36,791 bases of DNA. Source: Candidatus Omnitrophota bacterium (GTDB lineage: Bacteria > Omnitrophota > Gorgyraeia > 1-14-0-20-64-10). Location of the stretch: positions 1-36,791 of the forward strand of contig JACQCH010000039.1 of assembly GCA_016201735.1 (NCBI GenBank). Direction: 5' to 3'. The position numbers and the translations under genes are program-made. Of the stretch, positions 1 through 36,791 are shown piece after piece. The notes under the pieces are model-generated. The model was not told the origin of the DNA and searched no databases. It worked only from the letters and a program-made list of their open reading frames with translations. How positions within the stretch are numbered: the stretch's first letter is position 1; each line of letters begins with the position of its first letter.

Positions 1-1
1 C

Positions 2-136
2 GAGTTCGTGCTTGGACAGGTTCTGCGGATCGTTGAAAGCAGCCAGAATAACCTCCCCTATGATCGGGGAGTGGCTTCACTCTACGATACGATGGCGGAA
101 ACGATCAAGCAAAATCTTCTCAGAACGCTAAACTGA
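2..136 (+). CDS. C-terminal end of an unidentified protein (partial)
   Basis: An open frame enters from the left edge and ends at TGA 134-136, giving 44 codons that end in KQNLLRTLN. The stretch is polar and looks helical, with no recognisable motif. A promoter for the next gene pair begins about 20 bases after the stop, so this is probably a separate transcription unit. No function can be assigned. Confidence 0.5.
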   Translation, partial: EFVLGQVLRIVESSQNNLPYDRGVASLYDTMAETIKQNLLRTLN

Positions 137-155
137 TACCTTCCTCTGAATGAGG

Positions 156-184
156 TTGACAGGGTATACATTATAGTGTATCCT
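156..184 (+). promoter_or_regulatory. Promoter of the toxin-antitoxin operon
   Basis: A perfect TTGACA (156-161) is followed after 17 bases by TATCCT (179-184). It sits just upstream of the antitoxin ribosome binding site and overlaps the palindrome at 163-183, as expected for an autoregulated toxin-antitoxin operon. Confidence 0.55.
163..183 (+). promoter_or_regulatory. Palindromic operator in the toxin-antitoxin promoter
   Basis: GG-T-ATACA-TTATAG-TGTAT-CC forms an inverted repeat with arms ATACA (166-170) and TGTAT (177-181). It fills the spacer and overlaps the -10 element, so bound antitoxin or complex would block RNA polymerase. The autoregulation is inferred from position and from known Phd/YefM behaviour. 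Confidence 0.55.
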
Positions 185-205
185 TTATGTCGGAGGGGCA
201 AAACG

Positions 206-478
206 ATGATCAATACGGTGAGTCTGAAAGAACTGCGTCCGGAATTGCCAAAGGTGATTGGCCGGATTGATAGCCGGCTGGATCGTTACGTCGTGACGAA
301 ACGAGGCAGGCCCATTGTAGTCATGTTGAGCATCGATGACTACGAATCCTTGATGGAAACCCTCGATATCTTGGCTGATCCGAACGCCATGGCTGGTCTA
401 AAGAAGGGTCACGAAGACCTTCGCAAGGGAAGGACCCATTCTTGGGCCGAGATCAAGCGTTCCCTTGCCAAGCTATAA
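206..478 (+). CDS. Type II antitoxin, Phd/YefM family
   Basis: The 90-residue protein starts at ATG 206, preceded by GGAGGGG at 192-198; an upstream ATG at 176 lies inside the promoter and is unlikely to be used. The N-terminal half has the Phd/YefM pattern: an opening VSLKELRPEL segment, then YVVTKRGRPIVVML and SIDDYESL, a fold that dimerises and binds operator DNA. The C-terminal tail, ending in WAEIKRSLAKL, would wrap around the toxin. The stop overlaps the start of the next gene by 14 bases, which indicates translational coupling. Function is assigned from family features and the neighbour; the toxin partner is the gene at 465. Confidence 0.85.
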   Translation: MINTVSLKELRPELPKVIGRIDSRLDRYVVTKRGRPIVVMLSIDDYESLMETLDILADPNAMAGLKKGHEDLRKGRTHSWAEIKRSLAKL

Positions 479-731
479 ATTAGAGTTTACCGGTCAGGCA
501 GAAAAAGCCCTGGCCCGGATTGCCCGAAGCGAACCGGCCATTTACCGGCGGGTATCCCAAGCCCTCGATGATTTGGGAAGAGATCCTTATCAAGGAAAGC
601 CTCTCAAAGGGGAGCTCCGCGGCCATTATTCCTATCGGGTAGGAAGCTACCGTATTGTCTACGTGATTCAGCGGGACCGTCTGCTTGTCATTGTCATCGA
701 TATCGGCCATCGCCGCGACATCTACCGGTAA
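465..731 (+). CDS. Type II toxin, RelE/ParE superfamily
   Basis: This 88-residue protein begins at TTG 465 inside the antitoxin gene. Key family features are the N-terminal LEFTGQAEKALARI helix region, the central strand pair RVGSYRIVYVI, and the C-terminal HRRDIYR, typical of RelE-like ribosome-dependent mRNA interferases. Whether it cleaves mRNA (RelE) or acts on gyrase (ParE) cannot be decided; the short RxGxYRIxY core and basic C-terminus favour RelE. The gene ends 12 bases from the convergent aldolase gene. Confidence 0.85.
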   Translation: MPSYKLEFTGQAEKALARIARSEPAIYRRVSQALDDLGRDPYQGKPLKGELRGHYSYRVGSYRIVYVIQRDRLLVIVIDIGHRRDIYR

Positions 732-743
732 GTTTTGTATGGT

Positions 744-1808
744 TTACGCGATCGTGACTTCCTTGCAGAGGTAGACGTCCTGGATGGCGTTTAATAATTT
801 CACGCCATCCTTCATCGGACGCTGAAAGGCCTTCCTTCCGCTGATCAATCCCATCCCACCGGAGCGCTTGTTGATGACCGCGGTCCGGACCGCCTCGGCG
901 AAGTCGTTCTTCCCCGATGCCCCGCCGGAGTTGATCAGGCCGATCCTGCCGGCGTAACAGTTTAAGACCTGGTACCGGCACAGATCGATCGGGTGGTCGC
1001 TGGATAAATCGGTGTAGACCCGCTTGTCGGTCTTTCCATAGCTGGATTCGACATTAAGGGCGGTGTAGCCCCCGTTATTTTCCGGGAGTTTCTGCTTGAT
1101 GATGTCCGCCTCGATCGTGACCCCTAAGTGGTTGGCCTGGCCGGTCAAGTCGGCGGCGAGGTGGTAATCCTTATCCTTCTTGAAGGCGCTGCTTCTTAGG
1201 TAGCACCAGAGGATCGTCGCCAGCCCCAATTGGTGCGCCTGGTAGAAGGCGTGGCTGATCTCCTGGATCTGCCGGCCGCTCTCCGGCGACCCGAAATAGA
1301 TCGTCGCTCCCAACGCCACAGCCCCCATCTCCTTCGCTTGATTTGCGTTGGCGAACAGGATCTGGTCGAACTTATTCGGGTAGGTCAACAGCTCGTTGTG
1401 GTTGATCTTCAGGATGAACGGGATCTTGCCGGCGTACTTGCGGGAAACGGCCCCCAGGACGCCCAGCGTCGAGGCGACGGCGTTGCAGCCCCCCTCAACG
1501 GCCAGCTTGACGATCTTCTCCGGGTCGAAATATTCCGGGTTCGGCGCGAAGGAAGCGCCGGCGGAGTGCTCGATTCCCTGGTCAACCGGGAGGATAGACA
1601 GATACCCGGTGCCGGCGAGCCGCCCGTGATCCAGCAGGGTCTGGAGGTTTTTCAGGACCGGGCGGGGCCGATCGCTTGGGGTGAAAATCCGTTCCACCCA
1701 GTCCGGGCCGGGCAGGTGAAGCTGTTCTTTCTTGATCTTCGGGTTCGAGAAGCCGAGCAGGTTGTCGGCATCGTTCCCCAGCGCCCCGGTGATCTGATTA
1801 AGTGCCAT
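744..1808 (-). CDS. fbaB: Class I fructose-bisphosphate aldolase, FbaB/DhnA family
   Basis: The 354-residue protein cleaves fructose 1,6-bisphosphate to dihydroxyacetone phosphate and glyceraldehyde 3-phosphate through a Schiff base, in glycolysis and gluconeogenesis. The chosen ATG at 1808 has AGGAGG at 1818-1823, nine bases away; upstream in-frame ATGs lack such a site. Visible family motifs are [12 protein letters not shown] near residue 70, [21 protein letters not shown] and [14 protein letters not shown], where the lysine of ADIIK corresponds to the Schiff-base lysine of the DhnA-type family. The C-terminal [14 protein letters not shown] and [14 protein letters not shown] are the phosphate-binding loops. 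It is monocistronic, convergent with the toxin gene and divergent from the cold-shock gene. A 2-amino-3,7-dideoxy-heptulosonate synthase paralogue is less likely given the length and motifs. Confidence 0.9.
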
Positions 1809-1847
1809 AGGGGTGTTCCTCCTAAAATGACGGCAAAACTCCATTAT

Positions 1848-1876
1848 AGTATAGCCGTGGGGGCGGTGGATTTCCA
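1848..1876 (-). promoter_or_regulatory. Possible promoter for the aldolase gene
   Basis: On the minus strand TGGAAA (1876-1871) lies 17 bases from TATACT (1853-1848), with an overlapping TATAAT at 1848-1843. The -35 is weak, so the exact hexamers are uncertain. Transcription would start about 35 bases before the aldolase ATG. Confidence 0.35.
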
Positions 1877-1901
1877 CCCGAATTCACGCCGGCGATTGTC
1901 C

Positions 1902-1930
1902 TTGACATTTCGGCGGGGTTCGTCTAGGAT
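1902..1930 (+). promoter_or_regulatory. Strong promoter upstream of the cold-shock gene
   Basis: TTGACA (1902-1907) and TAGGAT (1925-1930) are separated by exactly 17 bases. Transcription should begin near 1937, leaving about 144 bases before the csp ATG at 2081, much longer than the other leaders in the window. Confidence 0.7.
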
Positions 1931-1936
1931 AGATCC

Positions 1937-2026
1937 GTTGTGAGTAAGTGTGAAACTGGCTGGTGAGAGTGATAGACAAGGTTCATACACGACTGCGCAG
2001 TTCTTACTCAAGCGGCAGTCGTTTTT
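1937..2026 (+). ncRNA. Structured cold-shock leader or short independent RNA
   Basis: About 90 bases run from the predicted start near 1937 to a T-rich tract. A terminator-like hairpin is formed by ACGACTGC (1989-1996) and GCAGTCGT (2015-2022) followed by TTTT-G-TTT. TGAGTAAG at 1941-1948 is an exact reverse complement of CTTACTCA at 2003-2010, which lies in the loop of that hairpin. The two pairings could form a pseudoknot or compete, as in an attenuator. Either the RNA is a separate small transcript ending near 2026, or it is a regulated leader of csp. No known family was recognised. Confidence 0.5.
1989..2026 (+). terminator. Intrinsic-terminator-like hairpin in the csp leader
   Basis: An 8-bp perfect stem with an 18-base loop is followed by T2022-T2026 and then GTTT. 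It precedes the csp start by 55 bases, so full-length csp mRNA needs read-through. The loop carries CTTACTCA, complementary to the transcript's 5' end. Confidence 0.5.
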
Positions 2027-2080
2027 GTTTATACGGTCTCTTCCTAGCTCGTTGAAGAAAGGAAGGTTATCCAAGTTTAT

Positions 2081-2296
2081 ATGGCAAAAGGTACTGTGAA
2101 GTGGTTCAGTGACCAGAAGGGGTACGGCTTCATCACCCCGGAGAACGGGAAGGACGTGTTCGTCCATTTCTCGGCGATCCAGGGCGAGGGTTTTAAGACC
2201 CTCCGCGAGGGTGAGGCGGTGGAATTTGAAATTACCACCGGCCCCAAGGGCGAGCAGGCTTCCAACGTGAAGCGGCTTTCCCCGGTCAGCGCGTAA
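2081..2296 (+). CDS. Cold-shock protein, CspA family
   Basis: This 71-residue single cold-shock domain binds single-stranded RNA/DNA and acts as an RNA chaperone. RNP1 is KGYGFIT (residues 15-21) and RNP2 is VFVHFSAI (26-33); the protein begins [14 protein letters not shown] and has the usual family length. A purine-rich GGAAGG lies at 2061-2066, 14 bases from the ATG, farther than usual, which fits a gene whose translation depends on leader structure. It has its own promoter (1902-1930) and a strong terminator (2327-2359), so it is monocistronic. Confidence 0.97.
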
Positions 2297-2326
2297 GAGT
2301 TTTCGCTCTTCGCGTATGAGTCATTG

Positions 2327-2359
2327 CAGGCCTGGGAGCGATCCCAGGCCTGTTTTTTT
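2327..2359 (+). terminator. Rho-independent terminator after csp
   Basis: CAGGCCTGGGA (2327-2337) pairs perfectly with TCCCAGGCCTG (2342-2352) around a GCGA tetraloop, followed by seven T. It lies 30 bases after the csp stop and just before the next gene's start. Confidence 0.95.
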
Positions 2360-2374
2360 ATTGATGGGGGTGGA

Positions 2375-2791
2375 ATGAATCCGTTCGGTGTGAGCGAGGC
2401 GAAGGCGCAGGCGCTCCGAAAGCGGTTGAATCGGGTAGGGATCCGGGAGGAGGATTTAGAGGAGAGCTTCATCCGGTCCGGCGGACCCGGCGGCCAGAAC
2501 GTGAACAAAGTCGCCACCTGCGTCTGCTTGCGGCACCGGGCCTCCGGGTTGGAGGTGAAGGTCCAGCGGGAGCGGTCGCAGGCGATGAACCGGTTTCTTG
2601 CCCGGCGCCTCTTGGCCGAGAAGCTGGAGACTCAGATCCTGGGCCGGCTCAGCGCCGAACGGCAGAGGATCGCCAAGATCCGCCGGCAGAAGCGCCGCCG
2701 CTCCCGCCGCGCGAAGGAGAAATTGTTGGCGGCCAAGCGGCTCCATTCGCGCAAGAAGCAACTTCGAGCGAAACCCGGAATCGATGAGTGA
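2375..2791 (+). CDS. GGQ-domain release-factor-like protein (ribosome rescue)
   Basis: The 138-residue protein contains the catalytic motif of class I release factors in the stretch [11 protein letters not shown] (about residues 35-45), which promotes peptidyl-tRNA hydrolysis in the ribosomal A site. It lacks the codon-recognition domains of RF1/RF2. The C-terminal 45 residues are extremely basic ([14 protein letters not shown] and beyond), like the ArfB/YaeJ tail that occupies the empty mRNA channel, so rescue of stalled ribosomes is the likely role. ATG 2375 is preferred because the upstream in-frame ATG at 2324 lies within the csp terminator. It might instead be related to the mtRF-R/C12orf65 group. 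The next gene starts 3 bases downstream. Confidence 0.85.
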
Positions 2792-2794
2792 AGG

Positions 2795-3481
2795 ATGAAG
2801 CCGCTTTTCGCCGCCTGTTTTTCCGTTGCTGCTCTGTTTTGTTGCTGCGAGGTACAACGTCTTGCGTGCGCAGCTCCGCTGGACCGGGGAAAGCATGTCT
2901 GGAGCTGGAATTTTGATGAGGAGGAAACCGGTAAGCCCCCTTCTCATTTTTCGTTTGGCCGGACAGGAGCGGGTCGTTCTGGGCGCTGGATGATTCAGGC
3001 CGACAAGGAAGCCCCGAGCGGACCGAATGTTTTGGCCCAGTTAGATGAGGATCCCACGGACTATCGATTTGCAATTGCCGTCGCGGAGGAGCCGGAGCTT
3101 CGGGACTTTCGCCTCCATGTCCGCTGCAAGGCGGTCGCGGGGAGGGTGGATCAGGCGGCGGGCCTTGTGTTTCGGTACCAGGATGAGAATAATTATTACG
3201 TGACCCGAGCCAATGCGTTAGAGAATAATATCCGGCTCTACAAGGTGGTCGGCGGACGGCGACAACAGTTTGCCGGATGGGATGGGCCGGTAACCGCCAA
3301 TGCTTGGCATGAATATCGAGTCAATGCCCAGGGCGATCATTTTGAGATTTACTGGGATGGCCAAAAGGTGATGGACGCTAGAGACAGGACATTCTCCTCG
3401 GCAGGGAAGGTCGGTTTCTGGACCAAGGCTGATTCCGTGATTTGGTTTGATGATTTAACCGTCCAGTCGATTGGAGACTAA
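2795..3481 (+). CDS. Secreted concanavalin-A-like (3-keto-disaccharide hydrolase/DUF1080-type) domain protein
   Basis: The 228-residue protein opens with a signal peptide: MKPLF, then hydrophobic AACFSVAALFCCC, with a probable cleavage near ACAA. Because of the cysteines a lipoprotein is possible, but no clean lipobox is visible. The body is a beta-rich jelly-roll: WSWNFDEEETGKPP at the start, GLVFRYQDENNYYVTRANA in the middle (about residues 125-143), then WHEYRVNAQGDHFEIYWDG and the terminal VWFDDL-like IWFDDLTV strand. This order matches laminin-G/DUF1080-like domains that bind or act on carbohydrate. No catalytic residues can be asserted. It probably acts in the periplasm or at the surface. 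It follows the release-factor-like gene by 3 bases and overlaps the alternative TTG of the transporter gene. Confidence 0.65.
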   Translation: MKPLFAACFSVAALFCCCEVQRLACAAPLDRGKHVWSWNFDEEETGKPPSHFSFGRTGAGRSGRWMIQADKEAPSGPNVLAQLDEDPTDYRFAIAVAEEPELRDFRLHVRCKAVAGRVDQAAGLVFRYQDENNYYVTRANALENNIRLYKVVGGRRQQFAGWDGPVTANAWHEYRVNAQGDHFEIYWDGQKVMDARDRTFSSAGKVGFWTKADSVIWFDDLTVQSIGD

Positions 3482-3482
3482 A

Positions 3483-4655
3483 GTGACGCACGCATCGCCT
3501 TCTCAGTCAGGGTCCTCCACAGTTCCCTGCACACGGTGCCAATTCTTCAGCTACTTTCTGTACTTAGGGACGTTTGGGTTTGGCGGCCCCATTGCGCTGG
3601 CGGGCTACATGCAGCGGGATCTGGTTGAGAAACACCGCTGGATTTCGAAAGAAGACTACGTGGACGGTTTGGCGCTGGCTCAGTTGGCGCCCGGCCCCTT
3701 GGCGGCGCAGTTGGCAATGTACCTGGGTTATGTGAGGGCTGGAGTGTTCGGCGCCACGGCGGTGTCGCTGGTCTTTATCCTCCCTTCTTTCCTTATGGTC
3801 CTTGGGATTTCCTGGCTCTATACGAGGTTTGGTGGATTGCCGTGGATGCAGGCTCTGTTCTATGGAATCGGAGCCGCCGTTATCGGCATTATTGTGCGTG
3901 CGGCCTACAAGCTGACGAAGCTGACTCTGGGGAAAGACATCCTGCTCTGGGTCATCTTCGTCGTCTTGGGCTGCGCGACGGCGGTTACGCAAACGGAAAT
4001 CATCGGGCTCTTTTTAGGGGCCGGAGTCGTCACCCTGTTGGCGAAGACTTTTCCTTGGAGGGGGGCAACCGGTGCTAAGGCGCTTGCCTTCGTCCCCTGG
4101 ATGGGTTCCGCTGCAGCCGGAGAGATGGCGCCGGCTACGGCGGCACGCATTCTCGGTTTCTTCGCAAAGGCGGGGGCGATGGTTTTCGGGAGCGGGCTTG
4201 CGATTGTTCCTTTTCTTTACGGCGGTGTGGTCAGGGAATACCACTGGCTTACCGAGCGGCAGTTTATGGATGCCGTGGCGGTAGCCATGATTACCCCGGG
4301 TCCGGTTGTTATCACCGTGGCGTTTATCGGTTATCTTGTCAGAGGATTCTGGGGGGCAACGTTGGCGGCCATCGGTGTTTTCCTACCGGTCTACCTGTTC
4401 GTGGTCATTCCCAGCCCCTGGTTTAAAAAGCACGGCAAGAATCCGCAGCTGAATGCCTTTGTCAAAGGGGTAACAGCAGCCGCCACGGGAGCGATCGCGG
4501 GGGCCTGTGTGATCCTGGCTCAGCGTGCGATTTCAGACATTCCGACAGCCCTCATTGCCTTGGTAACGTTGGCTGTTCTCATCAAATGGAAGATCTCTGA
4601 ACCGTGGCTGATTGCCTCAGCTGCGCTGGCTGGGGTTTGCTTGTTCCGTGGATAA
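3483..4655 (+). CDS. chrA: Chromate transporter family (CHR/ChrA) membrane protein
   Basis: The 390-residue protein has two homologous CHR halves. The first carries GTFGFGGPIALAGYM and LAQLAPGPLAAQLAMYLGY; the second carries AMVFGSGLAIVPFLYGGVV and AMITPGPVVITVAFIGYLV. Both halves have the family GFGGP/PGP-type signatures and several hydrophobic spans, so it is a bidomain long-chain CHR protein in the inner membrane. Some family members export chromate by proton exchange, but many are uncharacterised. GTG 3483 is chosen because GGAG at 3473-3476 is correctly spaced; an in-frame TTG at 3471 overlaps the previous stop. Its length fits two-domain members. Confidence 0.9.
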   Translation: MTHASPSQSGSSTVPCTRCQFFSYFLYLGTFGFGGPIALAGYMQRDLVEKHRWISKEDYVDGLALAQLAPGPLAAQLAMYLGYVRAGVFGATAVSLVFILPSFLMVLGISWLYTRFGGLPWMQALFYGIGAAVIGIIVRAAYKLTKLTLGKDILLWVIFVVLGCATAVTQTEIIGLFLGAGVVTLLAKTFPWRGATGAKALAFVPWMGSAAAGEMAPATAARILGFFAKAGAMVFGSGLAIVPFLYGGVVREYHWLTERQFMDAVAVAMITPGPVVITVAFIGYLVRGFWGATLAAIGVFLPVYLFVVIPSPWFKKHGKNPQLNAFVKGVTAAATGAIAGACVILAQRAISDIPTALIALVTLAVLIKWKISEPWLIASAALAGVCLFRG

Positions 4656-4696
4656 GCAGAATCTGGGAGTGGTGGTTCTAACGGAGAAAGGGAACG

Positions 4697-5848
4697 ATGG
4701 GATTTAGCTGCGGGATCGTCGGACTGCCGAATGTCGGCAAATCGACCCTTTTTAACGCGCTGACCCGGTCCGCCGTGCCGGCCTCCAATTATCCTTTCTG
4801 CACGATCGACCCGAACGTCGGGGTGGTGCCGGTGCCGGACCCTCGCCTCAAGAAATTGACGGAGCTGGTTCCCACCGAGAAGGTGGTCCCGACGGTGACG
4901 GAGTTTGTAGACATCGCCGGGCTGGTCAAAGGGGCGAGCCAGGGAGAGGGACTGGGGAACCAGTTCCTGGGGCACATCGCCGAGGTGGAGGCGATCGCCC
5001 ATGTGGTTCGCTGTTTCGAGGATCCCCAGGTGATCCATGTCAGCGGTTCCGTTGATCCGAAGCGAGACATCGAGATCATCGAAACGGAGCTGGCGATCCG
5101 GGACTTGAGTGTGGTCACGGCCAACCTCCAGCGTTTGGAAAAACTCGCCAAGTCCGGAGACAAAAAGGCCGTTGCCGCGGTCGAGATCTTTCAGCGGGTC
5201 GCCAAGCCGCTCGATGGTGGGATCCCAGCGAGAACCGTGACCCGGACGCTGCCTCCCGCAGATTGGGAGATGGTGAAGCCGTTGAATCTCCTGACCGCCA
5301 AGCCGGTCCTTTACGTTGCCAACATCGACGAGAAGGCCGCCGCCGCGCCCGATTCCTCTCCGACGGTACAGCAGGTCCGGGAGATTGCCGCGGAGGAAGG
5401 AGCGGTTGTCGTTGCGATCTGCGGGGCGATCGAGGCCCAGATCGCGGCCCTGGAATCAGAGGAGGAGCGCTCCGAGTATATGGAAGCGATCGGCCTCTCC
5501 GAGCCGGGGTTAAACCGGTTGATCCGGGCCGGCTACGAGATCCTGAACCTAGTCACCTTTTTCACCGTCGGGCCGAAGGAGAATCGGGCCTGGACCGTCC
5601 GTCGGGGCTCCACCGCGCAGGAGGCCGCTGGCAAGATTCACACCGACATGGCCCGGGGGTTCATCCGGGCCGAGGTGATCGGCTACAACGACTTCGTCGC
5701 CGCCAGATCGGTGGCTGGCGCTAGCGGAAGCGCCACCACGCGCCTCAGCGCAGAAGCGGCGGCCAAGGAACAGGGGAAGCTGCGCCTGGAAGGGAAGGAG
5801 TACATCGTCCAGGATGGGGATCTGATGCACTTCCGCTTCAGCGTTTAG
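4697..5848 (+). CDS. ychF: Redox-regulated ATPase YchF (Ola1/Obg-like)
   Basis: This 383-residue P-loop NTPase binds ATP and associates with ribosomes. The G1 motif GLPNVGKST is at residues 9-17, the G3-region DIAGLVKGASQGEGLGNQFL follows, and the altered G4 motif reads NIDE rather than NKxD, the hallmark of ATP specificity in this family. A coiled-coil segment (about 120-200) and the C-terminal TGS domain, ending GKEYIVQDGDLMHFRFSV, complete the protein. It is about 20 residues longer than usual: an extra segment at about 339-352 (VAGASGSATTRLSA) sits in the otherwise conserved DFVAA-to-EAAAK region and coincides with a DNA palindrome at 5711-5739. AAAGGGA precedes ATG 4697. Confidence 0.97.
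   Translation: MGFSCGIVGLPNVGKSTLFNALTRSAVPASNYPFCTIDPNVGVVPVPDPRLKKLTELVPTEKVVPTVTEFVDIAGLVKGASQGEGLGNQFLGHIAEVEAIAHVVRCFEDPQVIHVSGSVDPKRDIEIIETELAIRDLSVVTANLQRLEKLAKSGDKKAVAAVEIFQRVAKPLDGGIPARTVTRTLPPADWEMVKPLNLLTAKPVLYVANIDEKAAAAPDSSPTVQQVREIAAEEGAVVVAICGAIEAQIAALESEEERSEYMEAIGLSEPGLNRLIRAGYEILNLVTFFTVGPKENRAWTVRRGSTAQEAAGKIHTDMARGFIRAEVIGYNDFVAARSVAGASGSATTRLSAEAAAKEQGKLRLEGKEYIVQDGDLMHFRFSV
5711..5739 (+). repeat. Palindrome inserted in frame within ychF
   Basis: GTGG (5711-5714) pairs with CCAC (5736-5739) and GGCGCT (5717-5722) with AGCGCC (5729-5734), with a 6-base loop and a small internal bulge. It encodes extra residues in an otherwise conserved part of YchF, as if a small palindromic repeat had been inserted in frame. 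Confidence 0.55.
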
Positions 5849-5850
5849 TT

Positions 5851-6250
5851 GGCTGAAGGCCCCGGATCGGCGCGAGGCGTCCGGGGTCCTGTCGAGTGAG
5901 TGTCTCCCGGCATCGGGCCCTGTGTCATGGGTTTCCGATGATTTCCCGCCCTTCTGATTCACGCCCATTCCTGCTTGCTCAGTCCGGGCTTTGGGAGGAT
6001 GTGGTTTCTCTTGGACATCAGTTTATAAGGTTGGCCCTGCTGGGGGGAGCCACTGCACCCGCCACCCCTGGGTTCGCCATGTGCAAAGGCCCCGGCTCAG
6101 CGGATGAGTTCGAAGACCCTCGGAGGCCCGAGCGGGCATGGTGTCCCCTGGGAGCTGGAATTCCGGGGACGAGCGAGGGCCGGAGTAGGAGCGAGGCAGC
6201 CACGCTGGGGCTGCCGAGCGTGTCTGAGAACTCGCCGCTGAGCCGGGGCC
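5851..6250 (+). ncRNA. Structured RNA element, copy 1 (HEARO/omega-RNA-like?)
   Basis: This fills the 425-base gap between ychF and the aspartase gene. The core (6088-6250) is closed by a 16-bp perfect stem, 6088-6103 with 6235-6250. Inside are a GTCCCC/GGGGAC hairpin (6143-6148/6165-6170) and a GGCAGCC/GGCTGCC hairpin (6195-6201/6209-6215), plus CCGAGCGGGCA (6128-6138) and GAGCGAGGG. The upstream 240 bases resemble the region beside copy 2, with shared CCGGGGTCCTG, TCCCGGCATCGGGCC and GGCCCTGCTG. GTGA follows the element at 6255-6258. No ORF here looks real. The identity with HEARO/omega RNA is a recollection-based guess; the repeat family and its base pairing are seen directly. Confidence 0.7.
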
Positions 6251-6273
6251 ATTCGTGATAAAATAACGCTTCT

Positions 6274-7668
6274 ATGCGATATCGAATTGAGAAGGATTCG
6301 CTGGGCCCGAAAAAGGTCCCGTCGAAGGCCTACTACGGGGTCCAGACCGTCCGGGCCCTGGAGAATTTCCCGGTCAGCCGGTTGACCTTCCCCGTGGCGA
6401 TGATCCGGGCGCTGGGCACGGTGAAGCTTGCCGCGGCCCAGGCCAATATCCGCTTAGGCCGGCTGGATTCTCGGCGGGGCCGAGTGATCCAGCAGGCGGC
6501 CCGGGAGCTGATCACCAACCGGAACGGCCTCCAGCAGCAGATCGTCGTCGACGTCTATCAGGCGGGGGCGGGGACTTCCCTTAACATGAACGTGAACGAG
6601 GTCCTGGCCAACCGGGCGATCGAGATCTTGGGCGGACGCCGGGGCGACTACTCGAAGGTCCATCCCAACGATCATGTCAACATGGCCCAGTCCACCAACG
6701 ATGTGATCCCCACCTCGATCCGGCTGGCGATCTTGTTCGTTCTGCCGGAGCTCATCGAGGTTCTCGAGGATCTCGAGAAGGTATTGAAAGTGAAGGCCAA
6801 GGCCTTCGACCGGGTGATCAAGTCGGGGCGGACCCATCTGCAGGACGCGGTGCCGATCCGGCTGGGCCAGGAGTTCAGCGGCTACGCCCGGATCGTCGAG
6901 AAGGCCCGGGGCCGGATCCTCCAATCCCAGGAATGGCTTTACGAGCTGAACTTGGGGGCCACCGCCGTCGGGACCGGGTTAAACAGCCATCCCCGCTACC
7001 GGGCGACGGCCGTCGGGATTCTCCGGCGGGAAACGAAACTTCCAGTCGTACCGGCTAGAAATCTGTTCGAGGTGACGCAGAGCATGAGTGACGTCGCCCA
7101 CGTGTCCCACTCGGTGCGGGGGCTCGCACTCGACGTCACGAAGATCGCCAACGACTTCCGCCTCTTAAACTCCGGTCCCCGGACCGGCTTCGGGGAATTG
7201 GAACTTCCGGCGATGCAGCCCGGCTCCTCGATCATGCCGGGGAAGGTGAACCCGGTCATGGCCGAGATGTTGAACCAAGTCTGCTTCCATGTGATCGGGC
7301 ATGACCTGACCATCGCCTTCGCCGCGCAGGCGGGGCAGTTGGAACTGAACGTCATGATGCCGGTCATGGGTCACACCTTGGTCACCTCGGTGCAGATCTT
7401 GAGCAACGGGATCCGGCTTTTCACCGACCGATGCGTGCGGGGGATCCGGGCCGACGTGAAGCGGTGCCGGCAGTACGCGGAGCGGTCGGTGGGTTTGGCC
7501 ACCGCGCTGAACCCTACCATCGGCTATCAAAAAGCGGCGGAACTGGTCAAGCAGGCGGTGAAGACCGACGCTTCTCTGCGGCAAGTGATGGAGGAATGGG
7601 GTCTCTTAAAAAATCCGAAAATCGCGCATCTGTTGGACGATCCTTTTGCGCTCACCAAACCCAGCTAG
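6274..7668 (+). CDS. aspA: Aspartate ammonia-lyase / class II fumarase family
   Basis: The 464-residue protein belongs to the fumarase/aspartase superfamily, cytosolic homotetramers that form fumarate from aspartate or malate. Signatures in order are AYYGVQTVRALENFPVS (20-36), QSTNDVIPTSIRL (about 138), SGRTHLQDAVPIRLGQE (about 183), GTGLNSHPRY and the signature loop GSSIMPGKVNPVMAEM containing the catalytic serine. The N-terminal AYYGVQT and LQDAVP segments are closer to aspartase; QSTNDV and GTGLNSHP are shared with fumarase, so the substrate is not settled. The start at ATG 6274 lacks an obvious Shine-Dalgarno and follows RNA element copy 1 by 23 bases. It heads a tight run of genes to 13881. 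Confidence 0.8.
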   Translation: MRYRIEKDSLGPKKVPSKAYYGVQTVRALENFPVSRLTFPVAMIRALGTVKLAAAQANIRLGRLDSRRGRVIQQAARELITNRNGLQQQIVVDVYQAGAGTSLNMNVNEVLANRAIEILGGRRGDYSKVHPNDHVNMAQSTNDVIPTSIRLAILFVLPELIEVLEDLEKVLKVKAKAFDRVIKSGRTHLQDAVPIRLGQEFSGYARIVEKARGRILQSQEWLYELNLGATAVGTGLNSHPRYRATAVGILRRETKLPVVPARNLFEVTQSMSDVAHVSHSVRGLALDVTKIANDFRLLNSGPRTGFGELELPAMQPGSSIMPGKVNPVMAEMLNQVCFHVIGHDLTIAFAAQAGQLELNVMMPVMGHTLVTSVQILSNGIRLFTDRCVRGIRADVKRCRQYAERSVGLATALNPTIGYQKAAELVKQAVKTDASLRQVMEEWGLLKNPKIAHLLDDPFALTKPS

Positions 7669-7686
7669 CTAAAGGAAGGTAAACCC

Positions 7687-8649
7687 ATGTCGATTCGAAC
7701 AACCGTTGTCGGTTCTTATCCTAAGGTCATTGAAGGCAGCTCGGACAACCTGCCCGGAACCATCGATCGCTGGCAGAAGAAATCGGTCCCCGACGAGGCG
7801 TTGGAACAGGAGCTCCAGAAGGTGATCCGCCGGGTGATCCAGGAGCAGGAGGGAGCCGAGCTGGACCTCATCACCGACGGGCAGGTCCGGTGGGAAGATC
7901 TGGCCCACCCGATCGCCCGGTCCGCCCGGGGATTGAACCGAGGGGCCCTGCGCCGGTTCTTCGACAACAATGTCTATTACCGCCGGCTGGAGTCAAACGG
8001 CGGGCTTCAATGGCAGAAAAGCTCGACGGCCGAGGAGTTCCAGTTCGCCTCGAAGGCGGCGAAGAAGCCAATCAAGGTGGCCCTGCCGGGACCATTGACT
8101 CTGGTCACTTTCACGGAAATCTCGAAAGGGCAAACTCCCGCCTCGCTCCTGGCTCTCTACGCCGATCTGCTCCGGAAAGAAGTGGAAGCGCTGGAGAAGG
8201 CGGGGGTCAAGGAGATCCAGCTGGATGAGCCGGCGTTCAAGGCCGGAGAGCCCCTCTTGGACGCGGCGGTCGAGCAAATCAACCGGATCTTTAAAGGGAT
8301 TAAGGCCCGGCGATGGGTCGCTTGTTATTTCCACGATCTTTCCTCGATCCTTCCGGCTCTGTCGAAGCTCCAGGTCGAGGTCTTGAGCATGGATTTGGTC
8401 ACGGCCCCGAAACTGGCCGATCGGCTAAAGGAATTCAAATGGTCCGGCGAGATCGCCCTCGGGCTCATCGACGGCCGCAACACCAGGATGGATTCGGCTC
8501 CGGAGGTTATTTCTCAAATCAAGAAGGTTTCCGCCGTGATTCCTCTGAATCGTCTCTGGGTTTCTCCCAACTGCGGGCTGGAATTCCTGCCGCACGAAGC
8601 CGCCTTAAAGAAACTCCAGATCCTTCGCCAAGTCGCGCAGGGAATCTGA
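7687..8649 (+). CDS. MetE-like (core methionine synthase) protein with altered zinc site
   Basis: The 320-residue protein is only the catalytic barrel of cobalamin-independent methionine synthase, opening with TTVVGSYPK and containing IQLDEPAF (about 178-185). It lacks the N-terminal folate-binding half, as in core-MetE enzymes that take methyl from other donors. Compared with its paralogue at 12189, the zinc ligands are changed: HxC becomes V211-A-C213, with a histidine displaced to 216, and the conserved glutamate position reads as aspartate or methionine. The C-terminal ligand C296 (SPNCGL) remains. It may therefore bind metal differently or have another methyl-transfer role. AAGGAAGG at 7671-7678 precedes ATG 7687. 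The stop abuts larE. Confidence 0.8.
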   Translation: MSIRTTVVGSYPKVIEGSSDNLPGTIDRWQKKSVPDEALEQELQKVIRRVIQEQEGAELDLITDGQVRWEDLAHPIARSARGLNRGALRRFFDNNVYYRRLESNGGLQWQKSSTAEEFQFASKAAKKPIKVALPGPLTLVTFTEISKGQTPASLLALYADLLRKEVEALEKAGVKEIQLDEPAFKAGEPLLDAAVEQINRIFKGIKARRWVACYFHDLSSILPALSKLQVEVLSMDLVTAPKLADRLKEFKWSGEIALGLIDGRNTRMDSAPEVISQIKKVSAVIPLNRLWVSPNCGLEFLPHEAALKKLQILRQVAQGI

Positions 8650-9429
8650 TTGGTGGAAAAACTCCAGCGCCTTCGACAGATTTTTCGAGAGATGGAATCG
8701 GTGCTGGTCACCTTTTCCGGCGGGGTGGACTCGGTCTTTCTGGCGAAGGTGGCGGTGGAGACATTAGGGGAAAAGGCCGCGGCGCTGACCGCGGTTAGCC
8801 CAAGCCTGCCGGCCGCTGAACTGGAAGAGGCCAAAAAGCTGGCCGCCCAGATCGGGATCCGGCATCTTTTGATCGAATCCAAGGAGTTGGACGACCCCCG
8901 GTACGCCGCCAACCCGGTGAACCGCTGCTACTTCTGCAAGACGGAGCTTTTTTCACTGGCCAGCCGGGTGGCCCGAGAGGAAGGGTTGGCCTGCGTCGTG
9001 GATGGGACCCACGTCGACGATTTAAAGGATGTCCGGCCTGGCCGGCAGGCGGCGAAGGAATGGCAGATTCGCTCGCCGCTCGTCGAGGCCGGGTTCACCA
9101 AGGAAGAGATTCGGGAGAACAGCCGGGCACTCGGCTTGCCGACGTGGGATAAGCCGGCGATGGCCTGTTTGGCTTCCCGGCTTCCGACCGGGACGGCGGT
9201 GACGCTGGAGCGATTGTCGAAGGTGGAGGCCTGCGAGGCGGCGGTGAAGCGGCTGGGATTCCGTCAGTTGAGGGCAAGGGTTCAGGGAGAGTCGGTCCGA
9301 TTGGAGTTGGAGCCGGCGGCGGTGGAATCGTTGGCCGCGCCCGGTGCCGTCGAGGAATTAGTGAGGGCCTGCCGCGGGGCAGGCTTCGAAAGAGTGCTGC
9401 TGGATTTGGCGGGATATGGGAAAGAGTGA
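8650..9429 (+). CDS. larE: ATP-dependent sulfur transferase LarE
   Basis: The 259-residue PP-loop protein activates and thiolates the pyridinium dicarboxylate precursor of the nickel-pincer nucleotide cofactor of lactate racemase-type enzymes. The pyrophosphatase motif SGGVDS is at 23-28. NRCYFCKTEL supplies C93 and C96, and MACLASR supplies C173, at the sacrificial-sulfur cysteine position. Three cysteines in these places match the LarE type that uses a [4Fe-4S] cluster as a renewable sulfur carrier rather than sacrificing one cysteine. No larA, larB or larC is in the window, so the cofactor user must be elsewhere or the protein serves another thiolation. Start is TTG 8650 or GTG 8653, right after the previous TGA. 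The 3' end overlaps the nfo frame. Confidence 0.88.
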   Translation: MVEKLQRLRQIFREMESVLVTFSGGVDSVFLAKVAVETLGEKAAALTAVSPSLPAAELEEAKKLAAQIGIRHLLIESKELDDPRYAANPVNRCYFCKTELFSLASRVAREEGLACVVDGTHVDDLKDVRPGRQAAKEWQIRSPLVEAGFTKEEIRENSRALGLPTWDKPAMACLASRLPTGTAVTLERLSKVEACEAAVKRLGFRQLRARVQGESVRLELEPAAVESLAAPGAVEELVRACRGAGFERVLLDLAGYGKE

Positions 9430-10375
9430 AGCGACTCTTCAATCCATTCGTGCTGAGCAAGCCGTTCATCCTTCGACTAAGCTCAGGATGAACGGCGCGT
9501 CGAAGCAGCTTCCGCGGCTGGGCGCCCACATGTCGATGGCCGGCGGATTCCACCTCGCCGTCGAGCGGGGGCTTTCGGTAGGATGCCAGACGATCCAGAT
9601 CTTCACCAAGTCGAACAATCAATGGGACGCCCTCCCGATCTCCGACGAGAGCGCCAAGACCTTTCAGAAAGCGGTGAAGAACAGCGGCGTCGGCCCGGTG
9701 TTCGCCCACACGGCGTACCTGATCAACGTCGGGTCCCCGGAAAAGGAGACCTTCGAGAAGTCCAAGAAGGCGCTCAAGGTGGAAGTGGAGCGGGCAACGA
9801 CACTGGGCTTGGCCTTCATCGTTCTGCATCCCGGCTCCCACAAAGAGACCGGTGAGGAGCCGTGCTTGAAGCGGATCTCCGAGACAGTGGTCTGGGTACT
9901 GGACCAGACGAAGGGTTCTTCCGTCAAGGTGCTGTACGAGATCGCCGCGGGGCAGGGATCGGCGGTCGGGCACACGTTCGAACATCTCAATACCTTGCTG
10001 AAACTGACCGGCCGCCCGGACCGGACCGGGATTTGCCTGGATACCTGCCATCTGTTCGCGGCCGGTTACGATCTGAGGACGCCGGCCGCCTATCAGAAGA
10101 CGATGGACGACTTCGATCGGATCGTCGGGTTGAAAAACATCCGAGCGATTCATCTCAACGATTCCAAGAAGGAGTTGGGGGCCCGCGTCGACCGGCATGA
10201 GCACATCGGGCAGGGTCAGATCGGATTGGAAGGTTTCCGGTGCCTGCTGAACGACCCTCGCTTCTCGGATATCCCAATGGTATTGGAGACTCCAAAAGAT
10301 GAAAAAACGATGGCCGAAGATGTCATGAACTTGAAAACTCTGCGGGGGTTGATCAAGAAGAGGAGGGCGGGGTGA
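9416..10375 (+). CDS. nfo: Endonuclease IV (AP endonuclease), Nfo family
   Basis: The protein (319 residues from ATG 9416) cleaves DNA 5' of abasic sites in base-excision repair. It is a TIM barrel with a trinuclear zinc site; the ligand motifs are all present: GAHMSMAGG, AHTAYLINVGSP, LHPGSHKETG, YEIAAGQG, CLDTCHLFAAGYD, HLNDSKKELGARVDRHEHIGQG and LETPKDE. The first 24 residues are encoded partly by a palindromic repeat (9462-9495) and have no counterpart in the family. ATG 9488, within the repeat's right arm, would give MNGASKQLPRLGAHMS, closer to usual lengths. ATG 9416 overlaps larE, favouring coupled translation; either start is possible. The stop overlaps the next GTG. Confidence 0.93.
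   Translation: MGKSEATLQSIRAEQAVHPSTKLRMNGASKQLPRLGAHMSMAGGFHLAVERGLSVGCQTIQIFTKSNNQWDALPISDESAKTFQKAVKNSGVGPVFAHTAYLINVGSPEKETFEKSKKALKVEVERATTLGLAFIVLHPGSHKETGEEPCLKRISETVVWVLDQTKGSSVKVLYEIAAGQGSAVGHTFEHLNTLLKLTGRPDRTGICLDTCHLFAAGYDLRTPAAYQKTMDDFDRIVGLKNIRAIHLNDSKKELGARVDRHEHIGQGQIGLEGFRCLLNDPRFSDIPMVLETPKDEKTMAEDVMNLKTLRGLIKKRRAG
9462..9495 (+). repeat. Palindromic repeat at the 5' end of nfo
   Basis: CCGTTCATCCT (9462-9472) is an exact inverted repeat of AGGATGAACGG (9485-9495) around a TCGAC-containing loop. Its architecture is the same as that of the repeat in the riboswitch at 26232-26264, which has the loop GAGTTTGTCGA. An adjacent TTCGTGCTGAG at 9448-9457 matches part of that copy. 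Confidence 0.75.
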
Positions 10376-11385
10376 ACAAGAAAGCGGTGGTCATGCTGTC
10401 CGGCGGGCTGGACTCGACGCTGGCGGCCAAGCTGATGCTCGAGCAGGGGGTGGAGCTGTGCGGCCTATATCTGTCCGCGCCCTGGGGCTGCTGCGACAAG
10501 ACCAAGGCGATGAAGGTGGCTGCCCAGCTGGGAATCGAGTTCATGGTGGTCAAGATGACCCAGGAATACATCGGGGTGATCCGGAAACCGAAATACGGAT
10601 ACGGCTCCAGCATGAATCCCTGCATCGACTGCCGGATCTACATGTTCGAGAAGGCCAAGGAGCTGATGGCTCAGATCGGCGCCGCCTTTCTGGTGACCGG
10701 CGAGGTGCTGGGACAGAGGCCGATGTCCCAGATGAGGCATTCTCTCTTTTTGATTGAGAAGCAGGCCGGCTTGGCCCGGCGGATCGTGCGGCCCCTCTCG
10801 GCGAAGGTGCTGCCGGCGACCCTGCCGGAAGAAGAAGGGGTGATCGACCGAGAAAGGATGTGCGGGATCACCGGCCGCTCCCGGAAGGAGCAGATGCAGC
10901 TGGCTCTGAAATACGGGATCCTGGACTATCCGAATCCGGCCGGCGGCTGCCTTTTGACCGACCAGGAGTTCGGCAACCGGGTGCGGGACCTGTTCCAAAC
11001 TCAAGAAGAGGTGGACCTGGAGGATATGGAACTGCTGCGTCTCGGCCGGCAGTTCCGGCTGAACCCGCATACCAAGCTGATCGTGGGCCGGAATGAAGAG
11101 GAGAACCGGACCTTGGCGGAGTACCTGGCGCCGGGGCGGGTCCTGTTCGTCCCGGAAGGGTTCCCGGGGCCGTCGGTTCTTCTGATCGGGCCGCCGGATG
11201 AAGCGGCGGATCGCCGGGCATTGAAGATGATCGCCCATTACACGAAGAAGGAGAAACTTCCTCCTCAAGCGAAGGTGATCCGCCGAGTTGGCGTTCCCCG
11301 CCAAGAGGGGCAGCAGCCGTTGGAGGAGACAATTCTATTAGAGGGCCATATCGAGGAGAAAGAATTAGAGGCGACGAGAATATGA
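10372..11385 (+). CDS. PP-loop ATPase, ThiI/MnmA-like tRNA thiolation protein
   Basis: The 337-residue protein has an N-terminal adenylating PP-loop domain with SGGLDS at 10-15, followed by GSSMNPCIDCR (C84, C87), a CxxC resembling the cluster- or sulfur-binding pair of thiouridylases. VTGEVLGQRPMSQ and the later NPAGGCLLTDQEFGNRVRDLF belong to the MnmA/ThiI-like group often annotated as tRNA 4-thiouridine synthase. The C-terminal third (about 210-330) resembles an NFACT-R/DUF814-like RNA-binding region. It probably thiolates a tRNA uridine; the position is not determinable. GTG 10372 has AGGAGGG at 10361-10367 and overlaps the nfo stop; the end overlaps the next ATG as ATGA. It is the second PP-loop sulfur enzyme in this operon. 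Confidence 0.75.
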   Translation: MNKKAVVMLSGGLDSTLAAKLMLEQGVELCGLYLSAPWGCCDKTKAMKVAAQLGIEFMVVKMTQEYIGVIRKPKYGYGSSMNPCIDCRIYMFEKAKELMAQIGAAFLVTGEVLGQRPMSQMRHSLFLIEKQAGLARRIVRPLSAKVLPATLPEEEGVIDRERMCGITGRSRKEQMQLALKYGILDYPNPAGGCLLTDQEFGNRVRDLFQTQEEVDLEDMELLRLGRQFRLNPHTKLIVGRNEEENRTLAEYLAPGRVLFVPEGFPGPSVLLIGPPDEAADRRALKMIAHYTKKEKLPPQAKVIRRVGVPRQEGQQPLEETILLEGHIEEKELEATRI

Positions 11386-12185
11386 GCGCGGAAAATAAAG
11401 CGTCATTGCGAGGACTGCGAGGCGAAGCCGAAGCAGGACGAAGCAATCTCGATGTTAAAAGCAAGATTGCCACGGCCGCCTCCGGGGGCCTCGCAATGAC
11501 ACCCAATATCCCGGTCGACCCGACCTTCGTCAATTTCTTATGCTTCGCGCTGGATCCGGCCTTTCGCCGTCTTCCGGAGCCGGAACGGAAGAAAGGGATC
11601 CAGGAATTTCTGGCCGAGTTAAGAAGCCCGTCCGCTGGGTTATCGATCCGGATTTATCTCGCGATCGGGTTGAGGCAGGACACCGATTTTTTCATCTGGG
11701 GGATCGCCAAGGAGTTGGCCGCCTTTCAGCCGTTTACGGCGGATCTGCTCCGGACCGGACTGGGTCAGTACCTGCGCTTGAGCTACACCTTTGTGGCGAT
11801 GACCCGGCCCTCGGTGTATAATCCGATGCACATCCCGGCCTTCGAGACGGATTCCGGCTCGAGGCGGTACCTGTTTCTTTATCCGTTCGTCAAGTCACGG
11901 GAATGGTATCTCCTGCCGTATGAAAAACGCCGCGAGATGATGCGCGCCCACATGGCCGTTGGGGAGCAGTACCCGATGGTGCGGCTGAACACGACCTATT
12001 CTTTTGGATTGGGAGATCAGGACTTTGTGCTGGCCTTTGAGACGGATCAGCCGGCGGCGTTTGAGGATCTGGTTCAGCGCCTGCGGGAAAGCGAGGCCAG
12101 CCGCTACACGGTTCGAGATACTCCTTTTATCTTGGGAAGCTGGTGTGAAAACGGGGAAGCATTAATTCAAGGATTAGGACTGTAA
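11382..12185 (+). CDS. chdC: Coproheme decarboxylase ChdC (HemQ), chlorite-dismutase family
   Basis: The protein converts coproheme to heme b in the coproporphyrin-dependent pathway. The diagnostic region is LYPFVKSREWYLLPYEKR, where the tyrosine (Y167 counting from ATG 11382) matches the radical tyrosine of ChdC, then MMRAHMAVG with the proximal heme histidine H190, and SFGLGDQDFVLAFETD. True chlorite dismutases keep a distal arginine and other loops, so ChdC is preferred. The first 38 residues come from a 99-bp inverted-repeat element (11402-11500); the family-like sequence begins after M39 (ATG 11496), giving about 229 residues. ATG 11382 overlaps the preceding stop. No other heme gene is nearby. 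Confidence 0.85.
   Translation: MSAENKASLRGLRGEAEAGRSNLDVKSKIATAASGGLAMTPNIPVDPTFVNFLCFALDPAFRRLPEPERKKGIQEFLAELRSPSAGLSIRIYLAIGLRQDTDFFIWGIAKELAAFQPFTADLLRTGLGQYLRLSYTFVAMTRPSVYNPMHIPAFETDSGSRRYLFLYPFVKSREWYLLPYEKRREMMRAHMAVGEQYPMVRLNTTYSFGLGDQDFVLAFETDQPAAFEDLVQRLRESEASRYTVRDTPFILGSWCENGEALIQGLGL
11402..11500 (+). repeat. MITE-like inverted-repeat element in the 5' end of chdC
   Basis: The ends GTCATTGCGAGG (11402-11413) and CCTCGCAATGAC (11489-11500) are perfect 12-bp inverted repeats. The interior contains GAAGCAATCTC and AAGATTGC, giving further imperfect pairing. It stays open in the chdC frame and supplies an ATG at its right end. Confidence 0.8.
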
Positions 12186-12188
12186 AAA

Positions 12189-13169
12189 ATGCTGAAGACA
12201 ACGACGGTAGGGAGTTTTCCGAAATCAGAGGAACTGAAATCCGCCCGGGCGAAGGTCCGGCGAGGGCAGATGGACAAGGCCCAGCTGAAATCCTTGGAGC
12301 AGGAGGAGACCCGGAACTGGATCCGGATCCAGGAACAGATCGGGCTGGACATCCTGGTCGACGGGGAACAGTACCGGGGAGATATGGCGACCTATTTCGC
12401 GGAGCATCTCGAAGGATTCAAGGTGAGCTCCCTCGTCCGCTCCTACGGGAACCGGTATTACCGCAAGCCGATCGCGATCAGCGAGATCCGGTGGAAGGGG
12501 CCGATCACCGTGGAGTGGTTCAAGTTTGCCCAGGGGCTGACCCAGAAGCCGGTTAAGGGGATGCTCACCGGCCCCTACACCATGATGGACTGGTCCTTCG
12601 ACGAGACGTACCCGAACCGGCGGGCCTTCTGCTTAGGGTTGGCCCGGGCCATTCACGAAGAGGTCAAGGCCCTGGAAGCGGCCGGGGCTAAATTCATCCA
12701 GATCGACGAGCCGGCGGTTTCGACCCGCGTGGAAGAGGTGGAGCTGGCCATCGAGGCGATGCGAATCGTAACCCAGGGGATCCGTGTCCAGACCGGGACC
12801 CACATCTGCTACGGAGACTTCGAGAAGGTCTACCCGCAGATCCTGAATCTGGCCGTGGACCAGATTGACCTGGAATTCACCAACTCCAACTTCGGCCTCT
12901 TGGAGCTGATCCGAAAAGTTCCCTTTACCAAGGAAGTCGGATTCGGGGTGGTGGATGTCCATTCCCACCGGGTCGAATCGGTGGAGGAGATCAAGGCCTC
13001 GATCCATCGGGCGCTCGACGCCTTCCCGCTGGGGAAAATTTACATCGATCCCGACTGCGGCCTGAAGACCCGCCTGAAGGAAGAAGCGGTGGCCAAGCTC
13101 ACCAACATGGTAGCGGCGGTCCGGGAAGTTCGAAAAGAACTCGGTGTCGAAGCGCTCCCCAATCCTTAA
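12189..13169 (+). CDS. Core methionine synthase (MetE C-terminal family)
   Basis: The 326-residue catalytic-only MetE transfers a methyl group to homocysteine; lacking the folate half, it presumably uses a corrinoid protein or other donor, as shown for folate-independent core enzymes. It opens TTTVGSFPKSEEL and has IQIDEPAV (about 177-184). The complete zinc site is visible: H205 and C207 (GTHICYGDF), E229 (DLEFTNSN) and C290 (DPDCGL). SHRVES supplies another conserved loop. It starts 3 bases after chdC and overlaps the next gene by 26 bases. It is the better candidate of the two paralogues for an active synthase. Confidence 0.87.
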   Translation: MLKTTTVGSFPKSEELKSARAKVRRGQMDKAQLKSLEQEETRNWIRIQEQIGLDILVDGEQYRGDMATYFAEHLEGFKVSSLVRSYGNRYYRKPIAISEIRWKGPITVEWFKFAQGLTQKPVKGMLTGPYTMMDWSFDETYPNRRAFCLGLARAIHEEVKALEAAGAKFIQIDEPAVSTRVEEVELAIEAMRIVTQGIRVQTGTHICYGDFEKVYPQILNLAVDQIDLEFTNSNFGLLELIRKVPFTKEVGFGVVDVHSHRVESVEEIKASIHRALDAFPLGKIYIDPDCGLKTRLKEEAVAKLTNMVAAVREVRKELGVEALPNP

Positions 13170-13881
13170 AGAACTCGGGTCTCGGCCGGTTTACCTGGAC
13201 GAGGCCTGGCACTCTCCCAAGGGGCGGGCCATCCGTGAGGTCATCTACGGCACGACGGATGGGATCGTCACCTCTTTGGGATTCGTCATCGGAGTCTACG
13301 GAGCTCTCCATGAAAGCCGGATCATCCTGATCACCGGGATCGCCGGGGCGAGCGCGGGCGCTCTCTCCATGGGTTTCTCCGCCTACATCTCCTCCAAGTC
13401 CCAGTCCGAATTTTTCTTGGCCGAGATTGAACGGGAACGGAGAGAGATCCAGGAGATGCCGGAAAAAGAGAGGGACGAGGTTCGCAAGATTTACCGAACC
13501 AAAGGGTTCGACGGGCCTGAATTGGAAATGGTGGTTAGCCGGATCAGTTCCAACCCGAGCGTTTGGCTTCGCTGCATGATGGAGGAAGAATTGGGCCTCA
13601 TCATCGAGAGCTTTGATAATCCTTGGGTGGTGGGGGTCATCACGACGGCCTCGTATCTGGCGGCTGCCTTCCTGCCGATTGTGCCTTTCGCCGCCTTAGG
13701 CCCCGGGAAAGCCTTCCCGTTATCCGTCGCAATCTCGATCGCGGCCCTTTTCGGACTGGGGGTCGGCAAAACCCGGTTGACCCGGACTCCCCCATTAAAG
13801 AGCGGCCTGGAATTGACCGCCATCGGAATCGTGGCCGCTCTAGTGGGATTCGTGATCGGGCATCTGGCCGGCGATTTGTAA
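13144..13881 (+). CDS. VIT1/CCC1-type iron/manganese transporter
   Basis: The 245-residue membrane protein has the VIT1 opening REVIYGTTDGIVTSLGFVIGV (about 30-50) and GALSMGFSAYISSKSQSEFF, the conserved first two helices. A charged cytoplasmic segment of about 60 residues (EIERERREIQEMPEKERDEV) corresponds to the metal-binding helical domain, with acidic residues for Fe2+ or Mn2+. Three more hydrophobic helices follow. Family members move ferrous iron or manganese out of the cytosol by proton exchange. Start GTG 13144 lies inside the metE-like gene; translation is presumably coupled. It is the last gene of the operon that begins at 6274. Confidence 0.87.
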   Translation: MSKRSPILKELGSRPVYLDEAWHSPKGRAIREVIYGTTDGIVTSLGFVIGVYGALHESRIILITGIAGASAGALSMGFSAYISSKSQSEFFLAEIERERREIQEMPEKERDEVRKIYRTKGFDGPELEMVVSRISSNPSVWLRCMMEEELGLIIESFDNPWVVGVITTASYLAAAFLPIVPFAALGPGKAFPLSVAISIAALFGLGVGKTRLTRTPPLKSGLELTAIGIVAALVGFVIGHLAGDL

Positions 13882-13889
13882 AGAAGGGC

Positions 13890-13918
13890 TTGACAGCGTC
13901 AAACGACCTTTGTATCAT
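13890..13918 (+). promoter_or_regulatory. tRNA-Glu promoter
   Basis: TTGACA (13890-13895) and TATCAT (13913-13918) are spaced by 17 bases. The predicted start near 13925 leaves a 35-base 5' leader to be removed before the tRNA. Confidence 0.75.
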
Positions 13919-13959
13919 TCTAACGAAATGAGAAAAGCAGACAGTTTTCCATTACAGGC

Positions 13960-14032
13960 GGCCCCATCGTCTAGTGGCCTAGGACGCCGCCTTCTCAGGG
14001 CAGAAACCGGGGTTCGATTCCCCGTGGGGCCA
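13960..14032 (+). tRNA. tRNA-Glu (anticodon CTC)
   Basis: A 73-nt cloverleaf: acceptor GGCCCCA pairs with TGGGGCC and discriminator A14032, with no encoded CCA. The D-arm has TCTAGTGGCCTAGGA. The anticodon loop TTCTCAG (13992-13998) carries CTC at 13994-13996. The T-arm is CGGGG-TTCGATT-CCCCG. The anticodon stem has one C-A mismatch (13988-14002), unusual but tolerable. Confidence 0.95.
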
Positions 14033-14055
14033 AGATTAGTTATGGACGGTTGTCG

Positions 14056-14394
14056 ATGATCTGCATTTACTGTCAGAGAGAATTTCAGCCGTCCAAATAC
14101 CGCCACACCAAACAGCGGGCCTGTGGAGATCCGGTCTGCCAGAAGAAACGGCAGAGGGATAACTTAACCGCCTGGCAAGAGAGAAATCCTCTTTACTATC
14201 GAATTAAGCGGATCGATCCGATCTGGCGCACGAAGGCGAGGGCTCGAGCCAAGCGGTGGCGAACGATTCATAAGGATCGGATTCAGGCCTATCGGATGGC
14301 CACGATGGACCAATACCGGATCTACATGCGGGAGTACATGCGCCGTTACCGAACAGCCCTCGCCCAAAGGGCAGGGAAAGCGGCACAACCCTAG
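14056..14394 (+). CDS. Small zinc-ribbon-like basic protein of unknown function
   Basis: From ATG 14056 the protein has 112 residues; TTG 14050 is an alternative. Four cysteines near the N-terminus (C3, C6, C23, C28) make a CX2C-X16-CX4C pattern suited to a zinc ribbon, followed by a strongly basic helix-rich body (KKRQRDN, KARARAKRWR, YMREYMRRYR). Similar small CxxC/Arg-rich proteins are common in environmental genomes and sometimes lie near mobile genes, but no mobile gene is adjacent. Nucleic-acid binding is a reasonable guess. It starts 23 bases after the tRNA and may share its transcript. I do not recognise a named family. Confidence 0.6.
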   Translation: MICIYCQREFQPSKYRHTKQRACGDPVCQKKRQRDNLTAWQERNPLYYRIKRIDPIWRTKARARAKRWRTIHKDRIQAYRMATMDQYRIYMREYMRRYRTALAQRAGKAAQP

Positions 14395-14407
14395 GGGGAC
14401 CTTGCTC

Positions 14408-14674
14408 ATGGAAAAGCGGTTCAAGTTGTTGAGGATCTTCGGACTCATTTTTAAGGTGATCGCCTGGGCCTGCCTTCTTCTTGGGATCGTTGGGGCAGTG
14501 GGAGTATTTGTCGCCGGGACGGCTCCCCAGGCGCCGGGGGCGAAAGTCCCGCCTCCGGCCATCGCCATCGCCGTCGTCCTTGCGGCATGGACATTGTTTT
14601 TTCTGATTTTCTATACCGTATCGGAACTGATTAAGCTTCTGCTGACAATCGAGGAGAATAGCAGGAAAGAGTAA
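14408..14674 (+). CDS. Small two-helix membrane protein
   Basis: The 88-residue protein from ATG 14408 has a basic N-terminus (MEKRFKLLRIF), a first hydrophobic helix (about 10-36), a short Pro/Gly-rich loop (APQAPGAKVPPP) and a second helix (about 49-78), ending with charged EENSRKE. AGGGGGAC at 14393-14400 is a suitable ribosome site. It could be a small inner-membrane accessory protein; no function is evident. It follows the zinc-ribbon gene by 13 bases. Confidence 0.6.
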   Translation: MEKRFKLLRIFGLIFKVIAWACLLLGIVGAVGVFVAGTAPQAPGAKVPPPAIAIAVVLAAWTLFFLIFYTVSELIKLLLTIEENSRKE

Positions 14675-14688
14675 GACGGGCTAAACGA

Positions 14689-14705
14689 TATCATAAGGAA
14701 TGATA
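14689..14705 (+). promoter_or_regulatory. Possible operator upstream of the efflux locus
   Basis: TATCAT-AAGGA-ATGATA is a perfect 6-bp inverted repeat with a 5-base spacer, located about 20 bases upstream of the predicted -35 of the efflux locus. It could bind a dimeric regulator, conceivably the winged helix at the end of the first RND protein; this is speculative. Confidence 0.3.
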
Positions 14706-14725
14706 CGGATAGCCCCCTTCTTGTC

Positions 14726-14754
14726 TTGACTTATTTTGGAACTTCCAGTAAGCT
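14726..14754 (+). promoter_or_regulatory. Promoter of the efflux locus
   Basis: TTGACT (14726-14731) is 17 bases from TAAGCT (14749-14754). A start near 14761 excludes the TTG at 14736 as the tolC start codon and supports GTG 14787. Confidence 0.5.
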
Positions 14755-14786
14755 TTGTTTTAAGAGGTGAAGATGAGAGACAGTTG

Positions 14787-16607
14787 GTGAGACAGTTAAG
14801 GTTTAATCTCTCAGGATTACTCTACGGGTTGCTAGTCATATATACCGTATCAGCCCATCCCGCCCTATCTGCCCCTCAACCAATTGTATTGAAATCCGTT
14901 ATCGTCTTACCCACCCCTGAAGGGGCCGCCATTGAGATTCAAATGGAGCAGCCCTTTGCGTTTGTCACTTACACCTTAACCAACCCAGACCGCCTTATTG
15001 TGGATCTGATTGATCCCCAGGTGGAGAGCTCTCTACCTGAGAGCAGTTCCTTGGGGGACCAACTGGTTCGAGAGTGGCATCTTGTCCGAACAGCTCCAGA
15101 ACCGGGTAATCTTCCCACCATCGATTACCTAAGTTTCAATCTGACTCAACCCGCAGAACACCTGGTCGAGTCAAAGACCGATCGGTTGGTAATCCGGGTC
15201 CGTCCGAAAACTCCACCGAGCCCCCGCAACTTCTCGTTTGATTTGTTTGCCAACCCGCAGGACGCCGCGCCGCCTTCCTTGTCTGGGAATTCCAATCCTT
15301 GGAGTTTGGACTCTGTGCTGGAGTTTGGTTTAAACCGGCACAAACCGATTCAAATTGCCCGGGAAGAGATCGAACTTGCCCAAATGAAACTTCAAGAGGC
15401 CCGCCGGGCCCTTTACCCGGCGGCAAGCCTCAAGGCCAGCTGGACGACCGGAACCGCTTCCAAAGTCAATTTCCGGGAGGTGTCCCAGGGGATCCAGCTC
15501 GACCAGCCCCTCTATTACTCCGGCCGGCTCCGGGAGGCTTACGGCCAAGCGATTGTGAATATTCAGATCGCGGAAAAGCGACAGGGAAAAGTAAAATCCG
15601 ACTTCTCCTTGGAAATTACCCAGGCCTATTTCCAGTTGATCGGCGCAAGGGTCAGCCTCATGGTTCAGGAAGGGATACTGGGAGAGGTGCAGAAGTTGAA
15701 GGAACAGACGAATGCCCGTTATGAAAAGGGGCTGTTGACCCGTTTGGAACTTCTGAACGTGGAGTCACAGATCAACCAGGTTCAGTTCCAGCAGGCCACC
15801 GCCGAGAATGATCTGAAACTGGCGCGGCTCAAGTTCCTTCAACACCTGAATCTGGAGCCGGAGGCAAGGGAGGAGGTACCTGCCGAATTTCCTTCCGGGG
15901 CTCCTTCGGCCGGGATTGATCTTGAGGAGGCCTTGACGCTGGCAGTGAAATACCGGAGCGACATCCAGATAAGCCGGCTTCTGGTTGAATTCAACGAGCT
16001 GGAGGAGCGGATCGCGAAGGCCAAGGGAGCACTGAAGGTGGATCTCTCCACCTTCCTGGGGCGGTCTGGATCTGCTTTTGAAACCGAGCCGCTGGTGCCG
16101 GGATCGGATTATTTCATCGGAATTAAAGCGACCCAAACGTGGGGGCCGCATGGAGCATCGGCTTCCGTCACGAAAACCAAGACCGCTCCCCGACTGGGCC
16201 AAACGACCCGGACCGATTCCACCGTCCATTCCGTGGAGCTGGGCCTTTTCAGCCAGCTTCAAGGGTTGTCTGAGATCCAGCAGGCCCTCGTGGGTTTGGA
16301 GAAGGCGCGCAACGATCTGGCTGAGGTGAAAGCGACCGTCACGCAGGAAGTTCAAGAGGCCTACCTCAGCTACAATAAGGCTCACCTCCAACTGGAGTAC
16401 GCGAAACAGAAGATCGCTTTCAGGGAGGAGCAGGCCAAGGTTTTGAAAGCCCAGGCCTCTTTGAACGAAGTCCTGCCTTCCCAAGTTCTGGAAGCCCTGT
16501 TGAGGTTAACCGATGAACATGTGTCGGAAGCTCAGGCGTTGACCAATTATTATGTCGCCCTGGCGCGGCTGAACAAGGCGATCGGATTAACCGGCTATTA
16601 TAAGTGA
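14787..16607 (+). CDS. TolC-family outer-membrane efflux protein with N-terminal AMIN domain
   Basis: Read from GTG 14787 (606 residues), the protein begins with a signal peptide: MRQLRFN, hydrophobic LSGLLYGLLVIYTVSA, cleavage near ALSA. Residues about 30-145 form a beta-rich AMIN-like domain (VIVLPTPEGAAIEIQ, FVTYTLTNPDRLIVDLIDP, DRLVIRVRP), a module that targets proteins to peptidoglycan or septa. The remainder is a TolC/OEP barrel with two repeats: SLDSVLEFGLNRHKPIQIAREEIELAQ and DLEEALTLAVKYRSDIQISRLLVEFNELEERIAKAKG start each repeat, and long coiled-coil helices follow. AMIN-TolC fusions are unusual and could anchor the channel to the cell wall. It opens the tolC-adaptor-RND-RND locus. 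Confidence 0.88.
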   Translation: MRQLRFNLSGLLYGLLVIYTVSAHPALSAPQPIVLKSVIVLPTPEGAAIEIQMEQPFAFVTYTLTNPDRLIVDLIDPQVESSLPESSSLGDQLVREWHLVRTAPEPGNLPTIDYLSFNLTQPAEHLVESKTDRLVIRVRPKTPPSPRNFSFDLFANPQDAAPPSLSGNSNPWSLDSVLEFGLNRHKPIQIAREEIELAQMKLQEARRALYPAASLKASWTTGTASKVNFREVSQGIQLDQPLYYSGRLREAYGQAIVNIQIAEKRQGKVKSDFSLEITQAYFQLIGARVSLMVQEGILGEVQKLKEQTNARYEKGLLTRLELLNVESQINQVQFQQATAENDLKLARLKFLQHLNLEPEAREEVPAEFPSGAPSAGIDLEEALTLAVKYRSDIQISRLLVEFNELEERIAKAKGALKVDLSTFLGRSGSAFETEPLVPGSDYFIGIKATQTWGPHGASASVTKTKTAPRLGQTTRTDSTVHSVELGLFSQLQGLSEIQQALVGLEKARNDLAEVKATVTQEVQEAYLSYNKAHLQLEYAKQKIAFREEQAKVLKAQASLNEVLPSQVLEALLRLTDEHVSEAQALTNYYVALARLNKAIGLTGYYK

Positions 16608-16616
16608 AATGAGACC

Positions 16617-16647
16617 GGTACTTACGGAATGCAATGACGTAAGTGCC
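16617..16647 (+). other. Stem-loop between the tolC and adaptor genes
   Basis: GGTACTTACG (16617-16626) pairs with CGTAAGTGCC (16638-16647) in a 10-bp stem with one G-U pair and an 11-base loop. No T-run follows, so it is more likely an mRNA-processing or stability element than a terminator. Confidence 0.45.
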
Positions 16648-16657
16648 TGGTCGAATT

Positions 16658-16711
16658 TCATCCCGAGGAGCGAAGCGACGAGGGATCTCTCGGCCTTCGG
16701 CCTCGAGATGA
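16658..16711 (+). repeat. Imperfect palindromic repeat upstream of the adaptor gene
   Basis: TCATCCCGAGG (16658-16668) and CCTCGAGATGA (16701-16711) are inverted repeats with one mismatch. The interior holds GAGCGAAGCGACGAGGG and CTCGGCCTTCGGCC, a smaller hairpin. It resembles the common TCAT-bounded intergenic repeats elsewhere in this window. Confidence 0.6.
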
Positions 16712-16727
16712 CAACATAGGGGGATTT

Positions 16728-17984
16728 ATGGCGAAGAAAGCGTCAGCGTTGAAACGGTTTCGAATTGTTCTGGTCTTTCTCTTCATCATCACGGGAGGTG
16801 TTGCCGTCGTGAACTGGTGGCTTCCCAGCCTGTTGAAGAAACCGCAAGTGACCCGGTTGCCGCCGGGGGCCAAGCCCAAGGGAGGGCCCGAGACCGGGAC
16901 GGAAGCGTTGCCGATCGCGGTGCGGACCTTCAAGGCCTCCCGGATCGAGTTCACCGATTTTCTGCCGACCCTAGGGACCGTGCGGGGCGATTCGGAGGTC
17001 GCGTTGAAGTTTGAGACCAACGGAGTCGTCAAGAGCATTCTTTTCCGGGAGGGGGACCTCGTCACCAAGGATCAGGTCCTGGCGACTCTGGATGACCAGG
17101 AGGCCAAGATGCGTTTAGAGTACGCCGAGTCCAAGGTCCAGGCGGCCGTGGCGCAAAAGGATCTGATGGCCAAACGGCTTTCCATCAACGAACAGCTTTA
17201 CCAGTTGGGGGCGATTATTCAACCCAAACTGGAGGAGAGTCAGCTGGAACTGAAGCAGGCCGAGGCGCAACTGGATACCGCCCAGAAGGAGGCGGATCTG
17301 GCCAAAATGGAACTGACTAAGATGGTCTTGAAGTCCCCGATGGAGGGGGTCATGGGAACCCGGGAAGTGGATGTAGGGGAATATTTCACGCCGCAGAGCC
17401 CCCCGATGGTCGTCGGGACCCTGTTGAAGGTCAGCTCCGTCTATGTGGAGTTGGGAATCATTGAGCGGGACATCGAGCGGATCCGGATGGGCCAGCGGGT
17501 GAAGGTGACGGTCGACTCCCTTCCCAATACCACCTTTGAGGGGACGATCGACAACTTGGCTCCCATGGTGGAGGGGAAGTCCCGGACGCTGACCGCCAAG
17601 GTCAAGGTGGAAAATACGGAAGGCAAACTCCTGCCGGGGATGTTCGCCCGGGCGGAGATCGCTGTTTTTGAGAAGCCCAACGCCCTGGTCGTTCCGACGG
17701 GCGCCCTGAAGGATACCGACGGTGATGGTAAATTTGAGTCGGTCTTCACCGTGGAAGGGGAGGTTGCGAAACTCAAACCCATCACCCTGGGGTATCTGAC
17801 CACCGACTACGCGGAGATTTCCAACGGGCTGGCGGAAGGGGAACAGGTGGTCACCGAAGCCCGAGGGGCTTTGAAGGAGGGTTCCAAGGTGACTCTCCTG
17901 GAGACAGAGGAGGCGGGGGTGCAGAGGGCCGAACCGAAACTGCCCAGCCCCAGCGCAAAACCGACCGAAGAGGAGGGACAATAA
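16728..17984 (+). CDS. RND efflux periplasmic adaptor (membrane fusion protein)
   Basis: The 418-residue HlyD/AcrA-type protein links inner-membrane RND pumps to the TolC channel. An N-terminal membrane anchor (RFRIVLVFLFIITGGVAVVNWW, about 11-31; the hydrophobic core is VLVFLFIITGGVAVV) is followed by the first half of the lipoyl domain (GVVKSILFREGDLVTKDQVLATLDDQEA, about 98-126), an alpha-helical hairpin (about 127-200), the second lipoyl half (LKSPMEGVMGTREVDVGEY), a beta-barrel (VYVELGIIERDIERIRMGQRV) and a membrane-proximal domain near LPGMFARAEIAV. The C-terminal 40 residues are acidic and Pro/Glu-rich. GGGGG lies just before ATG 16728. It is flanked by repeats on both sides. Confidence 0.95.
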   Translation: MAKKASALKRFRIVLVFLFIITGGVAVVNWWLPSLLKKPQVTRLPPGAKPKGGPETGTEALPIAVRTFKASRIEFTDFLPTLGTVRGDSEVALKFETNGVVKSILFREGDLVTKDQVLATLDDQEAKMRLEYAESKVQAAVAQKDLMAKRLSINEQLYQLGAIIQPKLEESQLELKQAEAQLDTAQKEADLAKMELTKMVLKSPMEGVMGTREVDVGEYFTPQSPPMVVGTLLKVSSVYVELGIIERDIERIRMGQRVKVTVDSLPNTTFEGTIDNLAPMVEGKSRTLTAKVKVENTEGKLLPGMFARAEIAVFEKPNALVVPTGALKDTDGDGKFESVFTVEGEVAKLKPITLGYLTTDYAEISNGLAEGEQVVTEARGALKEGSKVTLLETEEAGVQRAEPKLPSPSAKPTEEEGQ

Positions 17985-18000
17985 GAGTCTATCTACAAAG

Positions 18001-18059
18001 GTCATCCTCGCGAAAGCGAGGATCTTATTTGAGAGGATTCCCGCTTTCGCGGGAATGAC
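18001..18059 (+). repeat. Double palindromic repeat between adaptor and RND genes
   Basis: Two hairpins in tandem, each with a CGCGAAAGCG- or CGCTTTCGCG-type core: 18001-18024 with GAGGATC and 18036-18059 ending GGGAATGAC. The same pair occurs at 23944-23992 and, in reverse orientation, at 26360-26408. Confidence 0.85.
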
Positions 18060-18061
18060 AG

Positions 18062-21000
18062 ATGAGTCTGCCCCGTTTTAGCGTCCACCGACCTGTCACC
18101 ACGATTATGATCTACGTGGCGGTCCTTCTCATGGGGGTGATCGCTTGGACCCGTCTTCCCCAGGAATTATATCCTCCCATTACCTATCCGCAGCTGACCG
18201 TGGTGACCCGCTACAAAGACGCCGCGCCCGAGGAGATCGAACTCCTCGTCACCAAGCCGATTGAGGAAGCGGTCGGGACCGTTTCCGGCTTGCGCCGGAT
18301 CAGTTCCGTTTCCAGAGAGGAAGTCTCTCTGGTGATCGCGGAATTCAACTGGAATTCCAACATGGATTTTGCCGCTTTGGGAGTCCGGGAGAAGATCGAC
18401 TTGATCAAGGAACGACTCCCCCGCGGCTCCGAGGATCCGGTGGTCGTCAAATTCAACCCCTTTGAACTTCCCGTCCTGGTCCTAAACCTTTCCGGAGGCC
18501 TTTCTTCCCATGAGCTTCTGGAGTTGGCTCGGAAACAAATCAAGAATGAGTTGGAGAAGGTGGATGGAGTCGCGGCGGTCAACATCTCCGGCGGATTAGA
18601 GCGGGAAATCCAGGTGGAGGTGGACCAGGGGCGCCTTCAGGCGGCGGGCTTGCCGATCTCTCAGGTAGTGGACAGCTTATCGAAGACGAACCTGAATTAT
18701 CCGGGCGGCACCATCAAGGAGGCTTTTTACGAGTATCTGATTCGAACGATGGGAGAGTTTCAGGTCGTTCCGGAAATCCCATCGATCGCCGTTGGAGTCG
18801 ACCAAGCGAAGGGGAAAGCCACCCAGCGGGAGTCCGGGGGGGACCGGCCGGGCCCCTTGAAGCGGGAGAAAGGCCTCGCCCCGTCGCTGAGGATGATTCT
18901 GCTGAAGGATGTGGCAACCGTCAAGGATACCTTTAAGGAGAAGACCTCGGTCTCCCGGTTTAACGGCGCGGAGAACATTTCCTTGAACATCCAGAAGCAG
19001 GCCGGGGCGAACACAGTCCAGGTGGCGAGCCGGATGAAACAGGCCATCGCCCGGGTCCAGTCCTCGCTGCCTCCCGGGGTGCAGTTGACCATCGCCTACG
19101 ATCAGTCCCTCTTTATCAAGAACGCTATTTCGGGGGTCCGCGACGCGGCAATCCAGGGAGGAGTCTTGGCTTTCATTGTGCTGTACCTTTTCCTGGGAAA
19201 CCCGTGGGCTTCCTTGAATGTGGCCGCCGCCATTCCCATCTCGGTTCTTGCGACGATCGGCCTGATGTACTTCAGCGGAACGACGATCAATATCATCTCC
19301 ATGGGCGGGCTTGCCTTGGGGGTGGGACTCCTCGTGGACGCGGGGATTGTCGTCGTGGAGAACATCGACCGATATCGGAGCAAGGGCAAACCTCCCCCGG
19401 AGGCAGCCGTTCAAGGGACGGAGGAAGTGGGGCCCGCCGTCATCGGCTCCATCCTGACCAACGTTGTGGTGTTTCTCCCTATGGTTTTTGTCTCCGGGAT
19501 TGTTGGGCAGCTGTTCAAGGACCTCGCCTATACCGTGACTTGGTCTAACCTCGTCAGCCTCGCGGTTTCCTTAACCCTGACTGCCTTATTTGCTTCCTGG
19601 ATTCGGCATGGAACGGGGCGTTCCCCCATTGAGCCGGCGATCAATGCCTTCCTGCGGTTTGATATGGTGCTGGTCCAGTGGTTCATCCGGCATCGTTTTC
19701 TGGGAATCGGGATTGTGCTCCTCTTATTTGGAGGATCCGTCGTCGGATTCGGGAAGTTGGATCGGGAGGTGCTCCCGAAGGCCGATCAGGGTCAGTTTAA
19801 TCTCCGAATCAATCTATCTCCCGGGACCCGTTTGGAGGTCACGGACCGGGTCGCTCAAAGGGTCGAAAAGGTTCTTCAGGCCGTTCCTGAGGTCCGTGAT
19901 GTGACGGTGACGATCGGCTCCTCGAAGGAGAAGAAGGCCGAGGAGATGGTGGAGACTCTGGGGTCCCATCAGGCGGCCGTTTTTGTCACCTTGAAGCCTC
20001 TTTATCGGGGGTGGAGAAGAATGTCGGGGCCTGGGTTTCGGACCCGGAGGAGCGCTGAGATTGTCAGGGAACTCAAAGACACATTGAGCAGGGAGCCGTT
20101 GGAGGGGGCCGAGATCGAGTACCTTCTCCAAGAATCGGCCATTAAATCCTCCGTCCTCGCCAGCGCCCCCGTCGTAGTGGAAGTCCGGGGGACCGAATTG
20201 CCCCAGATGGAGCAGTTGACCGGTCAGGTGCAGAAACTTTTGGGGGAGATACCGGGTCTCTACGGGGTCCAGACAAGCCTTGTCCCTCCTTCCCCGGAGA
20301 CCAAGGTGCACGTCAACAAGGATCGGGCCTCCGCTTACCACCTGTCGGTCAGCGACATTGCTTTGACGACTCAGACGGCCCTCAAGGGAACCGTGGCCAC
20401 GAAGTTCAAGGAGGCGGGGAAGGAGATCGACATCCGGGTGCGGTTGAGGAAACAGGATCGGGAGGATCTGAACAAAGTGCGCCGCCTGCTCATCCATTCT
20501 CCTTTGGAGATCGACGTCCCCCTGGCAGAGATCGCCTATTTGGCCGTCGGCAAAGGGCCCACGGAGATTAAGCGCCTGGACCAGCAGCGAACCATCCTGA
20601 TCTCCGCCCAGCTGTTTCAGCGCCCCTTAAACGAGGTGATCCAGGATGTGAATCAGAGCTTAAGGGTGTTGAGGATACCCTCCGGCTACACCGTGGCCTT
20701 GACCGGCGAGAACGAACAGATGAAGGAATCCTTCCAGTCCCTGATCTTTGCGCTGGGGCTGGCCGTGATCCTGATCTACATGGTCATGGCGGCAGAATTC
20801 GAGTCCCTCTGGGAGCCGTTTTTAATCATGGCGACGATCCCCATGTCTTTGATCGGGGTGACCTTGGGGTTGTGGGTGACCCACACCCCGGTAAGCGTGA
20901 TGGTGGCCATCGGCTTTATCCTGTTGGGAGGGATCGTCGTCAACAACGGGATTGTCTTAATCGAATATGTGAACCTCTTGAGGAAGGAAGGCAAGAGCGC

Positions 21001-21700
21001 GGAAGAAGCAGTCATCCAGGCCAGCCAGACCCGTTTGAGGCCGATCCTGATGACCGCCGCCGCCGAGGTACTGGGATTGCTTCCGTTGGCTCTCGGCCTT
21101 CAGGAAGGAGTGGAACTCCAGGGTCCCATGGCGATCACTCAAATGTGGGGGATGACCTTGTCCACTTTTCTCACCCTGATTTTTCTCCCCACCCTTTATG
21201 TGATGGGGGAAAACTTCTTCTCCCTTTTCTCTCGCGTGAAGGCTCCGGAGCTGCAGCCTGCGCTCCTGCTCGCGACTGTTCCTGCAGGGTTCCCGCCCCC
21301 GCCTCCCGTTCTCTTGGCAGCGCCAGCGCCGCCGGAGTTTCCGGAAATCCCCGAGGGTTTTGGAGGAGAAGAGGCGGTTCCGGAAGGACCTTCCGTCCTC
21401 TTCCCGTTGTCCGCGGAACCGATCATGAAGCCGGAGCCTTCGGAAGAACCGGTTAAGTTTGAAACGCCCGCCTCGGCCTTCCTTCCCCCCTTGAATCCGA
21501 GACAGAGGCAGCTGCTGGAGTACCTGAAGATCCACGGCCGGATCACCCGGAAAGATTTTGTTAAGTTGACCGGTGCCTCCGTCCCGACGGCGGCTCGTGA
21601 CCTCAAGGAATTGGCGGATCGGGGATTGATCGTTGGCTACGGTCCTTTCGCCAAGGGCAGGTACTATACCTTGGCGAAATCCGAAGGGGATGCGGCGTGA
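18062..21700 (+). CDS. RND efflux permease with C-terminal winged-helix DNA-binding domain
   Basis: At 1,212 residues this is an AcrB-type proton-driven exporter with a long tail. It has the N-terminal FSVHRPVTTIMIYVAVLLMGVIAW helix region, two large periplasmic loops and twelve expected helices. In helix 4 the proton relay reads LVDAGIVVVENI: D426 is kept but the second aspartate is replaced by alanine. Helix 10 reads GGIVVNNGIVLIEY. After the last helix (about 1055) comes a Pro/Glu-rich linker (about 1063-1140) and then about 65 residues starting NPRQRQLLEYLKIHGRITRK with KLTGASVPTAARDLKELADR and a wing ending GRYYTL. The tail matches winged helices found at the ends of Fic-like and DeoR-like proteins. 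RND C-termini face the cytoplasm, so it could touch DNA. The frame is unbroken across the junction. Confidence 0.9.
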   Translation: MSLPRFSVHRPVTTIMIYVAVLLMGVIAWTRLPQELYPPITYPQLTVVTRYKDAAPEEIELLVTKPIEEAVGTVSGLRRISSVSREEVSLVIAEFNWNSNMDFAALGVREKIDLIKERLPRGSEDPVVVKFNPFELPVLVLNLSGGLSSHELLELARKQIKNELEKVDGVAAVNISGGLEREIQVEVDQGRLQAAGLPISQVVDSLSKTNLNYPGGTIKEAFYEYLIRTMGEFQVVPEIPSIAVGVDQAKGKATQRESGGDRPGPLKREKGLAPSLRMILLKDVATVKDTFKEKTSVSRFNGAENISLNIQKQAGANTVQVASRMKQAIARVQSSLPPGVQLTIAYDQSLFIKNAISGVRDAAIQGGVLAFIVLYLFLGNPWASLNVAAAIPISVLATIGLMYFSGTTINIISMGGLALGVGLLVDAGIVVVENIDRYRSKGKPPPEAAVQGTEEVGPAVIGSILTNVVVFLPMVFVSGIVGQLFKDLAYTVTWSNLVSLAVSLTLTALFASWIRHGTGRSPIEPAINAFLRFDMVLVQWFIRHRFLGIGIVLLLFGGSVVGFGKLDREVLPKADQGQFNLRINLSPGTRLEVTDRVAQRVEKVLQAVPEVRDVTVTIGSSKEKKAEEMVETLGSHQAAVFVTLKPLYRGWRRMSGPGFRTRRSAEIVRELKDTLSREPLEGAEIEYLLQESAIKSSVLASAPVVVEVRGTELPQMEQLTGQVQKLLGEIPGLYGVQTSLVPPSPETKVHVNKDRASAYHLSVSDIALTTQTALKGTVATKFKEAGKEIDIRVRLRKQDREDLNKVRRLLIHSPLEIDVPLAEIAYLAVGKGPTEIKRLDQQRTILISAQLFQRPLNEVIQDVNQSLRVLRIPSGYTVALTGENEQMKESFQSLIFALGLAVILIYMVMAAEFESLWEPFLIMATIPMSLIGVTLGLWVTHTPVSVMVAIGFILLGGIVVNNGIVLIEYVNLLRKEGKSAEEAVIQASQTRLRPILMTAAAEVLGLLPLALGLQEGVELQGPMAITQMWGMTLSTFLTLIFLPTLYVMGENFFSLFSRVKAPELQPALLLATVPAGFPPPPPVLLAAPAPPEFPEIPEGFGGEEAVPEGPSVLFPLSAEPIMKPEPSEEPVKFETPASAFLPPLNPRQRQLLEYLKIHGRITRKDFVKLTGASVPTAARDLKELADRGLIVGYGPFAKGRYYTLAKSEGDAA

Positions 21701-21857
21701 CCCCACCCCTCCGGGGTCTCCTCGGCCTTCGGCCTCGTCGGTCAGGGTCCTCACCAGCTCGGACCCGTCGCCATACACGGCCTCGTTATTCCTCGGCCGG
21801 CGACCCTGTCATGGAGCAGGCCAGTTCCGGCCTCGGGCCTTGTGCGGAACTACGAGA

Positions 21858-22260
21858 GGCCCCCGGCTCGTGGGAGGGCTTCTCAGGCCCGCTCGTCGAC
21901 CCCAGCGTGGTCGACTTCGCTAATCGAAAATCCCTCGCTCGTCCCCGGAATTCCAGAGCGCGGGGGACACCGTGCCCGCTCGGAATTTTCATTGCCTTCG
22001 AAGCCCCTCCCCCGAGCCGGGGTCCTCGCATGAGACCTTCGGGGTGGCGGGGAGCGGTCCGATTCCCGTCAGCAGGGCCGACCCTTGAGGCCGAGCCCTG
22101 TCGAATGGAAACCCATGCTGAAATGAACGACCTTCCATGGAACGTCCTGTTGGGTTTGGCCACCTGCCGGTGCTCTGACATGGTGAATGTGAACAATCCA
22201 TCCGAATGAGGCCCGATGCCGGGAACGGACCGCTCCACGCCAGGACCCCGGGGTGGAGCC
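21858..22260 (-). ncRNA. Structured RNA element, copy 2
   Basis: The gap between the two RND genes (21701-22285) holds no credible gene. On the minus strand the core (22025-21858) is closed by a long stem, CCCCGGCTCG with CGAGCCGGGG plus GGGAGGG with CCCTCCC. Inside are the GTCCCC/GGGGAC hairpin and a GTCGACC/GGTCGAC hairpin (21895-21901/21909-21915) whose three changed pairs compensate relative to copy 1; the loop ACGCTGG is unchanged. CCGAGCGGGCA and GAGCGAGGG are kept. The 5' flank to about 22260 shares blocks with copy 1. The remaining 21701-21857 contains only small GC-rich hairpins such as CGGCCTTCGGCC. Confidence 0.68.
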
Positions 22261-22285
22261 GGCACTTGAACTCCGGAGGGGTGGG

Positions 22286-25200
22286 GTGAACCTGCCGAGC
22301 TTCGGGGTAAGACGCCCCGTCACCATCGCGATGCTTTTCCTCTGCTTCATCCTGATCGGGATCATCGGCCTGACGCGACTTCCCATCGAGCTTTATCCCA
22401 ACTTCAGTTTCGGAGATATTTCGGTGATCGTGGATATCCGGGGCGGGATGCCTCCCGTGGAGGTGGAATCCAGAGTTACCAAGATCATTGAGGAAGCGAT
22501 CGGCGATACCACCCACATGAAGGATCTCATCTCCATCTCCGAAGAGGGCCGGGCCCGAGTGGTTTTGTCGTTCGAACCGGGCACCGACATGAATTTTGCC
22601 GCTCTGGAAGTCCGTGAAAAATTCTCGAAGGTTCGGTCCAAGCTGCCGCCGGAGATCGAGAAACCGATCATCGCGAAGTTTGAGCAGAACGACCAGCCGA
22701 TCGTCATCACGGCGGTGACCGCCCTCGATTCCACTCCGGAAATCTTGCGCCGCCTCGTGGATGAACAGATCAAGGATCAGATCATGCGGGTGGAGGGGGT
22801 GGCCAACGTGGAGATTGGAGGCGGCCGGGAGCGGAAGATCCTGATCGAGGTGGATCAGGATAAACTCCAGGCCTACCGCCTGCCCATCGACCGGATCACG
22901 CGGTTCTTGAGTGTGAGCAACTTAAATCTTTTGACCGGGGAGGTGGAGCGGCGGCGCGACAAATACCTGATCCGGGCCATGGGGGAATTCCACTCCCTCT
23001 CGGAGATTGAAAACCTGGGGATTGCCACGACTCCTTCGAACTCGATCATCCGCCTCAAGGACTTGGCGACGGTCAAGGATTCTTTTTTGGAGGCGACCAG
23101 CTTCGCCCGCGTCAACTCCCTCCCGGTCGTCTCCCTCTACATCCAGAAAGAGACGACGGCCAACACCGTCAAGGTGGCTGGGGAGGTCTTGAAGACTTTC
23201 GATCAGATCCAGAAAAACCCCAAGATGCCTCACAATCTGAAATTCATCGTCACCTACAATCAGGCGGTGCAGATCCAGAAGGCGATCGAGGAGGTCGGGT
23301 CTGCCTTGATCAGCGGGGCGGTTCTGACGATCCTGGTTCTGGGGGCCTTTCTGGGCACGAGCCGGTTCGTCCGGCTGCTCTGCATCCCCTTTATGTTCGG
23401 GGTCACGGCTCTGGCGCTGGCAACCTACCGGTACTCGATCGTTCCGATCCATGTCACCACAGGGATCATGGATGGGCTGCTCCTTTTGCTCCTTGCCGGC
23501 GCGGCCATCTGGAAACATCTTCGCCTGACGCTGATCGTCGCGATCGCCATCCCCTTGGCGACGGTCATTACCTTGGGGCTGATGTTTTTTCAGAAGCTCA
23601 CCTTGAACATCATGACTTTAGGGGGTCTGGCGATGGGGATCGGGATGCTGGTGGACAACTCCATCGTCGTCCTGGACAACGTGATCAAACGTCTGTCACA
23701 GGGGCAATCCAAAGAGGCAAGCGCGGTGGAGGGGGCTTCCGAGATGCTCCTGGCGATCGTGGCGGCCACCCTGACCCACATCGTGGTGCTCCTGCCGATT
23801 GTCTTCGTCAACAAGGAGATCCGGATCCTGTACACCGGATTCGCGCTGACGATCAGCTATTCGCTGGCGGCATCCCTCTTTGTGGCCCTGACCGCGGTGC
23901 CTCTGCTGGCGGTGCGGCTGCCCTTTCCGGTGGCCTCCGAAACGTCATCCTCGCGAAAGCGAGGATCGGATTCCCGCTTTCGCGGGAATGACAAAGGGGT
24001 TTTGAAAACGGCGTTCCGAAAAATCATCATCGGCTCGTTAAGATGGCGTTGGGCGATCGGCGTGGGAGCTGTTTTCTTGGTTCTCGCCAGCTTCCAGATT
24101 TTCAAAACCATCCCGAAGGAATTCCTCGGAACAACCGAGGCGGAGGATTTCACGATCTTCGTGGAGCTGCCCACCGGGGCGAAACTGGACATTTCCGATC
24201 AGGCCGTCTCCAAGGTTGAAAAGCTCCTGAAGGATGTTCCGGAGGTCAAATCGGTTTCCTCCCGGGTGGAGCCCTGGTCTTCGAAGGTGTATGTGAAGTT
24301 GGTTCCTTTGTCGGAGCGGAGCCGCTCCACCAAGGACCTGATCGAGTCGCTCCGCCCGCAGGTGCAGGAGGTCGAGAAAGGGATCCGGGAGGCCTTCATC
24401 TATTTTGAAGAACCGGGGCAAACGGAGACCAACGAGGTGATTCTGGAGATTTACGGCTGGGATTACGAGGTTTTAAACCAGCTGGCCGTGGAGATGCTCA
24501 AGAGGATGCAGCAGGTCCAGGGATTGACCGACCTGAAGATCCGCTGGCGCCGGGGCCGGCCGGAATGGGAGATCCGGGTGGACAAGGTCAAGGCGGCCCG
24601 CTTTGGGCTGATGGTGGAAGATGTGGCCAACGCAATCCATGCCCAGATGCGGGGCCTGCGGGCCACCCTTTATCACTCAGCGTCGAAAGAAGTGGAGGTG
24701 ATCACCCGTTTGGAGGAGGCGGACCGGGCGACCTTGGAAAAGCTGCGCCGGATGACCTTCATCCTGCCGAACCGGGAGGTGGTTTTTTTGGAGCAGATTG
24801 CCCGCCTGGAGCCGGGGATCGGCCCCTCCAAGATCTGGCGAAAGAACCATGAACGGATGATCCAGGTTTCCGCCAACCGGGGACGCTACGCTTTTGGGGA
24901 GGCGGCCCAGAAGGTGTTCGAGGCGATTAAGGAAATGCCGTTTCCGAAGGATTATTACTGGCGCTTCGGGGAGAATTATTGGAAATTGATGCAGAATCAA
25001 AAGGAGCTTTCCTTTTCCTTGAGTTTGTCCCTGGTTCTGCTGTTTCTGGTTTTGGCCTCTCTGTTTGAATCTTACACCCAGCCCTTCATCATCATGATCA
25101 CCGTCCCGTTGGCGACCATTGGGTCCGTGGTGATTTTAAAGTTGATGAAACAGGCGTTGAACGTGGGAGCCATGATGGGGGCGATCCTGCTGGGTGGGAT

Positions 25201-25549
25201 TGTGGTGAACAACACGATCATCCTGGTGGATGAAATCAACCGCTTGAGGGGCAGGGGATACCGGCTGAAGCGGGCGTTGGTGGAGGCCAGTTTCAGCCGG
25301 ATCCGGCCGATTGCCATGACCGCCTCCACCACGATCTTAGGCCTTCTTCCCATGGCTTTCAGCCGAACGGAGCAGTCCGCACTTTGGGCGCCGATGGCCC
25401 TCATTGTCCTGGGTGGATTGTCCAGTTCTACTTTTCTGACCCCAATTGTGGCTCCTGGGTTGTACCTGATGCTCGAAGACATCAAACGCCTTTTCGCTCA
25501 CCTGAAACCGGCCCGGAGGCGGTTACAGGTGCCTGTAACCGTATCGTAA
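22286..25549 (+). CDS. Second RND efflux permease, with inserted segments
   Basis: The 1,087-residue exporter starts at GTG 22286, with GGAGGGG at 22275-22281; the earlier in-frame GTG 22253 lies in RNA element copy 2. It opens LPSFGVRRPVTIAMLFLCFIL. Helix 4 reads GMLVDNSIVVLDNV (D457) and helix 10 GGIVVNNTIILVDEIN, patterns of SwrC/YerP-like RNDs. Two oddities stand out. Between helices 2 and 3 (about residues 357-410) an extra 55 residues contain two further hydrophobic spans (LLCIPFMFGVTALALA and GLLLLLLAGAAIW). In the cytoplasmic loop between helices 6 and 7 (about 553-570) a palindromic repeat is translated in frame as SSRKRGSDSRFRGND. It probably shares the adaptor at 16728. Confidence 0.93.
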   Translation: MNLPSFGVRRPVTIAMLFLCFILIGIIGLTRLPIELYPNFSFGDISVIVDIRGGMPPVEVESRVTKIIEEAIGDTTHMKDLISISEEGRARVVLSFEPGTDMNFAALEVREKFSKVRSKLPPEIEKPIIAKFEQNDQPIVITAVTALDSTPEILRRLVDEQIKDQIMRVEGVANVEIGGGRERKILIEVDQDKLQAYRLPIDRITRFLSVSNLNLLTGEVERRRDKYLIRAMGEFHSLSEIENLGIATTPSNSIIRLKDLATVKDSFLEATSFARVNSLPVVSLYIQKETTANTVKVAGEVLKTFDQIQKNPKMPHNLKFIVTYNQAVQIQKAIEEVGSALISGAVLTILVLGAFLGTSRFVRLLCIPFMFGVTALALATYRYSIVPIHVTTGIMDGLLLLLLAGAAIWKHLRLTLIVAIAIPLATVITLGLMFFQKLTLNIMTLGGLAMGIGMLVDNSIVVLDNVIKRLSQGQSKEASAVEGASEMLLAIVAATLTHIVVLLPIVFVNKEIRILYTGFALTISYSLAASLFVALTAVPLLAVRLPFPVASETSSSRKRGSDSRFRGNDKGVLKTAFRKIIIGSLRWRWAIGVGAVFLVLASFQIFKTIPKEFLGTTEAEDFTIFVELPTGAKLDISDQAVSKVEKLLKDVPEVKSVSSRVEPWSSKVYVKLVPLSERSRSTKDLIESLRPQVQEVEKGIREAFIYFEEPGQTETNEVILEIYGWDYEVLNQLAVEMLKRMQQVQGLTDLKIRWRRGRPEWEIRVDKVKAARFGLMVEDVANAIHAQMRGLRATLYHSASKEVEVITRLEEADRATLEKLRRMTFILPNREVVFLEQIARLEPGIGPSKIWRKNHERMIQVSANRGRYAFGEAAQKVFEAIKEMPFPKDYYWRFGENYWKLMQNQKELSFSLSLSLVLLFLVLASLFESYTQPFIIMITVPLATIGSVVILKLMKQALNVGAMMGAILLGGIVVNNTIILVDEINRLRGRGYRLKRALVEASFSRIRPIAMTASTTILGLLPMAFSRTEQSALWAPMALIVLGGLSSSTFLTPIVAPGLYLMLEDIKRLFAHLKPARRRLQVPVTVS
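23944..23992 (+). repeat. Double palindromic repeat translated inside the second RND gene
   Basis: It has the same two hairpins as 18001-18059, here 49 bases, with the GTCATCCTC start and GGGAATGAC end. It is in frame and adds about 17 residues in the loop between predicted helices 6 and 7, where insertion is least likely to disturb the pump. Confidence 0.9.
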
Positions 25550-25585
25550 CCGTATCAACTTCGCTATAATCTATTCACCTATAAT

Positions 25586-25759
25586 AAGCTCCAACTCGGG
25601 GGCGGGTTCTCGGGACGTTCGCCGGCCCCGGCGAGGCCGGCTCACTCACTCTCAAGCCCTCGCTCTCCCGCTTTTCTAGACAAAGGATTTGAAGGAAGCG
25701 GGATCCATGCCCGCTCGGGCTTTCCAGTGCCCTCGAACCCATCCCCCGAGCCGGAGCTT
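25586..25759 (-). ncRNA. Structured RNA element, copy 3
   Basis: On the minus strand AAGCTCCGGCTCGGGGG (25759-25743) pairs with CCCCCGAGTTGGAGCTT (25602-25586): 17 pairs, two of them G-U, which points to an RNA structure. The second stem is now TCCCGCTT/AAGCGGGA and the third GCCGGCC/GGCCGGC with loop TCGCCGG. CCGAGCGGGCA and GAGCGAGGG are conserved. Upstream sequence differs from copies 1 and 2. GTGA occurs 7 bases beyond its 3' end. It lies 36 bases after the second RND gene, on the opposite strand. Confidence 0.68.
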
Positions 25760-25928
25760 TCTCTGAGACGGAATTCCAGTTGGCCCGAATCCCCGCGACG
25801 GGGGTGCCTACCCTGCTGGCGGGAGCCCTCCCGCTCCCTCCCCCAACCATTGAGGAGGCCTGCCTCTAAACTTGCAAAGCCTCTGCGATTCAAATTGTTA
25901 ATGGCGATATTAATTTTATATATACACC

Positions 25929-25958
25929 TTGACCTTTAAGGTGGCAATTGGGTATATT
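25929..25958 (+). promoter_or_regulatory. Possible distal promoter in the AT-rich leader
   Basis: TTGACC (25929-25934) and TATATT (25953-25958) are 18 bases apart. Transcription would start near 25965 and carry about 200 extra bases before the riboswitch. Bases 25860-26160 are markedly more AT-rich than the rest of the window and hold no credible gene. Confidence 0.4.
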
Positions 25959-26104
25959 TAATATGTAAGATGGGGGGATTATCATTTGCCACTCGATCGG
26001 AGTTCGTATTGTGGGAGATGAGCTATATCTAGGGAAGGAGTAACTCATTGAGAAATGGTATTTTTTTGAGTTGTTTAAAAAATAGATTGGAAAATATTTT
26101 CTTG

Positions 26105-26134
26105 TTGATTTCTTATCGAAGAGTCTGGTATTTT
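26105..26134 (+). promoter_or_regulatory. Possible proximal promoter for the riboswitch transcript
   Basis: TTGATT (26105-26110) and TATTTT (26129-26134) are 18 bases apart; a start near 26141 would place the aptamer about 30 bases into the transcript, a usual arrangement. It competes with the upstream candidate at 25929-25958. Confidence 0.4.
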
Positions 26135-26172
26135 AATCGGGTAGTTGTTGCTCAAAACTTAGGGTTTCAGAG

Positions 26173-26293
26173 TCTCCCCGATAAAGGCAAACCCGTCGCA
26201 AGATGGGGACGCAAAGTCACGGGTCCAACGACCGTTCGTGCTGAGTTTGTCGAAGCACGAACGGCATGGATAGCCGGACTGCCGACATGGAGA
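26173..26293 (+). ncRNA. Cyclic-di-GMP-I (GEMM-I) riboswitch
   Basis: The conserved core is AAAGGCAAACC (26183-26193), then stem CCCGTC-GCAA-GATGGG with a GNRA tetraloop, GGGACGCAAAG, the P3 arm, and ATAGCCGGACTGCCGA (26270-26285). The P3 arm pairs TCCA (26224-26227) with TGGA (26267-26270), has an internal loop resembling a tetraloop receptor, and is then extended by a genomic palindromic repeat. P1 can be closed by TCTCC (26173-26177) and GGAGA (26289-26293). That GGAGA is also the Shine-Dalgarno for ATG 26300, so ligand binding could hide it and switch translation off. G at the position before GCAAACC fits c-di-GMP, though cGAMP variants exist. It lies upstream of the giant secreted-protein gene. 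Confidence 0.88.
26232..26264 (+). repeat. Palindromic repeat forming the distal P3 stem of the riboswitch
   Basis: CCGTTCGTGCT (26232-26242) and AGCACGAACGG (26254-26264) are perfect inverted repeats around GAGTTTGTCGA. The same family lies at 9462-9495. Here it extends the P3 helix beyond the tetraloop-receptor-like internal loop. Confidence 0.85.
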
Positions 26294-26299
26294 ATAACG

Positions 26300-26350
26300 A
26301 TGAGTCGACAGTCCAATGGAACCCAGACGAAATATCCGCGAGTTTTTTAA
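26300..26350 (+). CDS. Putative 16-codon leader peptide ORF after the riboswitch
   Basis: ATG 26300 has GGAGA six bases upstream and reads MSRQSNGTQTKYPRVF before TAA at 26348-26350. Its frame differs from that of the giant gene, which starts 60 bases later. It may be a leader ORF translated under riboswitch control, or the remains of the original start of the giant gene, displaced when a palindromic repeat (26360-26408) inserted. Confidence 0.4.
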   Translation: MSRQSNGTQTKYPRVF

Positions 26351-26359
26351 AGAGGCCCC

Positions 26360-26408
26360 GTCATTCCCGCGAAAGCGGGAATCAGATCCTCGCTTTCGCG
26401 AGGATGAC
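26360..26408 (+). repeat. Double palindromic repeat between riboswitch and giant gene
   Basis: It is the reverse complement of the repeat at 23944-23992: GTCATTCCCGCGAAAGCGGG first, then the GAGGATGAC-ending hairpin. Its right end supplies AGGA (26401-26404), a plausible ribosome binding sequence for TTG 26412. Confidence 0.85.
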
Positions 26409-26411
26409 GCT

Positions 26412-29400
26412 TTGCGGGGGGTGATCATCCCGTTGGATTCCCCGAAGCGGCGGCCGATCCTTCGTTTTATCTCCGCAGTTACCTGCTTTACCTTTATTCT
26501 CACGCAAGCTCCCTTCATTCGAACCGCTTCCGCGCTTCCTACGCATCCGACCGGTGCGGAAAATATAGCCAACCTCAACAGCATCGCCAATGCTTCTAAC
26601 TTGGTTAAATTTGAGCAATCGATTCGCAACCTCCAAGAGAGCATCGAACAGAAACGAAAATACAACGTAGCGATGGCGTCGCTGATCGCTGGGGCTCGAA
26701 TTATTCGGGGAATCGAGTCTCACGTGAACGAGATTGCCCAGGGAGCGCAAACGATCTATCAGGTGAGCTCCGGTGGGACCAATGTCATCGACACCTTGGC
26801 CGGCGTGGCCGGCGGTTACAACATCGCTGCGCCCGGGGATATTTTGTCGATCACCACGAGCGCCAATGGAATCGGCGGCGTGGGAATCGTCAAGCCCGGT
26901 GCCATTGAGTTTAATTATTCCATCCAGAGACAGAAAGACGAGCGGTTTCCTGTCTTAAAGATCTACTTCAAGAACGGGCAGGTTTCCCGAATCACGAATG
27001 AACGGATCAATTCCCCAGGAGGACCTTTCTACCGCGACACGCTGTTCCATCAGTACCACAACGGCCTGCCGATTTCTTACCAGGCCTTTGAGTACCGGGT
27101 GATCGACGACTTGCCTCATGATGCATTTCCCGGCGGGGTCCTGCCTCTGCGGGACATTACCTGGACAGGGAAGTGGAGCGAGGATTCGAAGTTCTATGCC
27201 TCGAAAACAACCCAGGCGAAGAAGAAACTTCTGGAGGAGGCGATCGATACGATCACCTACACAGCTTACACGCCGGGCGACATTCGGCGGATCATGGACA
27301 AGATCGCCGAGGTGACGCAGAACGGGGATTCCCCCGCCTGGGTCAAGGCCATGCAGCAGGCCCTGGCTCCCGGGGGCGGGATCCGGTTGGGAGTGGTGGA
27401 CGAGCGGCGAGACCTGGTTGAGAAGTTCTACCGGGCGCACGATGGACAGGGCCGGCCGACTCATTGGCATGAGGTCCGGACCGATTACTCAGGGATGACG
27501 GAACCGGCCGGAGTCACCGATGCGCAGGTTACCGTCGATTACATCGACGACAGCGAGAAAAAGATACGCACCTACAATGAGGTGGGCACTCACAAGGCGA
27601 TGTTCGTCAGCCCGTCCGGTTACCAGCGGTACGCCGACTGGTCGACGCAAATCCTGGATCATCCCGAGGCCTTCCCGCAGGAACAGGTGGACGCGGCCAG
27701 GCACGTCAGAGAGATGATGAATCCGGGCGGGCAGTTGACTCCGAATCAGCGCTATGAAAGCACCTTCACCCTGGTGCGGACGTACGGCTCAAACGATTAC
27801 AACGACAAAGAAGATCCGATTCATTGGAAGGAACGGCGTACCTCCTCGACCGGCCCGGACACAGAGATAGAGACTACCATGACTTACGATTCCGAGCAGC
27901 GGATGGTCAGGCAGGTGGATGAGATCCGGGAAAAAGGTTCTTATTCGGCGGCAGACATTGATTCGTACTGGGATCTGGTCCGCAGGATCAAGGCCAAAGG
28001 GGTTGACGCCACGGCGGCGGATGTCCAGCGGGCCGGGGACCTGCGGCTTAAATTGGACAGCGGGGAGATCTCCATTGAAACCCCGTTTGTCCGGAATCAG
28101 AAGGTGACCCGGGATGGCTTCGTCTACAACGATTCCCGGCTGTCGGTGGAGTGGATCCAGACGGCCCAAGTCGGCGGCACGGAGACTCGGGAGCGTTTCC
28201 TGACTTATTACAACGACGGGCTCGGCCGCAACCGGGAGCTGTTGGTGTACACCGATGAGAAGACCCGCCTGGAGGACGATGTTCGCCAGAAGCTCCGGGA
28301 GCAGGCGTTGGCGATCTTAAGAAATCCGGACTCGACCGAGGCGGGGCTCAAGGCGGCTCAAGAGACGTTGGCTTTTCTCAGATCGGAGCAAGTGCCGACC
28401 GTTTTTTCCCGCAGTTCCATCCGATACCGTGGAAAGATCATCTACAACGCATCGAATCTTCCGATCGAATACACGGAGGTGACAACTTCCAACGCCGATC
28501 GGATCGCCACCCAGAGCCACGTTCAGGCGATCGTCTACAACCCGATCGGATTGGAGCTAAGCTCCTTCTCTCAGATTCAGCGGACCGGGACGGGCACCCG
28601 CAACGCCTACTTCTTGTCCGACGGGACGACGGAGCTGACCGCCCAGACGGCCCCGATGCTCCGGAGTTTGCTGGCGGCCTATTATTCGACCGGCAAGCAG
28701 GCGGCAATCCAGGATTTGATCGACCTGGGAGAGATCCAGGCCTTTGACGCCCAGGGCAACTCGATCACCGAGCAGCAGATCGAAGGTATCCTCCGGGCCA
28801 ACCCGATCGTCATCAATCAAGCGACCACCGGGAAACTGGTTGACCAGGGGATTCTGGTGAAGCAGCCGGACGGCTCCTATACCGATGGGGACGGCAATGT
28901 GCGGAGTCAGGCCGAGATTGACGCCCTGATTGCCCAATACACCGTTACCCGGCCCAGGACGATCGACGAAGCGATCCAGGACGGTTATTTGAAATTGTTG
29001 GACCGAAGCGGGAATCCTCTGGATGAATCCAGTGTCGCGGTTCTGCTCCGCCGGCATTCGCTGGAACCGCATGTGCCCACACTGGATGAGCTGGTAACGC
29101 GGGGCGCCCTGAAGAAGGTCGAGGGTGTTTCCTACACATTGGATCAGGCCTCCAATGTGTTCCGCCACGGCTTCGCCTACGATCACCTGGCCCGGGTGAT
29201 GGAATTCACCGAAGAGACCACCAATCCCAGCGATGGGATAAAGACCACAACCCATCTTTACGGAATTACCCACGATTCTCAAGGCAGGCAGACTTCATCG
29301 GTGCAGGAGGTCCGCAGACAGGGGACGGGTCTGCGGACAACCCTTTTCTCTGAAGGGGAGGAGCTGTCGGCCCTGGACTTGCAGGAGCAGCTTCCCAAGG

Positions 29401-32400
29401 CGTGGCTCGCGGATTGGAATGGATTTGAGCTCCGGGAAGTCGAGGCCCCGATCGATCTGACCGTGATCACCTACCAGCAGGAGACCAACTACTACGGATT
29501 CAGCACCCTCGCCGAGGGGGGCCGGTCGATCATCAGCACCCGTGGAGGTCCCAGGGACGGGGTGACGGCAACGGAGGAGACCTCCTTGACCCGGTTCAAC
29601 GACAAGGGCCAGCTGCTCAGCCAGTTCGTTAAGACACAGCAGTCAGGGGTGGATACGATCTCCCTTCCTTATATAGGGGATGAGCGGCTGACGATCGAGA
29701 GGATGCAGGCGCTCCAGCAATCTTTCCCGGATTTGACCGTGAAGGACATGTTTGATGTCGGCTTGCTTCGGATGGTGAAACAGCCCAGCATTATGAACAA
29801 CGGGACCCAGACCTACCGGTCCGGGATGGAGTATGAGAAAGAAACAGGATTCCTTAAAAAGCAGATGGAGCTGACCTCCAGCGACCAGAGCCCCGGCAGC
29901 ACCACGGTGGATTTCCTGGACGCCAGCTATTCCTCCACCGGACAGCTCCTTTTCTCCCGGACGAAGAACCGGTCCACCCTGTTTGACCTGGAAGGGTCTA
30001 GCGATCTGATGACCTTCAACGCACTTGATCCCAAGGGACAGCTTCGTTACGCGGAGGCGGTCGGCACCCAGTCCAATTCTGACCTTTTTGGAAGCGGTTC
30101 GGACCGCCTGGTGCGCCGGTACTCCGTTGGGGTGAACGGCCAGTCTAAACTGGTCGCAGATATTTCTATGGGACTCGCCCGGGAGCTGGATGGTTCTGCG
30201 TTCCAAATTGGAGAGCGAACCACGTATCAGTACGATGCCTTCGGCAACGTGGTCCACGCCGATGGATCCAGTACGCGGATAGGGACCGACGTCTGGGGAA
30301 ATTTCTCGAAGCGGAGTCAGCACACCCTGTACGGGGTGATCAACGGGGATCCGAAAGCGGCGCTGACTTTCTCGACGGATCCATCGGAGCTGGGCAAGCC
30401 GGAGCCGCTGGGGACCGGTGCGACGTTCAGCCTGCTGAAGGATCAGGCCAAGCAGCAGGGGATCACCGGTTCCGCGCCGGCGCCGTTCCTGGCGAACCCG
30501 CAGGATTACGACAAGGTGACCGTCGCTGATTTAAGCCTCTTCCAGGTCTACAAATTTCTGCAGAAGTCGGATGGGAAATTGACCGGAGCCCTGATCGACA
30601 TCCCCGGCGTGCAGATCCCGGTCCTGAACGTCAACGACATCAACGTAGATGCCGCCGGGGTCATCACGATCGATTCCGGATCCGGATACAATCACGCCAA
30701 GTATGTCGTCCAGACCCTCTCGGACGGAACCGTCCAGACCACCCGGTACAGCTTCAAGTCGGAGAATTTCACCAGCAAGGAAGTGGAAGCGCAGGTGATG
30801 ATCACCGCTTCCTCCAATGGAGTCACGACGACCACCGACCAGTCGATCAGCTTCAAGGACAACAACGGCGACGGGGATACCGATGATCCGGAGGATCGGG
30901 TGGATGCGACAACGCGCGTGGTCAATGCCATCGGGCTAATCAGCGTTACCTCTCAATACACCGATGGGAATGTCAACGGCACCGTGGCGATCAGCGGAAT
31001 CGGCTATCAGGCTTCCATCTTTAATGTGACGAACGTGACCTTGAACACCGATCAGATCACGGTGGAGGGAACCGGCGTCACCTTCACCATCAACCAAGGA
31101 GCAAGCGGCACCACGATCACCAAGAAGGTCGCCGACAACCTGGATCAGACGCAGAACCAGTCGGTGACGATCCAGCGGCTGACACGGCAGGACGGGGATC
31201 TGACGGTTTCCACGCTGTTGACGGTGGTTCGGAATTCCCAGGATCAGGTGACGAAGGCGACCTGGGTCGATGAGGTGAGCCAGACTGCCTGGGCCACGCT
31301 GACCGCCCGATGGGACGATCATGGGACCGCTTCCGATTTGGCCGATGACACCGCGGCGGTGATCATCAACGGGGAGCAGGGGTACACGACGCATTATTTC
31401 GGAAAGGTGACCGATATCGGGTTTGCTGCCGGCGATCCGGAGCAAGTCGCCTTTGTGGATCATGCGTCGGATGGGACGGATCATACCTACCGGATCCAGC
31501 GGGGGAATTCGGCGCTGACGGTTCAGGACACGACGGCCAGCACTCAGACGGAGACCAGCCGGATCGGCGGGACGATCACCACCCTTTACCGCAACGCCGA
31601 TGGAACGGTCGCACAGACGATCCGGGTGGAGGAAGGCACTTATCTGACCAAGATCAGGACGTATCAGGGAGATTACCAGGCCGACGCGCCGGATCAGAAC
31701 GTGGTGATCGGCGAGGATGTCATCGGCCAGGGATTCACCCGGACCGATCTGCACATCGATTCGGATGGGAATCTCGTTTGGGCCGATGCAAACGGCGACG
31801 TGGTTCGCAGCAACACGAACCCGGGATCGGACTACCATTTGCTGACGACTCAAAGAACAATCTTCTATCTGACCGACTCCAACATTCCGAGTCAGATCGC
31901 CCGGATCACCTACGACGCCAACGACTCTGCCGTTGCGTCTCCCACCGGGGATATCCGGGACGTTTACATGGAGCAGTACAACGATTCCGGGGCGGCGGTG
32001 AAGGTGATGCAGGTGGCCCGGCAGGGAGGCGAGATCCAATGGGCCCGCCAGCAAAAATACGATCAGAGCGGGAGCCGGCAGATCTTCAATTTGGTGATGA
32101 AGACCCATGAGGATGGGTCCCAATACCGGGATCTCGTTGGGATTTTCACCGATGCGAGCGGAGCCCGGACCCGGATCTTCGCGATTCCCGACAACACGGT
32201 GATGGACGGCTCCTTCCCGAAACGGGCCATCCTCGAGATCGCCAACAGCGAACAGGTGGCGCCGCTGAGGATTTACGTGGAATCGGGAGACCCAGCGACT
32301 CTGGCCGCCGATCTTTCCACGCTGACCGAGGACCAATGGGATGGTCTGCTGGGCGGACCGATCGATCTGACGGTGAATGGGCAGACCTACACAGTTCGAT

Positions 32401-35400
32401 TGCCCCAGGTGGGTGATGCGGATGACCATTTGGCAACCCTCTCGGTTCCGGCGCCGACGCCGGTTCGAGGAACGCTGCAGATCGTTTCTTACACCGGATC
32501 CACCTCGCCGCCGGACATCAGCATGCTGGATCTGATGCGGCTGGCCTGGGCCAAGCGGATCTCGGTTCCAGGCGACGGGGATGGAGACGGGGTCGTTGCT
32601 GCCGGTGAAACCACCACCGATCCGAAGAAGGTCCTGGAGTACATCCGGCAGGGCGGCAAGGAGATCACGATTCCGTGGGACACCAACGGGGACGGCCAGA
32701 TCGGATCGGATGAGACCGTGACGGTTCAGCAGGCCGGGTTGGATCTCTCGGTTCTGTTGACGGATCAGCGGGATGCTCTGCTCAACGGGCAGGCCATCTC
32801 GCTGTCTCAGCGCCAAATTATTTCCTTCGTCAATTACACCGGGTCCGGCGCTCCTCCCACATTAGATCAGATCCAGCTCTCTGAGGCCGATCGGAACAAC
32901 CTGATGCTGGGGCAGGATGTCACGGTCGCGGTCAACGGAGACTCGGCGACGATCCGGCGCTTCAAGCCGGACACGGCAAGCAAGTTCGTCACCATTTCCA
33001 AATGGGTCAACGCGGACGGAACGGCCGGGACAGGCACGCCGCCTTCCTTGGACGGGATCTCGTTGGACGATCAGCAGTGGGCCGACCTGCAGAAATTCGG
33101 CGGGGAGATCACGGTGACCCTGGCCGACGGGACCCAGGTGACGCTGAAGTCTCAAGGCGGGCTGGCGGAGGATCAGAACAGCCGGCTCGGCGTCGGCGAC
33201 ACCACCTTGGTCCGGGGCTTGGTCGCCACCAACTTCGATTCCGACGGAAAAGCGACGAGCGGGGTCGTTCAGGAGCAGACTCTCTCCAACATTCAAATGC
33301 AGGCGACTTATTCCCAGGGGATCATCAATTACTTCGGCAATCCGGCCGACTTGAAGCTGGAATTTATTCAGAATGCGGATGGGACGACGACCCGCCGGTA
33401 TCTTTATGCTGCGGACGACCCAGCCCGGCAGATGACGATCGACATTAACCCAGACCAGTTCCTGGAGGCCTACCGACCCCAGATGGAGGGAACGCTTCGA
33501 ATCACCCATACCTTGGACTACGGCTGGATGCCGGCCGTCACCGGCTGGGATGAGATGAATGGGGATCAGGTTGTCCAGCATCACGACGGAGCGACGGAAC
33601 TGCCGCCGGCCCTCAATACCGTTCGGCTCACCGAACAACAGAGGCTGGATCTGGAGGCGGGCAGCTCGGTGGTCCTGACCACCCCGGACAAGAAATATCA
33701 AATCACCATCCAGAAATCCGCGGTGGATCCGGCTTCGTTGACCGATCAGCAGGTCAAGGACTTGAAGGCCGGTCGGTTCCTCTGGGTTGGGAGCGATCTT
33801 TTGGGGCTTCTGACGGTTTCGTCAGGAATTTATTACCTGACCAGCAAGACCACGGAGATTTATCAGGTGGAAGAGAATGCCGCCGGCATTCTCACCGTGA
33901 GAAAGAAAGACGCGCAGGGAGCTTGGACCGAGGATGTCACCGGCTCCTTCGATCAGAAGGAGATGAAGTCATTCCGGGATGCGGTCAGCCAGATCACCAA
34001 GAAACCGACGGAGGGCAGTTCGGACAAATCTCAAGCCAGTTCCGCCCCGGTGGGTTTGAGCCAGCCGATCGCTGTTGATCCGATGCAGGATGAATCCGAC
34101 ACGGACTTGGACGGCAATCGGACGGAGACGGCCCGGATGGCCCGCGTGATCTCCGTCGCGGTGACGGGCGGGACCGATTTCCCCCAGATCTCCGGGTTCG
34201 ACCTATCCGACTCCATGAGCTTAGTGGGCCTGCTGGATTCTTGGGGAAAAGGAGATTTTAAGGATTACAACGGATTCGGCTACCGGTTTGAGCATGCTCC
34301 TGATTTGCCGCCGATTGTCGGGGTCATCGGAGCCAAGGTGCTGATGGGATCGGTGCGGCTGCCTAAGCCGCCGGCCGTCGTCGGCGCCTCGGCGGGTTCG
34401 AATGATTGGAGCGGCACCAATGTGACTTACACGGAGATCACCGGGTCTACTCCTCCCAACGATACCGGTGGAAGCAATCCCTTAGCAGAACAGGTGTACG
34501 CCAAGATCGACCAGACCCTGCGGGATCTGATGTCGACCTTGGGCGGGGCGGCGGCCGGGGCGTTGGGAATTTTAAGCGACGTCCGGATCGTCGATCTGAT
34601 CAACCGCCTCCGGAATGCTTTCGGCGGATTCATCATCAACTGCGGGGCGATTGCACTCTCCGCCTTCCTGCAGGCCCGCGGCTACTTGGCCGATGCGGCG
34701 GATCAGGTGACGGCGGCCGCCCGGTTGATGGTCCGGCAGCTGGTCGATTTTGGAGAAAAGATGATCGTTCAGAGTCTGGTCGGCCCCGCCATCTCCGCCT
34801 ACACCATTCGGATGGTCGCCGATGAGATGGCCGGGGAATCGATGCAGACGATCCAGGTGGGGCCCAATTCAGAGGGGCTGTATCTTCGGATCTTGAGCGC
34901 TTCCGCGATGGCGGCGATCATCCATTTCGCCGACCACTGGGTGACCTTCCTTGGTTTGGTGCAGGGAACGGACGGGACAACTTTAGTGCGATACATCGAT
35001 TCGGATAATCAGGAACATGACCTTGACCTTGTTGATTTTCTCTCTCGCTGGAGGGTCGGCGGTGGTTTTGCCTTGGTGACGAAGACCAATCTCTCATCGG
35101 GAAGCGGAAGCACGCCGGGGCCGCCCGGGCTTCCTCCCACTCCGAGCGGACCCTCAACCGGACAAACGCCCCTTTCCGTCCGTCCGATCGAAGGAACGAA
35201 AGAGCATCTCATCTTCGCTCCTCCCATCGATCCTCATCAGCTCCTGACCGGTGCCCAGCCGATTCCTCTTCTAACCGCCAAGAACATCGACCGGATCGAC
35301 CTCGACGGCACGGCTTCCCATACCGACAACTACCTCCAGTACGACTACAACGAGGAAGGGAAGCTGGTTGGAGGCGTGGGATCCTCGACGACCTACGGGG

Positions 35401-36791
35401 AAACCGTCTTCGGCGAGAAATTCAGCAGCAGCACGCAGGATACTTACATCACCATCCAAGGACAGTTGAAGGTTGCCCAGTCCGTGACGACGAGGACCAG
35501 CTCCCGGCTGGATGGTACCGTGGTGGTCGACACCGGCGAAACCAACTTCGAATATACGAACAACCGGCCGGGCGATCGGGAGGCGCTGATGGCTTCTGCC
35601 TTCTACCGGAATCCGGACGGGACGATCCAGGACCGGTTCCTGCTGCCCAACGGCCGGGTTCGGCGCGGCCTAGTAAGGAGTGTCACCGGCACCGCTTCCT
35701 CTACATGGGTTACCGCCTTCGGTGAGACCGGCGATTCCACCACCGCGCAGAACTACGACATCACCGCGGCCGGAGCCAGGGTAACCCTCTCCGACACGCA
35801 GTCCTCCACTCATGGCATCGATGGGACGGAAACGACCTCCACACAGGTCCGGCAATTTACCTTTGATCCGGCCACCGGGGTTCTCGTGTCGGCCAGCGGA
35901 TTCACCCGCAGCCACTCCACCGATCCCTTCGGGGCGGTAACCGATACTTGGACTACGCCTACCTATCTCATCCTCAATAACCAAGCGCAGGAAGTTGAGG
36001 CATTCACCAGATCGAATACGGTCACCTTAGCCGGAGACGTGATCGATGAGGTTTCTAATGATGAGATTCTAGTCACCACCGGTACGGAAGATCCGGCAAC
36101 TTTGCCGGCCGAATACAGCAACCCATTGCTTGATGGGACTCGTCCTCCCACTGGTCGAGTTTGGGCAGGACTGCAATATGGAAGGAGACAGCAGCTGTTA
36201 ACGGCCGCGCAGATAGAAACTCTGGCACAGGTTGGTTGCGACGTGAGCGCGGCAACCTTAACAGCAATAATGGGAATTGGATTGGTGTATCCAAGGACGG
36301 GGCTATTGCTTCATCCTGGGTCGTTGTCTGTGACCCGTAGCTGGGATGGGTCCAGCACCTACGCCACAAGTTGGCGCCAGTACCAGGTGGTCATGGGGAA
36401 TACGGCAAATCTGCTGAGGCAGACGACCTTCACGATGGGTTTGGATGGGGCGCAGAACTTTCATGGGTCGGTGGGTACGTTTGTTAATGAGTTTAATGAT
36501 CCCATCTTGAAGGCGAGGATCACAGGGCGGCGTGATACGTTGGCGACAACGGCGCAGCTGGAGATTCTGGAGGAGGCGGGTCTTACGATTGGCCCCCTCG
36601 TGGGGACCGTGCTTGGTTCCGGGGTCGCCGGCGCCGCCGGCAATCTGCTGCTGGCCGGCATTTTCGGCGCTGGTTTTCAGTGGGACGGTTCCAGCGACTA
36701 TTCGGTGACGACCAACAAGTATCTGACGACGGTGGTTGCCAACCAGGTGATCACTCCCGAGACCCAGACGGTGGGCGGCGGTTTCAGAGCC
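26412..36791 (+). CDS. Giant secreted protein, at least 3,460 codons, open at the window edge
   Basis: One frame stays open from TGA 26301 to the window edge. TTG 26412 (AGGA at 26401-26404) or GTG 26421 is the likely start. A signal peptide follows: KRRPILR, hydrophobic FISAVTCFTFIL, end near TASA. Residues 40-110 look helical; then come long beta-rich stretches with YD/RHS-like strands (FAYDHLARVMEFTEET near 919). Three EF-hand loops are visible: DNNGDGDTDDPE (1483), DGDGDGVVAAGE (2055), DTNGDGQIGSDE (2090). Six or so units of the type LTxxQxxxLxxG plus a beta-hairpin lie at 32300-33800. About 2690-2890 is a C39-like peptidase: INCGAIALSAFLQ with C2744, ADHWVTFLG with H2842, and YIDSD with D2863. 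A Pro/Gly-rich linker and more repeats follow. It is probably a surface or extracellular protein under c-di-GMP control. Confidence 0.85.
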   Translation, partial: MRGVIIPLDSPKRRPILRFISAVTCFTFILTQAPFIRTASALPTHPTGAENIANLNSIANASNLVKFEQSIRNLQESIEQKRKYNVAMASLIAGARIIRGIESHVNEIAQGAQTIYQVSSGGTNVIDTLAGVAGGYNIAAPGDILSITTSANGIGGVGIVKPGAIEFNYSIQRQKDERFPVLKIYFKNGQVSRITNERINSPGGPFYRDTLFHQYHNGLPISYQAFEYRVIDDLPHDAFPGGVLPLRDITWTGKWSEDSKFYASKTTQAKKKLLEEAIDTITYTAYTPGDIRRIMDKIAEVTQNGDSPAWVKAMQQALAPGGGIRLGVVDERRDLVEKFYRAHDGQGRPTHWHEVRTDYSGMTEPAGVTDAQVTVDYIDDSEKKIRTYNEVGTHKAMFVSPSGYQRYADWSTQILDHPEAFPQEQVDAARHVREMMNPGGQLTPNQRYESTFTLVRTYGSNDYNDKEDPIHWKERRTSSTGPDTEIETTMTYDSEQRMVRQVDEIREKGSYSAADIDSYWDLVRRIKAKGVDATAADVQRAGDLRLKLDSGEISIETPFVRNQKVTRDGFVYNDSRLSVEWIQTAQVGGTETRERFLTYYNDGLGRNRELLVYTDEKTRLEDDVRQKLREQALAILRNPDSTEAGLKAAQETLAFLRSEQVPTVFSRSSIRYRGKIIYNASNLPIEYTEVTTSNADRIATQSHVQAIVYNPIGLELSSFSQIQRTGTGTRNAYFLSDGTTELTAQTAPMLRSLLAAYYSTGKQAAIQDLIDLGEIQAFDAQGNSITEQQIEGILRANPIVINQATTGKLVDQGILVKQPDGSYTDGDGNVRSQAEIDALIAQYTVTRPRTIDEAIQDGYLKLLDRSGNPLDESSVAVLLRRHSLEPHVPTLDELVTRGALKKVEGVSYTLDQASNVFRHGFAYDHLARVMEFTEETTNPSDGIKTTTHLYGITHDSQGRQTSSVQEVRRQGTGLRTTLFSEGEELSALDLQEQLPKAWLADWNGFELREVEAPIDLTVITYQQETNYYGFSTLAEGGRSIISTRGGPRDGVTATEETSLTRFNDKGQLLSQFVKTQQSGVDTISLPYIGDERLTIERMQALQQSFPDLTVKDMFDVGLLRMVKQPSIMNNGTQTYRSGMEYEKETGFLKKQMELTSSDQSPGSTTVDFLDASYSSTGQLLFSRTKNRSTLFDLEGSSDLMTFNALDPKGQLRYAEAVGTQSNSDLFGSGSDRLVRRYSVGVNGQSKLVADISMGLARELDGSAFQIGERTTYQYDAFGNVVHADGSSTRIGTDVWGNFSKRSQHTLYGVINGDPKAALTFSTDPSELGKPEPLGTGATFSLLKDQAKQQGITGSAPAPFLANPQDYDKVTVADLSLFQVYKFLQKSDGKLTGALIDIPGVQIPVLNVNDINVDAAGVITIDSGSGYNHAKYVVQTLSDGTVQTTRYSFKSENFTSKEVEAQVMITASSNGVTTTTDQSISFKDNNGDGDTDDPEDRVDATTRVVNAIGLISVTSQYTDGNVNGTVAISGIGYQASIFNVTNVTLNTDQITVEGTGVTFTINQGASGTTITKKVADNLDQTQNQSVTIQRLTRQDGDLTVSTLLTVVRNSQDQVTKATWVDEVSQTAWATLTARWDDHGTASDLADDTAAVIINGEQGYTTHYFGKVTDIGFAAGDPEQVAFVDHASDGTDHTYRIQRGNSALTVQDTTASTQTETSRIGGTITTLYRNADGTVAQTIRVEEGTYLTKIRTYQGDYQADAPDQNVVIGEDVIGQGFTRTDLHIDSDGNLVWADANGDVVRSNTNPGSDYHLLTTQRTIFYLTDSNIPSQIARITYDANDSAVASPTGDIRDVYMEQYNDSGAAVKVMQVARQGGEIQWARQQKYDQSGSRQIFNLVMKTHEDGSQYRDLVGIFTDASGARTRIFAIPDNTVMDGSFPKRAILEIANSEQVAPLRIYVESGDPATLAADLSTLTEDQWDGLLGGPIDLTVNGQTYTVRLPQVGDADDHLATLSVPAPTPVRGTLQIVSYTGSTSPPDISMLDLMRLAWAKRISVPGDGDGDGVVAAGETTTDPKKVLEYIRQGGKEITIPWDTNGDGQIGSDETVTVQQAGLDLSVLLTDQRDALLNGQAISLSQRQIISFVNYTGSGAPPTLDQIQLSEADRNNLMLGQDVTVAVNGDSATIRRFKPDTASKFVTISKWVNADGTAGTGTPPSLDGISLDDQQWADLQKFGGEITVTLADGTQVTLKSQGGLAEDQNSRLGVGDTTLVRGLVATNFDSDGKATSGVVQEQTLSNIQMQATYSQGIINYFGNPADLKLEFIQNADGTTTRRYLYAADDPARQMTIDINPDQFLEAYRPQMEGTLRITHTLDYGWMPAVTGWDEMNGDQVVQHHDGATELPPALNTVRLTEQQRLDLEAGSSVVLTTPDKKYQITIQKSAVDPASLTDQQVKDLKAGRFLWVGSDLLGLLTVSSGIYYLTSKTTEIYQVEENAAGILTVRKKDAQGAWTEDVTGSFDQKEMKSFRDAVSQITKKPTEGSSDKSQASSAPVGLSQPIAVDPMQDESDTDLDGNRTETARMARVISVAVTGGTDFPQISGFDLSDSMSLVGLLDSWGKGDFKDYNGFGYRFEHAPDLPPIVGVIGAKVLMGSVRLPKPPAVVGASAGSNDWSGTNVTYTEITGSTPPNDTGGSNPLAEQVYAKIDQTLRDLMSTLGGAAAGALGILSDVRIVDLINRLRNAFGGFIINCGAIALSAFLQARGYLADAADQVTAAARLMVRQLVDFGEKMIVQSLVGPAISAYTIRMVADEMAGESMQTIQVGPNSEGLYLRILSASAMAAIIHFADHWVTFLGLVQGTDGTTLVRYIDSDNQEHDLDLVDFLSRWRVGGGFALVTKTNLSSGSGSTPGPPGLPPTPSGPSTGQTPLSVRPIEGTKEHLIFAPPIDPHQLLTGAQPIPLLTAKNIDRIDLDGTASHTDNYLQYDYNEEGKLVGGVGSSTTYGETVFGEKFSSSTQDTYITIQGQLKVAQSVTTRTSSRLDGTVVVDTGETNFEYTNNRPGDREALMASAFYRNPDGTIQDRFLLPNGRVRRGLVRSVTGTASSTWVTAFGETGDSTTAQNYDITAAGARVTLSDTQSSTHGIDGTETTSTQVRQFTFDPATGVLVSASGFTRSHSTDPFGAVTDTWTTPTYLILNNQAQEVEAFTRSNTVTLAGDVIDEVSNDEILVTTGTEDPATLPAEYSNPLLDGTRPPTGRVWAGLQYGRRQQLLTAAQIETLAQVGCDVSAATLTAIMGIGLVYPRTGLLLHPGSLSVTRSWDGSSTYATSWRQYQVVMGNTANLLRQTTFTMGLDGAQNFHGSVGTFVNEFNDPILKARITGRRDTLATTAQLEILEEAGLTIGPLVGTVLGSGVAGAAGNLLLAGIFGAGFQWDGSSDYSVTTNKYLTTVVANQVITPETQTVGGGFRA
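32574..32714 (+). other. Two EF-hand-type calcium-binding loops in the giant protein
   Basis: Residues 2055-2066 read DGDGDGVVAAGE and residues 2090-2101 read DTNGDGQIGSDE. Both fit the 12-residue loop pattern with acidic or Asn side chains at 1, 3 and 5, Gly at 6, a hydrophobic residue at 8 and Glu at 12. Calcium could stiffen the chain outside the cell. A third, less regular loop is at 30858-30893. Confidence 0.7.
34480..35060 (+). other. C39-like cysteine-peptidase domain inside the giant protein
   Basis: INCGAIALSAFLQARGY resembles the (Q/N)CGxxxL helix start of papain-like C39 peptidases, with C2744 as the nucleophile candidate. About 98 residues on, ADHWVTFLGLV offers H2842, and RYIDSDN offers D2863, with spacing close to C39 enzymes. 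The usual oxyanion-hole Gln is replaced by Asn, so activity is uncertain. A Pro-rich linker ends the domain. Confidence 0.55.

Follow-up and report, generated by a model that had tools for sequence, protein, structure and literature searches.

The question raised by this locus is what kind of element recurs three times within one 36,791-nt contig of a Candidatus Omnitrophota bacterium (the window, meaning the whole stretch of DNA analyzed). The original prediction, made from the letters of the window, was a family of three structured RNAs with compensatory base changes, resembling HEARO/omega RNA or else possibly undescribed. All three copies were found where they had been placed, and in each the letters agree with those quoted for the hairpin arms, for the second and closing stems, and for the constant blocks. 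They have a fold of ~165 nt in common, and pairwise alignment of the three identified constant blocks CCGAGCGGGCA, GAGCGAGGG, and (A/T)CGC(T/C)GG amid changing stems. Each folds better than 200 of 200 of its own shuffles, with z scores against dinucleotide shuffles of -7.7, -5.1, and -6.4 for copies 1, 2, and 3.

Copies of the element in the window

A covariance model (R1, alignment A3) was built from 12 copies in the host genome, an assembly of 1.81 Mb in 67 contigs that is 95% complete. Matches to R1 and the parts of each copy are as follows.

5860-6082, +: copy 1, 5' extension, as in the long copies of the host genome (edge inferred)
6083-6256, +: copy 1, whole folded element (outer closing stem and core); R1 match 6089-6250, 160.9 bits
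6088-6108, +: copy 1, closing stem P1, 5' arm; predicted fold and family covariation (helices 1-2)
6125-6129, +: copy 1, P2 5' arm GGCCC, partner of 6177-6181 (GGGCC); covariation helix 5
6131-6140, +: copy 1, conserved unpaired block AGCGGGCATG, in which G6136-C6137 form the pseudoknot with C6205-G6204
6143-6170, +: copy 1, P3 hairpin GTCCCC...GGGGAC; helix 8, 98% paired in the family
6171-6179, +: copy 1, conserved block GAGCGAGGG (family alignment)
6177-6181, +: copy 1, P2 3' arm GGGCC; covariation helix 5
6195-6215, +: copy 1, P4 hairpin GGCAGCC-ACGCTGG-GGCTGCC, the terminal-core hairpin of the original prediction; helix 10, 97.4% paired
6229-6250, +: copy 1, closing stem P1, 3' arm; predicted fold and family covariation
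21858-22029, -: copy 2, whole folded element; R1 match, 148.3 bits
22030-22287, -: copy 2, 5' extension with outer inverted-repeat arm (CACCCCTCCGGAG...CCGGGGTCCTGGCGTGGAGCGGTCCGTTCCCGGCATC)
25586-25762, -: copy 3, whole folded element in its shortest form, lacking the long 5' extension; R1 match, 143.9 bits

The family is not limited to these three members. A DNA search of the host genome with copy 1 identified 23 places (two further rows are the arms of copy 1 itself), and R1 identified about 26 copies. Within the longer spans first assigned to copies 1 and 2 (5851-6250 and 21858-22260), the core part stands; the remainder is a 5' extension of ~230 nt that is common to many host-genome copies and absent from copies elsewhere, apart from one further contig (L089). 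The GTGA noted 3' of copies 1 and 3 was not a family-wide feature in a listing of the flanks.

The window has several other features. An open reading frame of at least 3,496 aa, representing a giant protein gene, starts at 26304 (+) and runs past the window end at 36791, with a c-di-GMP-I-GGC riboswitch directly upstream (26177-26287, 70.9 bits). A second palindromic repeat family (GTCATTCCCGCGAAAGCGGGAATC type) occurs at 17997-18067, 23940-24000, and 26356-26412; the giant open reading frame contains one copy, and another is in-frame within an RND efflux gene (SSRKRGSDSRFRGNDK). A further repeat adjoins element copies at ~21700-21800 (-) and at three other loci (L038, L041, and L099) and reads GDGSELVRTLTDEAEGRGDP in one frame. 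There is also a sub-threshold match to the cspA thermoregulator at 1891-2356 (+), with 38 bits against a gathering threshold of 78, over a cold-shock-like gene.

Conserved fold, distribution, and known RNA families

The compensatory changes seen in three copies are strongly supported by covariation over 112 diverse copies, in which 53 of 56 pairs have double-sided changes. Across these pairs and sequences, 89.8% of cells are paired and the covariation score is 0.746, compared with 56.4% and 0.172 in shuffles; slid-partner controls gave 39%-45% paired and a covariation of 0.108 or less in all. When 93 sequences were aligned with the covariance model, nearly every model pair ranked among the top covarying column pairs, and all four Watson-Crick types were represented. 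Two covarying features lie outside the search model: a helix between P1 and P2 (P2a) and a pseudoknot, absent from the original prediction, that pairs the third G of the GCGGGCA block with the C of the P4 loop. This pair (alignment columns 73-218) is formed in 111 of the 112 copies (G-C in 95, C-G in 14), in an alignment that is biased toward the model's own pairs but not toward the pseudoknot, and a second pseudoknot pair (columns 74-217) is invariant. The element core of ~125 nt is a three-way junction of P1, a P2-P3 arm, and P4. The pseudoknot joins the P2/P3 internal loop to the P4 loop, and a long palindromic outer P1 stem closes the core. The conserved fold is almost certainly real.

Mismatches in paired columns are asymmetric among the 112 copies (A.G 403 vs C.T 22; G.T 146 vs A.C 72), and 108 of the 112 fold better on the strand first assigned to them. 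From this asymmetry and the folding energies, the structured strand is therefore the one originally given. The active folded molecule is, on balance, probably RNA, and single-stranded DNA folds could also produce strand asymmetry.

The models were used to search relatives and public genomes. R1 found the element in 29 of 59 relatives, and an exact pattern (CGAGCGGGCAYGG-N20-50-GAGCGAGGG) matched 90 contigs of GTDB genomes, mostly Candidatus Omnitrophota but also Aminicenantes, Auribacterota, Margulisiibacteriota, and several Patescibacteria. Genome G033 shares one locus with the complete chromosome CP070837.1 (L053 equals L139). A broader model (R2), built from 112 copies, identified the element in 103 of 237 Omnitrophota genomes sampled, with 34 copies in an Auribacterota genome, 16-25 per genome in Aminicenantes (16-34 across these two phyla), 20 in Kerfeldbacteria, and five in a 0.4-Mb Azambacteria genome. 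The many copies per genome argue against misbinning. Pattern matches in Streptomyces, a planctomycete, Oceanobacillus, a chloroflexus, and Desulfofustis were attributed to chance; R2 gave nothing in these pattern-only genomes or E values of about 5e-4, which indicates that the models are specific. Carriage by phages or plasmids was also rejected, with no match to the exact pattern in 2.9 million viral contigs and no element match in plasmids.

We compared the element with known RNA families to see whether the suggested HEARO/omega identity could be confirmed. A search of Rfam 15 (E ≤ 1) with the window and eight diverse loci returned only unrelated matches, and nothing plausible was obtained with isolated cores at E ≤ 10. 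The HEARO model (RF02033) was silent in the window, across the whole host genome, and, even at E ≤ 10, on isolated cores. The alternative suggestion, a structured family that may be undescribed, is strongly supported. RF02033 is detectable in 65% of the 5' UTRs of HEARO nucleases (PMC9755519), so its repeated absence carries weight. The IscB RRXRR domain (PF14239) was found in none of the 59 relatives, a weak negative in that the positive control was also silent. A stand-alone HEARO/omega RNA acting with an IscB or IsrB encoded elsewhere would account for the size, the multi-copy habit, the pseudoknot, and the link to mobility, but against the silence of the model and of the RRXRR search this reading is hardly tenable. 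TnpB-associated omega/reRNA was rejected (PF07282 is in three of 59 genomes and absent from 27 of the 29 with the element), as was a group I/II-like intron, for which there is no Rfam match and the host reading frames are open and in frame. Searches of the open PMC library turned up nothing relevant on palindromic or structured-RNA repeats in Omnitrophota or Parcubacteria.

Genomic placement and exchanged closing stems

Copies are dispersed in genomes and occupy unrelated sites, and the element is very likely mobile. Gene calls rested on open reading frames alone, and an open frame was a selection criterion for intragenic cases. In-frame copies were identified inside recG, OGG, queA (in two genomes), queH, pyrK, and DUF819 (twice), with host reading frames recognized by Pfam/NCBIfam; tonB is a weaker case, and glyS was dropped because the copy precedes the conserved protein start. 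The two DUF819 copies are from two genomes and occupy the same loop in opposite orientations, and the queH insert is in a variable loop. Seven of nine intragenic copies are antisense to the host gene. A gene lies within 60 nt of the 3' side of the element in 43 cases, and in 34 of these its 3' end is toward the element. In queH of another genome (G012, L265), the QueH loop that holds the element in G039 has a different repeat peptide, LLDSGLRRNDGKDEGDSGRRNDE, also in-frame.

Close doublets are head-to-head with their 3' sides outward in every one examined, and some head-to-head pairs enclose accessory genes. These include pairs that bracket a DUF4145 gene (L250), a 3-kb block between ruvB and queH (L253), and a trypsin-like protein beside ruvB (L314). 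No transposase was found inside the element-flanked cargo blocks examined, so the copies did not prove to be ends of a plain DNA transposon for which some relative carries the transposase; they may still have a role at the DNA level. The region downstream of ruvB, where several Omnitrophota genomes have copies of the element or gene blocks bounded by it (L253, L314, and L121), is a possible hot spot.

The closing stems vary independently of the core. Six copies in one genome (G016) have a near-identical unit of ~125 nt with cores that are 87%-92% identical. Their outer closing stems are mutually unrelated, except in two copies of one composite, and each is self-complementary over ~16-25 bp. 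P3 and P4 are hypervariable across the family yet nearly identical among these copies, so pure drift was rejected as the cause of the unlike outer stems. Nesting was observed in one genus, where five of 10 copies (plus one half case) occupy the tip of the P3 hairpin in an outer copy of inverted orientation, and removal of the inner copy from a nested pair in silico yields an intact outer copy. The nested copies may represent one amplified composite and not repeated insertions. Unlike self-complementary stems on cores that are ~90% identical, together with copies placed exactly at hairpin tips, point to tip insertion, a mode to which we give about an even chance.

A clean empty site bears on this mode. 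Genome G027 lacks the entire insert present in G227, between two otherwise aligned genes, and the empty site has no palindrome. The outer stem can therefore apparently also arrive with the core, which conflicts with an outer stem that is the target hairpin unless the palindrome is itself mobile or has since been lost. An outer stem formed as an inverted copy of the host flank was not observed at this one site. Core-less long palindromes are present in G027, with 39 in 825 kb compared with none in locally shuffled sequence. These near-perfect palindromes (loci L341-L400) have arms of 14-27 bp and form families such as TCCCGTTCGNCGATCGGGA and GTCCACCCCGTAGGTGAGCC.

No helper enzyme emerged from a search of the 59 relatives: the presence of Y1 transposase, reverse transcriptase, or TnpB is unrelated to that of the element, and IscB was not detected (its control was silent). 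The Y1 (HUH) transposase is absent from the host genome and from the copy-rich genomes G000, G001, G002, G004, and G005, and it does not co-occur with the element (21 of 29 element-bearing vs 26 of 30 element-free relatives); a Y1/RAYT helper was rejected on these grounds. A reverse-transcriptase helper of the group II intron or retron type was also rejected, with PF00078 absent from the host genome and present in 11 of 59 relatives, uncorrelated with the element.

Explanations and relation to known systems

This element family is previously uncatalogued, widely distributed, structured, and very likely mobile. The explanation that we favor, at roughly even odds of being correct, is a family of small, protein-less mobile elements with a knotted core, moved in trans by a putative enzyme and inserted at hairpin tips. 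The putative enzyme would recognize the folded molecule as a single strand (RNA in the likeliest case, or else single-stranded DNA) and would place the core at hairpin or palindrome tips. In that case, the target would supply the outer stem, and the host would tolerate copies as in-frame peptides or at gene 3' ends. It is possible, and we suggest it tentatively, that this is an RNA mobile element of a new class, in which a small pseudoknotted RNA would direct or catalyze its own hairpin-tip insertion with a trans-acting protein and paired copies would carry accessory genes. With the same caution, this RNA might be ancient and common to Omnitrophota, Aminicenantes, Auribacterota, and Patescibacteria.

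The rival readings account for parts of the data. If the copies were DNA-only palindromic repeats of the REP or TIR kind, with no functional RNA, the fold would be the single-stranded DNA substrate of a trans-acting transposase. Consistent with this are head-to-head doublets whose 3' sides are fixed outward, cargo between inverted copies, and in-frame intragenic copies like those of REPs and RPEs (PMC3733652), and single-stranded DNA hairpins predict the same strand asymmetry. The lack of a Y1 transposase in copy-rich genomes and its distribution among relatives argue otherwise. So does a pattern of conservation in loops and a tertiary contact, and not in stems, as is more typical of RNA. We consider the DNA-only reading rather unlikely. 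A putative self-cleaving or self-processing ribozyme carried on a mobile element would also suit the fold, which is compact, pseudoknotted, and multi-helix, with stems free in sequence and junction letters that are fixed. We consider this reading quite improbable: the intragenic copies are mostly antisense, and hence outside the mRNA of the host gene, and no known ribozyme family in Rfam matches.

The strong placement directly after stop codons would be expected of a duplicated cis-acting 3'-UTR or terminator-like regulatory element, but those genes are antisense to the structured strand, other copies lie within genes or in divergent upstream regions, and no T-tract was seen, which makes this very improbable. 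A T-shaped palindrome, inverted pairs around genes, and closing stems that are self-complementary and free to change recall the terminal hairpins of a linear element with rolling-hairpin replication (parvovirus-like T-shaped ends). Most copies, however, are single and chromosomal, the viral and plasmid searches gave no match, and no Rep gene was found between the pairs examined; this origin is highly improbable.

The element has a phylum-spanning structure of a complexity that is usually limited to functional RNAs, yet is absent from Rfam, and dozens of copies can be present in the small genomes of its hosts, nearly all of which are uncultured bacteria. If it acts as RNA, large structured RNAs would gain a new class that has a tertiary contact and a putative partner. 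If it acts as DNA, a mobile repeat can retain a tertiary fold across phyla. The swapped closing stems and hairpin-tip nesting suggest an insertion mode that is open to direct testing, and the in-frame copies in recG, queA, queH, and pyrK represent peptides added to core proteins.

Like HEARO/omega RNA (RF02033), the element has a structured strand of ~200 nt within a mobile element, a pseudoknot, and potentially many copies. It differs in its junction architecture and in having no sequence or structure match, no recognizable guide segment, and no IscB found in the 59 relatives. Group IIC introns and IS1111/IS110-type elements at attC or REP hairpins insert at or near stem-loops. The element may resemble such hairpin-targeting mobile elements in this respect, but its host genome has no reverse transcriptase. 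Inverted doublets as apparent units are also a trait of REPIN/TIRYT doublets, which are moved by Y1 tyrosine transposases; in contrast, several copy-rich genomes here lack a Y1 transposase, and the unit is far larger and structurally elaborate. Rickettsia palindromic elements (RPE) and CGTC/GTAG-tagged REPs are dispersed palindromic repeats that occur in-frame in genes, including DNA repair genes (PMC3733652). The element is likewise palindromic, dispersed, multi-copy, protein-less, in-frame within protein genes, at transcription-unit ends, and in inverted dimers. RPE and tagged REPs are short simple hairpins with terminal tags in narrow lineages, whereas the element has a 125-nt pseudoknotted core that spans phyla, and its flanks have no GTAG/CGTC tag or other common terminal tetranucleotide. 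Membership in the REP/RPE group is thus only partial, and in behavior the element comes closest to a REP/RPE-type passenger, one that is built like a functional RNA.

Follow-up and report, generated by a model that had tools for sequence, protein, structure and literature searches.

An RND permease fused to a winged helix in Omnitrophota: a candidate membrane-tethered transcription factor

The pump operon and its gene order

The DNA analyzed in this work (the window) is a stretch of 36,791 nucleotides from a MAG of Candidatus Omnitrophota, an uncultured bacterial phylum, and its genes described below are all encoded on the + strand. The pump operon in the window begins with an outer-membrane factor (OMF) of the TolC/OEP family (14736..16607; PF02321, 145 bits), the start codon of which is uncertain and lies at about 14763. 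This is followed by a periplasmic adaptor (MFP; 16728..17984) that is matched by HlyD_D23 and by TIGR01730 (236.5 bits, cut-off 94.9), by RND1-wHTH (18062..21700), in which an RND permease carries a C-terminal winged helix within a single open frame of 1212 aa, and by RND2 (22253..25549; PF00873, 712 bits), a second RND permease without the winged helix-turn-helix (wHTH). The ORF between the two permease genes (21697-22209) is without homologue in the relatives. A sigma70-like promoter for the operon, TTGACT-17-TAAGCT (14726..14754, + strand), can be read from the sequence and its -35 and -10 elements are largely retained in two relatives (G002 and G005). Downstream of RND2 lies a gene for a giant, probably exported, protein of 3492+ aa (26316..36791) that runs off the window; no Pfam domain over cut-off was found in this ORF, and in family f1 homologous giant genes follow RND2. 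Omnitrophota commonly have giant ORFs, for which a role in adhesion or predation has been proposed; the lifestyle of the phylum is thought to be one of attaching to other cells or preying on them (PMC10066038).

The order OMF-MFP-RND1wHTH-RND2 is conserved among relatives, with the alternative order RND1wHTH-RND2-MFP found in f4, f12, f47 and f53. It is invariably the first of the two adjacent RND genes that has the fusion, and RND2 never bears a wHTH. In one relative (G005) an antisense ORF of 886 aa upstream of RND1 hinted that the OMF and MFP genes were missing, but both were found there by tblastn. The tree separates RND1 from RND2 as two deep clades, and the wHTH is spread across the RND1 clade and missing in G011 and G016, both of which are nested inside. 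As judged from this tree, whose basal supports are weak, the wHTH is ancestral in RND1 and has been lost at least twice. The TM4 proton-relay residue D407 (AcrB numbering) is invariant in all aligned RND1 and RND2 sequences, while D408 is mostly replaced by A, N or S and K940 by N or D. It is from the conserved D407 that we infer the pump to be probably active. A degenerate pump retained merely as an anchor was rejected given the strong constraint on D407 and the core.

Domain structure of RND1-wHTH

Both halves of the permease are covered by ACR_tran (PF00873), which extends up to residue 1048 and scores 785 bits against a gathering score of 28. Residues 1056-1143 (21227..21490) form a cytoplasmic linker of 88 aa that is rich in Pro (26%) and Glu (13%), contains no TM segment and diverges at a near-neutral rate. 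The wHTH domain occupies residues 1144-1205 (21491..21676), within which residues 1147-1190 match HTH_DeoR (PF08220) at 23.8 bits, or at 27.1 bits when the C-terminal piece of RND1 is taken alone (cut-off 21 in both cases). The sugar-phosphate sensor domain DeoRC is absent among the Pfam matches of the protein, the remainder of which is an RND permease.

The fold of the domain was modeled with AF2 from the C-terminal 83 residues of RND1-wHTH together with six homologues. The model has an H-H-H-strand-strand topology with a two-strand wing and a pLDDT of about 90 across the domain, and its top structural matches by Foldseek and VIA-align are winged helices of the MarR/ArsR type (Z about 10-11), with Fic and Z-alpha domains also among the matches. 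By this model the C-terminal domain of RND1 is a winged helix. The recognition helix, VPTAARDLKELAD, spans residues 1174-1186 (21581..21619; helix 45-57 of the model), and its T, A, A, R and D residues are 89-100% conserved in 44 distinct domains. The original prediction had read a recognition helix and a wing in this region from the sequence alone, and both readings were correct.

Distribution of the fusion and selection on the domain

The proposal that an RND permease is fused to a wHTH is borne out by the open 1212-aa frame, by Pfam and AF2, and by the same fusion in homologues. It would have failed had a frameshift joined two genes, or had homologues always kept the wHTH as a separate ORF. 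Neither is the case: other RND-wHTH fusions were looked for and are present in dozens of Omnitrophota genomes, and the domain is fused in nearly all homologues, the one split case being membrane-anchored as well. A frameshift or assembly artefact has practically no chance of explaining the locus because dozens of independent MAGs share the identical fusion architecture and selection can be followed at the codon level through the domain. A phylum-wide search (at least 60 bits, AlbA-type proteins left out) found a high-scoring wHTH domain in 44 of 285 Omnitrophota genomes, with 38 of these in frames of at least 989 aa, five in frames truncated by the contig and one split. Lower scores (40-60 bits) were obtained for AlbA/RecG-like proteins, which are about 440-520 aa long. 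The relatives obtained by a contig scan, which detects close relatives only, are all Omnitrophota, and the counts given here for the fusion and for the motif described below cover this phylum only. No report of an RND-wHTH fusion was found in the literature, in which coverage of subscription papers was thin.

In close pairs the pN/pS was 0.09-0.36 for the wHTH, 0.11-0.31 for the pump core and 0.44-1.0 for the linker. As estimated from these codon comparisons, the wHTH is kept by purifying selection much as the pump core is, and the linker is almost unconstrained. Linkers in homologues are rich in Pro, Glu and Lys, range in length from 44 to 522 aa and yielded no credible TM segments; some f4 genomes have a long coiled coil as their linker. 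A short linker motif, EIPEGFGGEEAVPE (window 21338-21382), is shared by family f1 and one f2 genome (G010) while the remaining linker varies, and it is possible that this is a docking or processing site.

The split case is found in G236, where RND1 ends normally without a wHTH and a separate protein of 410 aa in the same operon (L136:637-1869, - strand; between RND2 and OMF) carries the same wHTH behind one TM segment and a coiled coil. The conserved element is thus a membrane-held wHTH within the pump operon. This split version lacks a motif site. The G236 operon also has an insertion of two small ORFs, of 129 and 118 aa, that resemble four-helix-bundle proteins.

A motif shared by genomes with the fusion

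Alignment of the promoters of the first operon gene in f19, f7, f23 and f1 gave the pattern TAACCGTATCAT. The underlying motif, TAACCGTATCA, often occurs in 11-bp tandem repeats and is located at the pump promoter, before genes for giant exported proteins and TpsA, and in yidC-jag-parAB. The original prediction had pointed to an inverted repeat upstream of the locus (14689-14705) and this repeat is real: it consists of two opposed copies of the motif, AAACGATATCAT on the left (14683..14694, + strand, 11.3 bits with a matrix built from non-pump sites) and TATCCGTATCAT on the right (14700..14711, - strand, 16.3 bits), just upstream of the TTGACT-17-TAAGCT promoter. By itself an inverted repeat with 6-bp arms is at chance level; the motif halves are common to several families. 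A third copy (14842..14853, + strand, 12.7 bits) lies within the 5' end of the OMF gene. Further downstream, a tandem motif TAACCGTATCG-TAACCGTATCA-A (25536..25558, + strand) overlaps the stop codon of RND2, is found at the same site in G003, G007, G019 and G314, and is directly followed by a TATAAT box (25565-25570) upstream of the giant gene at 26316, which is a putative second target of the wHTH for which there are no binding data.

The tandem pattern was found in 17 of 118 relatives and all 17 carry RND1-wHTH. Across the 285 genomes of the phylum, tandem sites with at most two mismatches are present in 19 of the 44 wHTH genomes versus one of the 241 others (Fisher 1e-16), and at no more than one mismatch all 18 of the matching genomes carry the wHTH. 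Relaxing the limit to three mismatches gives 25 genomes, 20 with and five without the wHTH; the five have one site each, at 2-3 mismatches, a number near the seven genomes matched by a reversed control pattern. These p-values overstate independence because the genomes are related, but a contrast within the single family f4 stands (2/5 with the wHTH versus 0/45 without, at most two mismatches). Tandem sites number about 1-5 per genome. No tandem site could be detected in roughly half of the genomes with a wHTH, and the pump promoters of G039 and G178 are without the motif despite a canonical recognition helix.

As an independent test, a matrix that drew on non-pump sites alone (those of giant genes, yidC-parAB and Tps) was applied to the OMF promoters. 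Of the 16 pump promoters with a canonical wHTH, 14 scored 13-21 bits, which at most 4% of other 500-bp windows at the same locus reach. Column-shuffled matrices matched a mean of 0.95 of the 16 promoters with a maximum of 13 in 500 shuffles, none reaching 14. None of six controls was matched, these being the pumps of the wHTH-less G011, G016 and G038 and three f18 pumps (L086, L093 and L094). The f18 proteins have LP[IV]AD.EL(.ELV) in place of SxPTAARDL in the recognition helix and a GEGxxKVY wing, and the shared motif is gone, which may be a natural switch of specificity. The motif is gone from pumps that persist after loss or alteration of their wHTH, and this is the strongest indication that the wHTH reads TAACCGTATCA, a role that is inferred in the absence of binding data.

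Putative targets beyond the pump

In the genome from which the window derives, tandem copies lie between TpsB and TpsA at two two-partner secretion loci (C25:5988-6008, L161, and C54:43371-43391, L171). Sites preceding giant genes recur in f1, f4, f7, f11, f19 and f66, those of yidC-jag-parAB in f19 and f4, and yidC-mnmG sites in f11. The identities of YidC, Jag, ParA, TpsA and TpsB were confirmed with Pfam; the names mnmG and parB as well as the grouping of giant genes across families rest on N-terminal sequences read by eye. In the yidC-jag-parA-parB cluster (L148:1501-1522, and L151, L177, L179 and L182) the tandem motif sometimes fills the 25-bp gap between jag and parA. This cluster is oriC-proximal in many bacteria, and the motif there may serve as an operator or as a point of membrane anchoring close to the origin.

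Placement relative to the promoter differs between families. Sites lie between -35 and -10 in f7 and f66, which suggests repression, and abut or lie upstream of -35 in f19, f11, f24 and f1; those abutting -35 in f19 possibly indicate activation, although the direction is not settled. Some sites overlap gene ends (the RND2 stop codon, jag-parA) and are not textbook promoter sites.

Proposed mechanism and alternatives

The best explanation, which we consider fairly probable although there are no binding or expression data, is that RND1-wHTH works as a permease subunit in an MdtBC-like two-permease RND pump and at the same time serves as a membrane-tethered autoregulator or transcription factor. 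The pump is probably a membrane-held regulator because its wHTH is under selection and a specific motif shared among wHTH genomes is found at the pump promoter and at giant genes. Action of the pump on its own locus had been proposed originally, and it gains independent support from the motif that co-occurs with the wHTH at the inverted repeat of the pump promoter, again without binding data. The C-terminus of RND1 would exit TM12 on the cytoplasmic side and the long flexible linker would allow the wHTH to reach the chromosome, where it would bind TAACCGTATCA operators, typically of at least two head-to-tail 11-bp repeats, at the pump promoter and in front of giant exported-protein genes as well as, in some families, at TpsA exoproteins and yidC-jag-parAB. 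A spacing of 11 bp is one helical turn, and tandem sites would be well matched by several wHTH heads per pump, for example two if the trimer has the composition RND1(2)-RND2(1) known from MdtB2C. Pump conformation, assembly or abundance would set the occupancy of the operators, and occupancy would couple the expression of the pump and of surface proteins to the state of the envelope. The stoichiometry, the direction of regulation and the signal, including the originally proposed sensing of substrate or proton flux, are conjectured. In a stronger form of this proposal the active pump is itself the transcription factor of a secretion/surface regulon, its transport state being read by trimer-borne DNA-binding domains on tandem operators such that efflux, giant exported proteins and YidC/ParAB are coupled without a separate regulator or kinase. 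This form remains tentative and somewhat doubtful; there is no evidence that transport changes DNA binding.

It is also conceivable that another, soluble regulator of the ROK or OmpR/PhoB type reads TAACCGTATCA and that the RND1 wHTH binds elsewhere or makes protein contacts. Direct repeats of 11 bp are typical of OmpR/PhoB-type regulators and the sites fit these as well, and a ROK regulator gene is located directly upstream of the OMF in f19, f7 and f66 (G314), with ROK genes upstream of the pump operon at L067:11938-13179 (- strand), L069:5656-6894 and L082:4747-5970. The distribution of the ROK regulator, however, does not match that of the motif and it was rejected as the reader: full-length relatives (about 400 aa, E<1e-54) exist in the motif-less G011, G016, G038, G001 and G033, whereas the motif-bearing G049 and G192 have only distant ROK matches. 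The presence of the motif instead tracks the wHTH, even where the pump persists without it. A different factor with the same distribution as the wHTH cannot be excluded; we consider a separate reader unlikely.

Two other readings keep the wHTH as the DNA-binding element and change what the membrane is for. The PEST-like linker could be cleaved to free the wHTH as a soluble regulator, with the pump serving as a device for delivery and timing. A Pro/Glu-rich and fast-evolving linker is compatible with proteolytic release, but no cleavage motif is conserved across families, and the split wHTH of G236 retains its own TM segment and coiled coil; therefore it is tethering, not release, that has been preserved, and we think release improbable. 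Alternatively, the wHTH could hold chromosomal sites at the membrane, by transertion or origin tethering, instead of regulating initiation, as sites are present in the yidC-jag-parAB cluster and before exported-protein genes and some overlap gene ends. With about 1-5 tandem sites per genome only, and with operator-like placement between -35 and -10 in f7 and f66 and abutting -35 in f19, we give little credence to anchoring as the function. A tethered regulator remains the preferred explanation. The system is open to testing: its domain and candidate operator are defined, some lineages have lost the domain naturally, and the putative targets include giant exported proteins.

Comparison with known systems

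The pump itself resembles MdtABC and MuxABC, which are RND pumps with two permeases, MdtB2C being a heterotrimer (PMC7015380). The likeness lies in two adjacent homologous RND permeases together with an MFP, and the best solved relative of both RND1 and RND2 is MdtB. RND1 falls below the NCBIfam cut-offs for MdtB (382.4 of 1584) and MdtC (391.9 of 1774), as does RND2 for both families, and the Omnitrophota system differs in the linker and wHTH of RND1 and in an operon with its own OMF.

The closest sequence relatives of the RND1 wHTH within the phylum are the C-terminal wHTHs of AlbA/RecG-like and Fic proteins, and the Fic wHTH 8cil is among its structural matches. These proteins have no membrane part and their recognition helix reads SVRQANRDL versus SxPTAARDL in RND1. 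Membrane-integrated one-component regulators of the ToxR type (ToxR, CadC) act on DNA while tethered (PMC5936718), and RND1-wHTH is similar to these in combining a membrane part and a cytoplasmic wHTH in one protein. ToxR and CadC are bitopic, with an N-terminal wHTH, a single TM segment and a C-terminal periplasmic sensor, whereas the wHTH of RND1 is C-terminal, on a long linker, and attached to a polytopic permease; its architecture is not that of a ToxR-like receptor. Transporters are known to influence regulators, and in the LysP-CadC system a transporter informs a membrane-held wHTH regulator. LysP and CadC are two proteins and RND1-wHTH is one polypeptide; a drug-type efflux pump that carries a DNA-binding domain itself would complete this loop within a single chain.

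Follow-up and report, generated by a model that had tools for sequence, protein, structure and literature searches.

The window, by which we mean the whole stretch of 36,791 nt that was analysed, belongs to a draft genome of 1.81 Mb (67 contigs, 95% complete). There is a single riboswitch match to Rfam in the window, on the forward strand, and it lies directly upstream of a giant open reading frame (Table 1). The riboswitch matches c-di-GMP-I (RF01051) at 26176-26286 and c-di-GMP-I-GGC (RF03167) at 26177-26287, above the gathering scores of 35 and 59 respectively, and RF03167 is the top-scoring Rfam model for it. The original prediction had described an intact GEMM-I core; Infernal was run with RF01051 as had been proposed and the score is far above the threshold, which bears this out. 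In the Infernal alignment the aptamer spans the whole RF03167 model and the extra bases fall in the terminal loop of P3, which is a variable position in the covariance model. The genome as a whole has 14 RF03167 matches at E ≤0.001, 9 of them above the cut-off of that family, and 14 RF01051 matches, 13 of them above cut-off.

In the computed fold the proximal part of P3 pairs 26216-26222 with 26274-26279, leaving A26219 unpaired, and the distal part pairs 26223-26227 with 26267-26271 (about 5 bp). The P2 loop is GCAA, and both A26219 and the AG at 26272-26273 coincide with unpaired positions of the model, where the tetraloop receptor is predicted. The tetraloop hairpin and receptor-like internal loop that had been noticed in the bare sequence were thus both found.

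Table 1. Positions of the riboswitch, the palindromes and the downstream gene in the window
Feature	Position	Strand	Basis or remark
c-di-GMP-I aptamer including P1	26173-26293	+	RF03167, 70.9 bits; RF01051, 66.3 bits; P1 from fold
P1	UCUCC 26173-26177 / GGAGA 26289-26293	+	pairs taken from computed fold
P2 hairpin CCCGUC-GCAA-GAUGGG, GNRA (GCAA) tetraloop	about 26192-26207	+	from sequence
Own P3, 5' strand (GUC-A-CGGGUCCA)	26216-26227	+	fold and RF03167 alignment
Own P3, 3' strand, with unpaired AG 26272-26273 (receptor region)	26267-26279	+	fold and RF03167 alignment
Dispersed 33-nt REP-like palindrome, distal P3 hairpin	26232-26264	+	63 aligned copies, 65 exact cores
Predicted ligand contact G20 (Vc2 numbering)	G26186	+	PMC3764141, PMC4744006
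Predicted ligand contact A47	A26213	+	RF03167 consensus here is G; PMC3764141, PMC4744006
Predicted ligand contact C92	C26282	+	PMC3764141, PMC4744006
Aptamer 3' strand GGACUGCCGAC, common to P3 and alternative hairpin	26276-26286	+	
Switching strand GUCGACAGUCC, directly before ATG 26316	26304-26314	+	pairs with 26276-26286, 10 bp, one mismatch
Giant ORF, at least 3492 aa, exceeds window end; signal-peptide-like N-terminus	26316-36791	+	orthologues in 7 of 58 relatives
Second, unrelated dispersed double palindrome ATTCCCGCGAAAGCGGGAAT	26359-26408	+	leader / first codons of giant ORF
Same-family palindrome, 34 nt, one extra core base	9462-9495	-	judged by eye

We take G26186, A26213 and C26282 to be equivalent to G20, A47 and C92, using the Vc2 numbering and alignment, and on this mapping all three predicted contacts are kept. 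The label 'GGC' presumably names three ligand contact positions. The sequence here reads CGCAAAG where the RF03167 consensus has CGCGAAG, so that a G of the model is replaced by A26213 in an unmatched alignment column. A G at the A47 position, as the label 'GGC' would imply, was looked for at A26213 and is absent, and for this reason we do not file the aptamer as GGC. On that definition it would be a canonical c-di-GMP-I aptamer that scores higher with RF03167, and its ligand is probably c-di-GMP. In the Vc2 structure c-di-GMP is contacted by G20, A47 and C92, and A48 is named too (PMC3764141, PMC4744006).

ATG 26316 is the likeliest of several starts for the giant ORF and has no clear Shine-Dalgarno sequence. 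Pfam matches to the product are almost lacking (best, RHS_repeat at E 0.03; DUF3945 at E 0.00018 is just under the cut-off), and it is predicted to be secreted. Control of surface proteins by c-di-GMP would fit such a product. The GGAG at 26289-26292, within P1, is the likely Shine-Dalgarno sequence of a short ORF, MSRQSNGTQTKYPRVF, at 26300-26350, which overlaps the giant ORF in the +1 frame and has a run of six T at its end; enclosed in P1, the GGAG could favour an OFF effect on this ORF. A similar short ORF, MSWQTGGKEGIS, is seen in the leader of one relative (G007). We considered a leader peptide, a frameshift or chance as explanations of the short ORF.

Two further repeats were seen in the window. 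The double palindrome ATTCCCGCGAAAGCGGGAAT, which the giant ORF reads as SFPRKRES within its first codons, also occurs at 18000-18059 and 23943-23992. With three mismatches allowed, it is matched in the genome 15 times on the forward strand and 17 times on the reverse (control 0); we take it to resemble the neisserial dRS3. The stretches 6086-6230, 21856-22027 and 25615-25760, which lie in gene gaps and share blocks of 51-71 nt that are 75-84% complementary or alike, are copies of another dispersed element.

The palindrome family and its place in P3

The 33 nt at 26232-26264 run exactly from CCG to CGG and their arms are paired at 10 of 10 positions. The core of this unit, CTGAGYYTGTCGAAG, has 65 exact copies in the genome (control 0). 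The 15-nt core gives 85 matches at up to one mismatch (control 1) and the near-full 27-nt inner element gives 37 at up to three mismatches (control 0), so the genome-wide family that had been claimed exists. We aligned 63 distinct copies from the loci that were fetched, which are a subset of those in the genome. The units are laid out as CCG, 7 nt, core, 7 nt and CGG; the 5' CCG is present in 57 of the 63, the 3' CGG in 26, and all ten arm pairs are intact in 25. At arm positions 1-4 and 7 different copies have alternative standard pairs (for example G-C/A-T, T-A/C-G and C-G/G-C at the same positions), that is, compensatory change. Many copies are arranged as inverted (head-to-head) pairs 30-45 nt apart. 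The core is present in 23 of the 59 genomes searched, our own included, with 65 copies here, 16 in G002, 10 in G005 and 0-5 in the others. The second copy predicted for the window was also found, as a reverse-strand relative (Table 1). It lies within the 5' end of ORF 9416-10375, where it apparently contributes extra residues before the conserved start.

REP and BIME elements are palindromic units that are often associated with a RAYT. The family here has the short palindrome, the many dispersed copies and the arms kept by compensatory change that define REP elements. No match to the Y1_Tnp transposase domain (PF01797) was found in this genome, which is 95% complete, although the same search was positive for 5 of 14 control genomes, and we therefore call the family 'REP-like'. 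The palindrome had been called mobile: it belongs to a dispersed family, but its mobility is only deduced. No description of the core as a bacterial repeat was found in the open-access literature, where, judged by titles, it occurs by chance only.

The palindrome begins four nt past the distal P3 pairs, beyond the tetraloop receptor, and when it is removed in silico P3 keeps these pairs and is capped by a short loop. It is placed in the terminal loop of P3, and the proximal P3 and the roughly 5-bp distal P3 are the riboswitch's own. The original prediction equated the distal P3 helix with the 33-base palindrome and proposed that the palindrome had become, or replaced, a riboswitch stem. The exact unit is there and it forms the tip of the stem, but the base pairs beneath it belong to the riboswitch and the stem was not replaced. 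The further claim that the fold is unbroken agrees with the covariance-model scores and the computed folding, according to which the aptamer should still form. The palindrome probably arrived as an insertion. The expected number of insertions into a P3 loop by chance is 0.0066 if copies are spread uniformly (85 copies, 14 aptamers, 10-nt loops) and 0.055 if insertion is confined to an assumed 12% intergenic part of the genome. Such a hit is thus unlikely in any one genome but expected somewhere among thousands.

Long P3 stems and repeats in other riboswitches

Among the 139 aptamers listed for the relatives, whose true total is larger, 45 have a length of 95 nt or more, and 17 match or exceed our own aptamer at 111 nt. 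Long P3 stems are therefore frequent among the relatives and only the origin of this extension is unusual, not its length. Taken together, the data support the original interpretation with three corrections: the palindrome is inserted in a loop, its mobility is deduced, and a long P3 is ordinary.

There is a second, independent case in a relative, G024, with a palindrome family different from ours. The aptamer at G024:C53:20308-20444 (RF01051, 71.1 bits) carries two tandem hairpins in its P3. When G024 was searched with a pattern that covers the hairpin plus its 3' flank, there were 28 matches on the forward strand and 22 on the reverse (control 0), which we estimate as about 30 places because palindromic sites may count on both strands; the pattern has none in our own genome and one in G056. 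The tandem pair in P3 accounts for two of the G024 matches. A further copy, at G024:C11:12382, lies within an FMN riboswitch (L193:1408-1597; RF00050, 90.4 bits against a gathering score of 66.2), in a stem that is variable in the model. That one palindrome family is found in both c-di-GMP and FMN riboswitches suggests a general route and not a curiosity.

In the remainder of about 30 loci of this family (L170-L199; 28 from G024 and one from G056) no other copy was placed inside an Rfam match, and at 40 repeat loci of our own genome none was placed inside another Rfam match, placement being judged by coordinates relative to the repeat at about position 1500 of each locus. Otherwise the Rfam matches at the scanned loci were to tRNAs, to a cspA thermoregulator and to a single further c-di-GMP aptamer; the members at C58, C64 and C75 of G024 and the one in G056 have no Rfam match at E ≤1.

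Twelve other long aptamers from nine genomes (three from G032, two from G057 and one each from G036, G033, G027, G012, G028, G039 and G007) had no dispersed copy of their P3 in 65.5-140 kb of their own genome each. With 4-9% of each genome sampled, a small family would have gone unnoticed, and the positive controls were loci picked for holding the repeats. The search returned one 14-nt match at E 0.024 (G032) and one match to the reversed control (G012). The P3 of a 161-nt aptamer, G032:C49, was rejected as a repeat: its 22-nt core occurs once in G032. Of the long P3s examined for repeats, two are positive, our own and G024:C53, both picked partly for their repetitive look. As the others are negative in the sequence sampled, repeat-derived stems appear to be a minority of long P3s.

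We also scanned 84,980 genomes for the core, in either orientation, between c-di-GMP-I anchors. The only match, in Pontibacter ruber, was rejected as its sequence does not contain the core. The scan needs exact anchors and near records of our own genome may be missing from it, so it shows only that the same combination is rare.

Orthologous leaders, switching and alternative explanations

Matches to the first 600 residues of the giant ORF are present in 7 of 58 relatives, and 5 of these 7 have an RF03167 match in the leader at E ≤0.01 (G002, 68.1 bits; G010, 66; G003, 40.5; G007, 36.7; G008, 33.6), those of G003, G007 and G008 being under the gathering score. The palindrome core is in none of the seven leaders, including the five with a detectable aptamer, and in none of 40 fetched aptamer loci of relatives (36 of at least 95 nt, picked for length, and four short ones). 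The P3 tips of the orthologues are unrelated to ours, G002 and G010 sharing a different tip; in G003 it is P2 that is enlarged and in G007 there is an insertion in J2/3. This places the insertion best on the branch to our own genome, and it looks specific to this lineage, as judged from seven relatives of which none is a congener. The proposed comparison of orthologues thus gave what a lineage-specific insertion predicts. Unrelated P3s in the orthologues together with the lack of any repeat family had been named as evidence against the reading; only the former is found, since the family exists.

Hairpin insertions in J2/3 were seen in two c-di-GMP-I-like aptamers, L014:1501-1658 (G000:C56:6465-6622, our own genome) and L153:1999-2167 (G007:C114). 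Both lie between GACG and the ligand-contact CAAAG and add a further helix, the fourth or fifth, to the junction where the ligand binds.

The strand 26276-26286 closes P3 and continues into P1, and its duplex with 26304-26314 has a computed energy of -17.5 kcal/mol, matched by 3 of 300 shuffles (p 0.01). The same test of downstream pairing gives p ≤0.05 in 13 of 19 aptamers (9 of 14 in our own genome and 4 of 5 orthologous leaders); L007, L009, L010, L011, L012 and the G010 leader are the six where it is not significant. In several other aptamers of our own genome this pairing is followed by a U-run, as it would be in a terminator, which suggests that the ligand should block the pairing and switch the gene ON. 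At the present locus it is a start codon that comes after the pairing, and a translational ON switch is our best guess and, on these models, the most likely mode. With the ligand bound, 26276-26286 would stay in P3, so that 26304-26314 is unpaired and the start at 26316 accessible; in the absence of ligand the two strands would pair and the start region would be buried. The giant secreted product would in this way come under c-di-GMP control.

With the palindrome the computed energies are -58.6 kcal/mol for the aptamer and -61.3 for the alternative state (gap +2.7 kcal/mol); without it they are -37.6 and -40.0 (gap +2.4 kcal/mol). These values describe secondary structure only and leave out ligand, tertiary contacts and co-transcriptional folding. 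The palindrome contributes about 21 kcal/mol to both states alike, which would explain why it is tolerated, and it is probably near neutral for switching.

The explanation that we consider likely as a whole is that a REP-like palindrome of 33 nt spread in the genome, that a full copy entered the P3 terminal loop of a canonical c-di-GMP-I riboswitch, and that it was tolerated there in a translational ON switch. The hairpin would be self-contained on top of P3. Because it is distal to the P2 tetraloop receptor and the ligand site, the aptamer would still fold, and because it is equal in the ligand-bound and alternative folds, the switching balance should barely change.

It is possible, but we think rather unlikely, that the palindrome has instead been domesticated, its strong hairpin nucleating P3 co-transcriptionally, pausing the polymerase or protecting the leader and so tuning the switch. 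The perfect arms (10 of 10) are consistent with this, as are the G024 palindromes in P3 and in the FMN riboswitch; diverse P3 extensions are also common in the relatives (45 of the 139 aptamers listed are at least 95 nt), which suggests that they are at least tolerated and perhaps useful. However, 25 of the 63 family copies have perfect arms too, so perfection here needs no local selection, and the computed energetics of the switch are unchanged by the palindrome.

The insertion might also be a symptom of relaxed constraint on a decaying riboswitch. At the orthologous locus the G008 aptamer is truncated (L151:1335-1412, G008:C137), the G005 leader (L154 upstream of 1501, G005:C61) is c-di-GMP-I-like by eye with no Rfam match, and the G004 leader (L146, G004:C2) has no recognisable aptamer; these make up a series, at a single locus, in which the riboswitch is lost or altered, and the switch may be under weak selection. 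In our genome, however, the core is complete with high scores, the predicted contacts are intact and the competing downstream strand is kept, which makes decay improbable.

Two last readings have very little in their favour. Long unrelated P3s are frequent, so the extension might merely resemble the repeat or the family might have arisen from this P3, but dozens of copies share the whole 33-nt unit with its non-symmetric core, G002 and G005 have 16 and 10 copies of the core and none in their orthologous leaders, and the dispersed copies already contradict both versions. Equally improbable is a chimeric assembly that joined two unrelated halves at a repeat: short-read misjoins at repeats can occur in a 67-contig draft, but the sequences on either side of the palindrome pair with each other, completing P3 and P1 and giving one full-length covariance-model match, and relatives have the same gene downstream of this riboswitch.

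Comparison with known systems

How the peripheral stems of riboswitches originate, and why they vary among orthologues, is an evolutionary question to which this locus speaks. The source sequence, the insertion site and the states before and after can all be named here, in an uncultured bacterium from the environment, and the case is directly testable as the family members, the reconstructed empty site and the palindrome-free orthologues are all identified. We are evenly divided on the broader proposal that dispersed palindromes are a recurring source of variable peripheral stems across unrelated aptamer classes and drive the rapid evolution in size of stems such as P3. It is based on two palindrome families, unrelated to each other and each in a genome of a different taxonomic family, and on two riboswitch classes, c-di-GMP-I in both genomes and FMN in G024. 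Crossing repeat families with the variable stems of riboswitches over all genomes is the search that this suggests.

Both the aptamer and the style of repeat are known. No report of a REP or MITE inside an aptamer stem was found in the open-access literature, and the combination is new as far as that literature shows. In comparison with c-di-GMP-I (GEMM-I, RF01051) the core elements, GNRA loop, receptor region and predicted contacts are alike and the difference is that the distal P3 is a dispersed genomic palindrome. The likeness to c-di-GMP-I-GGC (RF03167) is in the best score, and the difference is the CGCAAAG motif. Like REP elements and BIMEs, the family is short, has dozens of copies, covarying arms and a directional core, and is often paired head to head; the differences are that no PF01797 transposase was found in the genome and that one copy is within a riboswitch aptamer.

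A review of MITEs regards the formation of riboswitches as conceivable, and it points to potential T-box motifs within BOX elements (PMC10969869). Prokaryotic MITEs and the Rickettsia palindromic elements treated there are also small palindromes that enter functional sequences non-destructively; those of Rickettsia lie inside protein genes, and the accessible part does not describe insertion into an aptamer stem. The nearest parallel in an RNA leader comes from BIMEs, which have been exapted as transcription attenuators in 5' leaders (PMC2965389). In both systems dispersed palindromes are recruited into 5' leaders as RNA structure, but there the attenuator is the palindrome itself, whereas ours makes up a peripheral stem in an aptamer for a ligand.

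Follow-up and report, generated by a model that had tools for sequence, protein, structure and literature searches.

A c-di-GMP-class riboswitch precedes the 5′ part of a giant Omnitrophota gene predicted to encode a secreted protein with an embedded C39 peptidase domain

Giant open reading frames of more than 20 kb have been described in Omnitrophota, most of them with few annotated domains and proposed to encode adhesins or predation factors; Candidatus Velamenicoccus archaeovorus has a giant protein of 39,678 residues, and the peptides of one Omnitrophota giant increased 3-fold in attached cells (PMC10066038). The stretch of DNA analysed here, hereafter the window, is 36,791 nucleotides long and comes from a bacterium of the same phylum, in agreement with the initial annotation, which from the letters alone had been reminded of these ORFs. 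The window protein can be likened by description to the Velamenicoccus giant, with which it has in common the phylum, the great length, the scarcity of domains and the proposed surface or predation role; a term search of the text of that paper found neither a riboswitch nor a C39 domain (PMC10066038). A literature search returned no paper pairing Omnitrophota or Omnitrophica with a riboswitch. Omnitrophota giants are, then, already known, but a riboswitch-gated orthologous group with an embedded C39 domain was not found in the literature searched. The role and the control of these giants are still open (PMC10066038), and the conserved riboswitch offers a tangible way to approach them.

The large adhesins of the LapA type and of Vibrio cholerae (PMC6890996) are likewise giant secreted repeat proteins under c-di-GMP, from which the window protein differs in its Sec-type signal peptide, in the embedded C39 domain and in being controlled by a riboswitch. 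The type I secretion signal of LapA-type adhesins was not seen in the window protein, whose C-terminus lies beyond the contig. Taking the evidence together, we rather favour the reading that the window holds the 5′ part of a giant Omnitrophota gene for a secreted surface protein, switched on by c-di-GMP, adhesive or coat-like in nature and processed by its C39 domain. All the coordinates given below refer to the + strand of the window.

The giant ORF occupies positions 26316..36791, as deduced from the open frame and from its homologues. Counted from 26304, 3,496 codons follow without a stop before the window ends, the first listed start being the ATG at 26316; this ATG, the GTG at 26421 and the TTG at 26433 are the candidate start codons. 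From 26421 to 36791, where the absence of stops had been claimed, 3,457 residues were indeed translated without interruption, for which the chance, calculated from base composition, is about 1e-53, and the GC content by codon position is regular all along the frame (0.57-0.58/0.43-0.48/0.73-0.77). Neither a stop nor a frameshift, by which the initial annotation considered that its reading might fall, was found inside this interval, and homologues 31-52% identical in other, divergent genera also keep the frame open, hence the frame is not an artefact. The giant gene is real by sequence comparison, with orthologues in its own family as well as in further families of the class. The product was said to continue past the window. 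The window covers an entire contig of 36,791 bp, one of the 67 pieces of a 1.81 Mb assembly that is 95% complete, and the frame is still open where this contig stops, so that the gene is truncated and the 10.4 kb visible give a minimum length of about 3,460 codons. The suggested extension beyond 36791 did not succeed, as a search of the own genome with the window protein and with the repeat regions of loci L134 and L137 returned the same contig only. No DNA tandem repeats were found in the window, and viral contigs searched with the C-terminal part of the giant protein gave no match.

Long open frames matching the window protein occur in its own family (genomes G003, G004, G005, G007 and G008) and order, with weaker matches in three further genomes of the class, G019, G027 and G058. 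When the first 560 residues were made into a profile, matches were obtained in 97 out of 384 genomes of the class; about two dozen of these span much of the N-terminus, while most of the others consist of the signal-like start alone. No complete orthologue was found and no copy examined has a natural stop, the copies ending at contig ends, at a frameshift (G143), or at an N-gap or frame change (G003, G191). The frame of L134 breaks off within a near-perfect protein repeat, which makes repeated DNA a plausible cause of the broken-off copies. These sequences were shown to form an orthologous group within the class, whose members have in common the predicted signal peptide at the start, modules of strand-rich repeats and embedded putative C39 cysteine-peptidase domains. 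Many other giant ORFs of the class, reaching 17,674 residues and mostly lacking a c-di-GMP riboswitch, also open with a signal-like sequence that is conserved at their N-terminus (W-I/L-K/R-x-I-A/S ... F ... D/Q-I/L-x-W/Y-A/G; L101-L132).

The signal peptide that had been claimed is read directly in the sequence as KRRPILRFISAVTCFTFILTQ...ASA, residues 1-38, or more narrowly 8-38, counted from the GTG at 26421 (26421..26534 for 1-38), and this segment is conserved in five same-family proteins and across the class. Next come a helical stretch (residues 58-115, 26592..26765; AlphaFold2 secondary structure of low confidence), repeats of about 110 residues (residues 200-658, 27018..28394; pLDDT mostly 55-94), each modelled by AlphaFold2 as a helical hairpin together with long antiparallel strands, and short helix-strand repeats (residues 740-900, 28638..29120; AlphaFold2, pLDDT 73-87 over 760-880). 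Repeats 2, 3 and 4 of the ~110-residue type match one another profile-to-profile with a probability of 77-97%. YD-like repeats had been read in this protein, a claim that may stand at the level of the fold, the top solved folds found by Foldseek for the N-terminal repeats being RHS/teneurin shells (E from 3e-7 to 1e-4, TM about 0.1), but not at that of the sequence, where the Pfam RHS repeat models gave no match up to E 0.1. RHS/YD shells (the BC component of Tc complexes, Rhs proteins, teneurins) likewise have long antiparallel strands in repeats, whereas the window protein has helical hairpins between the sheets and superposes weakly overall; given the TM near 0.1 and the missing Pfam repeat, we do not claim RHS membership. 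EF-hand loops, also announced by the initial annotation, were recovered by pattern scans: a loose pattern gave three, at 30858..30893 (DNNGDGDTDDPE) and as a pair within 32574..32714 (DGDGDGVVAAGE at 32574 and DTNGDGQIGSDE at 32679), against 0.04 expected from shuffles, and a strict pattern gave two, against 0.003 expected. The AlphaFold check that had been proposed proved fair for residues 200-658, but poor for the C39 domain and the part that follows it (mean pLDDT 40.8), and the Foldseek matches of this last model were set aside.

The internal peptidase-like domain seen at the outset can be specified as a probable C39-type cysteine peptidase, on account of its invariant Cys and His and of the profile matches of the homologue group. 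Homologue alignment and profiles place it at residues 2673-2902 (34437..35126), with Cys2741 at 34641-34643, His2839 at 34935-34937 and Asp2860 (34998-35000) as candidate third residue; the catalytic Cys and His are invariant in all ten homologous C39 domains, and the Asp is present in most members. The group profile matches solved C39 domains (PDB 7n87, E 2.6e-5; 6mpz, E 6.9e-5), and PF03412 is matched by five members out of ten at E ≤ 1, with 91 bits in L060 and 102 bits in L058 against a cut-off of 22, while the window's own copy gave no Pfam match to PF03412 at E ≤ 1. The C39 peptidases of PCAT/bacteriocin ABC transporters and FapD, whose model is weakly matched by L060, share the Cys and His; unlike in these, the domain lies here within a secreted giant protein in which Pfam matched no ABC transporter parts. 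One relative bears three C39 domains. The usual substrates of C39 enzymes are leader peptides from their own system. Most likely, the domain trims its own protein or processes partners during maturation, and being conserved it represents a defined enzyme to assay. A Pro/Ser-rich linker follows, and then long-strand repeats that run past the contig end (35127..36791, conserved with L134), modelled at low confidence as regular strands of 9-14 residues. VIA-align matches to TOM40, VDAC and porins were taken as generic long antiparallel strands.

Upstream of the gene, a c-di-GMP riboswitch had been reported, and in fact an aptamer of the c-di-GMP-I class (GEMM-I; RF01051, RF03167) was found at 26177..26287, its best Rfam model being c-di-GMP-I-GGC (RF03167; 70.9 bits against a gathering cut-off of 59, E 5e-15). 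A consensus scan gave a promoter-like site, TTGACC-18-TATATT, before it at 25929..25958, one of three such sites in the region against 0.8 expected. The nucleotides of the aptamer which we take to be 20 and 47 in the Vc2 numbering are G and A, respectively, and by these two positions it is of the c-di-GMP type. We had considered that the c-di-GMP-I-GGC label might denote an altered specificity, and dropped the idea as position 47, so assigned, is A in the window instead of G. The association with the gene is conserved: a c-di-GMP-I aptamer lies upstream of 17 of the 19 orthologue starts examined (G000, G002, G003, G005, G007, G008, G010, G019, G027, G058 with two loci, G102, G143, G191, G218, G234 and G240), weak in G005, G007 and G008, and undetectable upstream of the orthologues of G004 and G131. 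This arrangement, kept in the relatives, suggests that c-di-GMP switches the surface protein on. Of 31 loci selected chiefly because they share the short signal-like start, a single one (L112) has the aptamer, and on this count a riboswitch common to all the giant ORFs of the class was rejected. RF03167 matches were present in all 20 genomes tested and in none of the 14 control genomes.

The source genome has 14 c-di-GMP riboswitches, others of which precede a Flp pilin/TadE/RcpC cluster on C62 (Flp and TadE called by eye from sequence, RcpC by Pfam), a TPS exoprotein, a kelch/laminin-G giant and proteins with a signal-like start; we infer that these genes look like a surface and attachment regulon. 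The kelch/laminin-G giant is an ORF of 4,027 codons (L014:7297-19377, G000:C57) with DUF2341 matches as well and a hydrophobic C-terminal segment, and the TPS-domain ORF (L012:6178-10797, G000:C25) has at least about 1,500 codons and runs off its contig end. In the window itself, Pfam identified conserved neighbours of the giant gene at 14736..25549, namely an OEP (14736-16607), an HlyD-type MFP (16728-17984) and two RND pumps (18062-21700 and 22253-25549). Unusually for an AcrB protein, the first RND pump shows a helix-turn-helix-like match in its C-terminal part (HTH_DeoR, residues 1147-1190).

The likely mechanism of the switch is best seen in the relatives. In nine of them (L058, L059, L060, L093-L098) a terminator hairpin (-19 to -25 kcal/mol, with a U-run behind it) uses as its 5′ arm the aptamer's own 3′ strand (AGCCGAGUUGCC or similar). 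The ligand must hold this strand in the aptamer, and thus the relatives' loci should be transcriptional ON switches: if no ligand is present, the strand would pair downstream and form the terminator, and once the ligand is bound it would stay in the aptamer and transcription would go on. In the window, an anti-aptamer hairpin (26276..26314; the aptamer 3′ strand 26276-26286 pairs with 26304-26314) sits where the relatives have their terminators and is built in the same way, with a stability of -14.8 kcal/mol when folded alone, and it is kept in L052 and L055, too. It differs from the usual class-I platforms in that no U-run follows it, so that control may here be exerted on translation, or be weaker. 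The ATG at 26316 lies just past the hairpin, as in-frame GTG codons do in L052 and L055, which makes translational control possible. A leader reading frame of 16 codons, MSRQSNGTQTKYPRVF, was also read from the sequence at 26300..26350, with a GGAG seven bases before its ATG, i.e., a good ribosome site.

Genome-wide pattern scans revealed that this leader hosts two dispersed palindromic repeats, one in the P3 loop of the aptamer (26235..26261; 36 genome copies at up to 2 mismatches, against none for the reversed control pattern) and the core of a second at 26364..26383 (26 genome copies at up to 1 mismatch). Further copies of palindromic repeats occur in the window at 18036-18055 and 23969-23988, one of them within the RND reading frame 22253-25549. 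With the U-run missing and two palindromes inserted, the switch might be impaired in this species, and one could suppose that the palindromes broke the expression platform, leaving a decayed or constitutive leader and a giant gene that is no longer gated by c-di-GMP. The terminator scan of the window leader, which found none, agrees with such a decay, as does the position of the palindromes; on the other hand, the aptamer core still scores 70.9 bits, and the anti-aptamer hairpin, preserved here and in the two relatives, fits translational control, and we regard the loss of gating as unlikely.

We favour, as stated above, a c-di-GMP-gated adhesive or coat-like surface protein. According to this model, when c-di-GMP rises the giant protein would be made along with Flp/Tad pili and other surface giants, so that the riboswitch predicts when one group of giants is produced; the protein would cross the inner membrane by Sec, fold outside the cell with calcium at the EF-hand loops, and form a long adhesive or coat-like fibre. 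Its adhesin-like character is suggested by the control signal, the secretion signal, the neighbouring regulon and the literature, and a role in attachment or predation is likely. The protein could instead be an attack factor, in which an RHS-type or coat shell carries a C39 domain that digests or processes proteins of the target cell during predation, as the solved folds nearest to the N-terminal repeats, the role in predation proposed for Omnitrophota giants (PMC10066038) and the triple C39 domain of one relative might indicate. The failure of every Pfam RHS repeat model to reach the window protein, the TM near 0.1 and the usual action of C39 enzymes on their own system speak against it, and the C-terminal part, where an effector would be sought, is beyond the contig; we hold this alternative to be doubtful. 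Still less probable, in our opinion, is a structural capsule or coat whose linked RND/MFP/OEP operon exports a ligand or lipid for surface assembly. It would explain the OEP and MFP genes found ahead of the giant gene in the window and the AcrB-type gene directly upstream of it at seven out of seven loci of the family, the order and G019 (besides the window, L052, L053, L055, L056, L057 and L060), but no AcrB-type neighbour was found at the loci of family f19 examined, which have a tRNA gene or other genes in that place, and no RND pump is known to export large proteins. The tRNA gene was observed at L093-L100, where it precedes the giant gene by about 450-700 bp and takes the place that an RND gene has in the other families.

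The same family f19 differs from the usual class-I riboswitches in the aptamer itself, as in L058, L059 and L093-L099 nucleotide 20 is A, which has been associated with selectivity for cGAMP. A Geobacter riboswitch is selective for cGAMP with A20 and for c-di-GMP with G20 (PMC6456294), and this nucleotide has been termed a selectivity factor and not a hard filter (PMC9262584). A tentative, broader proposal, to which we give little weight, is that these are self-processing giants switched on by cyclic dinucleotides, with the sensor differing by lineage between G20/c-di-GMP in the family of the window and A20/cGAMP in another family, and with the giant protein serving attachment to prey or host cells. 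A synthesis of cGAMP in f19 by a Hypr GGDEF protein was discarded, as the motif GHxxG[ST] was absent from 30 genomes, in 27 of which a looser control pattern did match, nearly always as GHxxGD; with no source of cGAMP found and a working control, its use in f19 is unproven, and the A20 of this one family raises a testable ligand switch. The source genome has three GGDEF-type NDxxGHxxGD motifs, i.e., c-di-GMP signalling is present.
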